DNA of 64,000 nucleotides from Vaginimicrobium propionicum (GTDB taxonomy: Bacteria > Actinomycetota > Actinomycetes > Propionibacteriales > Propionibacteriaceae): NCBI RefSeq assembly GCF_900155645.1, contig NZ_LT706985.1:62001-126000 (forward strand), written 5' to 3'. The notes under the pieces are model-generated. The model worked only from the letters and a program-made list of their open reading frames with translations. It was not told the DNA's origin and searched no databases. Shown piece after piece: positions 1 through 64,000 of the stretch (positions within the stretch are counted from its first letter, which is position 1; every line of letters starts with the position of its first letter). The position numbers and the translations under genes are program-made.

Positions 1-14
1 AAGTAGCCTAGGCT

Positions 15-605
15 GTGACCTGGATGATCGTTGGGCTTGGGAACCCAGGCCCAAAATATGCCTCTACTAGGCATAATGTCGGTTTTATGGTCGCTGATAA
101 GCTTGCCGGTCAGGCGTCGGTTAATTTCAATACCGCGTCTGGAGTTCGTGCCGAGGTCGCTGAAACTGTATTTAGTTCGGCTGGCCTCGGTGTCGCCGGT
201 GGTGAGAAATTGGTGCTCGTTAAACCGTTAACTTTCATGAACGAGTCCGGTCAAGCTGTTGGGAAACTCGCGCGATTTTTTCGTCTACAACCAGACCACA
301 TTGTCGTAGTTCACGACGAGTTGGATCTGGATTTTGGCCGCTTACGCATGAAATTGGGTGGCTCTGATAATGGCCACAACGGGTTGAAATCTATTCGTTC
401 CCATTTAGCAACCGGTGATTTCTTGCGGGTGCGCATCGGCATTGGACGTCCACCCGGCAAAATGTCTAGCGCAGATTATGTACTGGGGCGTTTCCCGACT
501 AATCAGCGCGCCGAGCTAGAAACCGAAATCTCGATAGCTGCTGATGCTTGTTTTACTCTAATCTCGTCCGGTTTAGCCAGTGCGCAAAACCAGTTCAATA
601 GCTAA
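15..605 (+). CDS. pth: Peptidyl-tRNA hydrolase
   Basis: Cytosolic enzyme that cleaves peptidyl-tRNA released from stalled ribosomes and so recycles tRNA. The 196-residue protein has the family's usual length. The N-terminal motif GLGNPGPKY (residues 7-15) is followed by RHN with the expected catalytic His20, and the conserved DELDLDFGR and GHNGLKS stretches follow in the middle. It starts at GTG 15. It ends 9 bp before mfd, an order common in actinobacteria, so the two are probably cotranscribed. Family assignment is secure; the promoter lies outside or at the very edge of the window. Confidence 0.97.
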   Translation: MTWMIVGLGNPGPKYASTRHNVGFMVADKLAGQASVNFNTASGVRAEVAETVFSSAGLGVAGGEKLVLVKPLTFMNESGQAVGKLARFFRLQPDHIVVVHDELDLDFGRLRMKLGGSDNGHNGLKSIRSHLATGDFLRVRIGIGRPPGKMSSADYVLGRFPTNQRAELETEISIAADACFTLISSGLASAQNQFNS

Positions 606-614
606 ACCGAGCAG

Positions 615-3600
615 ATGACTAAACTTGCTGAAGTGAGCGCAGCTATTTCTGGCCTGATTCAAGCCATCACCAAGGATCCTGGGGTGGGGCAGGTTATTAA
701 TGATGCCTCAGCTGGTGTTGGTCAGGTGGATTTATCTTGCCCGATTTCAGCTAGAGCCACGTTGTGCGCCGCAATAGCAAAAAAGCGTCCGCTGCTCATC
801 GTTACCGCAACTTTTCGGCAGGCAGAACAACTAGTAGATGAGTTAGGTTCCCTTATTGGTCAATCCCTTGTCTGCTATTACCCAGCCTGGGAAACGCTGC
901 CACATGAACGGTTATCCCCGCGTTCCGATACGGTAGCCAAACGCCTGACTGTGTTGCGTCGGCTTGCTGGGAATGACGAGTTGGGCGCGCCAAAAATCAT
1001 CGTTGCACCGATTCGTGCAGTGCTCCAACCTCAAGCAGGCGACTTGGGTAAGTTGCCTGTCGTTAAGGTTAAAGTCGGTGACGAATATCCCCTTGAAGAG
1101 CTATCAAAAGATCTAGTGGCAGCGGCATATTCCAGGGTTGATCTGGTTGAGCGTCGAGGCGAGTTTGCGATTAGAGGCGGTATCGCAGACGTGTTTCCAC
1201 CCTCTTGTACGCATCCATTGCGGATAGATTTCTTCGGTGACGAAGTTGACTCAATTACCTATTTTTCTGTCGCAGATCAACGTTCTACTACTGAGAGCGT
1301 GTCAGAAATTATTGCGGCACCATGCCGCGAACTGCTCCTAACCGATGAAGTGCGACATCGTGCTGCAGCGTTAATCCCAAAGCACCCCGAGTTAGGGGAG
1401 CTATTGACGAAAATTTCTGAAGGCCAAGCCTGTGAAGGTATGGAATCCTTGTTGCCAGTGTTGGCTCAGCGACTCGAATTACTTGTCGATGTATTGGCGA
1501 AAAACGCTTTGGTTTGCGTTTTTGACCCTGAATTAGTGCGTTCTAGAGCAGACGACTTAGTGCGAACCAGTCAAGATTTTCTGCATGCAGGTTGGGTCAG
1601 TGCAGCTGCTGGTGGCGAGGCTCCGATCGATTTAGCCCCTAGTGCCTATCAAAGCTTGGGCGATGTGCGTCTACATGCCCTTGAAAAAGGGTTGGATTGG
1701 TGGACTATTAGCCCATTTTCTGCTGATGCAGAATCTAGTTACAACCTCGATATTCACGAATCTGGAACATGGCGTGGTGATGTTGAGGCAGCTATTTCGC
1801 ATATAGCTGATGACGTTAAGTCTGGTTTCGGCACGGTGCTTAGCGTAGAAGGTAAAGGCTTGAGCTCACGGTTCGCTGAGTTGCTGGGCGACCACGATAT
1901 CGCCGCGAAACAGGTCAGCCAGTTAACAGATTCGCCTCAGCCACATGTGGTCACTATCGTTTGCTCACAGTTGAGGCGAGGGTTTAGGGCTCCTGGCGCA
2001 AAACTTGCGGTTTATACCGGGGGTGATTTAACTGGCAGCCAGGACAGGGATCGTCACGCTAGACGGATGCCGTCCAAACGTAAAAATCAGGTGGTAGTTG
2101 AGCAGCTGAAAATTGGCGAGCCTTTGGTTCATACCCAGCATGGCGTCGGGCGTTTCGTTGAGCTGACCCAGCGTACAATTCGTGGTGCGACTAGGGAATA
2201 TCTGGTCTTAGAGTATGCGCCGTCTAAGCGCGGCCAGCCGCCGGATCGGCTTTATGTGCCGATGGATCAACTTGACTTAGTGACGAAATATGTTGGTGGT
2301 GAAGTGCCACAACTAGACAAGCTGGGTGGAGCTGATTGGAAACAGCGCAAGGCTAGAGCCAAACGAGCAGTTAAATCAATCGCTGCCGGCCTGATAAAGC
2401 TCTACGCCGCCAGGCAAGCCACCAAAGGTCACGCTTTTAGCCCAGACACCGTTTGGCAACGCGAGCTAGAAGACGCCTTCAACTACGTGGAAACCCCTGA
2501 TCAATTGGCTGCCATTCAAGACGTCAAACATGATATGGAACAAGTCATCCCAATGGATCGGTTAATCAGTGGGGACGTTGGATATGGCAAGACTGAGATC
2601 GCGGTGCGGGCTGCTTTCAAAGCCGTCCAAGACAATAAACAAGTGGCGGTATTAGTGCCGACTACCTTACTTGTTCAACAGCATCTAGCGACTTTCGAAG
2701 ATCGCTATGCCGGTTTTCCAGTAAGCGTTGCTGCTCTTTCTAGATTCCAGTCTGAAGCTGAAATCTCCAAAACTCTTGATGATCTTGCCGCTGGGCGGGT
2801 TGATGTGGTTATTGGTACCCACCGACTGTTTTCTAGCAAGGTTAAATTTAAGGATTTAGGTTTAGTAATTATTGATGAGGAGCAGCGTTTCGGGGTCGAG
2901 CATAAAGAAGCCCTAAAGAAAATGCGAGTAAATGTTGACGTACTGTCCATGTCTGCGACCCCAATTCCACGCACATTAGAGATGGCGGTCACTGGCATCC
3001 GTGAAATGTCTACTATAGCCACCCCACCTGAGGAGAGGCACCCGGTTTTGACCTTTGCCGGCCCATATGATGACGGTCAAGTCGGAGCCGCAATTAGACG
3101 TGAACTTGCCCGTGAAGGTCAGGTTTTCTTCGTCCACAACAGGGTCAGCGATATCGAAAAAAGCGCTGTAAAAATCCGTGAGTTAGTGCCTCAAGCCAGG
3201 GTTGTCGTAGCTCACGGCCAAATGAGTGAGCGTCAGCTTGAGCAAGTCATGGTCGATTTTTGGGAAAGACGAGCTGACGTGCTGGTTTGTACCACAATTG
3301 TTGAGGCTGGCCTAGATATTTCTACCGCCAACACTTTGATCATTGAGGACGCTGATCGATTAGGCTTGGCTCAATTACATCAGCTCCGCGGGCGGGTAGG
3401 ACGTTCTCGTGAACGTGGTTACGCCTATTTCTTCTACCCACCTAATAAGACAATTAGCCAAACCGCTCACGAGCGGTTGAGCGCATTAGCCCAAAATGCT
3501 GATCTGGGTGCTGGCATGGCTATAGCCATGAAGGATTTAGAGATTCGTGGCGCCGGAAATTTACTTGGCGACCAGCAATCAGGTCACATCGCAGATGTGG

Positions 3601-4145
3601 GTTTCGATCTTTATCTGCGGTTAGTTGGCGATGCGGTAGCAGCTTTCAAAGGTGAAACTACTACGGAAGATATGCCGGTGATGCGTATTGAACTACCTGT
3701 GGACGCCCACCTGCCTGAAAACTACATCGGCTCTGAGCGACTGCGTTTAGAAATGTATCGGCGTATTGCCGAGGCTAGTAGTGAGCAAGATTTAGCTGAT
3801 CTGCATGCAGAGCTGGAAGACCGTTACGGCTTGGTGCCTGAACAAACCGAAGCATTGCTTGAGGTGGCCAGGTTCCGCCTGCTGTGTGCCAGCGTCGGGG
3901 TTTGTGAGGTAGTGACTCAGGGCAATGTGATTCGTTTCAGCCCAATTTTTGAGCGTCAAGTTGGTGAAAAAACGCTTGATCTGCCCGAATCTAGACAACT
4001 TAGATTGCAGCGTCTTTATCCGGGCACCATCTTAAAAAAGCCAGCTAATTTAATGCTTGTTCCAAAACCTGCTAGCGGTACAGATGCGCTGGCTTGGGCA
4101 AGGCGTGTGGTAACCGATGTCTTGTTGCCCGCCAACCAAGGCTAA
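615..4145 (+). CDS. mfd: Transcription-repair coupling factor Mfd
   Basis: Superfamily 2 DNA translocase that removes RNA polymerase stalled at lesions and recruits UvrA. The 1176-residue length is typical. The order of regions is a UvrB-like N-terminal half, a CarD-like RNA-polymerase interaction domain near residues 495-560 (GEPLVHTQHGVGRF), and helicase motifs SGDVGYGKTE (Walker A), DEEQRFG (motif II) and SATPIPRTL (motif III). After these come the translocation region with QLRGRVGRS and a C-terminal TRCF domain. It starts at ATG 615, just after pth. No truncation or frameshift is visible. Confidence 0.98.
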   Translation: MTKLAEVSAAISGLIQAITKDPGVGQVINDASAGVGQVDLSCPISARATLCAAIAKKRPLLIVTATFRQAEQLVDELGSLIGQSLVCYYPAWETLPHERLSPRSDTVAKRLTVLRRLAGNDELGAPKIIVAPIRAVLQPQAGDLGKLPVVKVKVGDEYPLEELSKDLVAAAYSRVDLVERRGEFAIRGGIADVFPPSCTHPLRIDFFGDEVDSITYFSVADQRSTTESVSEIIAAPCRELLLTDEVRHRAAALIPKHPELGELLTKISEGQACEGMESLLPVLAQRLELLVDVLAKNALVCVFDPELVRSRADDLVRTSQDFLHAGWVSAAAGGEAPIDLAPSAYQSLGDVRLHALEKGLDWWTISPFSADAESSYNLDIHESGTWRGDVEAAISHIADDVKSGFGTVLSVEGKGLSSRFAELLGDHDIAAKQVSQLTDSPQPHVVTIVCSQLRRGFRAPGAKLAVYTGGDLTGSQDRDRHARRMPSKRKNQVVVEQLKIGEPLVHTQHGVGRFVELTQRTIRGATREYLVLEYAPSKRGQPPDRLYVPMDQLDLVTKYVGGEVPQLDKLGGADWKQRKARAKRAVKSIAAGLIKLYAARQATKGHAFSPDTVWQRELEDAFNYVETPDQLAAIQDVKHDMEQVIPMDRLISGDVGYGKTEIAVRAAFKAVQDNKQVAVLVPTTLLVQQHLATFEDRYAGFPVSVAALSRFQSEAEISKTLDDLAAGRVDVVIGTHRLFSSKVKFKDLGLVIIDEEQRFGVEHKEALKKMRVNVDVLSMSATPIPRTLEMAVTGIREMSTIATPPEERHPVLTFAGPYDDGQVGAAIRRELAREGQVFFVHNRVSDIEKSAVKIRELVPQARVVVAHGQMSERQLEQVMVDFWERRADVLVCTTIVEAGLDISTANTLIIEDADRLGLAQLHQLRGRVGRSRERGYAYFFYPPNKTISQTAHERLSALAQNADLGAGMAIAMKDLEIRGAGNLLGDQQSGHIADVGFDLYLRLVGDAVAAFKGETTTEDMPVMRIELPVDAHLPENYIGSERLRLEMYRRIAEASSEQDLADLHAELEDRYGLVPEQTEALLEVARFRLLCASVGVCEVVTQGNVIRFSPIFERQVGEKTLDLPESRQLRLQRLYPGTILKKPANLMLVPKPASGTDALAWARRVVTDVLLPANQG

Positions 4146-4155
4146 ACTGATAGCC

Positions 4156-4692
4156 ATGAAGTCTCGCAAATTATTGCCAGCCTTGGTCGCTGCCTTACTG
4201 TTGGCTTGTTTGACTGGCTGCTCCATGACGCCAGGTACTGCAGCCACCGTCAATGATGTGAAAATATCGGCCGATGATGTGATGAGCTTAAAGGCGGGCT
4301 GCGAGCAGGCTCAACGGGATGCCGGGGGGCAGGTTGGCGTGACCAAATACGACATGGCTTACTGGTTGGTTATGGCAGAGCTTGGCCATCAACTTGCTGA
4401 TACTAACCAAATCAAGATCAGTGAATCCGATCAGAAATCCTATCTGGCTAGGCTCGACCCAAGTTTGCAGGCTCTTCAGACCGATCCTGAGTGCATGAGA
4501 GGGCTGATGGGGATTTCTTATTACGGACAGGCAATCGCAAAACTTAATTCTGAAGATAAGGCAGAAGCCTTCTTCAATTCAGCTGAGGTCAAGGTTAACC
4601 CGCGCTTTGGGCAGTGGGATTCCGCCAAGTTAAGTATTACTCCGCCTAGTGGCGGCGAGCTGGCTTCGCTACCTAAGGTCTCGACTCGATAG
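4156..4692 (+). CDS. SurA N-terminal-like lipoprotein
   Basis: Predicted lipid-anchored extracytoplasmic protein of 178 residues. I chose ATG 4156 because it begins a clean lipoprotein signal: a basic start (MKSRK), a hydrophobic core and the lipobox L-T-G-C near residue 21. An upstream in-frame start at 4117 would add a run overlapping the end of mfd and spoil the signal. After the lipobox, the stretch AATVNDVKISADDV resembles the start of SurA/PpiC-type chaperone domains. No peptidyl-prolyl isomerase domain follows, so a holdase-like role is only inferred. It lies between mfd and mazG, 10 bp after mfd. Confidence 0.75.
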   Translation: MKSRKLLPALVAALLLACLTGCSMTPGTAATVNDVKISADDVMSLKAGCEQAQRDAGGQVGVTKYDMAYWLVMAELGHQLADTNQIKISESDQKSYLARLDPSLQALQTDPECMRGLMGISYYGQAIAKLNSEDKAEAFFNSAEVKVNPRFGQWDSAKLSITPPSGGELASLPKVSTR

Positions 4693-4699
4693 TTATCTT

Positions 4700-6653
<1,954 letters not shown>

Positions 6654-6682
6654 CGATTATTCGTCTGAAAAAGACACCATAA

Positions 6683-6718
6683 ATAACTGCCGCCGGTTAT
6701 CTAACCGGCGGCAGTTAT
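6683..6718 (+). terminator. Hairpin after eno
   Basis: Perfect inverted repeat: 17-nt arms at 6683-6699 and 6702-6718 around a GC-rich core. It lies 30 bp after the eno stop. A U-tract after the stem is short, so termination strength is inferred from the stem alone. Confidence 0.8.
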
Positions 6719-6760
6719 CGTTGTGGCTGGCGCCTAACCTGTTTGTTAGAGTTCGGCGGC

Positions 6761-6773
6761 TAGACTTAGCGCG
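6761..6773 (+). promoter_or_regulatory. Possible -10 for a leaderless ftsB-like transcript
   Basis: TAGACT at 6761-6766 matches a sigma-A -10 box and sits only 6 bases before the GTG start at 6773. Transcription would therefore begin at or next to the start codon. No Shine-Dalgarno sequence is visible. No convincing -35 box is seen at the right distance. Confidence 0.35.
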
Positions 6774-7369
6774 TGGCTAGCACTAAAAGACCAAGTAGAG
6801 GTCGGGACACCCCATCGTCTCGTACGGTGGCGCGCATTCAGAGATCGTCGAGTAAAAGTGCTGATGCTACGGCTATTCTGACTCAAGAGAGTCAATCTGT
6901 TCCCAAAACCACTGAGCGTCGTAGCTTTCGAGTTACTAAACGCGCGATGGCGTTTTTTGGGGTACTCGTGGTGTTGTTTTGCTCTTATGTGAATACTTTG
7001 CGAGTTTTTTTCTCGACCGAAAGGGATATTTCCGCTACCCGCCAAGAAATAGTTACCAGACAGTCTCATATTGATGATTTACAAGACGAATTGGCGCGTT
7101 GGGAAGATCCGGAATACGTCAAGACTCAAGCTCGAGCCAGATTAGGGTGGGTGCTGCCCGGCGAAATCGGTTATCAAGTCATAGGACCAGACGGCAAACT
7201 GTTCGGCGAAACTGAACAGATAACTGAAGATGAGAGCCTGCCGCCGGGTGAATATTCAGGCGGTATTTGGTTTGAGAAAATGTGGGGGACGATTCGCACT
7301 GCAGACGATCCGCAACCTAAGAAGCCAGAGCCGACAACTATTACAGCACCCGAAGAAGAGCCACGATGA
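6773..7369 (+). CDS. FtsB/DivIC-like septum formation initiator protein
   Basis: Bitopic division protein of 198 residues. It has a basic, Ser-rich cytoplasmic N-terminus (about 60 residues) and one transmembrane segment near residues 58-78. An extracytoplasmic coiled coil follows (ARQEIVTRQSHIDDLQDELA), then the family block WEDPEYVKTQARARLGWVLPGE. This matches DivIC/FtsB proteins that scaffold the FtsQLB complex. The tail is acidic and Pro-rich. The position directly after eno and before DUF501 and ppx is the conserved actinobacterial arrangement. Its stop overlaps the next start by 4 bases. Confidence 0.9.
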   Translation: MASTKRPSRGRDTPSSRTVARIQRSSSKSADATAILTQESQSVPKTTERRSFRVTKRAMAFFGVLVVLFCSYVNTLRVFFSTERDISATRQEIVTRQSHIDDLQDELARWEDPEYVKTQARARLGWVLPGEIGYQVIGPDGKLFGETEQITEDESLPPGEYSGGIWFEKMWGTIRTADDPQPKKPEPTTITAPEEEPR

Positions 7370-7890
7370 AGCTTGAAATGCCTAGCAAAGACGATCTTGA
7401 TATTGTTTCTGCGCAATTAGGTAGGCCAGTGCGTTCGGTGGCTGGTATTGCTTGGCGGTGCCAGTGCGGGATGCCTGGGGTGCTGGCTACCTATCCTAGG
7501 TTAGATACCGGGCAACCATTCCCGACCACTTTCTATCTAACACATCCTGGATATGTGCTGGCCTGCTCTAGGTTAGAGGCGAGCGGTTTGATGGCCGAAC
7601 TTAGTGACAAGCTAGCTTATGATCGCGATTTAGCTGCTGTTTATCGTCAAGCTCACGAGTCTTATCTGAAAGATCGTGAAATCTTGGCCGCTAAATTGGG
7701 TGAACCAGTTACTGAGATTGCTGGAATAAGTGCTGGCGGAATGCCTAACCGCGTGAAATGTTTGCACGCTCTAGTTGGTCATGCATTGGCTGCTGGGGCA
7801 GGAGTAAACCCCATTGGGGATCTCGTTATAAAAATGATTGGTGATGTGTGTCAGCATCCTTGCCAGATTGCAGGAAGGCAAGAATTGTGA
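7366..7890 (+). CDS. DUF501 family protein
   Basis: Cytosolic protein of 174 residues of the DUF501 family, function unknown. The sequence shows the family layout: an N-terminal region with CQCG near residue 33, the PFPTTFYLTHP block, and a C-terminal part with MPNRVKCLHAL and GHALAAG. The Cys and His residues (CQC, KCLH, CQHPC) could bind metal, but that is only a guess. The ATG overlaps the ftsB-like stop (ATGA) and its own stop overlaps the ppx GTG start, so the three genes are translationally coupled. Confidence 0.88.
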   Translation: MKLEMPSKDDLDIVSAQLGRPVRSVAGIAWRCQCGMPGVLATYPRLDTGQPFPTTFYLTHPGYVLACSRLEASGLMAELSDKLAYDRDLAAVYRQAHESYLKDREILAAKLGEPVTEIAGISAGGMPNRVKCLHALVGHALAAGAGVNPIGDLVIKMIGDVCQHPCQIAGRQEL

Positions 7891-8822
7891 CCAAAGTTGC
7901 CGTCTTAGATGCCGGCACGAATACTGTGAGATTGCTGGTGGCCAGTCTGGAATCTGGCAGATTACGTGAGTATGCCCGCGAGCTTCGCTATGTCAACCTT
8001 GGTCAGGGAGTTGATTCAACTGGACAGTTCGCCCCGCAAGCTATCCAGCGGGCTATGTCAGCCATCCGCGAATATCTACCTATTATCCGAGATAACGGCT
8101 GTACCAAGGCGCGCTTCGTTGCAACCTCTGCGTCCAGGGATGCTAAAAATCGCGATGATTTTTTCGACCAAGTTAGAGATGTGTTAGGGATCCGTGTTGA
8201 GCTGATCAGCGGCGATGAAGAAGCTCAGTTGTCTTTCGCCGGAGCATTATCAGGAGTCGACGCCGAGCGCGATCCAGTATTGGTGATTGATTCTGGTGGT
8301 GGTTCTACCGAATTAGTGCTTGGCGACCTGTCTGGGCAGATTAACCAAGCGATTTCACTAGATATCGGTTCACGTCGAATAACTGAGCGTTTTCTTCATC
8401 ATGACCCCCCGACAAAATCCGAGATCACTAGCGCAAAAGATGAGATAACAAGGCAATTGTCTAAAGTTAATGGGCTAAGCAAAGTTGGCACGTTTATTGG
8501 GGTAGCCGGCACGGTGACTACTATGGCGGCTTTGGATTTAGGTTTAGCTACATACCAGCGTGATCTTGTTCATGGGTCAACACATGGTTTGGCAGCTATG
8601 TGTGGGCTTGCCGATAGGCTGACTAGCATATCTAGGGCTGATATAGCTAAACTCGGATCGGTGTCTGTTGAACGATCCCAAGTGATAGGAGCTGGAGCGC
8701 TGATTGTAGCCGAGATCTGTCGTCGAGTATCAAAAGACTTGATAGCTAGCGAAACAGATCTGCTAGATGGCGCAGCTTTAAGTATGCTTAAGGGAAAAGC
8801 TGGTCAGCAGCTATTATTTTAG
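7887..8822 (+). CDS. ppx: Exopolyphosphatase (Ppx/GppA family)
   Basis: Ppx/GppA phosphatase of the ASKHA fold, 311 residues, the short two-domain actinobacterial form. It acts on polyphosphate or the pppGpp gamma-phosphate; the substrate cannot be told from sequence. Visible motifs are LDAGTNTVRLL at the N-terminus, ATSASRDAKN, the phosphate loop SGGGSTEL and GVAGTVTTMAAL. The GTG at 7887 is preferred over an upstream in-frame ATG at 7848 because it starts exactly at the conserved strand and overlaps the DUF501 stop in a 4-base GTGA. Confidence 0.92.
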   Translation: MTKVAVLDAGTNTVRLLVASLESGRLREYARELRYVNLGQGVDSTGQFAPQAIQRAMSAIREYLPIIRDNGCTKARFVATSASRDAKNRDDFFDQVRDVLGIRVELISGDEEAQLSFAGALSGVDAERDPVLVIDSGGGSTELVLGDLSGQINQAISLDIGSRRITERFLHHDPPTKSEITSAKDEITRQLSKVNGLSKVGTFIGVAGTVTTMAALDLGLATYQRDLVHGSTHGLAAMCGLADRLTSISRADIAKLGSVSVERSQVIGAGALIVAEICRRVSKDLIASETDLLDGAALSMLKGKAGQQLLF

Positions 8823-8829
8823 GAAATTG

Positions 8830-8902
8830 GCCCTCGTAGCCCAACGGCAGAGGCAAGCGGCTTAAACCCGCTCCAGTATGGGTTCGAATCCCATCGAGGG
8901 CA
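8830..8902 (+). tRNA. tRNA with anticodon UAA and a short variable arm
   Basis: A 73-nt cloverleaf folds cleanly. The acceptor stem is GCCCTCG (8830-8836) with CGAGGGC (8895-8901). The D arm is GCC/GGC. The anticodon stem is AGCGG/CCGCT around loop CTTAAAC, giving anticodon TAA at 8863-8865. The T arm is ATGGG/CCCAT with loop TTCGAAT, and the discriminator is A. The anticodon reads Leu UUA codons, but the variable region is only 5 nt (CCAGT), whereas normal leucine tRNAs have a long variable arm. CCA is not encoded. Its amino acid identity is therefore uncertain. Confidence 0.85.
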
Positions 8903-9014
8903 CAAAGATCATTTTGGGTAATACTCTTTTGGATGCGTACCAAGAGTTATCAGGTCAAGGCTTCGAACTTGAATAGGTTGGCTAGTATTTCGGGAGTTTC
9001 ACGCCCGACTTGTC

Positions 9015-10736
9015 ATGCTTGAATGTGCAAGACTTAGTGCTATGTCAAGCCGTGAATCCTTTGCCGATATTCCATCTTGGACGAAGTTCTACCAGCCTGG
9101 AACTCCAACGCAGATCCAATTGCCAACCGAATCGTTGGCTGAGATGTTTGAGCGAGTTTCTAGACAGGGTGGCCGCAAAACTGCCACTGTGTTTTTCGGT
9201 GCCAAAATGAGCTATCGGCAGTTTGGTAAGCAGGTGGCCTGCGTGGCGGCAGGGCTACGTTCAGTTGGGGTACGAGCCGGTGATCGGGTGGCAATCCTGC
9301 TACCCAATTGTCCACAGCATTTGGTGGCAATGTATGCTGTCTGGCGCTTGGGTGCGATTATTGTTGAGCACAATCCCACTTACACTGCTGACGAGCTTTC
9401 AACAATGTTCGGAGACCATGGTGCTCGGGTAGCCATCGCTATGGATTCCACATTAAAGACGCTGAAGAAAATGCCGAAGCGAGTGCGTCCAAATGTCATC
9501 ATTTCGGTTAATTTGTTGAAGGCAATGCCTAAGTCTAAGCAGCTAGTTTTGAGTCTTCCGTTGCCGAAGTTGCGTAAACTGCGTTCGGCTTTGACTAGCG
9601 GGGATATTGGTACTTTGACTTGGGAGGAGTTGCTGGCGTCCAAGCCGATAGGTCGTAATGTTCCAAAACCTAGGGTTGATGATTTAGCTGCGATTCAATA
9701 CACCTCGGGTACAACAGGTAAACCGAAGGGTGCCATGCTGACTCACTTCAACTTGTACTCGAATGCACTTCAGGGTGCTGCGTGGATGAATGAGGCCAGG
9801 AATGGTAAGGAAACCAGCTATGCAGCATTGCCAATCTTTCACGCTTTCGGGGTGACAGTGCACGGCACTTTCGGGGTGCTGAAGCAGATGCGTCAGGTGA
9901 TGTTCCCCAAGCCCGAGGTGTCTTTGATGCTTGATTCGTTGAAGAAATATCCGCCAACCAATATGTGTGCAGTTCCGCTTATTTTTGATCGACTAGCTGA
10001 GGGCGCCAAAGAACGTGGGTTGGATTTGTCCACGTGTAAATGGTGCATTTCTGGTGCGATGGTGTTGCCGGAGTCATCTAGGAAATTGTGGGAGGAAGTT
10101 ACCGGCGGTTTGCTTGTTGAAGGCTATGGTCTGACTGAGGCTGCGCCTGTTGCTTTAGGTAATCCTTTCTGGGGTCCTACCCGCAAACCAGGAACTATTG
10201 GGATACCTTTCCCGTCAACGCTAATGAAGGTGGTGGACGACGACGGTCAAGAAGTCGCCCAGGGTGAAGTTGGGGAATTGATGTTGAAGGGTCCCCAAAT
10301 CACTAAAGGTTATTGGCGAAACCCGGAGGAAACCGCCCTCATTCTTAAAAACGGTTGGCTGCATACCGGCGATATGGTTACTCAAGACGAGGATGGCTTC
10401 GTTACCATCGTTGACCGCAAGAAAGAGATCATCATTACTGGCGGTTTCAATGTCAGCCCAACAGAGGTTGAAGAAGTGTTGCTTAATCATCCAGCAATCG
10501 ATGATGTTGCGGTGGTTGGAGTGAAACAATCTCGCGGTGACGAGCAGGTGGTGGCAGCCGTGATCCTCAAGGATGGGGCAACTATCGACCAAGAAAAAGT
10601 TCGTAAGTGGACAAAACAATATTTGACGGCCTACAAGGTGCCGCGTCGCTTTGTGGTCGTTGATGATTTGCCCCGTTCTATGTTGGGCAAGGTTATGCGC
10701 GGCCAAGTACGCGAGCAGCTCGCTTTGGAGCTATGA
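9015..10736 (+). CDS. Long-chain fatty-acid-CoA ligase-like AMP-binding enzyme
   Basis: Adenylate-forming enzyme of the ANL superfamily, 573 residues, expected to activate a fatty acid to its acyl-CoA via acyl-AMP. Motifs in order: the P-loop YTSGTTGKPKG near residue 228, the GYGLTEAAPV adenine-binding stretch, LHTGD, DRKKEIIITGGFNVSP, and a C-terminal lysine in SMLGKVMRG. ATG 9042 (sequence MSSRESFAD) is an equally plausible start; neither has a strong Shine-Dalgarno sequence. The stop overlaps the start of the next, FAD-binding gene. Chain-length preference cannot be judged from the sequence. Confidence 0.9.
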   Translation: MLECARLSAMSSRESFADIPSWTKFYQPGTPTQIQLPTESLAEMFERVSRQGGRKTATVFFGAKMSYRQFGKQVACVAAGLRSVGVRAGDRVAILLPNCPQHLVAMYAVWRLGAIIVEHNPTYTADELSTMFGDHGARVAIAMDSTLKTLKKMPKRVRPNVIISVNLLKAMPKSKQLVLSLPLPKLRKLRSALTSGDIGTLTWEELLASKPIGRNVPKPRVDDLAAIQYTSGTTGKPKGAMLTHFNLYSNALQGAAWMNEARNGKETSYAALPIFHAFGVTVHGTFGVLKQMRQVMFPKPEVSLMLDSLKKYPPTNMCAVPLIFDRLAEGAKERGLDLSTCKWCISGAMVLPESSRKLWEEVTGGLLVEGYGLTEAAPVALGNPFWGPTRKPGTIGIPFPSTLMKVVDDDGQEVAQGEVGELMLKGPQITKGYWRNPEETALILKNGWLHTGDMVTQDEDGFVTIVDRKKEIIITGGFNVSPTEVEEVLLNHPAIDDVAVVGVKQSRGDEQVVAAVILKDGATIDQEKVRKWTKQYLTAYKVPRRFVVVDDLPRSMLGKVMRGQVREQLALEL

Positions 10737-12124
10737 GCCGAAATTATTTGACCGATGTAGTTATCGTCGGCTCTAGCGTTGCTGGTTTGGCGTGCGCTCT
10801 GCGTGCCAGGAGAGCTGGGCTTGAGGTTATCGTCCTGGGTGACCCAGGAAATGATGATGGCTTGGTTTGGGTTCCTGAAGATTATCCGAGTGGACGCAAC
10901 TATTTAGATCATGTCGCTGGTTCAGCGACTTTGATGCAAACTGAGCGCCGTCATGCTTTTGCTCAAACTGCGCCGGGATTGATTTCCTGGCTTGATGAAG
11001 TTGGTGTAAAAACAGCTCTTACTAACCAGTCTGACTATTACCCTCGTTTGGCAGATGGGGCTAAGAAAGGCCGAGTTTGGCGCGTGGCAAAAAGCATGTT
11101 GAGCCAAAAGCAAAGCGGTCTGGCCTCAAGGTTGGCGGTTGTATGTCGATCCCAAGAGGTGACCACTTGGCTGGATGCTCGGCTCGCCGGTTTAGTTTTT
11201 ACTAATGCTCGGGCAGCGGCTGTGAAGGTTTGGCGAGCTGGCCGTCAAGTAGTGATTGGCGCCAATAGCGCCATCATCTTGGCTGAAGGTGGGTTCGCTA
11301 ATGACGCAAAGTTGCGGCGACGTTATCTACCGGGTACTCGTGTCGAATGGTCGCTGGCGAACCAGGATGCGAGAGTAATTAATGCTGTTGAAGATGCGGG
11401 CTTAGATGTTGATGCCATGTCTTCGGTGTGGGGGCTGCCGGGGATGGTTGACGTCATCACTGGCAAGATGGTTGACGCTACTAAAGCTTTGGTTGCCCCA
11501 GGAGGAATCCTGGTTGATGAGCTGGGGAAAAGATTCTGCAATGAATCAGCTCCCCCAGAGGTAATCCATCAAGCGTTACGCGGTCGCTGTGGTTGGTTGA
11601 TTTTCGATTCGCGGTACCGTAAATCTGTGTCCCTCGGTACGCTTCGTCCTGGACGCATTCCTAAACGTCTGCAAGATAAGCAAACGATTATCTCATCGCG
11701 CAGCCTAGAAGATTTAGCACGATTAACTCATCTGCCGGTTTCAAGTTTGGTGGAAACTGCGACTCGCGTAAAGCAGTTCTGTGACCTCGGCGCCGACTTG
11801 GACTTTTCTCGTCCGGTATCCCAGGGTGGGGCTGTGAGGTTGCTAGGCTCAGCCAATGGGTTAGCGCCTTTAGCTCAGCCGCCCTTCTATGCGACCCGCA
11901 TCTTCCCCGCTGACAACGGCACTAAGGGTGGTGTCAGTGTTGATGCTGACCAGCATGCTCTAAGTCGAGGTGAAATAGTGCCTGGTTTATTTGCTATTGG
12001 TTCGGCATGTGCATCTTTGTCCGCCATGGGTACCCCAGCACCCGGAATGGCTAACTCTGAGGCTTTAGTTTCAGCCGCTCGAGTGCCATTCGTTCAGGAT
12101 CTCACCCCCGCTATTGAGGCTTAA
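10733..12124 (+). CDS. FAD-binding dehydrogenase (fumarate reductase flavoprotein-like)
   Basis: Flavoprotein of 463 residues in the FAD-binding-2 group, which includes succinate dehydrogenase and fumarate reductase flavoproteins and 3-ketosteroid dehydrogenases. The dinucleotide-binding stretch VVIVGSSVAGLACAL opens the protein, with Ser in place of the usual second Gly position. A central ILAEGGFANDAKLRRRYLPG and the C-terminal GSACASLSAMGTPAPGM also fit. The natural substrate is unknown. The 4-base overlap with the acyl-CoA ligase gene suggests a shared lipid- or sterol-related role, but that is inference from context. Confidence 0.8.
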   Translation: MSRNYLTDVVIVGSSVAGLACALRARRAGLEVIVLGDPGNDDGLVWVPEDYPSGRNYLDHVAGSATLMQTERRHAFAQTAPGLISWLDEVGVKTALTNQSDYYPRLADGAKKGRVWRVAKSMLSQKQSGLASRLAVVCRSQEVTTWLDARLAGLVFTNARAAAVKVWRAGRQVVIGANSAIILAEGGFANDAKLRRRYLPGTRVEWSLANQDARVINAVEDAGLDVDAMSSVWGLPGMVDVITGKMVDATKALVAPGGILVDELGKRFCNESAPPEVIHQALRGRCGWLIFDSRYRKSVSLGTLRPGRIPKRLQDKQTIISSRSLEDLARLTHLPVSSLVETATRVKQFCDLGADLDFSRPVSQGGAVRLLGSANGLAPLAQPPFYATRIFPADNGTKGGVSVDADQHALSRGEIVPGLFAIGSACASLSAMGTPAPGMANSEALVSAARVPFVQDLTPAIEA

Positions 12125-12268
12125 GCTTCCTAACCCAAAGTTGTCGGCTAGACTACGGGGGATTGTTCGCGTGGATTGTTCAGCCCATTGCCACTTCGAT
12201 GGAGTTGGGGCATGGCTGATACGCAGTTCACCAACGCACTAATATCCGTCAGGTACAGAGGAGTACTG

Positions 12269-13789
12269 ATGTCAAAGTTCCCTAAGCGCGAGCGCGAAAC
12301 AGATGACGCGCAGACCGCCTCACCACAGATTCGTGAACCTCGCAAGCCTAATGGGATTCTTGCGATCGCGCCGATTTTTTCGATGTTCTTGCTGCTCGCC
12401 GTCGGTTACATCGGTTTCGGTCTGCCGGCTGAACCGCTGATTATCGCGTCAACGTTTATCGCTGGTGGAATTGCTATTTACCTTGGGCACACATTTGATG
12501 ACCTAATGGATGCGATTTCCGAGAAAATCGCCAAGGTCATGCCTGCCTTTCTTATCCTTGTGACGGTTGGTTTCCTGATCGGCACCTGGATTGCTGGTGG
12601 AACAATTCCGATGATTATCTATTACGGTTTGGAAATTATTTCACCTGAGTGGCTCGCTGTTACAGCGCTACTTGTCACCTCTATCACCTCGATCGCAACC
12701 GGTACTTCATGGGGATCTGCGGGCACAGTTGGTGTTGCGTTTATGGGTGTGGCTATCGGGCTGAATGCCAACCTTCCGGTTGTTGCGGGAGCCGTCATTG
12801 CAGGTGCATATTTCGGTGACAAGATGTCGCCACTTTCTGATACGACGAACCTTGCGGCGCTGACTGCTGGCGTCAACCTGTACACGCACATCGCAAATAT
12901 GTTGTGGACAACCGGGCCGGCCTACATCGTGTCAATTATTGTCTTTATGACTGCCGGTCGTGCCTCCACTGGCGGTGGCGGGGCAGACGTGGAAGCATCC
13001 GTTGCTGCCATTAATGGATTCCTTGAGCAAAACTACACATGGAATTTGTGGCTGCTTATTCCGCTGCTGATCGTGCTTATCGGTTCCATGCTGCGTAAGC
13101 CGACAATCCCTGTCATGATTCTTGCTTCCGTGATTGCTATGTTTAACGCCGCCATTTTCCAGGGCCAATCTTTGAAATCAATCATTGACTCGTCCGTGAG
13201 CGGTTTTAGCCTGGACATGATTCCTAATGCTGAAGCTGCTGCAAATGCGCCAGAAGACATTTCGCGGTTGCTTGAACGAGGCGGAATGGCATCCATGATG
13301 GGCACGCTGCTCATCGCTTTCTTGGCGCTGTCATTTGCAGGCGTCGTCTCCAAGATGGGCGCTCTGGACTGGGTAGTAGAACGTTTGCTCAAGGTTGCGA
13401 GGAATACCTCGTCGCTCATTATCTTGACGATTGTTATCTGCTTGGTAACCATCGCATCTACATGCAACGGTCAGGTGTCGATCGTGATGCCAGGTGAGAT
13501 GCTGCGTGAGGCGTATATCAAGCGTGGTATTCACCCGAAGGTTCTGTCACGTACTCTTGAGGACTCTGTGACGGTGACTGAGACGTTGATTCCTTGGACT
13601 GCGGCTGGCGCTTATATGGCTGGAACGCTTGGAGTCGCGACCGTCGAATATGCGCCGTGGGCGGTTGTGAACTGGTGCGGCATGATCTTTGCCTCGATTC
13701 TTGCTCTGACTGGCATTGGAATCACGAAGATCAATAAGGAACAACAAGATATGTTCCTAAACCATCCGCAACTCGCGATGAACCACTAG
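12269..13789 (+). CDS. nhaC: NhaC-family Na+/H+ antiporter
   Basis: Polytopic membrane protein, 506 residues from ATG 12269, of the NhaC type within the ion transporter superfamily. The ATG is preceded by AGAGGAG with 6-base spacing; an in-frame ORF extends further upstream to 12176 but without a ribosome site. The family stretch TSITSIATGTSWGSAGTVG, the GAYFGDKMSPLSDTTNLA block and a C-terminal TCNGQVSIVMPGEM are visible. Roughly a dozen hydrophobic segments are expected. Substrate is inferred from the family (Na+ or related amine/organic anion exchange). It stands alone and is followed by a terminator. Confidence 0.88.
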   Translation: MSKFPKRERETDDAQTASPQIREPRKPNGILAIAPIFSMFLLLAVGYIGFGLPAEPLIIASTFIAGGIAIYLGHTFDDLMDAISEKIAKVMPAFLILVTVGFLIGTWIAGGTIPMIIYYGLEIISPEWLAVTALLVTSITSIATGTSWGSAGTVGVAFMGVAIGLNANLPVVAGAVIAGAYFGDKMSPLSDTTNLAALTAGVNLYTHIANMLWTTGPAYIVSIIVFMTAGRASTGGGGADVEASVAAINGFLEQNYTWNLWLLIPLLIVLIGSMLRKPTIPVMILASVIAMFNAAIFQGQSLKSIIDSSVSGFSLDMIPNAEAAANAPEDISRLLERGGMASMMGTLLIAFLALSFAGVVSKMGALDWVVERLLKVARNTSSLIILTIVICLVTIASTCNGQVSIVMPGEMLREAYIKRGIHPKVLSRTLEDSVTVTETLIPWTAAGAYMAGTLGVATVEYAPWAVVNWCGMIFASILALTGIGITKINKEQQDMFLNHPQLAMNH

Positions 13790-13806
13790 TAGCAGTTCCT
13801 AACGAT

Positions 13807-13851
13807 AAACGCGTGGGTCGCCACTCCTGATGGAGGGCGACCCGCGCGTTT
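13807..13851 (+). terminator. Hairpin after nhaC
   Basis: Long GC-rich stem: arms 13807-13822 and 13836-13851 pair with a single T/G position at 13814/13844, with a 13-nt loop. It starts 17 bp after the nhaC stop. Confidence 0.8.
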
Positions 13852-14013
13852 ACTGTTACTATATAAATGTTTTTATATCAGCGGTGATTCATGTGCGGTC
13901 ATTAGGTTATTTACTGTCAGGGTTGGGAGTAATTAGGAAAGAGCTCTGTGTGCTCGCTATTTTCCCATTCTAATGTTGACAGGTACGCAAGGTTATTGGA
14001 CATGTTCCCATGG

Positions 14014-14040
14014 ATATCTGTCGCTGAACGCGACAGATAT
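14014..14040. terminator. Perfect inverted repeat downstream of the GntR-type gene
   Basis: Arms ATATCTGTCGC and GCGACAGATAT (11 bp) enclose a 5-nt loop. It lies about 40 bp beyond the 3' end of the minus-strand regulator gene and about 160 bp after the nhaC terminator. It could end the regulator transcript, but no U-tract follows on either strand. The rest of 13852-14079 shows no gene. Confidence 0.4.
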
Positions 14041-14079
14041 GGGGGTAAATGTTAATTAATGCTGACGAAACTTCCAAAA

Positions 14080-15207
14080 TTACCCTTTTGAAAAGGAAAC
14101 CAAACCACTACTTTGTCTGACCACTAGTTGAGTCGCTACGTGAAGTGATCGTGAAGGGGGCTCTATTCCGTCAATGGTGCTTAATAGCAAATCGATAGCA
14201 CTTTGTGCAATCGTGTGTCGATTGATAGATACCGTAGTAAGGGATGGATTCAGTATTGAGCTAAATGGAATGTCGTCAGTTCCTATAACGCTAATATCTT
14301 TAGGCACTCTTACACCTCTTTCCGTCAATCTAGCCATTAGTCCAATGGCAATTAAATCATTATGTGTTATGACAGCGGTTACACCGGAGGGTCTGATCAG
14401 ATCGCCAGCAGAGTAGCCACCTCGGTGGTTTGGGCTGACTTGGCCAATAACTTGAAAATCTATGCCGAGTTTTTTACATGTTCTAGTTAAGGTTTCTTTA
14501 ATCAGCTGATCCGACCTGGAATGCGGGGGGCCACCTAAGTAGCCGATCTTCTTGTGTCCGAGAGCGGCCAGGTGGGATACGGCTTGGTGCATCCCTGTTG
14601 TTACATCGACTAAAACGTGCGGGTCATTCCTAATAGTCCTATTTATGGTGACGATTTTGGTGTCATCAACTGCCGTTTGTAACGTATCGTCATCCAATCT
14701 TGGAGAAGCAAGAATTAGGCCGGCGGATTTTTGAGCGATTGCTTTTATTAGAGTGCGCTCCATTTCTAGGCGTTCTCCGGAATCGGCCCAAATGGTTAGC
14801 CAGCCACGTTGCCAGGCTTGGTTTTGTACGACTTGAGCTATTTCGCTAAAAAAAGGATTGGAGCCATCTGGGACAATTAGTCCAAGACATCCTGATGAAG
14901 TCCGCAGTTTTTCTTCTACGAAGTTGGAGTATTCATTATTTGCAGGGAATCGGATTTCGGTGCCAACCCCACGAGTTCTTTCTAACAATCCCTTCTCGAC
15001 TAAAGATTGGATGGATTTTCTGACTGTAGGTCGTGACATTGACAGTTGCTCTGCGATGGTTGTCTCGGCTGCGAGCATAGTTCCATTCTCTAGCTTGCCG
15101 TCTACTATTGCTGATTCAATTTGTGCTGCAAGCTGCTTGTACAGCGGTACCGCACTTTTTCGATTGATTTTGAAGTCGCCTAACGCCGAGCTTGATTCCA
15201 TATTCAT
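14080..15207 (-). CDS. GntR-family regulator with LacI-type sugar-binding domain
   Basis: Transcription factor of 375 residues with a mixed architecture. Residues about 15-85 form a GntR winged helix (VPLYKQLAAQIESAIVDGKL, then LSMSRPTVRKSIQSLVEKGLL). Residues about 100-370 resemble a periplasmic-binding-protein effector domain as in LacI/AraR (LIVPDGSNPFFSEIAQVV, GYLGGPPHSRSD, DDIPFSSILNPSLTTV). It resembles AraR-type repressors, in which the sugar releases the DNA. It is divergent from the sugar ABC operon starting at 15398, so it very likely controls it. The inducer is unknown. Confidence 0.9.
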   Translation of the reverse strand: MNMESSSALGDFKINRKSAVPLYKQLAAQIESAIVDGKLENGTMLAAETTIAEQLSMSRPTVRKSIQSLVEKGLLERTRGVGTEIRFPANNEYSNFVEEKLRTSSGCLGLIVPDGSNPFFSEIAQVVQNQAWQRGWLTIWADSGERLEMERTLIKAIAQKSAGLILASPRLDDDTLQTAVDDTKIVTINRTIRNDPHVLVDVTTGMHQAVSHLAALGHKKIGYLGGPPHSRSDQLIKETLTRTCKKLGIDFQVIGQVSPNHRGGYSAGDLIRPSGVTAVITHNDLIAIGLMARLTERGVRVPKDISVIGTDDIPFSSILNPSLTTVSINRHTIAQSAIDLLLSTIDGIEPPSRSLHVATQLVVRQSSGLVSFSKG

Positions 15208-15227
15208 GATTTAAGCATTATCAAGTT

Positions 15228-15299
15228 CATTTGTAAATAAATGTCACCTCTTAAAAGACCTAGTCAGGCGAATATCCATAAAGGTTATACAAATGTAAC
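15228..15299. promoter_or_regulatory. Two candidate operators in the divergent control region
   Basis: Two imperfect dyads lie between the regulator and the binding-protein gene: CATTTGTAAATAAATG at 15228-15243 (5-bp arms) and GTTATACAAATGTAAC at 15284-15299 (4-bp arms). They share the core ACAAAT/ATTTGT on opposite strands. Both would fit binding by the adjacent GntR-type regulator. A possible -35 box TTGACA lies at 15310-15315, without a clear -10. Confidence 0.4.
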
Positions 15300-15397
15300 T
15301 AATCATTCATTGACATCGCGTTACCTGGGTGGTTGACTTATTTCCACCTAACCTGTGGCAATGGTTGTCATAGAGACAGACCAACAAGGATGTTGAG

Positions 15398-16699
15398 ATG
15401 GTGAAAAAGAATGTAGTTAGGCTGGGTGCCGGCCTATTAGCCCTTGCCCTGGCGGCTACTTTAAGCGCCTGTGGCGGTGGATCTGAGCAAAACGAGGGTG
15501 ATACTAAAACCCTAGATGTGATGATGTCTCCACACGCGCTTACCGATCATGTACAAGAAAAGCTAAGTGAGTTTGAAGAGCAAACTGGCATCAAAGTTAA
15601 CATCACAAGTTTGAATGAGGATCAAGTATCTCAGCAACTCAGGGTGGAATTCGGGGCTGCCAATTCCACGACTGATGTGTTCCTTTTCCGTCCTCCTCAG
15701 GATCTAGCTCAGTTTAGTAATAACGGATGGATTGAGGATCTTAGTGACAAGGTTAAGGAAGACTCATTTGAATGGGATGATTTCGGCGCAGCTGCCAAGC
15801 AAGCTGTAACGAATTCCGACGGCGAGGTTTTAGCTGTACCTGTGGCAACAGCTCGCCAGATGCTTTTTTATCGTAAAGATCTACTGGCTGCAAAAGGGGT
15901 AGAAGTTCCGACTAACCTTGATGAGCTTAAGGCTGCGGCTGCTGCATTGAAAGATGGTGACACTGCTGGCATCTGTATGCGCGGACAGCGTGCTCAGGCT
16001 GTAACTACGTGGGCTCAATTCCTTTATAAATTCGATGGCGATTGGAACAAGGGGAAGAAGCCTTACGGTGATGCCACCATTAACTCGCCCGAAGCAGTTA
16101 AGGCATTCAGTTACTACGGAGATTTGCTCAGAGAATCCGGGCCAGACGGTGTTCTGAACATGTCATGGGCCGAATGCAGTGCACTCTTCCAGCAGGGTAA
16201 AACTGCCATGTTAATTGAAGGTGACGATCGTTGGCCAGAATTCATCGATCCGGAAAAGTCCACCCTAACTAAGGAACAAGTTGGCTTTGCCATCTCTCCG
16301 GCACTGACCTCTGCGGTAACTCCGCAGGCTCTTGGCATTAGTGCTTTCAGCGACAACAAGGAAGGCGCTTGGGAATTCGTCAAGTGGGCTACCAGTAAAG
16401 AAATGGCTGCCGAGATGCAAGGTGTGGGCGTAATGGGTGCTAGAAATTCTGCTTGGGAAGCTCAGCAAACCAAAGATTTCTTCCCTGAAGAGGTTATTAA
16501 GGCCGTCCAATATGGAAATGAGAACGGCGTATCCTACGACCGACCACGCATCGTTAAAGTTGGTGAGGCTCGAGATGCAATTGGCGAAGTGATTGTGGCT
16601 GCGATCCAGGGCGGCGACGTCCAGGCTGCAGCTGACACAGCGAACACCTCGTTCCAAGCGCTCATTGATGCCGAAAAGCAAGAATTTAATATCTCATAA
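15398..16699 (+). CDS. Sugar ABC transporter substrate-binding lipoprotein
   Basis: Family 1 extracellular solute-binding protein of 433 residues. It has a lipoprotein signal with lipobox L-S-A-C near residue 25 followed by a Gly/Ser linker, and mature regions such as FEEQTGIKVNITSLNEDQ and LMFYRKDLLAAKGVEVPTN typical of carbohydrate-binding proteins. It captures the sugar outside the membrane and delivers it to the permeases encoded next. The ligand is unknown; the transketolase at the operon end suggests a sugar feeding the pentose phosphate pathway. Its stop is followed by a stem-loop before the permease genes. Confidence 0.9.
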   Translation: MVKKNVVRLGAGLLALALAATLSACGGGSEQNEGDTKTLDVMMSPHALTDHVQEKLSEFEEQTGIKVNITSLNEDQVSQQLRVEFGAANSTTDVFLFRPPQDLAQFSNNGWIEDLSDKVKEDSFEWDDFGAAAKQAVTNSDGEVLAVPVATARQMLFYRKDLLAAKGVEVPTNLDELKAAAAALKDGDTAGICMRGQRAQAVTTWAQFLYKFDGDWNKGKKPYGDATINSPEAVKAFSYYGDLLRESGPDGVLNMSWAECSALFQQGKTAMLIEGDDRWPEFIDPEKSTLTKEQVGFAISPALTSAVTPQALGISAFSDNKEGAWEFVKWATSKEMAAEMQGVGVMGARNSAWEAQQTKDFFPEEVIKAVQYGNENGVSYDRPRIVKVGEARDAIGEVIVAAIQGGDVQAAADTANTSFQALIDAEKQEFNIS

Positions 16700-16719
16700 A
16701 GAACACAATTATTTAACGA

Positions 16720-16756
16720 CTGGGTTGAGAATCGCGATAAGTGATTCTCAACCCAG
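16720..16756 (+). promoter_or_regulatory. Stem-loop between binding-protein and permease genes
   Basis: Perfect 14-bp inverted repeat (arms 16720-16733 and 16743-16756, 9-nt loop). No run of T follows, so it is more likely an RNA stabiliser or partial terminator that makes the binding protein more abundant than the permeases. An analogous hairpin lies in the other sugar cluster. Confidence 0.6.
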
Positions 16757-16775
16757 CCTTTGAAGGCGGATCAGT

Positions 16776-17657
16776 ATGAATTTTGTGAACAAACACATTA
16801 AGACTACGTTCATTGCGCCGGCCATCATATACACAGCGTTAGTTCTTATTTTCCCTTTGCTGTACACGGTTTATGTCAGTTTTACCGCGTGGAGTGGAAG
16901 CGCGTTGAATGAACCACGATGGTTGGGTTTGGGTAACTATGTGGCGATGTTCACAACTGACCCAAGGTTTGTTCCGGCTATCTGGCGAACTTTAGGTTTT
17001 ACGGTTGTGACAGTATTCGTTGAGGTGTTCCTTGGGTACCTAGTCGCATTATTATTACGTAAACCATTTCGTGGGGAACGTCTGGTTCGGACGGTTATTT
17101 TACTTCCGGTTGTCGCCACACCAGTTGCGATAGCTATGGCTTGGATGCTGATTCTTGATCCAAATATTGGCATCATGAATATCGTTTTTAATCAGCTAGG
17201 TTTACCGGCTCAGCAATTCTTGGCTGATCCAAAACATGCACTCGGTTGGCTCATTCTTGTCGATATTTGGCAGTGGACGCCTATGATGATTTTGATTCTG
17301 TTAGCCGGACTGACTGCGCTGCCAGAGGATCCTTACGAGGCGGCGATAGTTGATGGTGCGTCTGCTTGGCAGCGTTTCTGGCACTTAACGTTTCCACTGA
17401 TGCTGCCGTCGATGTTTTCCGCTATCGTATTGCGGCTTGTAGACTCCTTAAAGACCTTCGATTTGATCTATTCCACGACCAAAGGCGGTCCTGGTACGGC
17501 AACTGAAACTTTGAATATTTACGGATTCATGCAGGCCTTCGAGTACACGAATTTTGGTAAGTCTTCAGCAGTTATTGTCGTGTTCATAGCAATAGTGCTA
17601 GCGGTCACCCTGCTTACCAGTAAAGTTCAGACGCAAGCGGAACGGGTCTTGAAATGA
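16776..17657 (+). CDS. Sugar ABC transporter permease, MalF-like
   Basis: Inner-membrane permease of 293 residues with about six transmembrane segments. The cytoplasmic EAA loop is visible as EDPYEAAIVDGASAWQRFWHL, the site that contacts the ATPase. It forms a heterodimer with the product of the next gene, whose ATG overlaps its stop by 4 bases. No ATPase gene is present in this cluster, so a shared MsiK-type ATPase encoded elsewhere is inferred. Confidence 0.92.
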   Translation: MNFVNKHIKTTFIAPAIIYTALVLIFPLLYTVYVSFTAWSGSALNEPRWLGLGNYVAMFTTDPRFVPAIWRTLGFTVVTVFVEVFLGYLVALLLRKPFRGERLVRTVILLPVVATPVAIAMAWMLILDPNIGIMNIVFNQLGLPAQQFLADPKHALGWLILVDIWQWTPMMILILLAGLTALPEDPYEAAIVDGASAWQRFWHLTFPLMLPSMFSAIVLRLVDSLKTFDLIYSTTKGGPGTATETLNIYGFMQAFEYTNFGKSSAVIVVFIAIVLAVTLLTSKVQTQAERVLK

Positions 17658-18505
17658 GTGTTACACAATTGCAGCAGCGATCTATTCGACGCAAAAAAGT
17701 TAATGCCTTTGATATCTTTCGTGGGATTGCGATTACTTTTGTAGCGTTGGTGTGTGCGTTTCCTATTGTCTGGATGATTTTGTCATCATTCAAACTAAAT
17801 GTAGATATTTATAATCCAGATAAATTATTCATTTTCGACGCAACGTTTCGTAATTACCAAACGGTCATGACAGCCAGTAATATTCCGCAGTCTGCATGGC
17901 ATTCCATTGTTGTTGCCGTTGGGGCGACTTTGGTCTCGCTTCTTATCGGCTTGCCGGCAGCCTACGTTATTGCCAGGTTTACGATGCGTACTACCAGTGT
18001 TGTGTTGTTGCTGGTCAGGATGCTCCCGGGAATTACATACCTTGTCCCGTGGTACATATTGCTGACCAAATTCAAGTTAGTGGGTTCTTATTTCTCGCTG
18101 ATAATGAGCCATATGGTAATCACGATGCCGATGGTTATCTGGATCATGATTAGTTTCTTCGATGGCGTGCCAACGGATATGGAAGAAGCTGGTCGCGTTG
18201 ATGGTCTTTCTCGTGCCGGAGCTTTTGTTCGAATTGTGCTTCCCATGTCGGTTCCTGGCATTGCCACAGCATCATTGCTTTCATTTATCTTTTCGTGGAA
18301 TCAATTGTTGTTTTCTATGATTCTCGGTGCATCTACAAAAAAGACTTTGCCAGTTGCGCTGTTTGACTTCGTTGGTTACGCAAGTATTGATTGGGGCGGT
18401 TTAATGGCGGCGGCAGTCCTCATGACCTTGCCTATCTTCGCTTTTTCCCTGTTTGCACAGAAATACATCGTTTCCGGGCTAGCTTCCGGTGCTACAAAAG
18501 GATGA
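17654..18505 (+). CDS. Sugar ABC transporter permease, MalG-like
   Basis: Second permease of the cluster, 283 residues with about six membrane segments. The EAA motif appears as DMEEAGRVDGLSRAGAFVRI. The C-terminal stretch KYIVSGLASGATKG is typical of MalG/AraQ-type proteins. It overlaps the upstream permease gene by 4 bases and lies 12 bp before the transketolase gene, so all are on one transcript. Confidence 0.92.
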   Translation: MSVTQLQQRSIRRKKVNAFDIFRGIAITFVALVCAFPIVWMILSSFKLNVDIYNPDKLFIFDATFRNYQTVMTASNIPQSAWHSIVVAVGATLVSLLIGLPAAYVIARFTMRTTSVVLLLVRMLPGITYLVPWYILLTKFKLVGSYFSLIMSHMVITMPMVIWIMISFFDGVPTDMEEAGRVDGLSRAGAFVRIVLPMSVPGIATASLLSFIFSWNQLLFSMILGASTKKTLPVALFDFVGYASIDWGGLMAAAVLMTLPIFAFSLFAQKYIVSGLASGATKG

Positions 18506-18517
18506 GACCAAGCTCAC

Positions 18518-20485
18518 ATGAAAAAATATCCTACTAATTGTTCGCACCTTGAGGCAGATTCTGTAAACACTTTGCGGTTACTAAGTCTAGATCAGGTTTA
18601 CAGGGCGAAATCAGGTCATTTTGGTTTTCCACTAGGTGCAGCGGCGATAATCCACACTATTTTTTCTAGACATCTGAGCTTCGATCCGTTTCATCCAGAA
18701 TGGGCGAACCGCGACAGGTTTGTATTATCTGCAGGACATGGAAGTGCGATGCTATATGCGCAACTCCATCTGGCGAAATACGATGTTAGCCTTGATGATT
18801 TGAAGAGTTTCCGGAAGCTTGGTTCAAAAACTCCGGGTCATCCTGAGAGGGGAGTAACTCCCGGCGTTGAAGTGACAACAGGACCATTGGGGCAGGGTGT
18901 GGCCAACGGGGTTGGGTTAGCCGTAGCGGAGCGCTATCTTCGAGCGACTTTGCCTAGCGGTTCGATAGACCACTATGTTTACGTGTTAGCTTCAGATGGC
19001 GACTTAATGGAGGGGATTAGCTATGAAGCAGCCTCTCTTGCAGGTATCTGGGGGCTTGATCGATTAATAGTTTTCTACGATGATAACGATGTTGTCATTG
19101 ATTCTCATGCTAGTGAAGTACTGTCATCGGATGCGATTTGCGCGTCATGGCAAGCAGTGGGTTGGAATGTAGTGACTGTAGAAGATGGTATGGATATTGC
19201 CTCCATTGATGCAGCCATTAAAGAAGCGAAATCTCAGTCTTCCAAGCCGACTCTGATACGTGTGAAGAGCTTAATCGGTGCCGGCTCTCCGCTGGCGGGT
19301 ACTTCTGCATGTCATGGTGGCTCGCCATCGTCAGATATCTATGACGAGACTAGAGCCAGTATCGGTGTAGCCAGCGAGAATGGATTTTTTGTTCCAGAAG
19401 AGGTCTCGCAATTTTGGGATGAGGTAGTCGCTTCGAATAAGGCCAAGCGCGAGCGCTGGCTGTCGGTCATTAGTACTGAAGTTCTCAGAATGTTCGAGAA
19501 TGGGTGTTGGCAAGGTTGGGGCAATGTTTGTGAGGAGCTGTCGAGCATCCAAATTCCCGATAAGCCAATGGCCACTAGAAGAACTAGTGAAGCAGTCTTG
19601 GCCTATCTGGCTGAAAAGACGCCAATGCTTATCGGTGGATCAGCTGATCTCGAGGAAGCGACTGGCGTTAGACGTGGATCGGCTGGCGTTTTCGGTAAAG
19701 ATCACCCGTCTGGAGCCAACCTAAGGTTTGGTGTCAGAGAGCATGCCATGGGTGCAATTGTCAATGGTATTGCTGCGCACTCGATTCTTTTGCCATTTGG
19801 ATCTACGTTCATGATGTTCGCTAGCTACCAGATGAATGCCATCCGAATGGCGTCGCTTCAGGGGCTACCCTCACTGTTCATCTTCAGCCATGACAGCGTG
19901 CTAATTGGTGAAGATGGGCCTACTCACCAGCCAATCGAGATTTTGCCAGCATTGCGGGCGATACCTGGGCTGCGCGTGTTGCGGCCGGCGGATATGAGGG
20001 AAACCATCAATGCGTGGAGGGAAATTATTCTGGATCCAAAACCAACTGCGCTAATTCTCTCGCGCCCTGATCTACCGCAGCTTCCTAAGCAACAGACATT
20101 TTGGCCTAATGAGGGTGCCTACGTGGTGCATAGTGATCCTGAGCCTAAAGTTGCATTATTTGCTTCTGGTAGCGAGGTTGGTATCTCGCTGGAGGCAGCT
20201 AATCACTGTGGTATAGCGGCAACTGTAGTTTCGGTTCCCGATGTTAGTGCCTTGGAGGATTGGACGCCTGCCGATTGGCAAAGTGTGGCACCAACCAACA
20301 TTCCACGAATTGTCGTGGAAGCGGCTAATCCAATGAGTTGGTATCGAGTTCTACGTCCTGGGGATGAAACCGTTGCCATAGAAACCTTTGGCGCTTCGGC
20401 TCCGCCGGACGTACTAGCCAAAGAGTTTGGGTTTACGTCCGAAAACGTGTGCAAGGTGATGAAGCGTTTGATTCATCAGGATTAG
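18518..20485 (+). CDS. tkt: Transketolase
   Basis: Thiamine-diphosphate enzyme of the non-oxidative pentose phosphate pathway, full length at 655 residues. Visible motifs are SGHFGFPLGAAAI and GHPERGVTPG at the N-terminus, SDGDLMEGISYEAASLAG ending in YDDN (the cofactor site, with Ser where Gly is usual), REHAMGAIVNG, and GEDGPTHQPIE. Only 12 bp separate it from the permease gene, so it appears to be a dedicated, sugar-induced copy rather than the housekeeping one. Whether it acts on the standard ketose/aldose set or on the imported sugar is unknown. Confidence 0.93.
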   Translation: MKKYPTNCSHLEADSVNTLRLLSLDQVYRAKSGHFGFPLGAAAIIHTIFSRHLSFDPFHPEWANRDRFVLSAGHGSAMLYAQLHLAKYDVSLDDLKSFRKLGSKTPGHPERGVTPGVEVTTGPLGQGVANGVGLAVAERYLRATLPSGSIDHYVYVLASDGDLMEGISYEAASLAGIWGLDRLIVFYDDNDVVIDSHASEVLSSDAICASWQAVGWNVVTVEDGMDIASIDAAIKEAKSQSSKPTLIRVKSLIGAGSPLAGTSACHGGSPSSDIYDETRASIGVASENGFFVPEEVSQFWDEVVASNKAKRERWLSVISTEVLRMFENGCWQGWGNVCEELSSIQIPDKPMATRRTSEAVLAYLAEKTPMLIGGSADLEEATGVRRGSAGVFGKDHPSGANLRFGVREHAMGAIVNGIAAHSILLPFGSTFMMFASYQMNAIRMASLQGLPSLFIFSHDSVLIGEDGPTHQPIEILPALRAIPGLRVLRPADMRETINAWREIILDPKPTALILSRPDLPQLPKQQTFWPNEGAYVVHSDPEPKVALFASGSEVGISLEAANHCGIAATVVSVPDVSALEDWTPADWQSVAPTNIPRIVVEAANPMSWYRVLRPGDETVAIETFGASAPPDVLAKEFGFTSENVCKVMKRLIHQD

Positions 20486-21009
20486 CTGCGTTGAAATGCA
20501 GATTGTTTTTATGACACGACAGAAACCTTAGATTGCCAGGTTGTGCTTTTCAGTGTCGTCTATCGTAAAGCGATCTAGCGGTTAACATGACGTTAAGAAT
20601 AGAGCTGTCCGAGCTTGGAAGGGGGAGTATGTCTGATATTCAGCTCTTTCGCGACTGAATTAAGCGCGTCCAAAAAGCGCCCCGTGTAAGCGGTTCTAAA
20701 TCGGAGTGTTTACGTTTGTCATGTCTTTAGGTCTTTCTCTTCTTGGGACTGGTGAGCTGATTGCAGGCGCTCGCGTTGGTGAAATAGTAATTCTGCTCAC
20801 TGTATATTAACTACTATCGTACGTTTATTGACTAGGTTTACCATGTGCGTTAGCCCGCCGACGATATCTCAGCAACCAGAGGAGTTCACGAGCATTGTTA
20901 GGTGGTCGTGTGACAGTCACACAGCTTGTTTCACTTATTTGGGTCGGGAAATAGATGGTCTGTTGCTCGTGCCGTTATGGTTTTGTCAATGTACTAAGGA
21001 GACGTCTGC
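20486..21009. other. 524-bp stretch without a supported gene
   Basis: Short ORFs occur but none has a good ribosome site or a recognisable product. A 7-bp inverted repeat (AGAGCTG at 20601-20607 with CAGCTCT at 20641-20647) and an AT-rich patch (20800-20830, TATATTAACTACTATCG) are the only structure seen. It probably contains the promoter of the DUF624 gene. Confidence 0.5.
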
Positions 21010-21423
21010 ATGAGGTCGGTTTGGGAACGACTCACTGGTTTTTGTCAACTAGTCATGGATTGGTTTCTTCTATCGGTTGCCTGGATGTTTGGTCTCACGC
21101 TCGGCTTCGTTGTTGTAGGTTTTGCCCCAGCTACGTGTGCGCTCATGGGTACAGCGCATGAGCGTTTTACAAACGGGAGCGGCCTGTCACCTTGGGTTCT
21201 TTATTGGCGTAAATATAGGAAATGGTTTACGCATTCTTTCCGAGTTCTGTTGCCCACAAATTTAATTTTGGCGTGTCTCTTAGGAGATTACGTATTCACG
21301 CTCCGTCTGTTCGGCGAAGAAATGGGGAAAATCATTGCAATTTTTGCAGGATTTCTGATTGTAGTAGTCGGGTTAAGTTTGATTCATCAGATACGCGAAG
21401 TGGACTATCTCGACTACCACTAG
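21010..21423 (+). CDS. Short DUF624 (YesL-like) membrane protein
   Basis: Protein of 137 residues with three or four hydrophobic segments. The N-terminal half matches the DUF624 pattern (VMDWFLLSVAWMFG followed by GFAPATCALM). It has an AAGGAG ribosome site 8 bases before ATG 21010. Family members are usually about 200 residues or more, so this copy seems C-terminally shortened. DUF624 genes are often found in sugar uptake operons, and this one lies between two, but its role is unknown. Confidence 0.65.
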   Translation: MRSVWERLTGFCQLVMDWFLLSVAWMFGLTLGFVVVGFAPATCALMGTAHERFTNGSGLSPWVLYWRKYRKWFTHSFRVLLPTNLILACLLGDYVFTLRLFGEEMGKIIAIFAGFLIVVVGLSLIHQIREVDYLDYH

Positions 21424-21443
21424 AGAGGGTGAGAGCGTTGAGC

Positions 21444-21722
21444 ATGAAGAATCCGGTGTATCCGGGGGCTGTAATTCGTGAGGATTTCCTGGACGAACTG
21501 GGCATTTCCGTGACGAGGGCGAGCCAGAAGCTTGGCGTTTCTAGGGTTACGCTATCGCGCGTTTTGAGCGGCAAAGCAGCTTTGACGCCGAACCTGGCTT
21601 TGCGGTTAGAGTTAGCGGGCATTGGCAATGCTCGGCTTTGGCTTGATATGCAGACTGCATATGACCTAAGCCAAGCACGTAACCGAGAGCTACCCAACGT
21701 AGAACGCCTTGTGACGGCCTGA
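21444..21722 (+). CDS. higA: HigA-type antitoxin, XRE family, without toxin gene
   Basis: A 92-residue helix-turn-helix protein. The opening NPVYPGAVIREDFLDELGIS and the recognition region LGVSRVTLSRVLSGKAALTP match HigA antitoxins, which repress their own operon and bind HigB. HigB genes normally lie just upstream; here the truncated DUF624 gene ends 20 bp before, and no RelE-like toxin is seen nearby. I use ATG 21444; TTG 21438 is an alternative. Longer upstream reading in this frame has no family similarity. Confidence 0.85.
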   Translation: MKNPVYPGAVIREDFLDELGISVTRASQKLGVSRVTLSRVLSGKAALTPNLALRLELAGIGNARLWLDMQTAYDLSQARNRELPNVERLVTA

Positions 21723-21788
21723 CAGGCTGGCGAATCAGATTTCCCGCACCTTCGTGACAGAGTTATCTGGGTATCTGGTTCGTCACAT

Positions 21789-22739
21789 CTAGTCAAAGGC
21801 ACCGGCTTCTAGCGTCGGCCAACCGTCTTGGATTGAGACAAGGATTGGGTCGATCAAATATCCGTGGAAAGTGCCATCGGGGTCAGTATTTCTAAATGCC
21901 ATGAACATTGGCTGACCAGTTTGTCTGTCGGTAATTATTTTCCCAACATATAATCGTGGGTCGGCTAGCACTCGAGCATTCGCTAAATCGAATGGGCCTA
22001 GCGGGCTGGCCGCTTTCGCTACCCAAATCCCGCCTTTAGTATCTGGTCGATACCCTTTGTCTAGCTCTGTGTCCAGGCAATTAAAAATTAGGAACCATTC
22101 GTTGCCTAATTGGAAGGTATTGCACACTTCGAGGTGCCCAAAGCCCGCGTCGGGGTTGGATAGTGGCTCACGCAATGTCCAGTTTTCCAAATCGGTGGAG
22201 ACCGCATGCCCAATAACGCCAGCATGGTGGCTGTGAGGAGCAATCTGGCGTGCTGTCAAAAGCATGTGCCAGTCACCGTCGGTGTGTTTGAACACCCAGG
22301 GGTCTCGGAAATGCTCGTCCGGCCATTCGCCTTCGTCAGCCATTTCGTACCAATTTCTATCGGCTTCAAGCACCATGCCTTTTTTGTGCCAGGTGATTAG
22401 ATCTTTCGACGAAGCCCGCCCAATCTTTTGAATTAAATTGCCGTCGCGTTCACTAATACCGGTATAGAACATTTCCCAGCTGCCGGACGGGTTTTTAACG
22501 ACGCTGCCAGTCCAGCAGGCAGTGTCGTCAAAAGCTGGGGCATCTGAATGAACAAGAGCATCATCCACTCGTTGCCAGTGCACCAAATCTTTGGAGATGG
22601 CATGGCCTATTCCAGCTCTATTGTGGCGAAGGATAGGGTCATGGAGTGCTTTCGACGCGAACAGGAAGAACGCATGATAATCCGTGCCGTCATCTACTAA
22701 CCAAAAGTCCCATACCCAAGAGTCAGGCAATTTAAGCAC
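21789..22739 (-). CDS. Glycoside hydrolase, GH32/GH68/GH43-like five-bladed propeller
   Basis: Cytosolic enzyme of 316 residues with no signal peptide. The pattern fits clan GH-J/F beta-propellers: an N-terminal Asp in WVWDFWLVDDG as candidate nucleophile, FRDPWVF with the RDP motif, and LEVCNTF as candidate acid/base (the EC-like motif). Repeated SKDLVHW/SKDLITW/STDLENW blades are typical. Substrate is probably a fructoside or similar short glycoside imported by the adjacent ABC transporter; this is inferred. It lies 5 bp after the permease gene and is the last gene of the operon. Confidence 0.8.
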   Translation of the reverse strand: MLKLPDSWVWDFWLVDDGTDYHAFFLFASKALHDPILRHNRAGIGHAISKDLVHWQRVDDALVHSDAPAFDDTACWTGSVVKNPSGSWEMFYTGISERDGNLIQKIGRASSKDLITWHKKGMVLEADRNWYEMADEGEWPDEHFRDPWVFKHTDGDWHMLLTARQIAPHSHHAGVIGHAVSTDLENWTLREPLSNPDAGFGHLEVCNTFQLGNEWFLIFNCLDTELDKGYRPDTKGGIWVAKAASPLGPFDLANARVLADPRLYVGKIITDRQTGQPMFMAFRNTDPDGTFHGYLIDPILVSIQDGWPTLEAGAFD

Positions 22740-22744
22740 TTCGA

Positions 22745-23626
22745 CTAACCTTTCACGCCGGAGGAAGCGATTGAGCTAATGAACTGACGTTGGAACGCGA
22801 TGAACATAACCAACACTGGCGCAGTAATCAATGTGGCATAGGCCATAATCTGTCCCCAAGACACATTTAACTGCTTGAAGTAATCAATACCCACCATGGC
22901 CGGCCTAAGCTCTTCACTTTGGACGGACATCAGCGGCCAGAGGTAGGAGTTCCATGCTGGCAAGAATGTTAGGATAGCTACCGTTGCGATTGCCGGTCCT
23001 GATAACGGCATTACGACACTGCGGTAAATCCTAAACCAGCCAGCTCCGTCAACTTTTGCAGCTTCGTCTAATTCCCTGGGGATAGAGTCAAAATATTGGT
23101 AAAACAAATAAATTGAAAAAGCTGATGCAACGAATGGGATAATTTGAACCGGATAGGTGTCCAGCCAGCCTTGGGAGATTCCGTTGGCATCTATCCACGG
23201 CAATTGATTCATCCACCAAAGCATTGGCAGTGCCATTGTTTCAAATGGAACAATTAGGGTAGCAATTACCAAAGTCAATACTAATTTATGACCCTTAAAA
23301 CGGATTCTAGTTAAAGCGAAAGCAGCCATTGAGTTAACTATGATACCAAGTGCAACGGTGCATACTGAGATAAATGTTGAGTTCAACATAAAGCGGGCAA
23401 ACGGCACGCGATTGAAAACCCCGACATAGTTATCCACGGTGAGTTGTCCAATTGGCAAGAATGCCCGAATAGAAGTTAAATCGGCAAATATATCTACGTC
23501 CGACTTAAAACTGGACACAATCATGAAAACAAGTGGTAGTCCAAAAACAAGACATAAAATGACGCGAACTATAAATTTAGCCGCCCGAATACCGACATTG
23601 TTATTTTTTACAGTGTTGCTCATCAC
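22745..23626 (-). CDS. Sugar ABC transporter permease, MalG-like
   Basis: Membrane permease of 293 residues with about six transmembrane segments. The EAA loop reads IPRELDEAAKVDGAGWFRIY, and the C-terminal RQFISSIASSGVKG is typical of MalG-type subunits. Its start overlaps the stop of the other permease by 4 bases. The second codon is also ATG, so the start may be 3 bases later. It acts with the next permease and an ATPase not encoded here. Confidence 0.92.
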   Translation of the reverse strand: MMSNTVKNNNVGIRAAKFIVRVILCLVFGLPLVFMIVSSFKSDVDIFADLTSIRAFLPIGQLTVDNYVGVFNRVPFARFMLNSTFISVCTVALGIIVNSMAAFALTRIRFKGHKLVLTLVIATLIVPFETMALPMLWWMNQLPWIDANGISQGWLDTYPVQIIPFVASAFSIYLFYQYFDSIPRELDEAAKVDGAGWFRIYRSVVMPLSGPAIATVAILTFLPAWNSYLWPLMSVQSEELRPAMVGIDYFKQLNVSWGQIMAYATLITAPVLVMFIAFQRQFISSIASSGVKG

Positions 23627-24531
23627 AGTTCCTTGTCCCGAGTTAGGAAACGCTGAATTAGATTAACGATTAACACCAAAGCAAAAAAGACTAGAGAAAT
23701 CGTTGCTGCATAGCCAGTTTGCTGTTGCTGGAATCCCGTGCGAACCGCTTGATAGACCAGGGTAGATGTGGCGTCTCGCGGGCCTCCTTGGGTCATGATG
23801 TTGATCTGGGTGAACAAGGAGAATGCTGCAATCGTTATTGTTATAAGGATAAAAGTGCGGGTTTGCGTTAGCCCTGGCCAAGTAACATTTTTGAATTGAG
23901 CCCATCTAGAGGCGCCATCCATTTGGGCGGCTTCATAGAGTTCTCCTGGAATTGTTTGCAAACCGGCAAGCCAGATAACCATGTGCATACCTACTGCTTG
24001 CCAGATTGACATGACAATAATGGCTGGCAGTGCACTGTGAGTGTCGCCTAACCAGTCAGGTCCAGTGATACCAATTTTCTCCAGCACCGTGTTAATAAGC
24101 CCGTTGGGTTGATACATAAACATCCACAACATGGAAACAACGACCATCGAAGTAACTACTGGAAGGAAATATACGGTTCTAAAGAAGTTCACGCCTCGGA
24201 ACTTCCCGTTAATTAATATCGCCAAAAGCAGTGCGATGCCAGACTGTACTGGCACAACGACGGCAGCGAAAATTATAGTATTTCGTAGTGAAATCCAAAA
24301 TGTGTCTGAACTAAACAGCCTGGTGAAGTTGTCGAGGCCAATAAACTGTGGTGGATTAGGTGAAATAAGTTTGCTGTCAGTGAATGCTAAACCGAAGGTT
24401 AGAATAATTGGAATAATCAGAAAAACCAGCAACAATATTCCCGCTGGAGCGAACATTGCCCATCCAGCTAATTCTTTTTTACGGTCAGTATTTTTAAGGC
24501 TATCTGCCCGCTTGATGGTTGATGTACTCAT
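23623..24531 (-). CDS. Sugar ABC transporter permease, MalF-like
   Basis: Permease of 302 residues with a cytoplasmic N-terminus and about six membrane segments. The EAA motif is PGELYEAAQMDGASRWAQFK. The stretch TQGGPRDATSTLVYQ is typical of UgpA/MalF-type proteins. It lies downstream of the binding-protein gene, separated by a strong hairpin, and overlaps the second permease gene. Confidence 0.92.
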   Translation of the reverse strand: MSTSTIKRADSLKNTDRKKELAGWAMFAPAGILLLVFLIIPIILTFGLAFTDSKLISPNPPQFIGLDNFTRLFSSDTFWISLRNTIIFAAVVVPVQSGIALLLAILINGKFRGVNFFRTVYFLPVVTSMVVVSMLWMFMYQPNGLINTVLEKIGITGPDWLGDTHSALPAIIVMSIWQAVGMHMVIWLAGLQTIPGELYEAAQMDGASRWAQFKNVTWPGLTQTRTFILITITIAAFSLFTQINIMTQGGPRDATSTLVYQAVRTGFQQQQTGYAATISLVFFALVLIVNLIQRFLTRDKEL

Positions 24532-24556
24532 TTAGCCCCTCCCATCTGGTGTCTGT

Positions 24557-24592
24557 TTGGGGTGCGGCGGGCGGAAATTCGCCGCACCCCAA
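24557..24592 (-). promoter_or_regulatory. Stem-loop between binding-protein and permease genes
   Basis: Perfect 13-bp stem (24557-24569 with 24580-24592, 10-nt loop). On the coding (minus) strand it is not followed by a T-run, so read-through to the permease genes is expected. The T-run lies on the plus-strand side. It probably sets the protein ratio or protects the upstream mRNA. Confidence 0.6.
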
Positions 24593-24599
24593 TTTTTAT

Positions 24600-25889
24600 T
24601 TATTTGAAATAGTTGTTGGATTTCTGGTTTGCGTCAATGTTCTTAACTGCAGCATTTAAGGCAGTTTGTACATCGGCGCCGTTAATAATGTCCTGAGTCA
24701 TTTTCTCGAACTCAGTAGCCATAAACGGATATCCAGGTGTCGCTGGGCGAACCACGGTGAATTTCTCGGAGAGCTGACGGAAGATCTCATTTTCGCCACC
24801 AGTGGCGTAGCCCTCAACGCTCTGGGCCGCGGTTGCGGTCGTAGGAATGGTCTTTGTGGCAGTAGCCAGGCTAACTACGTACTTATCTTGAGCCATAAAC
24901 TTCATGAACTCCTGAGCTGCCTCGGGGTTTGAGCACCCGCTAGAAAGCGCCCATTGCCATGAGCCGCCGCCAATTTTCGGGCCTTTACCCATGTCGGGCG
25001 GGGGCATGAAGACGACATCATCTCCGAATGCTTCACGGGTGTCTTTGGCCGCCCAACCGCCATTCCACATCAAGGCAGTCTTTCCGTTGACGAAGTCAAG
25101 CGTCGAGTCGGTGCCGGACTTCTTAGCCATATAGCCCTCATTGACTAATGTTTGAAGCCAGTTGCCCCAAGCCAATGCTCCCGGACCATTGAGTACCCCT
25201 TCTGCAGATTCATAGTTGTCTCGGTTGACTAAATCTCCACCAAAACTTTGCAGGAATGGGCTGAAAGCGTAAGGCCACCATTCGCCAGAGCCGCCAGTGC
25301 CCATATCTAGCACATATTCGTAATTGCTGGTTGCCTTGAGCTTTGACAAGGCATCCATCAACTCATCTTTGTTCCACGGCTGCTCAACTGTTGCGACGCG
25401 AATCCCGGCAGCTTCTAGGACAGACTTGCGTGCCACCATGGTTAGCGCCACATCGTAGTGGCCGTAGGAATAAATTTTGTCGTTGTAGCGTCCTACTGTG
25501 GATGGTAGGAACTCTGAGAGGCGTTCATCTAAGCCTTCAATTGGTGCTAGGTATCCTGCCCATGCCCAGTTGGGAACGTTTGGCGCGTCGACGTCAAGAA
25601 TGCACGGTAGTGATTTTGAGGACGCTGCCGAAACGACGGATTGGTTATACGAATCTTGAGGGAATGCTTGAACTTCTACCTTCCATTTGTCCTGGCTGGC
25701 GTTGAAGTCGTCGACAATTTCCTGACCCGCAGCGAGTTCCTTTTCGTTGCCGGCGTTGTGTGTCCACAACTTAATGGTGTTGGAATCTCCGCCTGCCCCA
25801 GTGCTGCCCTTGGTGCATCCGGCGCTCAGCAAAAGAACACCGGCTGCCGAAACGGCTGCGATCTTTTGCCACAGTTTTCTGTTAGTCAT
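24600..25889 (-). CDS. Sugar ABC transporter substrate-binding lipoprotein
   Basis: Family 1 solute-binding protein, 429 residues from ATG 25889. This start gives a proper lipoprotein signal (MTNRKLWQK, hydrophobic core, lipobox L-S-A-G-C) and has AGAAAGG upstream; the longer frame from 25925 would cross the candidate operator. Conserved features include IKLWTHNAG near the mature N-terminus and GKTALMWNGGWA in the middle. Ligand is unknown; the neighbouring GH32/68-like enzyme points to an oligosaccharide, possibly a fructoside. It is the first gene of the operon under LacI-type control. Confidence 0.9.
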   Translation of the reverse strand: MTNRKLWQKIAAVSAAGVLLLSAGCTKGSTGAGGDSNTIKLWTHNAGNEKELAAGQEIVDDFNASQDKWKVEVQAFPQDSYNQSVVSAASSKSLPCILDVDAPNVPNWAWAGYLAPIEGLDERLSEFLPSTVGRYNDKIYSYGHYDVALTMVARKSVLEAAGIRVATVEQPWNKDELMDALSKLKATSNYEYVLDMGTGGSGEWWPYAFSPFLQSFGGDLVNRDNYESAEGVLNGPGALAWGNWLQTLVNEGYMAKKSGTDSTLDFVNGKTALMWNGGWAAKDTREAFGDDVVFMPPPDMGKGPKIGGGSWQWALSSGCSNPEAAQEFMKFMAQDKYVVSLATATKTIPTTATAAQSVEGYATGGENEIFRQLSEKFTVVRPATPGYPFMATEFEKMTQDIINGADVQTALNAAVKNIDANQKSNNYFK

Positions 25890-25914
25890 CTTTGACCAAG
25901 CCTTTCTAGGTGAT

Positions 25915-25930
25915 GCTAAATGCATTTAGC
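25915..25930. promoter_or_regulatory. Candidate LacI-family operator
   Basis: Perfect 16-bp palindrome GCTAAATGCATTTAGC, 25 bp upstream of the binding-protein ATG. A weaker dyad TAACTCGCGTTA lies at 25937-25948. LacI-type repressors bind central-CG or similar palindromes of this size. The location between the divergent lacI-type gene and the ABC operon supports control of the operon by that regulator. Confidence 0.65.
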
Positions 25931-26040
25931 ACACGGTAACTCGCGTTAGCGTGGGATGTCAATACTTTGCTCGAAATTTGTTATTAGCGGGATAATGTCA
26001 TGATTGAGATCGAACAGCTATTAGAGGAGAAGAACCCCAT

Positions 26041-27057
26041 ATGCCATCAAGGCCGACATTGGCTGACGTAGCTCGGCGCGCCGGAATGTCCCCAACAGCT
26101 GCGAGTCAAGTTTTGAACGCGGCTCCTGGAGCACGAATTGCAAAAGAATCAGCTGAAAGAATCCGTAAAGCTGCCGACGAATTGGGGTATCGCCCCAATG
26201 AGGCGGCTCGCAGTTTGCGGGTTGGCAAGACCTCAACAATCGGGTTTCTTTCTCATCAAATTACCCTGACTCGCTACGCGACGGAGATGATAAGAGGCGC
26301 ATTGGACGCCGCTCATGCAGCAGACAACGTAATGTTAATTACAGAGTTTGGCGAAACGTCGAGCGACCGTGATGACGTGATTGGAGCACTGCTAAACCGG
26401 TTGCCTGATGGTTTAATCGTGGGGGAGATGGGCGCCAAAGAAATAACGGTTCCCAAATCGATAGCTAAAGTGCCATACGTGTTAGCCAATGCCACAGCTG
26501 ACGGCAATGCGACAAGTATTCTGCCAGCCGAATATGAGGCGGGGCTCGCTGTTGTTGACAGGTTGGTCACCGCAGGGCATCGACGCATTGCAATTCTGGG
26601 CAATAATGAGAAGTTTCGATCTGATCCATGGATTTCGGCAACTATCGGTGACCGTTTGCAAGGTATTTTGGACGGATTTCGGCGCGCAGGTATCCGACCG
26701 GCAATCGTGGTTGATACCCCAGATTGGGAACCTGGAGATGGTTTCAAAGCTATGGCTTCGGCAATCGACAGCAAAATGGACGCCACCGCCGTCATTGCAT
26801 TAAATGACCGGCTGGCTCTAGGTGCTTACGAAGCCACGCGAGCTAATGGCTTCACCATTCCTGGTGACTTCTCCATGATTAGCTTCGATAATGACGTCAT
26901 ATCCGAGTATGTCCATCCGAAATTAACTACGATGCAGATTCCCTATCTACAGATGGGGGAGTTGGCAGTTCAATTATTGCTAGCGGGAAAAACGAAGCTA
27001 GGCGTGCAACGTGTTCCCATGCCCCTAGTAGAACGCGATTCCATCGCTCAAATTTAG
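26041..27057 (+). CDS. LacI-family transcriptional regulator
   Basis: Regulator of 338 residues. The N-terminal helix-turn-helix and hinge are clear (TLADVARRAGMSPTAASQVL and LGYRPNEAARSLRVGKTSTI), followed by a sugar-binding-protein-like core with DRLVTAGHRRIAILGN and SMISFDND. It has AGAGGAG upstream of ATG 26041. It is divergent from the sugar ABC operon and so probably represses it until the sugar binds. No dedicated terminator is visible before the thiamine genes. Confidence 0.95.
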   Translation: MPSRPTLADVARRAGMSPTAASQVLNAAPGARIAKESAERIRKAADELGYRPNEAARSLRVGKTSTIGFLSHQITLTRYATEMIRGALDAAHAADNVMLITEFGETSSDRDDVIGALLNRLPDGLIVGEMGAKEITVPKSIAKVPYVLANATADGNATSILPAEYEAGLAVVDRLVTAGHRRIAILGNNEKFRSDPWISATIGDRLQGILDGFRRAGIRPAIVVDTPDWEPGDGFKAMASAIDSKMDATAVIALNDRLALGAYEATRANGFTIPGDFSMISFDNDVISEYVHPKLTTMQIPYLQMGELAVQLLLAGKTKLGVQRVPMPLVERDSIAQI

Positions 27058-27082
27058 GTTCCTGGACGCCTGCCCATGTGGT

Positions 27083-27112
27083 TTGGTTCCTACCTCTTCA
27101 GTTGGCTAGGCT
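27083..27112 (+). promoter_or_regulatory. Promoter of the thiamine operon
   Basis: TTGGTT (27083-27088) and TAGGCT (27107-27112) are spaced by 18 bp. Start of transcription would fall near 27119, right at the 5' edge of the TPP riboswitch, which makes this reading coherent. Confidence 0.55.
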
Positions 27113-27120
27113 GGGTTTAC

Positions 27121-27204
27121 GCGACAGGGGAGCTGAAAAGCTGAGAGTGCGGAAGACCCGCAGACCCTCGAACCTGACCGGGCAATGCCGGCGTAGGAAG
27201 TCGA
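27121..27204 (+). ncRNA. TPP riboswitch (THI box)
   Basis: Conserved THI-box blocks occur in order: ACAGGGGAGC, then GCTGAGAGTG, then GACCCTCGAACCTGA, and CCGGCGTAGGAAG, closed by a short P1 (GAC/GTC). It lies 51 bp before thiB, and its 3' part is near the thiB ribosome site, so control by blocking translation is likely when thiamine diphosphate is plentiful. No obvious terminator hairpin with a T-run follows. Confidence 0.95.
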
Positions 27205-27255
27205 GCTCTGCCACAAATAAGTTTGTGGCCTCTGCCAAGAAACGAAAGAAGGATC

Positions 27256-28335
27256 ATGTTTCTTGCAGTCAAGAATCTAAAACCATTTGCTGTAGCGGCA
27301 GCGTTTAGCTTGGCCTTAACCGGCTGTGCTAGTCAAGCAGGCGATTCGAGTTCGTCGTCAAATTCTAGTGGGGATAAAGTCGTTACTTTGCTCGCCTACG
27401 ATTCCTTCCCAACCAAGGACATTGCTCCTGGCTTTGAAGAGGCTACAGGCTACAAGCTAAACGTTCTGGACGGGGCGGATGGTGCAGAACTGACTAACAA
27501 GCTGGTGGTAACCAAGGATAATCCGCTGGCTGATGTCGCCTTAGGTATGGACAATAATGTCGCGCTGACGGCCTACCAGGCAGATGTTTTTGAGCCATCA
27601 GACGCAAAGATTCCCGAAGGCGTAGCAGACTATAACTTGTCGGATGCCCCTAACCTGGTGCCATTTGACCATTCTCAATACTGCCTAAACTACGACGCAG
27701 GCTGGTTTGAAAATAATGGCTTAACAGTGCCTGAACAACTATCTGACCTAATTAAGCCCGAGTATAAGAACTTGTTAGTGGTTGAGGATCCCCGCAAGTC
27801 CACCCCAGGAATGGGATTTTTGACCGCCACTATTGCAGCCAATAAAGATGCCGGGGACAAGGCCTGGGTTGACTACTGGACGAAGCTAAAAGATAACGGG
27901 GTAGAAATTTCTGCCGGTTGGACGGAAGCCTTCGCCAAATTCACTGTCAACGAAGGTGGCGATAAGCCGATAATGGCTGGCTATTCTTCTTCGGCTGCCT
28001 ATCCAAGTGGTGAGGATGCCAATCAAAAACCCATCTTTAATATTCGCAATATCGAATCGTCCTGCTATGACGTAGTTGAATACATGGGCATGTTGAAGGG
28101 CGCCAAGAACCCGGCAGGCGCTAAAGCTTTGATTGAGTACCTGCTAGGCGCGGATGCGCAGGCAAAGGTTGCCGAAGCCAATTACATGTATCCAGTAAAT
28201 CCAAAAGCTGAACTGCCAGAAGACCTAGCCACCTATGCTCCGCAAGTTAAGGGCACTGGCTCTTTGGACGCCAAAATGGTTGCCGACAATAGGACGACTT
28301 GGTTAAAGAACTGGGCAGACACTATGGGTGTCTAA
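27256..28335 (+). CDS. thiB: Thiamine ABC transporter substrate-binding lipoprotein
   Basis: Thiamine/TPP-binding protein, 359 residues from ATG 27256, which has AAGAAGGA upstream. Signal with lipobox L-T-G-C, Ser-rich linker, then the family stretches VVTLLAYDSFP, YCLNYDAGWF, LLVVEDPRKSTPGMGFL and WVDYWTKLKDNGVEIS, as in ThiB/TbpA. It captures thiamine or its phosphates outside the membrane. The upstream riboswitch and downstream permease and ATPase genes support the assignment. An earlier in-frame start (27223) would overlap the riboswitch region without a ribosome site. Confidence 0.95.
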   Translation: MFLAVKNLKPFAVAAAFSLALTGCASQAGDSSSSSNSSGDKVVTLLAYDSFPTKDIAPGFEEATGYKLNVLDGADGAELTNKLVVTKDNPLADVALGMDNNVALTAYQADVFEPSDAKIPEGVADYNLSDAPNLVPFDHSQYCLNYDAGWFENNGLTVPEQLSDLIKPEYKNLLVVEDPRKSTPGMGFLTATIAANKDAGDKAWVDYWTKLKDNGVEISAGWTEAFAKFTVNEGGDKPIMAGYSSSAAYPSGEDANQKPIFNIRNIESSCYDVVEYMGMLKGAKNPAGAKALIEYLLGADAQAKVAEANYMYPVNPKAELPEDLATYAPQVKGTGSLDAKMVADNRTTWLKNWADTMGV

Positions 28336-29998
28336 ACCGGTGAACACCAAATTTGCGAAAGCAGGCCGTTACGTCGTCATCGCGATAGCGGTGGTGGCAC
28401 CGGTCACTTTTTTAGCTATTTTTTTCCTCTGGCCAGTAGTAAAAATGATCGCCATGGGCGTTGTCGGAACTGGTATTGGTTCCACAAGTCTGGCTGACGT
28501 TCTATCAAGACGTCGAATTTGGCAAGTCCTGGGCATGACCGTCTATATGGCTATAGGCGGCACCCTGGGGTCGGTGATTCTAGGTGTCCCAGGCGCTTAC
28601 GTGCTATACCGGTTAAAGTTACCCGGCCAAAGCTGGCTTAGGGCATTCGTAACTATTCCTTTCGTATTGCCAGTGATGGCAGTGGCAGTGGGCTTCAGCT
28701 CGCTTTTCGGCTCGGGTGCTCCGTTGAGTTCCTTGGGTTTAATGGGGACAAAAACGCTAGTCATTGCGGCAATGGTGTTTTTCAATTATTCGCTGGTAGT
28801 CCGCGTGGTTGGCCCGCTTTGGGCAGGTCTTGACCCGCGGGCGGAAGAGGCAGCAGCAGTGCTTGGAGCTAATCCGACACGAGTTTTCTTAACGGTCACC
28901 TTGCCGAGATTGGTGCCAGCGATCTGCTCGGCAGCTTCTATGGTTTTTCTTTTCTGTGCCTCGGCCTATGCCCTGGTACAGATATTAGGTGGGCCTGGTG
29001 CCACTACTTTAGAGGCGGAAATTTATAACGAAACTGTCGCTTATATGGACTACCGGGCAGCCGCTGTGCTGTCGATAATGCAGCTAATAGTGGTGGTTTG
29101 CGCCCTGACTATCTCAGAAATGTTGCGTTCCAGAGTTGAACGTAGACATAAAGTGGCGGTCACTCCACGACCCAAGCCAGTCCGGGTGGCCGATTTGCCA
29201 GCCATATTCATCACCGCGGTGACTGTAGTTTTTCTACTTGGTGCACCCCTAGTCGGCTTAGTGGTGCGTTCTCTTCAACGCGGTGGCCACTGGACGATCC
29301 AGAATTTCCTTGATCTAGGCGACCCGGGTGCCGCATCAGTCCTAGAAACATCAGTGCTCAACTCTTTGTTTATTTCGTTTTCTACAGCTTTGGCTGCTAC
29401 CGCAATAGCTATTGCTGTGGGTTTGACTCTCAGTGTGGTGTTATCCAGGCGACCAAAAAATCGCTACGCAAAACAGGCCGTGAAAATACTAGATGTACTC
29501 TTTATGCTCCCACTAGGTGTCTCAGCAGTAACTGTAGGCTTTGGATTCTTAGTGACGCTTTCTGGGCCGCCGTTGAAACTTGCTACCTCATGGTGGTTAG
29601 TGCCGATCGCCCAAGCCATTGTGGCTATTCCGATGGTGGCCAGAACAGTCTTGCCCGCTATGCGAGCTATAGATCCTCGCCAACGTGAGGCTGCCAGTGC
29701 TTTGGGCGCTAGCCCGTCGCGTGTGCTAGCCACCATTGACGGTCCATACCTATTGCGTACCGGCGTGGTTGCAGCAGGTTTCGCATTCGCTATCTCAATG
29801 GGTGAGTTTGGCGCCACCTCTTTCTTGGCCCGCCCAGCAACCGCAACTTTGCCGGTAGCGATTTACACGCTTGCATCTCGTCCAGGCGCCACTGAACAGG
29901 GGATGGCTATGGCTGCTTCGGTGCTTTTGGCAAGCGTGACCGCAGTAATAATGATTATCGTTGAACGGCTCAGGCCGCCTAATGCAGTTTTAATGTAA
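28328..29998 (+). CDS. thiP: Thiamine ABC transporter permease
   Basis: Double-length membrane permease, 556 residues, with two binding-protein-dependent transport halves as in ThiP. Each half has an EAA-type loop (PRAEEAAAVLGANPTRVF and PRQREAASALGASPSRVL). The GTG at 28328 overlaps the thiB stop by 8 bases; GTG 28340 is an alternative start. About twelve membrane segments are expected. Confidence 0.95.
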   Translation: MSKPVNTKFAKAGRYVVIAIAVVAPVTFLAIFFLWPVVKMIAMGVVGTGIGSTSLADVLSRRRIWQVLGMTVYMAIGGTLGSVILGVPGAYVLYRLKLPGQSWLRAFVTIPFVLPVMAVAVGFSSLFGSGAPLSSLGLMGTKTLVIAAMVFFNYSLVVRVVGPLWAGLDPRAEEAAAVLGANPTRVFLTVTLPRLVPAICSAASMVFLFCASAYALVQILGGPGATTLEAEIYNETVAYMDYRAAAVLSIMQLIVVVCALTISEMLRSRVERRHKVAVTPRPKPVRVADLPAIFITAVTVVFLLGAPLVGLVVRSLQRGGHWTIQNFLDLGDPGAASVLETSVLNSLFISFSTALAATAIAIAVGLTLSVVLSRRPKNRYAKQAVKILDVLFMLPLGVSAVTVGFGFLVTLSGPPLKLATSWWLVPIAQAIVAIPMVARTVLPAMRAIDPRQREAASALGASPSRVLATIDGPYLLRTGVVAAGFAFAISMGEFGATSFLARPATATLPVAIYTLASRPGATEQGMAMAASVLLASVTAVIMIIVERLRPPNAVLM

Positions 29999-30005
29999 GG
30001 CAGAT

Positions 30006-31007
30006 ATGTCAGGTTTGAAAGTGGCGGATGTCTCTGTCATATATGACGAGGTCAAAGCCGTAGACAAAGTGAGTTTTGAGGTGCCTAGCGGCCAAATTGT
30101 GGCTTTACTCGGCCCATCCGGTTCCGGTAAATCATCGCTGCTAAGAGCGGTGCTCGGCTTAGAACCGATAACTTCTGGCCAAATCACGTGGGACGGTGAA
30201 AACCTGGCTGGCATCCCCACTTATAAACGTGGGTTCGGGTTAATGTTTCAAGACGGGCAGCTTTTCCCGCACCAAAACGTGGCTGGCAACGTCGGATACG
30301 GGTTAAAACACACTGGATTGAGCGCTGAAGCTGCACATCAGCGAGTCACTGATCTACTTCAGCTTGTTGGATTAGCCGATTTTGGTTCGCGTCAAATAAC
30401 TGAGATGTCTGGTGGGCAAGCTCAGCGGGTGGCGTTAGCGCGCTCACTGGCGCCCCATCCCAAATTGCTCGCCTTGGATGAACCACTATCAGCTCTAGAT
30501 AGGTCATTGCGGGAATGGTTATCGGTAGAGCTGCGTCGCATTTTGACGCAATCAAAAACTGCTGGACTATATGTCACCCACGACCAGGATGAGGCGTTCA
30601 CCGTTGCTGATCGTATCGGTGTGCTTATTGATGGAAAAATGATGGCTTTCGGCACCCCAGCCCAAGTCTGGACGCAGCCTGGCACCAAAAAAGTCGCCGA
30701 GTTTTTGGGATACGGCCCATTTATTTCAGCGCAGACAGCAAACAAATGTCGGCTGAATGTGGAGGGTGACTTGATCGGGCTAGCTCCTGGTGCCTTAAGA
30801 GTTAAATTTCGGTCTGCAGGCGATATTGCCTTACCTGTCACCTCAGTTAGGGCTCAGCGAGGTAAGGCTGAGGTAGGGGTTAGGTTGCCAGATGACCAGA
30901 TAGCTAAAGCCACCTCCGTGCTAGTGCCCGAGGTGGAGGATCTACGTCCAGGCGATGAAGTTCAGCTGGAGTGGGCGGTCAACCTCGCCGTGCAAGTGGT
31001 TGAATAA
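30006..31007 (+). CDS. thiQ: Thiamine ABC transporter ATP-binding protein
   Basis: ATPase of 333 residues. Walker A GPSGSGKSS, Q-loop LMFQDGQLFPH, signature MSGGQAQR, Walker B LLALDEPLSALD and the switch His in VTHDQDEA are all intact. About 100 C-terminal residues beyond the ATPase core form a TOBE-like regulatory part, longer than in enterobacterial ThiQ. It lies 7 bp after thiP and completes the operon. Confidence 0.93.
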   Translation: MSGLKVADVSVIYDEVKAVDKVSFEVPSGQIVALLGPSGSGKSSLLRAVLGLEPITSGQITWDGENLAGIPTYKRGFGLMFQDGQLFPHQNVAGNVGYGLKHTGLSAEAAHQRVTDLLQLVGLADFGSRQITEMSGGQAQRVALARSLAPHPKLLALDEPLSALDRSLREWLSVELRRILTQSKTAGLYVTHDQDEAFTVADRIGVLIDGKMMAFGTPAQVWTQPGTKKVAEFLGYGPFISAQTANKCRLNVEGDLIGLAPGALRVKFRSAGDIALPVTSVRAQRGKAEVGVRLPDDQIAKATSVLVPEVEDLRPGDEVQLEWAVNLAVQVVE

Positions 31008-31079
31008 CCGCAACCTTGCCTCTAGCGTCTATTAAGATTATCCAAGACCGCTGTGACTAGCCATTAGTGAGGGGGTGCC

Positions 31080-34000
31080 GTGCTCCAACTGGTTGTAATT
31101 CACGCAGTTTTCGCTTTATTAGCGCCGGTTGCGATGAAATATCTGCACAATAAGACATACGTGTTGGCAGCTTTAGTGCCGGCCTCGGCAGCAATTTGGA
31201 CGGGGCTTCAAACCCCGAGGGTCTTAGCTGGCGATTATCCAACTCAAAGTTTTGAATGGGTGTCGATGCTGGGGCTAAATATCACCTTTCGCCTAGATGT
31301 GTTGAGCTGGTTAATGGGCTTGATAGTCGGCGGTGTTGGAGCACTCATACTAATCTACTGTGCTGGATATTTCGCTAAAGAAGCCAGCGCGATGGGGCGA
31401 TTCTGTGGCGTTTTTGTGGCATTCGCTGGCGCCATGTTTGGGTTGGTTACCACGAATAACACCTTGTCAATGTATCTTTTCTGGGAATTGACAACGGTTT
31501 TTAGTTATCTTCTTATTGGCCATTATCACGAGCGTCAAACATCCAGGCAGGCTGCCACTAGAGCAATTACCATCACCACTGCTGGTGGGTTAGCGATGCT
31601 GGCTGGCATTATCATGCTCGGCGTTTGCAAAGGCGGCTCATTTGAACTAGACGAGCTAGTTGCGGCAGCCTCTTCGGGGGCGCTTATCGCCGAGAATGGA
31701 CGAGCTTTCATCTGGGGGAGCATCGTGCTCGTACTATTGGGTGCGATAACTAAGTCCGCCCAAATTCCATTCCATTTTTGGTTACCTGCCGCAATGGCTG
31801 CCCCGACACCTGTTAGTGGTTATCTTCATGCCGCAGCGATGGTGAAGGCTGGCGTCTATTTAGTTGCCAGATTAGCTCCCGGATTCGGTGACATAAATGT
31901 CTGGCGTTGGTTGATTCTAACGGTCGGGTTAGGAACAATGCTCTTGGGTGGCGTGCGTGCCATGCGACAATTCGACCTCAAGCTACTGTTGGCCTATGGC
32001 ACTATCAGCCAACTGGGTTTCATTATTACGCTGGTAGGTTTTGGCACTCAAGCAGTAATGCTTGCCGGTTTGGTGATGTTAGTCTCGCATGCGCTATTCA
32101 AGGCAACATTATTTATGGTGGTAGGCACTATCGATCATGAGCTTGGTACCCGAGATTTACGCAAACTTTCTGGTCTAGCTAAAACTATGCCGGGTCTGAT
32201 GACGATAGCTGTAGTGGCTGCAGCGTCTATGGCTGGCATTCCACCGACCCTAGGTTTCTTAGGTAAAGAATCTGCTTTGGCCGCGCTCTTTGAAGCCGGT
32301 GCCCTCGGCCAAGCTACTTTCCTAGTAGTAATCGCTGGTTCTGTTTTGACTGTGGCATATTCGCTGAGATTCCTGTGGGGAGCCTTCATAGATACACCAG
32401 ATGTTGCTCCACTTCAGCCACGAAGAATTAGCGCATTACTGATCGCACCAATGGCTTTGCTTGCCTTTGGGTGCTTAACTTTCGGCTTTTTTGCTGACCA
32501 AATAGCCCAGGCCTTTGATGCTTTTGTTGCTACCGTTCCCGGAGAGCCTGGACATTTAGCTCTGTGGTCAGGTATTAACCCAGCACTAGGAGCCAGCGTG
32601 ATAATAATCTTCACTGGTATTTGGGTTTTCTGGCGCTATGGTCGAGTATTGGTAGCTCCAGATCGAAAACGTGTTTTGCCATTTGCTGAAGACGTCTATC
32701 GGTCGATTATTCGAGGGCTAAACAATCTGTCTATCGATGTCACTGCTAAAGTTCAGCGTGGCTCATTACCTGCATACCTGTCGATGATGTTTGCGGTGAT
32801 GCTGGTAGGTGTCGGCCTGGTTTCCATACTTGGGGATGTTTCCTTGCCTACCAGGATCCGTTTGTGGGATCACCCTTTGCAAGCTGCGGTGTGCGCTGTT
32901 TCTGTTGTAGCCACGATCTACGTTGTGCGCGCTAGACGCCGAATGCGAGCGGTATTAATAATGGCTTTCATCGGGTATGCCACCACACTAATTTTTGTGC
33001 TTCAAGGTGCCCCTGACTTGGCCTTGACGCAAGCCCTAGTGGAATCCGTTTCACTAGTAGTTTTCGTGCTTGTTTTGCGTCGCTTGCCACCCTTCTTTTC
33101 CAATCGGCCATATACGAGTTCACGAATATCTCGAATGATAACGGGGGCTGTTGTCGGCATTGCTTCGGCGCTGCTTATCTGGATCGCCACCAACGCCCGC
33201 ATCCACTATCCGGTTACCGTCGATTATCCGAAAGAAGTTTTTGAATTCGGTTACGGCCTAAATATCGTAAACGTGACCTTGGTCGACACTAGGGCGTGGG
33301 ACACTATCGGCGAGATTTCGGTGCTCCTAGCGGCAGCCACCGGCGTTGCTTCGCTGATTTTCTTGAAGTTGCGTCCTAAACAGGATCTGCGTCCAAACAT
33401 TCGCGCGGCAGTAGAGACGAAGAAGGTTTGGGCTGTAGACAAGACTGACCCTATAGCCGCTGTCGCTGCCCCGAAAGCTAGTGTCGCCCCTAGTCGTGGC
33501 AATATTTGGTTGGCTGGGTCGCTAACTTTAGCTAGAGTGCGGCGCTCCTTAATTTTTGAAATGGGTGCGCGCCTAATTTTCCATCCGCTGATGGTGTTCA
33601 GTGTTTTTTTGTTGATGGCTGGCCACAACGCTCCGGGTGGCGGTTTTGCTGGCGGCATGGTAGCTGGCATAGCGTTAGTAATCCGCTATCTAGCAGGTGG
33701 ACGTTTCGAGCTAGCTATTGCCGCCAGAGGCAACCGTCCGGTGATTTTCCTTGGCGGGGGCATGTTGATCGCTACCTCAGCAGCCTTAGCTCCAGTGCTT
33801 TTTGGTGGGACGGTACTCCAAACCACGGTCATTGATCTTGATATTCCGGCGTGGGGTCAAGCCCACATAGCGTCTGCCTTGGGATTCGATATTGGCGTTT
33901 ATCTAATCGTCATCGGCATGGTTTTAAGCCTGTTATCAAGTTTGGGTGGCCAGATAGATTTCCAGGCAGAAAAACAAGGTGAACGTCCTGTAGAAGTGTC

Positions 34001-34091
34001 CTTTGACAACCCAAGCGCTTTAAGTACGGAAACCATCGAGGTAATTGACGAAAGAGAATTCGAAGCTGCTAGTCAAGGGGGCAAGAAATGA
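31080..34091 (+). CDS. mrpA: Na+/H+ antiporter subunit A (MrpA-MrpB fusion)
   Basis: Large membrane subunit of the Mrp antiporter, 1003 residues. The first about 500 residues form the NuoL-like proton channel part (FWELTTVFSYLLIGH, AQIPFHFWLPAAMAAPTPVS, HALFKATLFMVVG). The middle carries the DUF4040/MnhB-type region (DLALTQALVES), and the last about 150 residues match MrpB (MAGHNAPGGGFAGGMVAGIA). The AB fusion is usual in actinobacteria. GTG 31080 is preceded by GAGGGGG. It is the first of six tightly overlapping genes; the Mrp complex exports Na+ in exchange for H+. Confidence 0.95.
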   Translation: MLQLVVIHAVFALLAPVAMKYLHNKTYVLAALVPASAAIWTGLQTPRVLAGDYPTQSFEWVSMLGLNITFRLDVLSWLMGLIVGGVGALILIYCAGYFAKEASAMGRFCGVFVAFAGAMFGLVTTNNTLSMYLFWELTTVFSYLLIGHYHERQTSRQAATRAITITTAGGLAMLAGIIMLGVCKGGSFELDELVAAASSGALIAENGRAFIWGSIVLVLLGAITKSAQIPFHFWLPAAMAAPTPVSGYLHAAAMVKAGVYLVARLAPGFGDINVWRWLILTVGLGTMLLGGVRAMRQFDLKLLLAYGTISQLGFIITLVGFGTQAVMLAGLVMLVSHALFKATLFMVVGTIDHELGTRDLRKLSGLAKTMPGLMTIAVVAAASMAGIPPTLGFLGKESALAALFEAGALGQATFLVVIAGSVLTVAYSLRFLWGAFIDTPDVAPLQPRRISALLIAPMALLAFGCLTFGFFADQIAQAFDAFVATVPGEPGHLALWSGINPALGASVIIIFTGIWVFWRYGRVLVAPDRKRVLPFAEDVYRSIIRGLNNLSIDVTAKVQRGSLPAYLSMMFAVMLVGVGLVSILGDVSLPTRIRLWDHPLQAAVCAVSVVATIYVVRARRRMRAVLIMAFIGYATTLIFVLQGAPDLALTQALVESVSLVVFVLVLRRLPPFFSNRPYTSSRISRMITGAVVGIASALLIWIATNARIHYPVTVDYPKEVFEFGYGLNIVNVTLVDTRAWDTIGEISVLLAAATGVASLIFLKLRPKQDLRPNIRAAVETKKVWAVDKTDPIAAVAAPKASVAPSRGNIWLAGSLTLARVRRSLIFEMGARLIFHPLMVFSVFLLMAGHNAPGGGFAGGMVAGIALVIRYLAGGRFELAIAARGNRPVIFLGGGMLIATSAALAPVLFGGTVLQTTVIDLDIPAWGQAHIASALGFDIGVYLIVIGMVLSLLSSLGGQIDFQAEKQGERPVEVSFDNPSALSTETIEVIDEREFEAASQGGKK

Positions 34092-34594
34092 TTGACACCA
34101 CCCCTTCATTAGCATTACTAATTTTGGTTGCAGTGCTGGTGGGTACTGGCGTGACACTGGTACTCGAACGATCCTTGTCCAGGGTTGCTATTGGGTCTTG
34201 TCTGCTCACTTATGGCATAAATATCATGATTCTCATGGCCGGCGGGCGTGCCGGCGGGCCGCCAATCTTGGGGCAAACCGAGCCGGAGGACATGGCTGAT
34301 CCGTTGCCTCAAGCCATGATATTGACCGCAATCGTCATCGGGCTAGCGTTAACTGCTTTCATGCTGGCGATGAGTTACCGCACTTGGCAGCTGAATGGTA
34401 ATGATGAGGTTCAAGACGACCGCGAAGATCGCCGCATCGCTATTGACGCAGCCAAGGGTGACATCAACGACCGTACCACCGACGATTCCGGCCTATCCAC
34501 AGAAGAAACTGCCGATGAACAGCGTGATGAGACGAGTGAGGCTGGCGCTAGAGCCTCAGACCACAAGCCAGCAGATAAGAGGGTAGAAGCATGA
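34088..34594 (+). CDS. mrpC: Na+/H+ antiporter subunit C
   Basis: NuoK-like small subunit, 168 residues, with three membrane helices in the first about 100 residues (IGSCLLTYGINIMILM and MILTAIVIGLALTAFM). The charged 65-residue C-terminal tail is longer than in most MrpC proteins. The ATG overlaps the mrpA stop (ATGA) and its own stop overlaps mrpD. Confidence 0.93.
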   Translation: MIDTTPSLALLILVAVLVGTGVTLVLERSLSRVAIGSCLLTYGINIMILMAGGRAGGPPILGQTEPEDMADPLPQAMILTAIVIGLALTAFMLAMSYRTWQLNGNDEVQDDREDRRIAIDAAKGDINDRTTDDSGLSTEETADEQRDETSEAGARASDHKPADKRVEA

Positions 34595-36192
34595 ACTGGC
34601 TACTGACCCTGCCTGTCTTGGTGCCGTTCGTTGCAGCGGCAGTGACACTATTGATGACTCGCCATTATAAAGCACAGCGTGTCGTCGGGTTAGCAGCCTT
34701 GTCGATTGTTCTGGCAACGTCTTTCCTCATCCTCTATGCGACCAAAGATGGCCCAATTTCCTTAGACGTAGGGGAGTGGGCTGCGCCAGTCGGAATTACT
34801 CTAGTTGCTGACCGGCTTAGCGCATTAATGCTAGTCGTCAGCGTTTTTGTGACTTTGTGCGTGATGATTTACTCGGTCTCCGAAGGTTTCGAGAATGACC
34901 GCGTGCCGCTCTCAGTGTTTTATCCGAGCTTCCTAATTTTATCTGCCGGGGTCTCTAACGCTTTCCTAACCGGCGATTTATTCAATCTTTACGTCGGTTT
35001 TGAGATCCTATTGGTGGCCTCATTCGTGCTGATAATGTTGGGCGGCACCCGTGAGAGGTTGCGTTCGGGCACTGTCTATGTTGTGGTTTCGATGGTCAGC
35101 TCATCTATTTTCTTAATCGCCTTATCCATGGTTTACGCTGCGACCGGCACCGTTAATATGGCTCAACTAGCCATTCGGCTACCGCAAATTGATTCGGGCA
35201 CCGCCGGGCTCATTCAAGTAATGCTGTTGCTCGCTTTCGGGGTTAAAGCTGCCGTCTTCCCATTATCGGCCTGGTTGCCTGATTCGTATCCGACTGCCCC
35301 TGCGCCGGTAACTGCTGTTTTTGCTGGCTTATTAACTAAGGTTGGCATTTACGCCATTATCCGTACCCAAACTTTATTGTTCGGTCATTCCGAAATGAAT
35401 TCTTGGCTACTGGGTATTGGAGTCTTAACGATGGTTGTTGGCATTCTTGGCGCGGTGGCTCAAGATGACATTAAACGCCTACTTAGCTTCACTCTGGTTT
35501 CTCACATTGGCTTTATGCTTTGGGGTGTCGGTACCGGCACAGTTGACGGTCTGAGCGCAGCAATTTTCTACACTGCCCACCACATCATGGTTCAAACAGC
35601 GTTATTCTTAGTTGCTGGCCTGATGGATCGGGTTGGCGGGACAACATCCCTAGTGCGGCTAGGAGGGTTACTTAAAGCCTGGCCGCTGCTTGCGGTGCTA
35701 TACCTGGTGCCTGCCTTAAACCTTGCTGGTATCCCTCCGATGTCTGGATTCTTAGGAAAGATCGGTTTAATTCGGGCATCGGCTCAGGTTGGCGGCCCCG
35801 TTCAATATGTGGTCATTGCTGCTGGGCTGGTGACTTCACTGTTGACTCTTTACGCGCTTATTAGGGCTTGGAATATGGCTTTCTGGCAGCCTTTGGATGA
35901 GGGGGAAACCCTCGACCCGAATGTCAAACGCACGGTGCCTAAGACGATGACTAGCGCAACTATTATCCTGGTTGGTGCCACACTATTGCTTACTGTTTTC
36001 GCTCGCCCGATCTATGATTTCACCCACAGTGCAGCGCTGTCTTTGAATTCTCGTCAACCCTATATTCGCACTGTCCTGCCAGATTATCAGCGTGGCAAAG
36101 GCGAATCCCAAGAAGTTAATCAGCGGCCGGAGCCTACTGTTACTGCCAGCATGCCGTTGGCTAGCCCAACTCCAGGTGGAGGTGAAAAATGA
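34591..36192 (+). CDS. mrpD: Na+/H+ antiporter subunit D
   Basis: NuoN/NuoM-like channel subunit of 533 residues with about fourteen helices. Conserved stretches are LYVGFEILLVASFVL, KAAVFPLSAWLPDSYPTAP and HHIMVQTALFLVAG, holding the glutamate and lysine residues of the proton path. It overlaps neighbours by 4 bases at both ends. Confidence 0.95.
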   Translation: MNWLLTLPVLVPFVAAAVTLLMTRHYKAQRVVGLAALSIVLATSFLILYATKDGPISLDVGEWAAPVGITLVADRLSALMLVVSVFVTLCVMIYSVSEGFENDRVPLSVFYPSFLILSAGVSNAFLTGDLFNLYVGFEILLVASFVLIMLGGTRERLRSGTVYVVVSMVSSSIFLIALSMVYAATGTVNMAQLAIRLPQIDSGTAGLIQVMLLLAFGVKAAVFPLSAWLPDSYPTAPAPVTAVFAGLLTKVGIYAIIRTQTLLFGHSEMNSWLLGIGVLTMVVGILGAVAQDDIKRLLSFTLVSHIGFMLWGVGTGTVDGLSAAIFYTAHHIMVQTALFLVAGLMDRVGGTTSLVRLGGLLKAWPLLAVLYLVPALNLAGIPPMSGFLGKIGLIRASAQVGGPVQYVVIAAGLVTSLLTLYALIRAWNMAFWQPLDEGETLDPNVKRTVPKTMTSATIILVGATLLLTVFARPIYDFTHSAALSLNSRQPYIRTVLPDYQRGKGESQEVNQRPEPTVTASMPLASPTPGGGEK

Positions 36193-36836
36193 CCCCTACT
36201 ACCCAATCAGTTGGAACAACTCGTCGGGTGCGCAACGCCCGCCCAAGTCTAGTCAGCATCGTGTGGTTGACGATTATTTGGGTGATGCTTTGGGGCGAGT
36301 TTTCAGTGCGTTCCGTTCTAGGTGGTCTAGCCGTAGCGTTCTTAGTGTCGATTGTCATGCCTATGCCGCGCGCCGCCAACGAAAAAATGGTGGTACGTCC
36401 AATCGCAACCGCAAGATTAATCGGGGTGTTTATTTGGGATGTGGTTAAAGCGTCAGCTCACATCACAACTTTTATTGTCACCGGCCGCAAACCTCAAGCC
36501 GCGATTATTCGGGTGCATACTCGCGCCGAATCAGACATTTTCCTCATGCTAACTAGCGCTTTTACAGCTTTAGTCCCAGGTTCGATAGTTATCGAATCCC
36601 ACCGTCTCACTGGCATGATGTACGTTCACGTTTTCGATGTGTCGGGTGAAAATGGTCTACAAGCTGCTCACGATACAGTTTTGCGTCAGGAGGAAAGAAT
36701 TTTGCGCGCTTTCGGGTCTAAACAAACTTTGATTGACGCAGGTTTCGTGCCCTCGGGGTCAATGCGTGCTGGACGACTACCAAAACCTGAACAAGCCAAT
36801 GAAACACAAGAAGACAGTGGGGTGAGAGCGCAGTGA
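36189..36836 (+). CDS. mrpE: Na+/H+ antiporter subunit E
   Basis: MrpE protein of 215 residues: two N-terminal membrane helices (SIVWLTIIWVMLWGEFSVRS) and a cytoplasmic domain with LTSAFTALVPGSIVIE and MYVHVFDV, the family core. It overlaps mrpD and mrpF by 4 bases each. Confidence 0.93.
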   Translation: MTPTTQSVGTTRRVRNARPSLVSIVWLTIIWVMLWGEFSVRSVLGGLAVAFLVSIVMPMPRAANEKMVVRPIATARLIGVFIWDVVKASAHITTFIVTGRKPQAAIIRVHTRAESDIFLMLTSAFTALVPGSIVIESHRLTGMMYVHVFDVSGENGLQAAHDTVLRQEERILRAFGSKQTLIDAGFVPSGSMRAGRLPKPEQANETQEDSGVRAQ

Positions 36837-37147
36837 CTTATGTGTTATGGGCAGGTGCTGTGTTGTTGGCTGTCGCCTTGGCAATAGTTTTGGCGGCGGT
36901 AATTCTTGGTCCAACGTCTATGGAGAGAGCAATTTCATTGGACGTGTTAACTTCAGCGTTAATCTGCATTCTGGTGGTGATAATGGCCGCCAGCGGCAGG
37001 GTCGATTTGATTTCGTTGATCGTGGTCTTATCTGCCGTAGGATTCGTTTCTTCAACAGCTATTGCCAGATTCATTAAGCCAGAAGATAGCGCCCAACCAA
37101 ATCGTAGAACTTTTGCCCAGGCGCGTATCGGCAAGCGAGGCAAATAA
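36833..37147 (+). CDS. mrpF: Na+/H+ antiporter subunit F
   Basis: Small membrane protein of 104 residues with three helices. The segment GPTSMERAISLDVLTS is the MrpF hallmark. It starts with GTG overlapping the mrpE stop, and ends directly before mrpG. Confidence 0.93.
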   Translation: MTYVLWAGAVLLAVALAIVLAAVILGPTSMERAISLDVLTSALICILVVIMAASGRVDLISLIVVLSAVGFVSSTAIARFIKPEDSAQPNRRTFAQARIGKRGK

Positions 37148-37504
37148 ATGGATTGGTCATTAATCGCCAGTGGTATAGGTGTCGCATTTATCTTCTTGGG
37201 GTGCGTACTAACCTTAATTACCGCAGTCGGGTTACTTCGGCTCCCAGATTTGCTTGCCAGAATGCATGCCGCGACTAAACCTCAAGTATTCGGTTTAATG
37301 CTCTTGTGTTTGGGTGGGGCGCTGGTTATGCAGTCCAAAGCTATAGCTGCGACTTTGGCTTTGGTAATGATTCTGCAATTGATATCAGCACCAATTTCAG
37401 CTCACATGCTTTCGAATGCGGCTTTCAAAGCAGGTAAGACGAACACGTCCGCTCTAATTCTTGACGAATATAGCGAAGACATCGCTAAGGCTAACGAGAA
37501 TTAA
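37148..37504 (+). CDS. mrpG: Na+/H+ antiporter subunit G
   Basis: Membrane protein of 118 residues with three helices. The hallmark GLLRLPDLLARMHAATKPQ is present. It begins the base after the mrpF stop and is the last gene of the operon. Its stop touches the stop of the convergent crgA gene with no space between, so any terminator must lie within crgA. Confidence 0.93.
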   Translation: MDWSLIASGIGVAFIFLGCVLTLITAVGLLRLPDLLARMHAATKPQVFGLMLLCLGGALVMQSKAIAATLALVMILQLISAPISAHMLSNAAFKAGKTNTSALILDEYSEDIAKANEN

Positions 37505-37825
37505 CTATTTCCACAGGGTAGCTACGCCAAATGATCCGGCGATAAGAGCTAATCCGATAGCAAAATTCCAGTTACCTAGCGCACTCATCCCAGGCACCAT
37601 GGAACCAGCAATGTAGAAGACGATTAGCCACAAAACGCCCAGCAGACCCATGGGTACAAAAACATAAGGCACCCAGTCACGAGGGGCGTCCTTACGCTTC
37701 TCAATGTTCGCTGCAGCACGCGCTTTAGCTATCTTTTCTTCGCGCGCCTTGGCAGCTTTTGCCGGGTTACCGGAGCGTTCTTTGGCTGAGATATCTTCAG
37801 TGTCGTCATTTTTCTTGGCACTCAC
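37505..37825 (-). CDS. crgA: Cell division protein CrgA
   Basis: Actinobacterial CrgA, 106 residues, which works at the division site with FtsZ, FtsQ and penicillin-binding proteins. The N-terminal half is a charged Lys/Ala-rich cytoplasmic region; two membrane helices follow, with the family words PRDWVPYVFVPM, VPGMSALGNWN and LIAGSFGVATLW. It is divergent from the DUF881 gene with a 68-bp spacer, an association common in actinobacteria. Confidence 0.9.
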   Translation of the reverse strand: MSAKKNDDTEDISAKERSGNPAKAAKAREEKIAKARAAANIEKRKDAPRDWVPYVFVPMGLLGVLWLIVFYIAGSMVPGMSALGNWNFAIGLALIAGSFGVATLWK

Positions 37826-37893
37826 GCGGTCAATTATGCCGTCTGGACGCTAAAAACCCTAGTTTAGGTTGCCCAAGCCGATACGCTGATTCA

Positions 37894-38604
37894 GTGGCCA
37901 AGTCTACTTCTGTCATCACGTTAACGGTCTGTGCGCTAGCCGGACTGCTGATTGGTGTGACCGCCTTGACGTCTAGAGGTATTGAGTTGCGTCCAGAACG
38001 CACTCGGGATTTGGCTGAATTAGCCGCGTCTAAAGCCCAAGAAAATCAAGAACTCAAGGAACAAGTTCAAGCCCTGCGCGATGAGATCGCCGAGTTAAGT
38101 GCCGACGATCAACCGGTGGTTGCTGAAGATAATTTAGAAGGCCTCGAGTTAATTAGTGGACTGCGAACAATACATGGCTCAGGGGTTAAGGTGACACTTA
38201 CTGATGCGCCAATAGACGTTGTTGCTCCCGACATTGATGAAGACCTACTGGTAGTCCACCAACAAGACATTCAGGTAGTAGTCAACGCTTTATGGGCTGG
38301 AGGTGCGGACGCCATAGCAATTCAAGGTCAACGGGTGATAGCAACGACAGCGATAAAATGTGTCGGCAATACCATCGTGTTGCACGGCACCCCCTATGCG
38401 CCACCTTACGAGATTGTTGCGATAGGGGAGCAACGCCGGCTAGAAAACAGCCTCGCCGCAGACCCAGGTGTACAGATTTATCGTCAGTACGCCCAAGCCT
38501 ACGATTTGGGCTACGAGCAAGCGCGTGTAGCCGACATCACCATGCCGGCATTTACTGGAGCAGTAGGGCTAGAGTTTGCTACTGCCATAAAATCTGGAGA
38601 TTAG
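37894..38604 (+). CDS. DUF881 family membrane-anchored protein
   Basis: Protein of 236 residues from GTG 37894: one N-terminal membrane segment, a coiled coil ([22 protein letters not shown]), then an extracytoplasmic domain with [13 protein letters not shown] and [25 protein letters not shown] typical of DUF881 (YlxW/YlxX-like). Function unknown; members lie near division genes such as crgA, here divergent to it. The longer upstream frame (from 37759) overlaps crgA and lacks similarity, so I reject it. The end overlaps the convergent leuB by 4 bases. Confidence 0.88.
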
Positions 38605-39638
38605 ACCAGGGAAGCGATAGCGTCACCTATCTGCCTCGTGCTTAGTTTGCCCGCTCTGCTAGTCATAAACTCTGTAACAGCAGTATCTATTTTGGTGGCC
38701 TCATCGTTTAGGCCTAAATGATTTAATAGTAAGACCATCGATGAGATAGCTGCTGTCGGATCAGCTATGCCTTGCCCAGCGATATCTGGCGCAGAGCCGT
38801 GTACTGGCTCAAACATCGACGGAAAACGTCGCGAAGTGTTGATATTAGCGCTAGGCGCCAGCCCGATTCCGCCAGTGACGGCAGCGGCTTCGTCGGTGAT
38901 TATATCGCCGAACAGATTATCGGTGACGATGACGTCAAATTCGCTAGGGTTGGTGATCAGTTTTATGGTTGCGGCGTCAATGTGCAGGTAATCACGGCTA
39001 ACCTGCGGGTACTGTTCGCCGAGCTCATTGAAAATTCGGTTCCACAAGCCACCAGCATTAACCAGCACATTGTGTTTGTGTAACAAAGTCAAATGTTGAT
39101 TTCTCTTCATTGCCAAGTCGAAAGCGTAACGCACAACCCGCTCAACGCCTACGGCAGTGTTCACGCTGACCTCGGTAGCAATCTCGCTTTCACTGCCAGC
39201 CCTGAGCCTGCCACCATTTCCGGCATATAGACCTTCGGTGCCTTCACGTACCACTACAAAATCGACAGGTTTATCGGCTATCACCCAATCGGCTAGCGGC
39301 ACTTTAACACCCGGATAAACTTTCGATGGACGCAAGTTAACGTCTTGGTCGAGGGCGAAGCGCAATTTCAGCAGTAGTCCGCGCTCCAGCAGACCGCTGG
39401 GAATTTTAGTGGATCCCGGTGCGGCGCCGACAGCACCTAGGATGATGGCGTCGCTATCTTTCAGTTTTGTTAGGGTTTCATCCGATAAGACCTCGCCGGT
39501 AGCTAACCAATGCTCAGCGCCTAGGTTGAAATCTTCGAATGTAAAGCGCTCGCCTACAGCTTTAGTCAGCACCTTCAGCGCCTCATCGACTACTTCCGGC
39601 CCGATGCCGTCGCCTCTAATCACCGAGATTTTTGTCAT
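38601..39638 (-). CDS. leuB: 3-isopropylmalate dehydrogenase
   Basis: NAD-dependent decarboxylating dehydrogenase, 345 residues from ATG 39638 (an upstream GTG at 39644 would add two residues). Motifs: [12 protein letters not shown] at the start, [14 protein letters not shown], and the metal/substrate site [22 protein letters not shown] followed by [15 protein letters not shown]. It serves leucine synthesis and can also oxidise beta-methylmalate in the citramalate route to isoleucine, which fits cimA and ilvE close by. Confidence 0.95.
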
Positions 39639-39680
39639 GGCCACACCTTAGTGGCCTAGATTGATTTCTCAGTTAGCGTC

Positions 39681-39956
39681 TCAGTGCTCAAATAGTTTCT
39701 TCACTCGCGAAAAAGACGCGGACTTAATGGTGTCAATATTTAGTGATTTGTATGTTGCAGATTCACCAGTTATTGCACTAGCGGCAACCCAAAGGCCTAG
39801 TCCAGTGCGGATCAGCCGAAAGAAACCGCGCCTACCTTTAGGGTTAGCTAGTAACCAAGCAGCTAGAGCGGCGCGAACTAGACGGTCAATCTCTCCGATA
39901 TTCTTTTTGGGCAACTGGTCGGTGAACACATAGGTGGTCTGATCTTTTTTAGTCAT
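39681..39956 (-). CDS. DUF2892-like small membrane protein
   Basis: Protein of 91 residues with an AGGAGAG site before its ATG. KNIGEIDRLVRAALAAWLL, a second hydrophobic stretch and ATYKSLNIDT near the C-terminus follow the pattern of DUF2892 proteins (NIG..DR..R and a closing Y..LGI.T), but the usual Cys-Pro is absent. One or two membrane segments. Function unknown. It lies upstream of leuB on the same strand, 42 bp away. Confidence 0.6.
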   Translation of the reverse strand: MTKKDQTTYVFTDQLPKKNIGEIDRLVRAALAAWLLANPKGRRGFFRLIRTGLGLWVAASAITGESATYKSLNIDTIKSASFSRVKKLFEH

Positions 39957-40046
39957 TTTTCTCTCCTAATAAATGCTGTCTTACTAGCCTACGTCCGTGA
40001 AATGAACACGGAAATGGACGCCTAATTTTGTCTCCAAATTCGCGGC

Positions 40047-40059
40047 TATTCTAGGCGCA
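40047..40059 (+). promoter_or_regulatory. Possible -10 giving leaderless ilvE mRNA
   Basis: TATTCT at 40047-40052 lies 6 bases before the ilvE ATG at 40059, and no Shine-Dalgarno sequence is present. Transcription would start at the ATG. No -35 box at the right distance is convincing. Confidence 0.35.
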
Positions 40060-41138
40060 TGTCGCTTCTTTTTGAACTGCCAGAGCATCCCACGTTTCTA
40101 GGCGAGGATAAGATCGCCAAGATATTTGATAACCCAGGTTTCGGCGTCTATTTCGCTGACCATATGGCAGTGGCCGATTGGAACCCGGAATCAGGGTGGC
40201 ACAATGACCGGATTGTGCCCTATGGTCCAGTCGTTATGGATCCCGCTGGTGCTGTCTACCACTATGCTCAAGAAGTTTTTGAAGGGTTGAAAGCCTACCG
40301 GCATGCAGACGGCTCAGTTTGGTTGTTCCGTCCAGAACGCAATGGGGAGCGCATGGCAAATTCTGCCAAGCGACTAGCTTTACCTGAACTGCCGGTAGCG
40401 GATTTTCTGCAGGCCGTTAAACAATTGGTGAAGTTGGATTCGCGTTGGGTTTCAGACCAGAAAGAGCAAGCGCTATATTTGCGTCCTTTCCAGATGGCTA
40501 ACGAGAACTTCTTGGGAGTTCGTCCCGCTGAGACGGTGGTATTCGCGGTTATTGCTTCGCCAGTTGGACCCTATTTCGGCGGTGATGTTAAGCCGGTCGA
40601 TATCTGGGTTGAGTCTCATTATTCCCGAGTGGCGATAGGCGGTACTGGAGCGGCAAAGTGTGGCGGCAACTATGCGGCGTCGCTATTGCCTCAACAATTA
40701 GCTGCTGAGCGCGGGTGCAACCAGGTGATGTTCCTAGATAACGCTGAATCGCGCTGGATTGAAGAATTAGGCGGCATGAATGTGATGTTCGTCACCGCCA
40801 ATGACGAGCTTCTCACACCAGCGCTTAACGGCAATATCTTGCCGGGTGTCACCCGTGACTCACTGTTGCAGCTGGCTGGTGACTACGGCTTGAAGCCTGT
40901 TGAACGTGCCATCAGTTTTTCTGAAATTGTGGACGGCATGGCGTCCGGGGCAATTACTGAATCTTTTGCGTGCGGGACGGCAGCCGTCCTTACCCCGATC
41001 GGTTCTTTCACTGATGAACAAGGCAAATATGAGTTCCACACTCCAGCCAAGCATGCCATCGAATTGCGTAATGGATTGCTAGATATCCAGTACGGCAGGG
41101 TTGCCGACACTCATAACTGGATGCACAAGGTTGTTTAA
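40059..41138 (+). CDS. ilvE: Branched-chain amino acid aminotransferase
   Basis: Class IV PLP-dependent transaminase, 359 residues, which interconverts Leu/Ile/Val and their 2-oxo acids with glutamate. The cofactor lysine lies in GGTGAAKCGGNYAASL; other marks are HYAQEVFEGLKAYR, ELGGMNVMFV and ITESFACGTAAVLTPIG. Length and motifs match bacterial BCAT enzymes. It is 21 bp before cimA. Confidence 0.96.
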   Translation: MSLLFELPEHPTFLGEDKIAKIFDNPGFGVYFADHMAVADWNPESGWHNDRIVPYGPVVMDPAGAVYHYAQEVFEGLKAYRHADGSVWLFRPERNGERMANSAKRLALPELPVADFLQAVKQLVKLDSRWVSDQKEQALYLRPFQMANENFLGVRPAETVVFAVIASPVGPYFGGDVKPVDIWVESHYSRVAIGGTGAAKCGGNYAASLLPQQLAAERGCNQVMFLDNAESRWIEELGGMNVMFVTANDELLTPALNGNILPGVTRDSLLQLAGDYGLKPVERAISFSEIVDGMASGAITESFACGTAAVLTPIGSFTDEQGKYEFHTPAKHAIELRNGLLDIQYGRVADTHNWMHKVV

Positions 41139-41159
41139 GAAGCAAGGACGACACTAGAT

Positions 41160-42758
41160 ATGACACATCGATTGGCGATGCCGGAGGTGTTTCACCTCTA
41201 TGACACGACCCTAAGAGATGGGTCTCAGCAGGAGGGGATGCATTTATCGGTAACCGATAAGCTGCGCATCGCCAAACTGCTGGACGAATTGGGTGTGACA
41301 TTCATTGAGGGCGGTTGGCCTGGGGCAAACCCGGCTGATACAGAATTTTTTCGTGTCGCTAACGAGAAACTTGAGTTAAAGAATGCCAAGTTGGTGGCTT
41401 TCGGCTCGACCCGTAAAGCGGGTGGTCGTGCAGCCGATGACCCGCTTTTGCAAGACTTAGTCGGTGCTGGCACCGAATATGTTTGTATTGTTGCTAAGGC
41501 TCATGATGCTCACGTTTATGAGGCGTTGAAAACCACTCTTGACGAGAATCTAGAAATGATTCGCGACACGGTATCTTTCCTTGTCGGATCCGGGAAAAAG
41601 ATATTTGTCGATTGTGAACACTTCTTCGACGGTTACCTAAATAACCCGACTTACGCCTTGGAAGTAGTGCGGGTAGCTGCCGAGGCGGGTGCTCAAGTTG
41701 TCATCTTGTGTGACACTAACGGTGGCATGCTGCCTCACGAGGTTGGCGATATTGTTTCTGCCGCTTCGGCAATCGGCGTGGATTTGGGTGTGCATTGCCA
41801 CAATGATTCTGGTTGTGCGGTAGCTAATACGTTGACAGCTCTGGACGCGGGAGCGATGCACGTTCAAGGAACTATTAATGGCTACGGGGAACGTACCGGG
41901 AATATGGATATGGCAACGCTCATCCCCGATTTGCAGTTGAAATATCGTTGGCAAGTAATAACGCCTGCCCAGTTACAATCTTTGACGGCGATTTCGCATT
42001 CGATTGCAGAAATTGCTCACCAAACTTTGCAGCCGCGTCAACCGTTCGTTGGTCATTCTGCCTTTGCCCATAAGGCTGGTTTGCATGCGTCCGCGCTTAG
42101 GGTTAATGAGGATTTATATCAGCACGTACCGCCTTCGACGGTAGGTAACGACATGCGGATGTTAATTTCTAATATGGCTGGACGGGCAAATGTTCAGGTT
42201 AAGGGTGAAGAACTCGGCTTGGATCTGTCTGATCGTACCCGTGCTGGTGAAGTGGCGGATTTAGTGAAGAAGCGTGAAGCTGCTGGGTACGTTTATGAGG
42301 TTGCTGACGCTTCTTTTGAGCTGTTGGTTAGAGAATTTTTAGGGGTCTTAGAACGTCCATTCCACGTCCAAGGTTGGCGAGTTATTGCTAGCGAGGAAGC
42401 CGGCGATGAAGAGTCTAATTCTGAGGCTACCGTTCGACTGGTTGCTGGCGGAGAACGTCAGGCAGTAATTGGTGAAGGCAACGGCCCAGTGAACGCTTTA
42501 GGGGATGCCCTAGTCCGTGCGTTGAAACCAGCTTTTCCTCAAGTTGGTGAATATGACCTGACTGATTACAAGGTGCGTATTTTGGATGAAGAGGCGGGCA
42601 CGGACGCTGTCGTGCGGGTGTTGATTGATACTACTGACGGGCGTAGTACCTGGACGACTGTTGGGGTGGGTACCGACGTTATAGAAGCCAGTTGGGAGGC
42701 GCTGTCTGACGCCTACCTTTTCGGCCTGGTTAAGGGTTACGGGGAAAGCGCCAGTTAG
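41160..42758 (+). CDS. cimA: Citramalate synthase
   Basis: Enzyme of the 2-isopropylmalate/homocitrate synthase family, 532 residues, that joins pyruvate and acetyl-CoA to (R)-citramalate. The catalytic barrel shows YDTTLRDGSQQEGM at the start, FIEGGWPGANPADTEFF, VHCHNDSGCAVANTL and GYGERTGNMD. A C-terminal regulatory (LeuA-dimer) domain follows. The DGSQQEG form and the length are typical of CimA rather than LeuA. With leuB and ilvE it gives isoleucine without threonine. An alternative start is ATG 41178. Confidence 0.92.
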   Translation: MTHRLAMPEVFHLYDTTLRDGSQQEGMHLSVTDKLRIAKLLDELGVTFIEGGWPGANPADTEFFRVANEKLELKNAKLVAFGSTRKAGGRAADDPLLQDLVGAGTEYVCIVAKAHDAHVYEALKTTLDENLEMIRDTVSFLVGSGKKIFVDCEHFFDGYLNNPTYALEVVRVAAEAGAQVVILCDTNGGMLPHEVGDIVSAASAIGVDLGVHCHNDSGCAVANTLTALDAGAMHVQGTINGYGERTGNMDMATLIPDLQLKYRWQVITPAQLQSLTAISHSIAEIAHQTLQPRQPFVGHSAFAHKAGLHASALRVNEDLYQHVPPSTVGNDMRMLISNMAGRANVQVKGEELGLDLSDRTRAGEVADLVKKREAAGYVYEVADASFELLVREFLGVLERPFHVQGWRVIASEEAGDEESNSEATVRLVAGGERQAVIGEGNGPVNALGDALVRALKPAFPQVGEYDLTDYKVRILDEEAGTDAVVRVLIDTTDGRSTWTTVGVGTDVIEASWEALSDAYLFGLVKGYGESAS

Positions 42759-42767
42759 TCTGTAGCC

Positions 42768-43571
42768 ATGAGAATTGCACGATTTGTTGCGCCAGGCGCT
42801 AACCCACAATTTGGGTTGGTAGAGCTAGCCAGTGACCAGGGGTCTAATCCGGATACTATTGCCGCCATCGATTCTGACCCGCTGGCCGGGGTGCCCGTTA
42901 ATTACACGGGTGAGCGTTTTAATCTGGCTGATGTCAGGTTGGTTTCCCCAGTCATTCCACGCTCGAAAGTGGTGGCGGTGGCATCCAATTATGCTGCGCA
43001 TATTGCTGAGATGGGGGTTAAAACACCTAGCAGGCCAATTTTCTTTTTCAAGCCGAACACTACGGTTATAGGTCCTGGGGATGCCATCGTGTGCCCGCCC
43101 GAGTGTGAAAATCTGCATTATGAGGGTGAGCTGGCAGTTGTCATTTCTAGGGTGTGTAAGCGCGTCCCGATTGAGCGTGTGGGTGAAGTAATTTTTGGGT
43201 TTACCTGCGCCAATGATGTGACTGCCCGTGATTTGCAGGCCAAAGATCATCAGTGGTCTAGGGCGAAAGGTTGGGATACTTTCTGTCCGCTAGGCCCGTG
43301 GATTGTTTCCCATATTGGTCTTCAAGAGGCTGGCGATTTAACGATTCAAACCCGTCTTGATGGTGAGCTTCGTCAAGATGCCAGCACGGCTGAAATGCTG
43401 CGTCCGATTAGCGAATTGGTTAGTTTAATCTCTGACTTCACTACTTTGCTGCCAGGTGACGTAATTTTAACAGGCACGCCGGCTGGTGTTGGTCAGATGA
43501 ATGCTGGCCAGCAGGTTTCGGTAACTATTGAAGGTATTGGCGAACTGTCGAATCCGGTTGTCAATGAATAA
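42768..43571 (+). CDS. Fumarylacetoacetate hydrolase family protein
   Basis: FAH-fold hydrolase of 267 residues. The metal-binding acids are in HYEGELAVVI and the DVTARDLQ stretch; FKPNTTVIGPGDAIVCP and DVILTGTPAGVGQM are also family marks. Likely an oxaloacetate decarboxylase, acylpyruvate hydrolase or isomerase; the true substrate is unknown. It begins 9 bp after cimA and its stop overlaps the CPBP gene. Confidence 0.9.
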   Translation: MRIARFVAPGANPQFGLVELASDQGSNPDTIAAIDSDPLAGVPVNYTGERFNLADVRLVSPVIPRSKVVAVASNYAAHIAEMGVKTPSRPIFFFKPNTTVIGPGDAIVCPPECENLHYEGELAVVISRVCKRVPIERVGEVIFGFTCANDVTARDLQAKDHQWSRAKGWDTFCPLGPWIVSHIGLQEAGDLTIQTRLDGELRQDASTAEMLRPISELVSLISDFTTLLPGDVILTGTPAGVGQMNAGQQVSVTIEGIGELSNPVVNE

Positions 43572-44484
43572 ACCGCAATCGGGTGCGGGATATGCTCAGG
43601 CGCTGCGCGCAGGCGAGCACTATGTTGCGATCCGGAATTCTTTGGGTGGCTTACTATGTTGCCTCATCGCCTATAGCGTTCTAGTTTTCGCCATTGCTAT
43701 GGCGCTTATCAGCTTGGGATGGTTGTTGCGTGGACGACCAAGCAGTTTTTCGCAGTTTAGTGCTGACGCTATGCAGTTTTCGTATTTGGAGGGCGTTGTT
43801 GGCTCGCACCTAGGGTTAGCTTCTTTGATTGTGGTCACGATGTGTGTTGTCCGTTATGTCCACAAGATGTCACCTAAGTGGCTAATTTCGATGCAGCCTG
43901 GAATGCGATGGCGTTATCTGTTGGTGTGTGCGCTTATTGCTGTTGTTGGCTTAAATGGCGTCTATTGGATTAGCCGGGCTGGCGAGCGGCTGCAAGTGGC
44001 TCTGCCAGATAATGCTTTTTGGTGGTTCGCCGTGGTGATAGTAACGAGCCCCCTTCAAGCGGCGGGCGAGGAGTTTCTGTTTCGTGGGTATCTGACGCAA
44101 GCAGTAGGTACTTTGGTGTCTTCGTCTAAGGTTGCGGTGTTGTTTTCGGCAGCTGTTTTTGCTTTACTTCATGGCAGCCAAAATTTGCCGCTGTTTGTTG
44201 ATCGCTTTGGGTTCGGGTTATTGGCTGGCGCCATGGTTTTGTTGACTGGTGGTTTAGAGGCTTCTATCGCGGCGCATGCGGTAAATAATGTTTTTTCTTT
44301 TGGATACGCGATCGTCGGCGGTGGTCTCGTCCAAGCTAGGACTATGCAGACTTCGACTTGGGGCACAACGTTTTGGGATTTGGCTGCTTATGCGGTGACT
44401 TTTGCTGTTTGTTGGTGGGTGTCGAAGCGGATGAATCTTGCTACCCGAGCACCGAAGTTTGATGTTGGCTCAAACACCCGGTAA
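43564..44484 (+). CDS. CPBP family intramembrane glutamic endopeptidase
   Basis: Membrane protein of 306 residues with about seven or eight helices. The CPBP (Abi) motifs are present: GEEFLFRGYL (EExxxR), a following FALLHGSQN, and AHAVNN. ATG 43564 overlaps the FAH stop by 8 bases and I prefer it over 43528, which would lie inside the FAH gene. Family members process prenylated or membrane-anchored proteins, or serve in bacteriocin immunity; its target here is unknown. Confidence 0.88.
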   Translation: MNKPQSGAGYAQALRAGEHYVAIRNSLGGLLCCLIAYSVLVFAIAMALISLGWLLRGRPSSFSQFSADAMQFSYLEGVVGSHLGLASLIVVTMCVVRYVHKMSPKWLISMQPGMRWRYLLVCALIAVVGLNGVYWISRAGERLQVALPDNAFWWFAVVIVTSPLQAAGEEFLFRGYLTQAVGTLVSSSKVAVLFSAAVFALLHGSQNLPLFVDRFGFGLLAGAMVLLTGGLEASIAAHAVNNVFSFGYAIVGGGLVQARTMQTSTWGTTFWDLAAYAVTFAVCWWVSKRMNLATRAPKFDVGSNTR

Positions 44485-44516
44485 AGTTACCGCTCGGCAT
44501 TGTTTATGCGTTGGAC

Positions 44517-44588
44517 TGGGGTATGGGGTAATTGGCAGCCCGCCGGATTCTGGTTCCGTCAGTCCAGGTTCGAGTCCTGGTACCCCAA
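44517..44588 (+). tRNA. tRNA-Gln(CUG)
   Basis: A 72-nt cloverleaf: acceptor TGGGGTA/TACCCCA, anticodon loop TTCTGGT with anticodon CTG, T loop TTCGAGT and discriminator A. The identity is glutamine. CCA is not encoded (AACG follows). In many actinobacteria this gene is adjacent to tRNA-Glu(CUC), which lies 18.7 kb downstream here. Confidence 0.95.
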
Positions 44589-44608
44589 CGCAGTTAGATT
44601 TCAAGCAC

Positions 44609-44792
44609 TAATCGCAACAAAAAATTGCTGTCTAAACCCCAAAGACACGAAAATCGAACGCCGTAGGCGTTACACATCACCTCAGCCGGCTGCTGCGTGC
44701 TTGCACGCAGCAGCCGGCTGAGGTGATGGGGAATTTCTGTTTGCAGACGATTTTCGTGTCTTTGGGGTTAGGTGCCTTTGTTGCGATTGGTA
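44609..44792. repeat. Large nested inverted repeat downstream of tRNA-Gln
   Basis: Three nested palindromic layers. The inner one has perfect 26-bp arms (44675-44700 and 44703-44728) separated by 2 nt. The outer one has 22-bp arms (44635-44656 and 44748-44769). Further out, AATCGCAACAAA near 44612 matches TTTGTTGCGATT near 44779. A small dyad AACGCC/GGCGTT lies at 44656-44670. It could extrude as a cruciform or form a very stable RNA hairpin. No coding content is credible. Confidence 0.85.
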
Positions 44793-44813
44793 TTTGAGGT
44801 GGCCAGGTAGGGG

Positions 44814-44979
44814 TTGACGAGGGCGTTAGCCCGAGGATCACCCCGACGTGGGTGGGTTGGGTTACTCCGACTTGGGGTCTCAAGGTTTGTGTTGGGGTTG
44901 ACGAGGGCGTTAGCCCGAGGATCACCCCGACGTGGGTGGGTAGGATCACTGCGACGTGGGGTGTTTAGCGTTTGTTTGT
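44814..44979. repeat. 84-bp tandem repeat, about two copies
   Basis: TTGACGAGGGCGTTAGCCCG starts at 44814 and again at 44898, exactly 84 bp apart, and the following blocks also recur with that period. Within each unit a 21-nt module (GGATCACCCCGACGTGGGTGG and variants) is repeated at a 24-nt step (44835/44859 and 44919/44943). GGGCGTTAGCCC inside it forms a small hairpin. A third, partial copy lies at 51695. Confidence 0.85.
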
Positions 44980-44986
44980 GTAGGGG

Positions 44987-45049
44987 GTTAGGTCAGTTTA
45001 CAAGGAACTACACGCAGACCACGAAACGGGGGCTGCTGACAACAAATAA
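44987..45049 (+). pseudogene. Possible C-terminal gene remnant
   Basis: An open frame ending at TAA 45047-45049 reads ...VYKELHADHETGAADNK and is directly followed by a terminator-like hairpin. No start exists because the repeat lies upstream. It looks like the tail of a gene cut off by the repeat, but the stretch is too short to be sure. Confidence 0.3.
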
Positions 45050-45100
45050 AGGCTGAGTATCAAGCACCGGGAAAGTGCGAGATATTCAGCCTGTTTTGTT
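45050..45100 (+). terminator. Terminator after the gene remnant
   Basis: 12-bp stem with one G-U pair (45050-45061 with 45081-45092), an inner GCAC/GTGC helix, and GTTTTGTTG after it. It follows the remnant's stop by no bases, which supports that the remnant was once a real gene end. Confidence 0.6.
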
Positions 45101-45111
45101 GTCCGGGGTTT

Positions 45112-45133
45112 CCAAAGGGGCTTGCCCCTTTGG
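45112..45133 (+). repeat. Short hairpin CCAAAGGGG/CCCCTTTGG
   Basis: 10-bp stem with a 2-nt loop, of a kind frequent in intergenic DNA of Clostridia. It is probably part of the foreign DNA and marks a junction. Confidence 0.45.
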
Positions 45134-45296
45134 AGATATTGCGGGTATCCACGACACCCTTGCATATATCAATGAGATGATGGATCTGGAGGGGCTGGAG
45201 CTTCATCAGGACGGTGAATCCTATCCCAACGACTATTTTGAGAGCCCTCACTATGACTTCATCAGCCGTTGTGGCGGAGATGAGTGGCCGGAATAA
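45132..45296 (+). pseudogene. C-terminal fragment of an unrecognised gene
   Basis: Frame with acidic, gene-like content (INEMMDLEGLELHQDGESYP, then SRCGGDEWPE) ending at TAA 45294-45296. Upstream the frame runs into the short hairpin and has no ribosome site, so an N-terminal part is probably missing. Composition is unlike the host and similar to the next gene. Function not recognised. Confidence 0.4.
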
Positions 45297-46711
45297 AAGG
45301 AGGCGTGACGGATGTATATCAAAAAATACTGGCTCATGACGCGGATGCCCTGCTGGACAAAATGAACGGCATCAGCTTTGTGGTGGATCCTGACCGTCAG
45401 GATGCTATCACTCGTGGCACCCTTTCCAGTGATGATTTTGACGGTGAGATGGACGATGCCTCCTATCATATCGAGAGCATTGAGGAGAAGGGTCTGCCCA
45501 TTGACCCCATCAATGCCTACAACCATATGGCCATCTACTTGCGTTGGTGTATGGAGCATGATTTGATGGGCGAGGAATTCCTGAAAGAATACGGCGAAGT
45601 GGCCAAACAGGTCAAAGCCGACCCTGCCAGTGTGGACCTGCGGGCATTCATCCAGAATGAGTTGGACGGCTGCTTGTTCTTTGTGCTATTCGATCAAAAA
45701 GGTCGTGCTTTTGCAGGCAATTACTATGGAGGGGGCGACAGCCCCTACTATCCTGCCGATGTTGATGACAACGCCCTCCGCTTCTTCGGCCCGGAGCGGT
45801 ATCACTCCAATGAGTTCCAAGATGAAGCCTACCTGTTCATCCCCTTTGACGAGGACTACTACCAGGCCATGGCAAAGGTGATCGAGGAACGCTTCACCAA
45901 ATGGCAGGGACAGGACTTCGACGAGGACACACTGGAGCCCTCTGAACTGGCTGAGGCGTTGATGGAGTATCTGGACTGTGAATGCACCTATTTCCCCTCC
46001 ATGAAGGACGATGATCCCATCATGTCGGCATACAGTTATGCCAAACGGGAAAGTGTCAAAGAAGGCTTTGTGCCGGTACTCATCAAGGCGGATGACGAAA
46101 CGCTGCTTGAGTGTCTGGTGATGAACGCCGACCCGAAGAATGATGCAGACATTTACGAATTTGACCTCAAAACCGTAACGGAGTACCGGAAGAAGATGCT
46201 CTCCACCTCCTTCAAAGACGGAAAGGCGGTTTTGCAGGAATTGACCGGCCAGCGCAAGGAAGAAGCCGAGGATGACGATATGGACTGGGATGAGGAAATC
46301 CTGGGCGAGATGGAAGGCGGCTATGAGAATAACCGTTTTTCCTGCTACTGGGATTCCGACACTGATATGACCTACCCTCTCATTCTGGCGAAAATCCCGG
46401 TCAAGAACCCCTGGGAGATCTTTGCCTACCTGCCCTTCGGAAACTGGAACGACTGTCCTGACACACCCCAGCTGATGGCAGCGGCCAAATACTGGTTCGA
46501 GCAGCACGGCGCGGTGCCTGCCGCCATGAGCCACGACGAACTGGAGTTCCTGCTCCCGGCCCCCGTCCCCAAGGAGAAGGCCGTGGATTCAGCAGTGGAG
46601 CTGTACAGTTTCTGCCCGGATGTGATCGACCAGGGACCGGAGGACGCCACTGTGGGCGCGCTGGCGGATGTGCTGCGGCAGTCCACTGTCTGGTATCTCT
46701 GGTGGGATTGA
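45284..46711 (+). CDS. DUF4253 domain protein, predicted immunity protein
   Basis: Cytosolic acidic protein of up to 475 residues. The C-terminal third is a clear DUF4253 domain (PWEIFAYLPFGNWNDCPDTP, AAAKYWFEQHGAVPAAMSHD and the closing STVWYLWWD). The N-terminal about 200 residues form a second domain (NAYNHMAIYLRWCMEHDLMG, YGGGDSPYYPADVD) often found with such immunity-type genes. The best ribosome site (AAGGAGG at 45299-45305) precedes ATG 45312 in another frame, so the N-terminus may be frameshifted; GTG 45284 and 45305 are in frame. Codon use resembles Clostridia. Confidence 0.8.
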   Translation: MAGIKGGVTDVYQKILAHDADALLDKMNGISFVVDPDRQDAITRGTLSSDDFDGEMDDASYHIESIEEKGLPIDPINAYNHMAIYLRWCMEHDLMGEEFLKEYGEVAKQVKADPASVDLRAFIQNELDGCLFFVLFDQKGRAFAGNYYGGGDSPYYPADVDDNALRFFGPERYHSNEFQDEAYLFIPFDEDYYQAMAKVIEERFTKWQGQDFDEDTLEPSELAEALMEYLDCECTYFPSMKDDDPIMSAYSYAKRESVKEGFVPVLIKADDETLLECLVMNADPKNDADIYEFDLKTVTEYRKKMLSTSFKDGKAVLQELTGQRKEEAEDDDMDWDEEILGEMEGGYENNRFSCYWDSDTDMTYPLILAKIPVKNPWEIFAYLPFGNWNDCPDTPQLMAAAKYWFEQHGAVPAAMSHDELEFLLPAPVPKEKAVDSAVELYSFCPDVIDQGPEDATVGALADVLRQSTVWYLWWD

Positions 46712-46748
46712 TGGGATTCCCGCGCCCTCTGGAACGGAGGAAGATCTT

Positions 46749-47498
46749 ATGGACCAAAAAAACCTGACAGCAAAGCTCCTGGACCTGGTCGAAGGCCGGG
46801 AAACACCGGAAAGTTGGCGGAACTGGTGGGACGAGCATGAGCCGGAACTGGAAGCCCTGCTGAGTCGGGGTGAATTCCTGAAACTGAAGCCCTGCCGACA
46901 CGGCTTTCAGTGGGTCCCGGTGTTTGGCAGCCAAAAGGGAGCCATCGCCATTCTGGAAAAGAGCGGCATAGCATTTGAAGCCAGCAATCTCTACCAGGAG
47001 CGGTATCTGGCCGAGCTGGACGCTTTCTGCAAGGAACAGGAGCGGGTGCAGCGGGAAAAGCAAAAGGAATTCAAGGCCAGCCACCCAGAACTATTTGGCC
47101 AATACCCCAAGTTTTGCAAGGCATTGGCAAAGGTGCTGGACCCCACGGATAAAATCCAGCCTGCCGCCGCGGAGGAACAGATCAGGGATCAAGAAAGCGT
47201 GCTGGACTTCACGCTCCCGTCCCAGGTGCGGGAGTTTTTCCTGCTGACCGCAGGTATCAATGTATCCACTGGCGTGGTTCTTACCCTTTCCGGGATGTTT
47301 GATTTGACCATCCATGGAGAGCGGTATTGTGTGCTGGGCGAGTTCTGGAAAGAAGCGGACGGCGACCAGCTCCTGCTCCGCCCCGGAGAGGATACCATCT
47401 GGTACTACGCCCATGAGCAGGACAAGGTAAGGCGCCTCTGCAATGATATGACAGAACTGCTGGAGAAGAAACTGGCGATCTATCTCAATGAACACTGA
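46749..47498 (+). CDS. SMI1/KNR4 (SUKH) family immunity protein
   Basis: Protein of 249 residues from ATG 46749, preceded by GGAGGAAG. The C-terminal about 130 residues follow the SUKH pattern: LPSQVREFFLLTAGINVSTG, a short hydrophobic strand region, and a closing KLAIYLNEH. The N-terminal about 110 residues are a charged helical extension of unknown role. SUKH proteins neutralise many polymorphic toxins by direct binding. No toxin gene is near. The start at 46668 is rejected since it overlaps the DUF4253 gene. Confidence 0.78.
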   Translation: MDQKNLTAKLLDLVEGRETPESWRNWWDEHEPELEALLSRGEFLKLKPCRHGFQWVPVFGSQKGAIAILEKSGIAFEASNLYQERYLAELDAFCKEQERVQREKQKEFKASHPELFGQYPKFCKALAKVLDPTDKIQPAAAEEQIRDQESVLDFTLPSQVREFFLLTAGINVSTGVVLTLSGMFDLTIHGERYCVLGEFWKEADGDQLLLRPGEDTIWYYAHEQDKVRRLCNDMTELLEKKLAIYLNEH

Positions 47499-47551
47499 AA
47501 ACATCTGAAGCGGAAACAAAGAAATCTTGGTGGAGGAAATAGAAAAACAAT

Positions 47552-47815
47552 ATGTACGGAGTATTTGAATTTTTAAAAGCACATTATCAATATGTGTTGA
47601 TAGCAGGCGGACTATTATTTTTAATAGGTGCGATAAGAGACTGGAAATGGGTGTATCAAGCAACAGGAGGGGATAAGGCACGCCATGCCTTTATCTTTGA
47701 AGTGTGGGGCGAGAAAGGTTACAGAGTTTTCATAGGTACATGTGGGCTTATACTTACGATTTGCGGTGTTGTGCTTTTAATGTTAGATAAAAGACAAATG
47801 AGTGAAAAGCAATAA
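47552..47815 (+). CDS. Imm17-like small membrane immunity protein
   Basis: Protein of 87 residues with two membrane helices (VLIAGGLLFLIGAIRDWKWV and GTCGLILTICGVVLLML) linked by a charged loop with EVWGEKGYRVFIG. This size and layout match the Imm17 family of polymorphic-toxin immunity proteins. TGGAGG precedes ATG 47552. Base composition turns AT-rich from here. Its end overlaps the next gene's GTG start by 14 bases. Confidence 0.7.
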   Translation: MYGVFEFLKAHYQYVLIAGGLLFLIGAIRDWKWVYQATGGDKARHAFIFEVWGEKGYRVFIGTCGLILTICGVVLLMLDKRQMSEKQ

Positions 47816-48470
47816 TAAAGAAATGGAACCCAGAAAATTATGTGAAGAAGCATGGCAAGAAATAGCAAGTAAATTCCCTGATTTTAAGGTGCTTGCTAAA
47901 GGCCAAAAATTAAAGAGAGTTGCTAAAAATAAAGATATTATTTTTGAAATATACTTTCAGGCAAGCAGGTACAATTGCGAATATAGCGTAAAATTTATTC
48001 CGCATATTGGTATTTACTCCAAATCCATAAAAAAGGTTGGTATCAATCATGGCCTTATATATGGTGGGGATTTAGGCTCGTTAAGTTCAGGAAAACCGCA
48101 TGAGTGGTGGCAACTTGCAGGTGCAAGCTATAAATATACTGTGGAAGAAGTAAGCAAGCTTATTAAAATACATATTATTCCAATTTTTGATTATTTTGAG
48201 AACACTCAAGCCAATATTGATAGAATTTTAGAAGGAAGTTGTACATCAGCTAGTTTGTTATACTATATGTACTATTTTGCTGGGAAAAATAAAGCACAGC
48301 AGTATTTCAATAAAATTCTCAAAGAAAATAAAATGAAAAGTAGGTATATTAGCTTTTATGAATCATTAAAAAGTATACCTACAGAAAATCTCAGTTTGAG
48401 TTATTCCGAATTTTCTGGAGCAGTTATGATTAAATTCGCATATCTGAATGGTATTGAAATAGAAAAATAA
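47802..48470 (+). CDS. DUF4304-like predicted immunity protein
   Basis: Cytosolic protein of 222 residues, Lys/Ile-rich as in low-GC Firmicutes. The central part (IIFEIYFQASRYNCEYSVKF, then GGDLGSLSSG and EWWQLAG) resembles DUF4304 proteins found in polymorphic-toxin immunity loci; the match is moderate. GTG 47802 gives the full frame; ATG 47823 is an alternative. Neither has a strong ribosome site. Confidence 0.6.
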   Translation: MKSNNKEMEPRKLCEEAWQEIASKFPDFKVLAKGQKLKRVAKNKDIIFEIYFQASRYNCEYSVKFIPHIGIYSKSIKKVGINHGLIYGGDLGSLSSGKPHEWWQLAGASYKYTVEEVSKLIKIHIIPIFDYFENTQANIDRILEGSCTSASLLYYMYYFAGKNKAQQYFNKILKENKMKSRYISFYESLKSIPTENLSLSYSEFSGAVMIKFAYLNGIEIEK

Positions 48471-48500
48471 AATTTATTAATGGGAAAAGGATAAAAACGA

Positions 48501-48598
48501 TGGGAAAAAGTATAATAACAAAACATACAACTTTCATCTTACAAATGAAATTATAGATGGATTTTTCGGAAAAGAAAATAGATTAACAATGAGACAAT
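48501..48598 (+). pseudogene. Short AT-rich gene remnant with frame change
   Basis: ATG 48501 begins a frame (MGKSIITKH) that soon stops, while the shifted frame continues as NFHLTNEIIDGFFGKENRL to TAA 48596-48598. Together they look like a fused or frameshifted leftover of another small AT-rich gene. Function not recognised. Confidence 0.4.
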
Positions 48599-48609
48599 AA
48601 GGAGTAATT

Positions 48610-49848
48610 ATGAAATATCAAAAAGAAAACAGGAAAGAATTTTTTGCGTATATAGACAAGCTTATAGACGAAGATAAGTATACAGAATGTATAGATGCAT
48701 TGGAAAGTATTTCAATCGGAGAAAGAGATTATAAGGCATGTTATCAGCTTGCTCGTGCATATCAAAACTTCGCTGTTATCGGTGACGATAATAAAGGAAT
48801 TCCTAATTTCATTGGTGATAAGATGTTGTTAAAATCCATAGACACTTTAAATTCAGTTAGAGCAGAGGGTAAAGACAAAGCGGAATGGAATATGCGTATG
48901 GCATATGGGTATCAGTATTTAGCAGATGAGGAAGAAAAAGCTATCCCCTATGCAATGCGCTGGGCGGAGCTTGATCCTGAGGATGAGAATGCTTTGGGAG
49001 TCGTAAAAGAATGTAAAGAAGAAGTGGAAAAAAGAAAGCAAAGCGTAAATGCGGCTACTGAGAGGGTTATAACTCAAGAAACTGCCGAAATTGATGAAGA
49101 TTGGGGCATTTATCTATGCAGAGCATTTGCCTGCGATTTGCCAGCTGTGATTAGGCTCAATTTAGCTCTTATGGACTTCGAGTCAACTTCTAACTACCCT
49201 AAAAGATTACGATTACAAATATTATATAAGAATGCTGATGACAACGGATTTCCTACAAGAGAGGAAGGGGAGTATTTATATCAGGTAGAAGACGCCGTGT
49301 TAGAGATTATTGAAAAACATGGAGATATTTTGGCAGGCGTAGTGAAATGCGACGAGCGTGTACATATCTTTGCCTATGCCAAGAATGAGTCGGGTTATGC
49401 AGATGAAATATCTGAGATGATATCAGAAAACTTCCCTGATTATGTATACACATTGGCAGCAGTTGAAGATAAGGACTGGAAAATGTATTTTAATGGACTT
49501 TATCCTGACAACTATGAATACCAAAGTATTATGAATATGAGGCTCATCGAGGCAATAAAAAATGATGGCGACAGCCTGGTACCAAGAATTCTTGAGCATT
49601 GTCTGTACTTTAAGACCGAAGAACAAAGAAAAGCATTTCTAACGAAAGTGATAGAAGAAGGGTTTCAAAAACTTGAATCGGAAAGTAATGATGACAGCGA
49701 AGCTTATGATACGGAATATTCATATCAACTTGTGGTCGGAAGAGAAGATGATTTTGAGAATATCGATGAAATTGTCTGGTATCTCATGGATTTGGCAGAA
49801 GAATATGACGGGGTCTATGATGGTTGGGGTTGTATTGCTGTGAAGTAG
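48610..49848 (+). CDS. TPR-DUF695-RraB domain protein, predicted immunity protein
   Basis: Protein of 412 residues. Residues 1-150 form TPR-like helices (CYQLARAYQNFAV, AIPYAMRWAELDPEDENAL). Residues about 160-300 resemble DUF695 (WGIYLCRAFACDLPAVIRLN, YTLAAVEDKDWKMYF). The last about 110 residues fit the RraB (ribonuclease E inhibitor-like) fold, with IKNDGDSLVPRILEHCLYF and YDGVYDGWGCIAVK. AAGGAG precedes ATG 48610. DUF695 and RraB-like domains occur in immunity genes, which may shield RNA or block toxin nucleases; this is inferred. AT-rich. Confidence 0.75.
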   Translation: MKYQKENRKEFFAYIDKLIDEDKYTECIDALESISIGERDYKACYQLARAYQNFAVIGDDNKGIPNFIGDKMLLKSIDTLNSVRAEGKDKAEWNMRMAYGYQYLADEEEKAIPYAMRWAELDPEDENALGVVKECKEEVEKRKQSVNAATERVITQETAEIDEDWGIYLCRAFACDLPAVIRLNLALMDFESTSNYPKRLRLQILYKNADDNGFPTREEGEYLYQVEDAVLEIIEKHGDILAGVVKCDERVHIFAYAKNESGYADEISEMISENFPDYVYTLAAVEDKDWKMYFNGLYPDNYEYQSIMNMRLIEAIKNDGDSLVPRILEHCLYFKTEEQRKAFLTKVIEEGFQKLESESNDDSEAYDTEYSYQLVVGREDDFENIDEIVWYLMDLAEEYDGVYDGWGCIAVK

Positions 49849-49873
49849 CTTAGGCATTTATGGTAAAGGTGAA

Positions 49874-50311
49874 ATGATGATGGATCTGTCCATAAAGGAA
49901 ATAAGCATAGAAAATGAAAAAATCAACAGAGATAAATTTTTTTCGGTAGGGTTTTGCCCAGAAATGGAGCGGTATCTACTTTGCGTTCATATTTCGTGGG
50001 TTGTGGGATATGACCGGTATTATGCTATAGATGCGGAAGATATAATGCTCTATGAAGAAAGTCCGGATGAATTTTGTCAAAAATATGCAAGGGAAATTAA
50101 CGCTTACAGAACAGAGAGACTGCTTGGCGCAGGAGCATTAAGAGATTATGATTTTAGATGTTTACCGGATGAGATATTAAAGAATTTGGATGGATACCCA
50201 TCATTCAAGGGATATTGTTATACAAACGAAATGCTTTATGCCCAAATAAAGATAGATGATAGTTCCTTTACTATTCCACCAATTCGTGATGAAAAACAGA
50301 TGGATTGCTAA
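49874..50311 (+). CDS. Hypothetical protein in immunity island
   Basis: Acidic cytosolic protein of 145 residues, AT-rich codons, no recognised domain. Features include EMERYLLCVHISWVVGYDRY and a closing DDSSFTIPPIRDEKQMDC. ATG codons at 49874, 49877 and 49880 are all possible; AAAGGTG lies upstream. Size, charge and location suggest another immunity protein, but this is inference from context. Confidence 0.65.
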   Translation: MMMDLSIKEISIENEKINRDKFFSVGFCPEMERYLLCVHISWVVGYDRYYAIDAEDIMLYEESPDEFCQKYAREINAYRTERLLGAGALRDYDFRCLPDEILKNLDGYPSFKGYCYTNEMLYAQIKIDDSSFTIPPIRDEKQMDC

Positions 50312-50585
50312 AATAAAGAAATTGAGGGCTTTTGCTTGCAAAGTGTAGTGTGTTATACGCTCTGTCGGCGTTGCCGTAAAAATGCCGTTGCCGCCGGGGA
50401 GGGCAAGGGCATTTGAAGCGGCAGGAAAACAGGACTGTGATTGTGTGGCGTGGAGCCGCAAGCGCAGGACTGGTTTCGTCAGTAGACAGAGAGTATATGA
50501 AAGCCCCCGGCCCTCGTCCAACGTCGGACTACGGGACAAAATATCCCGAACTTGTGAAAACAATTTTGATAAGCATGCGTACTTT
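50312..50585. other. Gene-poor junction with mosaic composition
   Basis: Short ORFs on both strands have no convincing start or domain. The stretch is GC-richer than the gene before it. It looks like a joint between pieces of different origin, perhaps from a Firmicutes mobile element, though nothing specific is recognised. Confidence 0.4.
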
Positions 50586-50864
50586 TCAACCTTTACCTTT
50601 TTTGAAAGAACCACTACCACGATAAGTGTTGACAACACAGGTAAAGACTTGTCCACAGTGTTTGCACCGTACCATGTGAACCATAATTTCATCCGCCCAG
50701 CCATCTTCGGTCTTTACCTGATTCAACGGGCAAGTGGATTCTTCCTCAAGCAGTTCAAAACCGCCATTTGTCACAAGCTGTTGGATGTATTCGATACACG
50801 CCAGATAATCTTTCGGTGCGTTAAATCTCTTCCATTTCTGAATATTATGACAGTAGTCACACAT
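50586..50864 (-). CDS. Small protein with two CXXC motifs
   Basis: Protein of 92 residues from ATG 50864, chosen because GGAGGG lies 7 bases upstream; an in-frame ATG at 50885 overlaps that site. Two CXXC pairs, CDYC near the N-terminus and CKHC near residue 69, could bind one zinc ion. The middle (DYLACIEYIQQLVTNGGFEL) is helical. Found as a stand-alone small zinc-binding protein in immunity clusters of Firmicutes; function here unknown. Confidence 0.65.
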   Translation of the reverse strand: MCDYCHNIQKWKRFNAPKDYLACIEYIQQLVTNGGFELLEEESTCPLNQVKTEDGWADEIMVHMVRCKHCGQVFTCVVNTYRGSGSFKKGKG

Positions 50865-50906
50865 TGCAACTCCCTCCATAACCAAATTTTTCTAAATTTT
50901 GAAATG

Positions 50907-50936
50907 GGCGGGAAGCCGTTTTAGGGCTTTCCCGCC
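50907..50936 (-). terminator. Hairpin downstream of the minus-strand gene at 51073
   Basis: Stem GGCGGGAA(G)CC / GG(C)TTTCCCGCC between 50907 and 50936 with one unpaired base. On the minus strand it lies about 140 bp after the gene ending at 51073 and before the CXXC gene. Confidence 0.5.
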
Positions 50937-51072
50937 TTGATTGCCCATTAGCAAAGACGGGCGGACTGTCAACGGCGGCACATTTATGCGCCGCTCATCT
51001 TGACCGTTGACTGGCTCGGCTGGCTTTGCTATCTTCCTGATACACAAGAATTGTTATCTATCTGTCCAAGAA

Positions 51073-51519
51073 TCAAAATAGTTTGCGCCAGTCATCTTCA
51101 ATAGCCTGTGGAATATGGTAACTTTCGTATTCAGGCATAAATCCCTCATGCCAAATATGAAATTTTAAGCCGCTAAACTCTGTAAAAATATGTTGCGCTC
51201 TTTTTATGGGAGATGGATAGTAGCAAAAATTTATATGCCCAGCGGTTGTCCACCTTTTTGCACTAAGGATAGTCGGTTCCTCGTCAACAAAACGATTATA
51301 TAATTTATTTTCTTTTGTTTTCCATGACATCAAATCATCATCGCCACAAAATAATGTCCAAACCACATCATTGCCAAAAACGCTTGGAAAATATTTTTGC
51401 TTTATTAAGTCCAGAAAAATATCGCTAAATGTAGTAGTTGGTTCAATAATGTATGTGCGGGTGTGGTCATCTACATCATCTGCCATACAAACACTTTCTC
51501 GACAAATTGACATATCCAC
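51073..51519 (-). CDS. Hypothetical protein in immunity island
   Basis: Protein of 148 residues, no membrane segment, no recognised domain. Aromatic- and acid-rich blocks such as VVWTLFCGDDDLMSW and FSGLKFHIWHEGFMPEYESY are typical of small immunity proteins. An AAGGGGG site lies upstream of the ATG. Its role is inferred only from neighbours and size. Confidence 0.6.
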   Translation of the reverse strand: MDMSICRESVCMADDVDDHTRTYIIEPTTTFSDIFLDLIKQKYFPSVFGNDVVWTLFCGDDDLMSWKTKENKLYNRFVDEEPTILSAKRWTTAGHINFCYYPSPIKRAQHIFTEFSGLKFHIWHEGFMPEYESYHIPQAIEDDWRKLF

Positions 51520-51588
51520 TCTTTATCCCCCTTCCTTTTTTAATTCAGATATTATCTTCACTCATACAACACCGCCTACACCCTTTGC

Positions 51589-51694
51589 TTACTTTCTTCC
51601 CCGCTGTGGGTTCGGATTTTTCAGCAAGTCCGACTTCTGTGCAATCTTTTTCAGCCACTTTTTCTCTTCTTCGGACAGCTTTTTCAAATTCAGC
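51589..51694 (-). pseudogene. C-terminal gene remnant cut by the repeat
   Basis: The minus-strand frame encodes about 34 residues (LNLKKLSEEEKKWLKKIAQK, then SDLLKNPNPQRGRK and a stop at 51589). It has good coding character but no start: at 51695 the repeat copy begins. The parent gene is unknown; the Lys/Glu-rich helix would fit a toxin or mobile-element protein tail. Confidence 0.55.
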
Positions 51695-51725
51695 TTGACG
51701 AGGGCGTTAGCCCGAGGATCACCCC
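51695..51725. repeat. Third copy of the island-flanking repeat
   Basis: TTGACGAGGGCGTTAGCCCG and the following GAGGATCACCCC are identical to the first part of both units at 44814 and 44898, in the same orientation. The match ends at 51725. With copy two it brackets the foreign genes (6.8 kb). Confidence 0.85.
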
Positions 51726-51928
51726 AATGGGGGTGGCGGTGAGTGGTTGCTTGATTCTTTTCACGTGATCCAGAACTGGTCTATTTTGGTGCGAAGTTAT
51801 TAACGTTGTCAGCGTACTACCGTAGGCGCGCACCTGCTAGAGATGGTCTTGAAACATTTAATATCGCGCTAAATCAATGCTATTGTGGACACGTAATCAT
51901 GATGATTGCGCGCGAAAGGATGATTCTG

Positions 51929-52183
51929 GTGGCTAACGTATCTTTTCGGACAGACGATGAGACGAAGGCTCAAGCTGCGGAGCTATTCCGTGATCTCGGT
52001 TTGGATATGAGCACTGCCATCAATATGTTCTTGAGGCAGTCGATTGCCAGCAACGGCATTCCGTTTACGCCGCACCGCGAAAATTTCGCAAGTGCGGTTG
52101 CTCGCGCACAAGCCGATTCTCGCACCGGAGCTTCGTTCAATAGCGTTGCTGAGCTAATGGCGGATCTTAATGAGGCTGACTAG
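51929..52183 (+). CDS. relB: RelB/DinJ family antitoxin
   Basis: Ribbon-helix-helix antitoxin of 84 residues from GTG 51929, with GAAAGGA 8 bases before. The N-terminus shows the RelB/DinJ pattern (VSFRTDDETKAQAAELFRDL and DMSTAINMFLRQSI). It would bind the following toxin and repress the operon. Its 3' end overlaps the toxin gene by 14 bases. Longer frames upstream have no similarity. Confidence 0.9.
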   Translation: MANVSFRTDDETKAQAAELFRDLGLDMSTAINMFLRQSIASNGIPFTPHRENFASAVARAQADSRTGASFNSVAELMADLNEAD

Positions 52184-52454
52184 CGTTTTCCGCACCTACC
52201 AGTTCAAGCGCGACGCTAAAGCGCCATTTAAGAAAAACTATGATGCCCAGAAGTTGGCGTCTGCCGTTGAAGCGTTGCTCGCCCAAGACCGTGATGGTTT
52301 GTGTACCCACTATCGCGACCATGCATTGCAGGGCAGTTGGAAAGGATATCGAGAAATCCACATCGAAGCAGACTGGCTATTGATATACCGCGTAGAGCGT
52401 AGCGAGTTGCTTCTGGTACTTACCCGAACCGGATCTCACGACGACCTGTTCTAA
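52170..52454 (+). CDS. yafQ: YafQ-family mRNA interferase toxin
   Basis: RelE-superfamily toxin of 94 residues that cleaves mRNA in the ribosome. The family words are present: RTYQFKRDAKAPFKKNYD, HALQGSWKGYREIHI and DWLLIYRV, and the C-terminus ends TGSHDDLF, with the catalytic His at residue 90. Paired with the antitoxin, so a complete type II module. Codon use is host-like. Confidence 0.92.
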   Translation: MRLTSVFRTYQFKRDAKAPFKKNYDAQKLASAVEALLAQDRDGLCTHYRDHALQGSWKGYREIHIEADWLLIYRVERSELLLVLTRTGSHDDLF

Positions 52455-52659
52455 TTATTCTCATCCTATAAGTGTCCACAGGCTTAACGGTAAGGCAGCT
52501 CCGCCTGCTGTCAAACGTGAGTATTTTTCTTGTCTTCATTCGCAGAAATTCTCACCCTTTTGGGTGCTTACAACGAAATTTCTGCTTGCTACTTTCAAGG
52601 TGTGGGCTACCAGAAGGCTCAACGAAACAGCAGTTTCTCTTAGAATCTAAGGAGTCGTC

Positions 52660-53040
52660 ATGACTTATCAACCTGTTCAACCGACAATGCCAGCCCCTGC
52701 CGCACCGAGTGTTAAGAAAAACATGGCTTTGACAGCTTTAATTCTGACCGTGGTGGCTTCAATTTTGATAATTTTGGGTTTTTTCTTGGCAGCTCAAGCA
52801 GGGGTGGAGGCTCTCAAGAACTTTGATTTGGACGCCGCCGAGGCTGCAGACAACAAGAGAATCATTTTCTTAGGGTTAGCGTCTCTAATGAACCTAGTAG
52901 CCTTTATCCTAGCTTTAATTGCTCTGATTAAATCCAAGCCTAAGACTATGCCACTTATAGTTTTTATAGTTGTGATTGTGCTGCCGTCTGTGGCTACGGG
53001 AATCGGTACTGCAATCCAAAACAGCATGTTGGGTATGTAG
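52660..53040 (+). CDS. Small membrane protein, three or four helices
   Basis: Protein of 126 residues: a Pro-rich N-terminus (QPVQPTMPAPAAPSV) followed by hydrophobic segments ALTALILTVVASILIILGFF, IIFLGLASLMNLVAFILALI and MPLIVFIVVIVLPSVATGIG. Similar to DUF4190-like small membrane proteins in actinobacteria, weakly. An AAGGAG site precedes ATG 52660. It is 90 bp before the SPFH gene and may belong to the same group. Confidence 0.65.
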   Translation: MTYQPVQPTMPAPAAPSVKKNMALTALILTVVASILIILGFFLAAQAGVEALKNFDLDAAEAADNKRIIFLGLASLMNLVAFILALIALIKSKPKTMPLIVFIVVIVLPSVATGIGTAIQNSMLGM

Positions 53041-53130
53041 GTCAAATGTGTTCCCGCTGTTGTGCCTATCGACACGCTGCACAAATCAGGGATTTTATCG
53101 TTTCGTTTAGTTAGAAAAGGTGGAATTGAC

Positions 53131-54336
53131 ATGGGTTTGATTCAGGCTGTGACTGGAGCTATTGGCTCTGCTGTGCAAGATCAGTGGCTGGATGCTATCA
53201 GCGCTCAAGATATGGGCGAGGGCATCGTATTTGTTCGCGGTCAGCAAATAAGAGGTAAAAATGCTGGCACCGGAGCCATTATCTCGGACGGCTCTAAAAT
53301 ACTGGTGTACGACAAGCAGGCGATGCTCATTACCGACTCCGGTAAAATCGTGGATTTCTCCACCGAGCCGGGAGCATACACATTTAACTCCGCAACTTCT
53401 CCCTCATTGTTTAATGGCAACTTCGAGGGGGCGCTTCGAGATACGTGGGAACGTTTCAAATTTGGTGGTGCACCGTCTGGGCAGCAGAAAGTATTTTTCG
53501 TAAATCTTCAAGAGATTAAGGGCATTAGATTTGGTACCCCAAATGCGATTCAATACTTCGACAATTTTTATAATGCCGAGCTGTTCTTGAGGGCGCATGG
53601 AACTTATTCTCTGCGAATTGTTGATCCCATAAAGTTCTACATCGAAGCTATCCCCAGGGACGCTGAGCGGGTTCACATTGACGACATCAAAGAGCAGTAC
53701 CAATCTGAATTCCTTGAAGCGTTTTCTGTGGCGCTAAACAAAATGAGCATTGATGGGATTCGCATTTCTCAAGTTCAAGCTCACGTCACCGAATTATCTC
53801 GCTACATGCGCGATGTTTTAGATCAGGAATGGGCGGAGCAACGAGGTATAGAAGTCCAAGCCGTAGGTGTAGCTTCAATCTCCTACGACGAGCAGTCTCG
53901 CAAGATGATTGACATGCGCAACCAAGGCGCAATGTTGCAAGACCCGTCAATCCGCGAAGGTTTCGTCCAGGGTGCGGTCGGTACCGGTATTCAAAATGCT
54001 GGCTCTAATCCTGCCGGCGCAGGCATGGCAATGATGGGTGTTGGTCTTGGTATGCAAGCTGGTGGCGGTTTTATGCAAGCTGCTTCTGCGTCTAATCAAG
54101 CCCAGATGGCAGCTCAGCAGGCAAACCAGCAACGGAATGAGACGAGTCCTGCCGGCTCACAGGCAGACGCCTGGAAATGTGAGTGTGGCGCGCAAAACAG
54201 CGGCAAGTTTTGTTCTAACTGCGGCACTCCTAAGCCTGCGGTACCTATTCAAGGTGGGTTCTGTTCAAATTGTGGCAGCCAACTTCCAGATCCTAAACCG
54301 AAGTTCTGCCCCCAGTGTGGGACGCCAGTGGCCTAG
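53131..54336 (+). CDS. SPFH domain / virion-core-like protein with zinc ribbons (YdjI-like)
   Basis: Protein of 401 residues from ATG 53131 (AAGGTGG upstream). Residues about 1-270 form an SPFH (stomatin/flotillin-like) region as in Bacillus YdjI: IVFVRGQQIRGKNAGTG, FGTPNAIQYFDNFYNAELFL and QEWAEQRGIEVQAVGVASI. A Met/Gly/Gln-rich linker follows, then two zinc ribbons (CECGAQNSGKFCSNCG and FCSNCGSQ...FCPQCG). No membrane helix. YdjI-type proteins localise to the membrane with YdjG/YdjH partners; the next two genes fit those partners. The frame start at 53062 is rejected for lack of similarity. Confidence 0.85.
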   Translation: MGLIQAVTGAIGSAVQDQWLDAISAQDMGEGIVFVRGQQIRGKNAGTGAIISDGSKILVYDKQAMLITDSGKIVDFSTEPGAYTFNSATSPSLFNGNFEGALRDTWERFKFGGAPSGQQKVFFVNLQEIKGIRFGTPNAIQYFDNFYNAELFLRAHGTYSLRIVDPIKFYIEAIPRDAERVHIDDIKEQYQSEFLEAFSVALNKMSIDGIRISQVQAHVTELSRYMRDVLDQEWAEQRGIEVQAVGVASISYDEQSRKMIDMRNQGAMLQDPSIREGFVQGAVGTGIQNAGSNPAGAGMAMMGVGLGMQAGGGFMQAASASNQAQMAAQQANQQRNETSPAGSQADAWKCECGAQNSGKFCSNCGTPKPAVPIQGGFCSNCGSQLPDPKPKFCPQCGTPVA

Positions 54337-54374
54337 CTGGTGCTAGCGGGTTTGGTTGTTGCCGACAGAGTATG

Positions 54375-54411
54375 AAGGTTTGAGAGCAAGAGTTTCTTGC
54401 TCTCAAACCTT
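54375..54411 (+). terminator. Terminator after the SPFH gene
   Basis: Perfect 17-bp stem with a 3-nt loop (54375-54391 and 54395-54411), then an A/T-rich stretch with a later TTTTTT. It separates the SPFH gene from the zinc-ribbon gene. Confidence 0.85.
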
Positions 54412-54557
54412 TTCAAATAGTTTTTTGGTGAATAGCTAAATTGCGGGGTCGAATTAGTCCTTTTGGGTGTTATGTCTGCTTCGATGCCGCTCTAGGTTTA
54501 TAGAAATCAAAGCGAAATTGGGGTTTTGATCCCGAAATTAAAGAAAGGGAGCTGATT

Positions 54558-55763
54558 GTGAGCGATGTGCAGTTGAAGTGTCCAGCTTGCGGCGCGCCCA
54601 TTAATTTTGATGTCCCCAGCGGAAAAATGAAATGCCACTTTTGTGGTGCCACTTTTTCTGTTGAAGAAGTCAATCAGTTTAACGGTATTTCCGCAGCGAA
54701 TCAGGAGTTGAATGCCGCCTATCAAGCTCAAAAGGCGAATGAGGCTTCTGCTATACCTGGCACACAACCCACTGCGGGCGCAGCTGGGGGAGATGGACAG
54801 GAATCTGTTAGTCCGGGCGCGGATCAAGCAGGATGGGTTGAACCACCGCCGACCTACTTGGATGAAGCTACCGGAGAGCAGATGGCTCAGTTTGAGTGCA
54901 ACTCTTGCGGTGGTGAAATCATTGGTTCGGCCGACATGGTCAGCGCTAAATGCCCCTGGTGTAATAACAACTTCGTGTCTACTAGGCAGTTGACTAGCAC
55001 TCGGGTTCCTGATCGGATGATCCCTTTCGGAATGACTAAAGAGCAGGCTGTGGCAGCCTTTAAGAAACAAGCCTCAAGTCTGAAACTGATTCCTAAGGCT
55101 TTTACGAGCGTAAGCGTTGATGATGTTCAGGGTGTTTATATTCCTTATTGGTTATATGACGCCAGTGTTTCCGGGTCGGCTAATTTCACTTGTGAGAACA
55201 CCCAAACTTGGCAAGATTCGGATTATACCTACACGAAGCACGATGTTTATGAAGTGTTTCGCAGTGCCGAGGTCGCTTTCCTTGATGTTCCGGTCTCTGG
55301 GACGACTAAGGTGACGGAAAATCTTACCGAGGCTATTGAGCCTTTTGATTACTCCACTTCGGTGCCTTTTTCTCCGGCCTATCTGACTGGTTTTATGACT
55401 AATAAGTACGATGTCAAAGCCGAAGAAGCTAACCCGCGAGCATTAGAGCGGATACGTCAATCTACTAAAAACGTCCTAAGTGATTCAGTTAGCGAATACG
55501 ACAGTGTGAAAATGACTGGCTCTAGCATCCAACCGACTTTCGGTGACCTCGAATATGTCTTTTTGCCGGTGTGGCTGTTGAACGTCACTTTCCAAAACAA
55601 GAACTACAACTACGCTATGAACGGACAAACCGGCAAATTCGTTGGTACCTTCCCGGTATCTATGGTCAAGTATTGGGTCGGGTTATTGAGTATCGCCATC
55701 ACGATGGCCATAATCTTGGGATTCATTCTGATCCTATTTGTTATGCCATGGTGGTTCAGTTAA
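54558..55763 (+). CDS. TFIIB-type zinc-ribbon membrane protein (YdjG-like)
   Basis: Protein of 401 residues starting at GTG 54558 with AAAGGGAG upstream. Two zinc-binding ribbons lie at the start: CPACGAPINF...CHFCGATF and CNSCGGEIIGSADMVSAKCP. A linker and a beta-rich central domain follow (IPKAFTSVSVDDVQGVYIPY, YDSVKMTGSSIQPTFGDLEY), and one C-terminal membrane helix (IAITMAIILGFILILFVM). This resembles the YdjG family. It likely anchors the SPFH protein to the membrane. Confidence 0.82.
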   Translation: MSDVQLKCPACGAPINFDVPSGKMKCHFCGATFSVEEVNQFNGISAANQELNAAYQAQKANEASAIPGTQPTAGAAGGDGQESVSPGADQAGWVEPPPTYLDEATGEQMAQFECNSCGGEIIGSADMVSAKCPWCNNNFVSTRQLTSTRVPDRMIPFGMTKEQAVAAFKKQASSLKLIPKAFTSVSVDDVQGVYIPYWLYDASVSGSANFTCENTQTWQDSDYTYTKHDVYEVFRSAEVAFLDVPVSGTTKVTENLTEAIEPFDYSTSVPFSPAYLTGFMTNKYDVKAEEANPRALERIRQSTKNVLSDSVSEYDSVKMTGSSIQPTFGDLEYVFLPVWLLNVTFQNKNYNYAMNGQTGKFVGTFPVSMVKYWVGLLSIAITMAIILGFILILFVMPWWFS

Positions 55764-55779
55764 AAGGGGATTGACACTA

Positions 55780-56754
55780 ATGAATAGTTTTAAGAAATTG
55801 GCTTTCGCGCTTGTTAGCGCGGTCTTGGTGTTCTTCCCCGTGTTGGGCTTAGGCATCCCAGAGGCAAGTGGAGCACCAGCCGATGTGCCAGAAGTCTGGC
55901 CACTGCAATTAGCGCCCAAAGTAACTTTTCCAGAACAGGCTCCTACAGATGACGAAATTATCGAGTTCTCTGATGAAGAAGTTCCTTTCGTAGGTGGTCA
56001 AGAAGATGTTGAGTCTGCGTCACCATTCATCCGTGACCATTCCGAGATTTTTTCCAGCAGTAAATTGTCAGACTGGGAAGAACAGCTGAGCGCATTGGCT
56101 GACCAATATGGCATTGCGCCTTATGTCGTGACTGTTGATAGTTTCCAATACCTCAGCCCAGAGCAATGGGGTGCAAATTATTACAACGCTAATCAGCTAG
56201 GCCTAGGGGTAGATTCAGCCGATGGCGTCATCATGATTATTAACCCTGTGACAAGGGATTTATGGTTTTTGGGGCATGGTGAAGGCGAAAATGCTCTTAC
56301 CCCTTACGGTATTGACAAGTTGTACGATAGGGTGAAAAACCCTCTTGGTGACGATGACTGGGACTCGGGTCTGGACGTCTATATTGCAGAGATCACCGAC
56401 TACCTGGTTCAGTGGGAAGCCGGGACACCCTATGACGAAGACCATCCGGTTCCTAATCGAATGACGTCGGAGTCCACAGGGGCGGGCGCCCTATTGGCAG
56501 TGATCCTTGGGGCGGTAATCGGCTTTTTGGTTATGAGGCGGTTGAAGGATAAGCATGATACTGCCCAAGTGCAAGGCGATGCCGCTAGCTACATTGTTTC
56601 CGGTTCTAGTCAGATTACTGGTGCTAGAGACAATTTTGTAAACACCTACACAACGCAGGTGGCTCGTCCTAAAGAAAGCAAGTCCGATTCATCCAGTGGT
56701 CATACATTCAGTTCTGGTGGCACTTCTTTCAGCTCGGGAGGCGGCAAATTCTAA
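55780..56754 (+). CDS. DUF5129/TPM domain membrane protein (YdjH-like)
   Basis: Secreted/membrane protein of 324 residues from ATG 55780. It has a signal peptide (about residues 1-30) and a TPM/DUF5129 region (SDWEEQLSALADQYGIAPYV, GLGVDSADGVIMIINPVTRD, GYG-like loop, WDSGLDVYIAEI). A membrane helix near residues 245-265 follows, then a Ser/Gly-rich tail ending in SSGGGKF. YdjH of Bacillus carries the same TPM type. It lies 16 bp after the zinc-ribbon gene. Start at 55738 is rejected as it overlaps the neighbour and lacks a signal. Confidence 0.82.
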   Translation: MNSFKKLAFALVSAVLVFFPVLGLGIPEASGAPADVPEVWPLQLAPKVTFPEQAPTDDEIIEFSDEEVPFVGGQEDVESASPFIRDHSEIFSSSKLSDWEEQLSALADQYGIAPYVVTVDSFQYLSPEQWGANYYNANQLGLGVDSADGVIMIINPVTRDLWFLGHGEGENALTPYGIDKLYDRVKNPLGDDDWDSGLDVYIAEITDYLVQWEAGTPYDEDHPVPNRMTSESTGAGALLAVILGAVIGFLVMRRLKDKHDTAQVQGDAASYIVSGSSQITGARDNFVNTYTTQVARPKESKSDSSSGHTFSSGGTSFSSGGGKF

Positions 56755-56907
56755 AACTGGTGTTGGGAGCAAAAACTCGTTGAGTTCATTTCAGGTAGGT
56801 CGTGGCAAAACTATCTTGATGAAAGAAAATGTGGTCTCTGATTTTGATAAAATTCCCGAAAAGATAATCAAGCCCCAATGACGGGGTGATTCCTGGAAGA
56901 AGATTAG

Positions 56908-57546
56908 TTGACTCGCATCACCATCGTGGAGGATCAAACAATCTTGCTTGATTCTCTAGCTGCAGCCATCGACGCGGAAGCAGATTTTACTGTTGTCGAT
57001 AAGTTGACGGATGCCGCGCTCATTCATAGTTCTGTGCGTCGGCATCCGCCAGATCTAGTGCTGATGGACGTGGTCACTGAGAACTCTTCGGGTTTGAAGG
57101 AATCCGCTAAGTTGAAGGCACAATATCCGAACATCAAGGTTGTAGTGTTTACTGCCATGCCTGATGCTGCTTTCGTCGAAGAAGCGCGAGAGGCGAAAGT
57201 TGATTCATTCACTTATAAGAATGTCTCCACTGCTGACCTGCTTTCTATACTTCGTGCGACCCTACAAGGGGTGTCTAATTTCCCCGAGTCAACCGCGCGG
57301 CCAAGTTTTGGGGCTAATGAACTCAATAAACGTGAGATGCAGGTGCTGCGTTTAGTCTGTGCTGGCTACTCTCGACGCGAAATCGCCAATCAGATGTTTT
57401 TGAGCGAAAACACTGTCAAATCCTATATTTCCCAGCTTCTCGCAAAGAGTGGTTTTACCTCTGTCGCGCGTCTGGCATTGTGGGCGGTGTCTAACGGTTA
57501 CATTGCCGCCCAGTCAAGCGATCCAAACTATGAACAAGATGTGTAA
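56908..57546 (+). CDS. NarL/LuxR-family response regulator
   Basis: Two-component response regulator of 212 residues from TTG 56908 (GGAAGAAG upstream). The receiver has phosphoacceptor Asp54 in LVLMDVVT and the switch Thr/Lys region (VVFTAM, TYKN). The C-terminal LuxR helix-turn-helix shows NKREMQVLRLVCAGYSRREI and FLSENTVKSYISQLLAKSGF. It is 14 bp before the 7TM sensor gene and follows the TPM gene by 153 bp, so it may regulate that cluster. Confidence 0.93.
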   Translation: MTRITIVEDQTILLDSLAAAIDAEADFTVVDKLTDAALIHSSVRRHPPDLVLMDVVTENSSGLKESAKLKAQYPNIKVVVFTAMPDAAFVEEAREAKVDSFTYKNVSTADLLSILRATLQGVSNFPESTARPSFGANELNKREMQVLRLVCAGYSRREIANQMFLSENTVKSYISQLLAKSGFTSVARLALWAVSNGYIAAQSSDPNYEQDV

Positions 57547-57560
57547 GGCCTTGAGCTGTA

Positions 57561-60149
57561 ATGACCGCTGCCTTTGCCTCACGTGTTCCTCCTAATCGAT
57601 TTCCGAGTTCTCCGTCTGTTGAATCAGTTGGCTCAACCTGGGTGCAAGATTGGCTGTTTCACCTTATTTTTTCCATACTTCTAGGTCTTTCCCTGCTGGG
57701 GTTAATTTTTGTGCCCCTGAGAACGGTCACTATTGAAACCAATAATGTGATTGCGGTGCCGAACGGTTTCGATTCACGGCTTAGCGATTTTTTTCGCGGT
57801 CAAGGGCTGACGGTTGAAAACCGTAGCGAATGGGCACTATTGAAAGAGTTTCGATCTGGGTCAACCTATGTAGTTACTAACGAAACTTTGGCCCATGCCG
57901 CGATGAAAGCTCAATCCGAAGCCACTTTCGACTATCTTTATCCCGAATCAGTGGTTTTGGCTAGCAAAAAGCCTCAAACTGAATTTATTACCGATATTCG
58001 CTGGCTGAGTGATAGCCCAGAGATTATTTATCTTGATCAAGGGGTTAGCCGTTTTGAGCTAATGAGTGTTTTGGCTCTCAATTCCAACCCAAACGATGAG
58101 GTGCAAACATTTTCGACCAAACAAGGCGCGCAATTGTTGCAAGGTCTGCGCCGGCAAGGACGTTTAAGAACTGGGTCTTCTCCTCAAGATCTGCAAAGAG
58201 CATTGGATCAAGGCTATCTTTGTTTAACGACTGATAGACGCAGCGTTCTTGCTACTTTGAACTCTTCAAGATTGCACTACGCCAAGTTTCCAACACTGAC
58301 CTTCAACATGGGCGTGTGGGCGCGTCAAAAGAGTAAGCCGGAGGGTCTGTTTTCCTTAGAAACTCCACCGCCGGAGTTTCTAAGTGCCGTCGATTATCCC
58401 TCATTATCTATGGATTTTAGGGAAAGTATCAATGCTGAACCCATTACTGAGCTGGCTGCTTTCGTACAATTCACCTGGGATCAGAGCTTTTCCAATGACA
58501 CCTATGGTGGTTCTTGGGAATGGGAAGATACTAATGAGGCCTACCAAATTGCGACGTTTATTGCTTTGCTAGGCCTGCTTAGCTTTTGGGCTGGCTGGCG
58601 ATTTTGGACTGCGACTTCTCTGTATGCGCGCAGAGCCGTCCTCGTTCAAGCTGGCGTCTTGAGTTTATGGATTTTGGCGCGCGTAATTAAACATGCCTTG
58701 CCCGGCGTCTATGAACGTTATGCCTGGTACTACTATTACGTCCCGATATATTCGACGATGACGATTTTTTTCTTCGTCATCTCCCACTCGTGCCGTCGAA
58801 AACCACCTGGCTATCTATTATTGCGCGCTTTCGTGATAGCGGTAGGTGCTGCCCTAATGCTCTTGGTATTTACAAATGATCTACACCACCTACTGCTGCG
58901 TTTCGGACATGGGGAATCTGGGGTTGACTATCAATATGGGCCAGGCTACTACGCATACTATCTAGCTGTAGTTGCTGTCTTCTTTATGATCCTCTATGTA
59001 GCTCTTTGGGGTTTTAAGGGCAAACGATTACGGCTGTTGCTAGGTCTAGGTGTGTTGTTTGCTTTTATAGTGGCTTACTCGCTCGCTTACACCATGCGGG
59101 TGCCTTTTATTCGAGCCACTGAGAATGTGCAAATTTATTGCATTTATTTCTTATTCGCCTGGGAAATACTGTTTTTTATAGGATTAATTCCTCAAAATCG
59201 TGGATATATACGGTTTTTCAAAAAATCAAAGCTCCCCATAGAAATTGTTGACTGCGATTGGAAACCTCGCTTCGTCACATCGGCGCCACTTAGTTTGGAC
59301 GAATCTGTAAGGCAACGGTTACAAGCAGGTGATAGCCCGGTGCTGGTATCTGAGAATACTGACGGCGTTACCCGAAAGCTGTACTGTCAGACACGTCCAG
59401 TAACTGCCGGTCATGTGATTTGGGAAACAGACGTCACTGCTGTGCAAGAACTTGAGATTTCATTGGCCGCTATTCGTGAGCGCGAAGCGCACCAAACTAA
59501 GGTTCTGTCTTCCGAATATGATGCTTTATTGCAGATGAAAGAGTCTGCTCAAGCACCACTGCTATATGACCGGCTTGACGAGCTAATGAATGGTGCCCTA
59601 GGTCGTGTGCAGGCTAACGCTCAACGACTGAACGCTAGTTTAGATAAACAAGAACTATTCGTGCTGTTGCGTAGCATCAAAATGGATTTAGGCTACGCAA
59701 AAAGGGCGGGTTTGCTAACTTTGCGGCACTTCGAGGATAAAGAAATTTCGGTAAATGCCGTAACGACATTGCTGAGCCAATCCTGCACTGATTTCTCATA
59801 CGCTAACGCCTTGGCTGGACTGCATGGCCCAACTAGTGGGGTAATCCGATCTGATTTGGCACTGCGTTGCTTAGAAGGTTTACATCGTGGGTTAGCGTGC
59901 TTGGTTAGTTTTCCAGATATTGCGGTATTCATTAATTTTGTGGTTAGTGCGGATGGTCAGGCGGCACAACTGAACTGGATCTTGGATATTTCCACAGATC
60001 AAGTTTGTTTTCTGGAGCCGGTATCGAGCTGGCCTGGAGCCGAAACTAGAACGAATCTGGAAGATGATGTCGTTAACCTGTGCATGAGTTTTAAGACCTC
60101 TGACAGTGAATCATTAGAGCTAACCGCTACCGAGGGGGAATCTCGGTGA
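57561..60149 (+). CDS. 7TM sensor protein with extracellular domain, kinase-like but apparently inactive
   Basis: Large membrane protein of 862 residues. One N-terminal helix (about 33-57) precedes an extracellular part (about 58-330) that faintly recalls solute-binding proteins. Seven helices follow (about 330-560), with TNDLHHLLLRFGHG typical of histidine-kinase N-terminal 7TM domains. The cytoplasmic region has a PAS-like part, a coiled coil (ISLAAIREREAHQTKVLSSE) and a degenerate dimerisation/ATPase-like part. I see no His-box such as HDT.AQ, no N-box and no G-box. It overlaps the kinase gene by 4 bases, so it is probably a partner receptor. Confidence 0.75.
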   Translation: MTAAFASRVPPNRFPSSPSVESVGSTWVQDWLFHLIFSILLGLSLLGLIFVPLRTVTIETNNVIAVPNGFDSRLSDFFRGQGLTVENRSEWALLKEFRSGSTYVVTNETLAHAAMKAQSEATFDYLYPESVVLASKKPQTEFITDIRWLSDSPEIIYLDQGVSRFELMSVLALNSNPNDEVQTFSTKQGAQLLQGLRRQGRLRTGSSPQDLQRALDQGYLCLTTDRRSVLATLNSSRLHYAKFPTLTFNMGVWARQKSKPEGLFSLETPPPEFLSAVDYPSLSMDFRESINAEPITELAAFVQFTWDQSFSNDTYGGSWEWEDTNEAYQIATFIALLGLLSFWAGWRFWTATSLYARRAVLVQAGVLSLWILARVIKHALPGVYERYAWYYYYVPIYSTMTIFFFVISHSCRRKPPGYLLLRAFVIAVGAALMLLVFTNDLHHLLLRFGHGESGVDYQYGPGYYAYYLAVVAVFFMILYVALWGFKGKRLRLLLGLGVLFAFIVAYSLAYTMRVPFIRATENVQIYCIYFLFAWEILFFIGLIPQNRGYIRFFKKSKLPIEIVDCDWKPRFVTSAPLSLDESVRQRLQAGDSPVLVSENTDGVTRKLYCQTRPVTAGHVIWETDVTAVQELEISLAAIREREAHQTKVLSSEYDALLQMKESAQAPLLYDRLDELMNGALGRVQANAQRLNASLDKQELFVLLRSIKMDLGYAKRAGLLTLRHFEDKEISVNAVTTLLSQSCTDFSYANALAGLHGPTSGVIRSDLALRCLEGLHRGLACLVSFPDIAVFINFVVSADGQAAQLNWILDISTDQVCFLEPVSSWPGAETRTNLEDDVVNLCMSFKTSDSESLELTATEGESR

Positions 60150-61585
60150 GCACACTACTTTTCAGTCTTACGCCAGCCCAGCTAGCTGCAGCCACAGCAC
60201 AAATGATTATTGGTTTATTGGCTGCGTGCATCTTGACGATGAGCCAGTGGGTTATTCATCGCCGACGTTTGGCTACCGCTTTTTTGCTGAGTGTGGCAGT
60301 GCTGCTGTCTTTTTACACGTGGGCTTTCGCTGTTGTTCTTATTCACTCCCAAGCAGGAATTTTTGTCCTCAACGACCAAAACTTTGGTTGGTTCGTAATT
60401 GTGTGTCTGGGTTTAGGATTTGCCTTACTGACAACGACTTACCGCTACGCTACTGCGCCGCTATTGGTAACCTTAACCGCTTTTTTGCCCCCAATTTTGA
60501 GTATCGGTGGTTCGCGGGTGCTCTTAGCTGCAGGAGCATTTTCTACCTCTTGGTTGTGCGTCCAAGTTTGGCGGGAAGGGCAGCTCTTGCGTCGAGACTT
60601 AAGCCATTTCAGTATTAAAGAAGCCTTGGACTGGCTCGAGCACGGCGTACTATTTTCTGACTCCCACGGGCACAACAAGCTAGTTAATACCGCGATGGAT
60701 AGGCTTCTCGAAAGCCTAGGGCTAACGTCACTGTCTCGCTATCAGATTTTAGGTGCGCAGCTTCGTCAGATTGCAACTGACAAAATAGGGGCATACCAAG
60801 ATAAAACCCCAAACGATAGTTTGAGTAAAAAGTCTGGTGATGTCAGCGAAATTTTTCGGGTAACTGACCCCAAGAAACGAACCTGGATGCTGGAACGCAC
60901 TCGGATTGCTGATAGACGTCACTCTTGGACTCAACTTCTTGCCTTAGACGTCAGCGAGTATATGGTTTTAAGTCAAGCTCTCTCGGACGAAATCGAAGGG
61001 TTGCAGGTTCGTCAACGTAAGTTAGCTTTAGAGACTGCACGGTTGAATGAAGCCTTGTCAAAACGCCTAGTTTTGAAAACTAGATCCTCAATTCATGACA
61101 CGATCGCCCAACGAATCTCTTTCGTGCATAGATTCTTAGAAGATGGCGTCCTAGATAACGAACGCTTGGGTCAACTCCAACAATTGTTGGTCAATTTACC
61201 TACTGATCTGAGCCACAATCGTGCTCAAATCCCTCCGAAAGTTTGGCTTACTACCTTGCAGGAGTTAGCGGTAGCTGCCGAATTGGATCTACGCATTTAC
61301 GGGATGTTGCCAGCTGAGGATGATAAGGCTCACTTATTTGTGCAAGTGCTACGAGAAGCTATAACAAACGTACTCATTCATACTGCTTCTACTGAAATGG
61401 AAGCCCGATTATGGGAAGACTCCAGGGGTTATTGGTTGGAAGTGTCTAATCCCGGTGCTGTTGCCACTAATCCAGCTTATGGCACCGGGCTGAGCAGCTT
61501 GGAGTCACGTTTAGAAGCAGCTGGCGGCTCATTGTCAGTATTCATCAGGCCACGTTTTACTTTGCGCGCCCGGTTGCCGCACTAG
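60146..61585 (+). CDS. NarX-type sensor histidine kinase
   Basis: Kinase of 479 residues: five or six N-terminal helices (about 10-150), a PAS-like segment (DWLEHGVLFSDSHGHNKLVN), a HisKA_3 dimerisation domain with His317 in SSIHDTIAQRIS, and a HATPase domain with N-box REAITNVLIH (Asn408) and G-box GTGLSSLESRL. It should phosphorylate the response regulator encoded upstream. Its start overlaps the 7TM sensor gene; coupling suggests they act as a pair. Confidence 0.9.
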   Translation: MSTLLFSLTPAQLAAATAQMIIGLLAACILTMSQWVIHRRRLATAFLLSVAVLLSFYTWAFAVVLIHSQAGIFVLNDQNFGWFVIVCLGLGFALLTTTYRYATAPLLVTLTAFLPPILSIGGSRVLLAAGAFSTSWLCVQVWREGQLLRRDLSHFSIKEALDWLEHGVLFSDSHGHNKLVNTAMDRLLESLGLTSLSRYQILGAQLRQIATDKIGAYQDKTPNDSLSKKSGDVSEIFRVTDPKKRTWMLERTRIADRRHSWTQLLALDVSEYMVLSQALSDEIEGLQVRQRKLALETARLNEALSKRLVLKTRSSIHDTIAQRISFVHRFLEDGVLDNERLGQLQQLLVNLPTDLSHNRAQIPPKVWLTTLQELAVAAELDLRIYGMLPAEDDKAHLFVQVLREAITNVLIHTASTEMEARLWEDSRGYWLEVSNPGAVATNPAYGTGLSSLESRLEAAGGSLSVFIRPRFTLRARLPH

Positions 61586-61688
61586 TGCTGGTCAGTATGG
61601 GCTGGGGTGATGATTGAGGAGATCATTTCGGCTGGCAATCAGATAAGTAGTGTGGCCGGCGGTTAGCGGCTGTTCAGGTTGTGTAGCG

Positions 61689-61723
61689 GGGCAAAACCGT
61701 ACTTTTGGGTGATGGCAAACCGT
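61689..61723 (+). promoter_or_regulatory. Direct repeats upstream of the lipoprotein gene
   Basis: GGCAAAACCGTA (61689-61700) and GGCAAACCGTA (61713-61723) start 24 bp apart, about two helical turns, 74 bp before the lipoprotein ATG. They could be tandem binding sites for the nearby response regulator. The rest of 61586-61796 shows no gene. Confidence 0.4.
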
Positions 61724-61796
61724 AACTGTTCGACAAGACTGTTGGTTAAGGGAAGCAAAGCAGCTCCAGCGGCCTTACTTACGGAAGGAAAGCATC

Positions 61797-62429
61797 ATGA
61801 AAAAGTTTCTTGCACTATTGGGTGCCTGTGTCCTGGCTCTGAGTCTGTCTTGTTGCGGAGGGGATAAGGAAGAACCTAAACCGGAAACTTCGGCTTCCGT
61901 AGCGGGAGGGTCTGCCTCGGCCGAAGACACGCAAAAAGCTGAAGTCCCTGACCACGAACCCGGCCTAATTTCCACCATCGAAGACGTAGTGCAGCCGGAG
62001 CAAGAGAATGCCGAAAAAACTGTTGATGATGCAGACGCTCTGGAACAGAAGTGGAAGGATGAGGGTAAGAAATATGCCGAAGCTAATGGGATTTCAACAT
62101 CTTTTGTCGGCCCGACTTTCACTACCTTTTCTTCGGACACAATCGAGAGCTACCGCTACTATCTGAATGCTAATGACGACTGGAAAGCTGGCGATAAAGT
62201 AAAGATTGATTTTTACTGCCAGACTGTGGAACCAGCCGTTATCAAAGTGTGGGTTGCCCCAGATACGGACGAGCAAAAGGGTCAGCTGACGGAAGTTATG
62301 TGCGGGGTAGATACTCCTGCTCACGCCTCTTGGGAGTACACCCTATCTGCAGACACAAATAACTTGCTGATCTCTCGGCACCAGGTGCCGGTTGAGGGCT
62401 TTATGATTACCGACTACACGAAGATGTAG
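61797..62429 (+). CDS. Hypothetical lipoprotein
   Basis: Secreted lipoprotein of 210 residues with lipobox L-S-C region near residue 19-20 (LSLSCCG). An acidic low-complexity part follows (about 25-80, EEPKPETSASVAGGSASAED), then a globular domain with FVGPTFTTFSSDTIESYRYY and VEPAVIKVWVAPDTDEQKG. AAGGAAAG precedes the ATG. No known domain recognised. It may be the sensing or target partner of the two-component system upstream. A strong terminator follows. Confidence 0.75.
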   Translation: MKKFLALLGACVLALSLSCCGGDKEEPKPETSASVAGGSASAEDTQKAEVPDHEPGLISTIEDVVQPEQENAEKTVDDADALEQKWKDEGKKYAEANGISTSFVGPTFTTFSSDTIESYRYYLNANDDWKAGDKVKIDFYCQTVEPAVIKVWVAPDTDEQKGQLTEVMCGVDTPAHASWEYTLSADTNNLLISRHQVPVEGFMITDYTKM

Positions 62430-62439
62430 TCTTGAGTCG

Positions 62440-62474
62440 AATAACCCAGGCAATCTTGGATTGCCTGGGTTATT
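62440..62474. terminator. Terminator after the lipoprotein gene
   Basis: Perfect 16-bp stem (62440-62455 and 62459-62474) with a 3-nt loop. It may act in both directions, since the convergent glycosylase gene ends 62 bp further on. Confidence 0.85.
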
Positions 62475-62536
62475 TCTAGCTCACCCGAAAATAGGGGTTA
62501 CTAAGGTTGAGAATTCCTCCAAAAGCGACCCTCATT

Positions 62537-63190
62537 TCACATCATCTTTCGAGCGGAGGCAGTGATCATCGGCCAGTAGATTTCCCAACCACCTGATATG
62601 CGGGCGTCTTTTCCGGCTTGGACGATGAGCCCATGCAGCAACCCGAATTCGCTGACGCTGAAGTTTTCGGCGCGAATCGTCTCGTCGCAAGCTTTTCTGG
62701 CTTGAGCGTAAGTGTGGTAATTGCCCCACTCGGCGGCTTTCAGCAGCCGGCGCGCGTAGGCGTCATAAATGAATAGGCCACGGTTATAGGCGTAGAGGGC
62801 AATATCGTCAGCAGTTTCTTCACCAACCCCGCGAACGGCAAGTAAAGACTTGCGTAAATTTTGATCGCTCATTTTTGAGCTTTGGTAATCGTTTTCGCTA
62901 AACCAAGTGGCGATAGCTTTTAGATATTGAGTTTTCGCGCGCCAATAGCCCGAGGGTTTAATGGCTTGTTGGATTGCGGTATCTGGCCCATCAATAAGGG
63001 ATTTTGGGTTCAATAAATCAAAGTTTTTAAGGTTGGTTATCGCTTTTTCTACGCTTGTCCAGGTGGTGTTTTGGGTTAATACTGCGCCCACCAAAATCTC
63101 GAATCGGCTCTGTGATGGCCACCAAACGTCAGTTTTTGGTACTGCAAGTCGAAGTATCTCCATGATTTTGCGCATTGGTAATCGGTTCAC
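62537..63190 (-). CDS. Endonuclease III-like HhH-GPD DNA glycosylase without Fe-S cluster
   Basis: DNA repair glycosylase of 217 residues. FEILVGAVLTQNTTWTSVEK is the conserved opening, the hairpin reads LLAVRGVGEETADDIALYAY and the catalytic Asp lies in IYDAYARR. The lysine of bifunctional Nth hairpins is replaced by Glu, and the C-terminal four-Cys iron-sulphur motif is missing. This fits the monofunctional alkylbase-glycosylase branch (MagIII-like) rather than Nth. GTG start at 63190 with AGAGGTGG upstream. Confidence 0.85.
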   Translation of the reverse strand: MNRLPMRKIMEILRLAVPKTDVWWPSQSRFEILVGAVLTQNTTWTSVEKAITNLKNFDLLNPKSLIDGPDTAIQQAIKPSGYWRAKTQYLKAIATWFSENDYQSSKMSDQNLRKSLLAVRGVGEETADDIALYAYNRGLFIYDAYARRLLKAAEWGNYHTYAQARKACDETIRAENFSVSEFGLLHGLIVQAGKDARISGGWEIYWPMITASARKMM

Positions 63191-63306
63191 GGGTACACCA
63201 CCTCTTAGCTAATGTATTGCATCGCTAGAGTTACCTACCATCGGCAACCGTGGTGCCTGTGTGATTTGCCAACGTCTGCTACAACTGCAAAACTTATATC
63301 TCACTT

Positions 63307-63382
63307 GGCCCCGTAGTGTAGTGGCCTAGCACGCGGCCCTCTCAAGGCTGTAACGGCAGTTCGAATCTGCTCGGGGCTACCA
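63307..63382 (+). tRNA. tRNA-Glu(CUC)
   Basis: Cloverleaf with acceptor GGCCCCG/CGGGGCT (first pair G-U), anticodon stem CGGCC/GGCTG, loop CTCTCAA with anticodon CTC (63341-63343), T loop TTCGAAT and discriminator A at 63379. CCA is encoded at 63380-63382. The identity is glutamate. Confidence 0.93.
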
Positions 63383-63391
63383 AGTTTATTG

Positions 63392-63415
63392 ACGTTTTTC
63401 TAACGTTATATTTTT
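63392..63415 (+). terminator. Terminator of tRNA-Glu
   Basis: Short stem ACGTT/AACGT (63392-63396 and 63402-63406) followed by TATATTTTTG. It ends the tRNA transcript 10 bp after the CCA. Confidence 0.55.
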
Positions 63416-63432
63416 GTATATGGCAAAGTCTC

Positions 63433-63483
63433 AACGATAGCTTTGGGGTAGATGGGATTTTAAGGCCTTCACAAGCTATCGTT
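63433..63483. repeat. Inverted repeat upstream of the M23 peptidase gene
   Basis: Perfect 11-bp arms AACGATAGCTT and AAGCTATCGTT (63433-63443 and 63473-63483) with a 29-nt spacer, ending 39 bp before the M23 start. It could be a leader-RNA stem or a pair of operator half sites. No known riboswitch consensus is recognised. Confidence 0.6.
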
Positions 63484-63522
63484 AAGTCATTAGAGCGATT
63501 TGGTGGTAGGGGATTAAGCTCT

Positions 63523-64000
63523 ATGAGGCGGACAAATTTCAGCGCGGCACTCGTCAGCTTCTTAGCTAGCGTGGCTTTTTTGGCGATGTCAGCTGTAGGG
63601 CCAGGCGTCTTTGCGCAGGCGAATGCCTCGCTAAATTCTAGGTTATGGACAGCTCCCTCAGCCTCCAGCGTCTTTATGGCTAATCAGCGCGCCAAGGTGC
63701 AAGCAGAAGAAGCCTCGCGCTCCAAGGAGCCAGAGCCAGTCAAGACCCCTGAGGTGGCTGACACTGGCCACGCTGACAATGGTAAATGGGAATGGCCGCT
63801 AGATTCTAGGATTCAAACCTCGCCTTTTGGCTTTAGGACGGATCCAATTAATGGTTCTGCTGGTTTCCATACTGGCCTAGACATCGGGGCGGCTTGCGGC
63901 AGTGACGCTTACGCTAGTCGGGAGGGTCAAGTTTCGTTCGCTGGTGTTGCTGGCGGCTACGGCAATCGCATCGTCATTCTGCACTCCAATGGTGTGAGTA
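63523..64000 (+). CDS. M23 family metallopeptidase, 5' part
   Basis: Open frame from ATG 63523 to the window end (159 codons, continues). It has a signal peptide (about 1-35), a charged linker rich in Glu/Lys/Pro, then the start of an M23 endopeptidase: PFGFRTDPINGSAGFHTGLD with the zinc ligands His and Asp in H-T-G-L-D, and ASREGQVSFAGVAGGYGNRI. It would cut peptidoglycan cross-links outside the cell. Starts 141 bp after tRNA-Glu. Confidence 0.88.
   Translation, partial: MRRTNFSAALVSFLASVAFLAMSAVGPGVFAQANASLNSRLWTAPSASSVFMANQRAKVQAEEASRSKEPEPVKTPEVADTGHADNGKWEWPLDSRIQTSPFGFRTDPINGSAGFHTGLDIGAACGSDAYASREGQVSFAGVAGGYGNRIVILHSNGVS

Follow-up and report, generated by a model that had tools for sequence, protein, structure and literature searches.

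A probable PspA-independent SPFH, zinc-ribbon and TPM membrane module beside a two-component cassette in Vaginimicrobium propionicum

The window analysed here is a stretch of 64,000 nucleotides from Vaginimicrobium propionicum. It includes three adjacent genes, encoding an SPFH protein, a double zinc ribbon (ZnR) membrane protein and a TPM protein, with no pspA nearby. All three genes are intact and lie on the same strand. The true start of the SPFH gene is likely the ATG at 53131 (MGLIQAV), while the GTG at 53062 is disfavoured. The module, its neighbours and the candidate regulatory elements are listed in Table 1.

Table 1. Genes and sequence elements at the module, given as positions in the window.
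Feature	Position	Strand	Evidence or context
Perfect palindrome CACCCTTTTGGGTG, candidate operator	52553..52566	.	Precedes the 52660 gene by ~94 nt
Small membrane protein of 126 aa with three hydrophobic helices	52660..53040	+	
SPFH (Band_7_1) protein, zinc ribbons at the C terminus, group I subfamily	53131..54336	+	PF13421, PF13240, tree
Terminator-like hairpin downstream of the SPFH gene, with T-rich sequence behind it	54374..54412	+	Folding, -28 kcal/mol for 70 nt
Degenerate palindrome copy, right part CCTTTTGGGTG intact, left half degraded	54456..54469	+	Precedes the ZnR start by ~89 nt
YdjG-like double zinc ribbon (ZnR) protein with a beta-rich domain in the middle and a single membrane helix at the C terminus	54558..55763	+	
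TPM protein resembling YdjH, with a signal-like N terminus, a TPM domain, a membrane helix and a Ser/Gly tail that ends in GGGKF	55780..56754	+	
NarL/LuxR-type response regulator	56908..57546	+	PF00072 E 3e-15, PF00196 E 1.9e-14
HK1 sensor with a membrane region of the HisKA_7TM type and without a recognised kinase domain	57561..60149	+	PF16927 E 2.2e-7
HK2 membrane histidine-kinase-like protein	60146..61585	+	Family alignment
ACTTTTGGGTG, weak, one mismatch against the intact half site	61701..61711	+	Precedes the next gene by ~86 nt
Lipoprotein-like protein, 210 aa	61797..62429	+	

In profile searches, the SPFH protein matches PF13421 with an E value of 2.6e-21 (76.6 bits against a cut-off of 24), and its C-terminal zinc ribbon matches PF13240 (E 7e-6). 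Its predicted structure (pLDDT 77.6) recovers the SPFH fold, with stomatin as the top Foldseek match (E 1.6e-8), followed by HflK/C and prohibitin. A sequence scan detected no hydrophobic segment in this protein, which has no membrane helix of its own. The ZnR protein contains two CxxC...CxxC ribbons and a single C-terminal hydrophobic helix (residues 377-395). Its model (pLDDT 87) returned no significant Foldseek match and Z values below 4 in a second structural comparison, and the proposed relation to NTF2/YpeB (PMC11237479) is thereby neither confirmed nor excluded. The TPM protein matches PF04536 (E 8.4e-18), and contains a helix (residues 234-252) besides its signal-like N terminus, as well as a conserved tail. 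These profile matches bear out the trio recognised in a sequence-only reading of the same DNA, and its SPFH assignment stands at the structural level; of the label "TPM/DUF5129", the TPM part was recovered, while DUF5129 was unmatched. The first ORF of the range, encoding the three-helix membrane protein, could not be assigned to a family; its homologue adjoins the module in Mobiluncus porci.

YdjGHI is known chiefly as a membrane adaptor of PspA. Judged by sequence comparison, the three proteins of the window are homologues of YdjI (SPFH), YdjG (ZnR) and YdjH (TPM). The reference was the intact pspA-ZnR-TPM-SPFH operon of locus L185, not the Bacillus subtilis sequences directly, and the comparison gave identities of 23% for SPFH (E 9e-16), 29% for ZnR (E 1e-65) and 19% for TPM (E 3e-6). 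The earlier match of the trio with the partners of PspA is thus upheld. The same reading had noted that pspA is missing at the locus, and a genome-wide search agrees with this: PF04012 has zero matches in the 2,010,679-base single-contig genome (99.95% complete), using a search that detects PspA in 9 of 14 control genomes, B. subtilis included.

A quick tree places the SPFH protein in a subfamily distinct from the canonical YdjI type; this subfamily is here named "group I". The PspA-linked SPFH proteins form one group in this tree (support 97), the side comprising every group I sequence separates with support 100, and the SPFH protein of the window falls outside the PspA-linked group. Group I is patchily distributed, being present in 41 of 100 Lachnospiraceae genomes. 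In these genomes, none of 46 group I loci has pspA within 6 kb, compared with 23 of 31 YdjI-type SPFH loci. PspA is encoded in 5 of the 41 group I genomes versus 28 of the other 59 (Fisher p 2e-4, kinship ignored), an exclusion that rests on one profile and on many metagenome-assembled, possibly incomplete genomes. Of 50 group I genomes sampled more widely, 48 had no PspA above the Pfam cut-off. The locus was previously described as a ydjFGHI module minus PspA; this description has to be revised, as the SPFH protein is placed in a separate subfamily that is unlinked to pspA in all sampled loci.

Across 80 loci, the gene order SPFH-ZnR-TPM occurs 49 times and ZnR-TPM-SPFH seven times, and an actinobacteria-trained profile gave no pspA match in loci of either order. 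Neither ZnR nor TPM was found near 18 of the 80 SPFH genes, some of which are located at contig ends, while several have full flanks. Among the recurrent neighbours, no fourth gene is constant beside the trio, and no protease gene is constantly linked to it. DUF4428 was considered as a constant partner and ruled out, occurring in only 6 of the 80 loci in a pattern search. PspA-free group I operons were found across several phyla. Lateral transfer of the module is likely, as its nearest relatives outside Mobiluncus are clostridial. Viral contigs contained no SPFH relative. Matches labelled "phage" were not used to argue for a phage origin, since the records are unannotated and many span just a few kb.

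The module is followed by a cassette of a response regulator and two kinase-like membrane proteins. HK2 has no Pfam match in the profile search, and its assignment as a kinase rests on the family alignment and on a weak match to the NCBIfam profile MctS (E 0.005). Homologues of HK1 are paired with HK2 elsewhere. Outside the window, 7 of 19 HK2-family copies have a group I SPFH gene no more than 10 kb away (5 of 17 when M. porci is excluded), against approximately 0.13 expected, and two of the copies near group I SPFH form a single same-strand run with the module. Such cassettes occur near group I modules in several Bacillota. About nine in ten of the group I genomes examined have no cassette at the module, and the two-component link is therefore not general; co-occurrence irrespective of adjacency is weak in Lachnospiraceae (7 of 41 against 4 of 59). 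The proposed tie between module and two-component system gains support from the recurrent co-location in several lineages and from a palindrome upstream of module genes, so that the neighbouring system looks functionally linked to the module.

This palindrome has the form CACCC-N4-GGGTG and precedes module genes both here and in M. porci. A 20-kb region of M. porci contains three exact copies versus 0.03 expected, all in intergenic regions of the module: one before the homologue of the 52660 gene, and two within the divergent region between SPFH and DUF4428. The genome of V. propionicum has just one perfect copy near the module; elsewhere, a second exact palindrome and a third half site sit inside coding ORFs. 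A search of the window allowing two mismatches gave a count not above chance, and the clostridial cassette loci share no common inverted repeat. The terminator-like hairpin between the SPFH and ZnR genes suggests that SPFH is transcribed partly separately from ZnR-TPM. It is absent from the consensus terminator scan, which, like the consensus promoter scan, gave results no better than chance. The lipoprotein-like protein encoded after the cassette is a possible member of the same regulon.

The pspA-ydjGHI operon of B. subtilis (ydjFGHI) encodes the same types of proteins, namely an SPFH protein with zinc ribbon, a double zinc ribbon protein with a membrane helix and a TPM protein with a membrane helix. 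In contrast, the genome of the window has no PspA match, its SPFH protein is of another subfamily with a longer N terminus, and the gene order is I-G-H instead of F-G-H-I. Furthermore, the Bacillus operon is controlled by sigma-W, whereas the module neighbours a two-component system. Closer counterparts are clostridial SPFH-ZnR-TPM operons, with the same three genes in mostly equal order, SPFH proteins up to 58% identical and PspA usually absent. Only some of these contain the HK1-HK2-RR cassette, and some add DUF4428, DUF6935 or Tim44-like genes. No description of them was found in the literature searched. Flotillin, HflK-HflC and QmcA share the SPFH fold and are presumed oligomeric scaffolds at the membrane, but the SPFH protein of the window has zinc ribbons in place of a membrane anchor, and neither an NfeD nor an FtsH partner is located beside it. 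Lia-type control of PspA/LiaH likewise places a LuxR-type response regulator next to an envelope module; here, however, the cassette contains two kinase-like proteins, with no LiaF-like neighbour and no LiaH/PspA output.

A function in bacteriocin resistance or sensing, in concert with the neighbouring immunity island, was suggested by the location of the module. SMI1/KNR4, DUF4253, DUF4304 and DUF695 genes, a CPBP/Rce1-like protease and the two-component system all adjoin it. Such immunity-like genes are not among the recurrent neighbours in the 80 loci, parts of the island are low in GC and a direct repeat is shared near its two ends, and none of the module proteins has a confident match in a defence library. 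The proposed tie to the island is thus not sustained and this explanation is highly improbable, although resistance to membrane-active toxins is a possible role. Alternatively, the trio could be a house-keeping factor for membrane-protein quality or assembly, similar to HflK/C or prohibitin, with TPM acting as in photosystem II repair and no role in stress. The resemblance of the SPFH fold to HflK/C and prohibitin is in line with this, as are the solved TPM homologues, including chloroplast UPF0603 At1g54780 and cyanobacterial Tll0404, and the chaperone-like role proposed for TPM by Ravi et al. (PMC11237479). The patchy distribution, the linkage to signalling genes and the recurrent palindrome better suit conditional use, and a constantly linked protease gene is missing, which makes this explanation unlikely.

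The module might also be what remains of a canonical PspA-YdjGHI system after loss of pspA in a small genome (2.01 Mb), now operating with another, cryptic ESCRT-III-like partner. The clear homology to the partners of PspA and the prevalence of PspA across 57 genomes of the family and order (present in 45) would fit such a loss. The SPFH subfamily is, however, beside pspA in 0 of 46 loci and separated in the tree, the trio has no constant fourth gene, and a loss in this lineage is not needed, since group I operons without PspA occur in several phyla. A remnant is accordingly regarded as very unlikely.

The preferred interpretation, considered fairly probable, is that the trio forms a PspA-independent SPFH membrane scaffold, a sister of PspA-YdjGHI that in this genome is probably governed by a two-component system of its own. 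The ZnR protein would be tail-anchored and the TPM protein would expose its TPM domain outside and its Ser/Gly tail inside, together providing a membrane platform. The soluble SPFH protein may be recruited to this platform, perhaps via zinc-ribbon contacts, and assemble into a sub-membrane scaffold that would locally organise or fluidise the membrane without PspA. Changes in the envelope could be sensed by the membrane kinases, and the regulator/HK1/HK2 cassette would then act on the CACCC-N4-GGGTG operators and probably tune module expression in this genome. Extending this to group I as a whole is more tentative: a distinct envelope system taking the place of PspA in many Bacillota and Mobiluncus relatives, in some of them under a dedicated two-kinase cassette and, in the Mobiluncus relatives, via this operator, is conceivable but rather doubtful.

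As the large group I subfamily seldom shares a genome with PspA and is never beside pspA in the sampled loci, the trio probably serves a separate function, and the version tied to PspA may have been recruited later or in parallel. The data suggest that group I is a widespread, self-contained membrane-stress system overlooked so far, and hint at a means by which many gut Clostridia that lack PspA could protect their membranes. The role of YdjGHI without PspA becomes directly testable, with a candidate regulator and operator at hand. YdjI of B. subtilis assembles into foci even when PspA is absent, and the membrane becomes more rigid upon deletion of ydjI (PMC8581546).

Judged by homology, the SPFH, zinc ribbon (ZnR) and TPM proteins of the window are relatives of the partners of PspA. 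The reference was a lachnospiral operon (L185, pspA-ZnR-TPM-SPFH), rather than the Bacillus subtilis proteins. This operon matches PF04012 (E 7.6e-42), TPM (E 2.1e-17) and Band_7_1 (E 3.3e-45), and its gene order is the one reported for B. subtilis pspA-ydjG-ydjH-ydjI (PMC8581546; PMC11237479). Between the window and L185, identity is 23% for SPFH (E 9e-16), 29% for ZnR (E 1e-65), and 19% for TPM (E 3e-6). The genome search for PspA that had been suggested as a check gave no PF04012 match in the single 2.01 Mb contig. The YdjG/H/I-like module without PspA noticed in the sequence-only reading is confirmed.

Genes and features of the module and its flanks
Feature	Position	Strand
Small membrane protein (three helices)	52660-53040	+
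SPFH protein, zinc ribbons at the C-terminus	53131-54336	+
Terminator-like hairpin between SPFH gene and ZnR-TPM	54374-54412	
Double zinc ribbon protein (ZnR), single C-terminal membrane helix	54558-55763	+
TPM protein, signal-like N-terminus, one further helix, Ser/Gly tail	55780-56754	+
NarL/LuxR response regulator (RR), after TPM gene	56908-57546	
HK1, large sensor with HisKA_7TM-type region	57561-60149	
HK2, second kinase-like membrane protein	60146-61585	
Lipoprotein-like gene, after HK2	61797-62429	

The fold of the modelled SPFH protein (pLDDT 77.6) matches those of stomatin, HflK/C and prohibitin, and no hydrophobic segment was found in its sequence. The ZnR model is confident (87.1), with no clear counterpart among solved structures, and solved structures of TPM homologues exist.

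A genome scan yielded at least 550 encoded relatives, which among the matches listed are mainly from Clostridia, but also from Streptococcus, Spirochaetota, Synergistota and others. The closest of these is Mobiluncus porci (SPFH identity 79-81%). In the 80 loci examined, the order SPFH-ZnR-TPM occurs 49 times and ZnR-TPM-SPFH seven times. PF04012 is absent over cut-off from 48 of the 50 scan genomes searched. Across the 100 Lachnospiraceae genomes sampled, SPFH proteins fall into two groups that are clearly apart by score. Group I, the window type, scores above 200 bits with matches mostly starting at residue 1; group II scores 50-125 bits, mostly starting at about residue 53. pspA lies within 6 kb of 23 of 31 group II loci and of none of the 46 group I loci. 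PspA is present in 5/41 genomes with group I versus 28/59 without (Fisher p 2e-4, phylogeny ignored). A quick ML tree places PspA-linked SPFH proteins in a single group (support 97), and the split between them and the group I side has support 100. The window trio is thus a branch different from PspA-linked SPFH systems. The proposed PspA partner module holds as homology, but not as ydjFGHI minus PspA, and is corrected to a sister system that is independent of PspA and widespread among gut Bacillota. An earlier description is possible outside the open-access papers searched.

In the same tree, the window and M. porci SPFH proteins fall within a mainly clostridial clade (16 rows, support 98), apart from other actinobacterial copies, so the module was probably acquired by lateral transfer. 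Some actinobacterial SPFH relatives (L027, L028) end in a SHOCT-like tail in place of zinc ribbons. Enterococcus gallinarum NZ_CP116511 (L199), a 484 kb record labelled plasmid, carries an SPFH-hypothetical-TPM operon flanked by dnaX and ribosomal protein genes, so enterococci too have a module of like kind, here with core-genome neighbours.

The module likely has a dedicated two-component cassette. HK2-family proteins are rare, and their scores lie far above those of ordinary kinases. Excluding the window, two genome samples hold 19 unique copies, seven of which have a group I SPFH gene within 10 kb: the two from M. porci and one each from L074, L099, L108, G541 and G524. By our own arithmetic (20 kb in ~2.7 Mb), chance would give ~0.13 among the 17 non-Mobiluncus copies. 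One strand carries HK1-HK2-RR-SPFH-(zinc-ribbon protein)-ZnR-TPM in G541 and SPFH-ZnR-TPM-(two ORFs)-HK1-HK2-RR in G524. In M. porci (L198, 3283-17294), the SPFH gene has the opposite orientation to ZnR-TPM and is separated from it by a DUF4428-like gene. Next come two tandem HK1-HK2 pairs, versus one in the window, where the regulator comes first. SPFH-unlinked HK1-HK2-RR cassettes (L189-L197) often have large secreted-looking proteins nearby, and the cassette may thus have other outputs as well. This two-kinase family merits its own study.

The palindrome CACCCTTTTGGGTG, 94 nt upstream of gene 52660, is a candidate operator. The same class precedes the homologue of this gene in M. porci, where two more copies lie in the divergent region that separates SPFH from DUF4428-ZnR-TPM-cassette. 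M. porci thus has three exact copies in 20 kb versus 0.03 expected, and the surrounding intergenic DNA otherwise looks dissimilar by eye. Part of the palindrome, CCTTTTGGGTG, is found again in the window 89 nt before ZnR; this 11-mer has three genome copies, two at the module and one within an ORF.

In B. subtilis, YdjI needs YdjG and YdjH to reach the membrane, forms foci without PspA, and its loss makes the membrane more rigid (PMC8581546). In the simplest reading, group I would retain the platform and scaffold functions, without the PspA arm. SPFH, ZnR and TPM would form a complex acting on the membrane, a signal would be sensed, and the response regulator would be the palindrome's presumed binding protein.

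Tim44-like proteins, immediately upstream of group I SPFH genes in L036, L201 and other loci, may be partners in place of ZnR/TPM. In 9/80 loci, DUF6935 proteins occur near the module. In the window, a RelB-YafQ type II toxin-antitoxin pair (51806-52454) adjoins the module upstream. An immunity-like island (44800-51760), partly low in GC (35% at 48-50 kb), encodes DUF7832/DUF4253, SMI1_KNR4, DUF4304 and DUF695+RraB proteins, and a ~32-nt repeat, TTGACGAGGGCGTTAGCCCGAGGATCACCCC, lies near both island ends (44807, 44891 and 51688).
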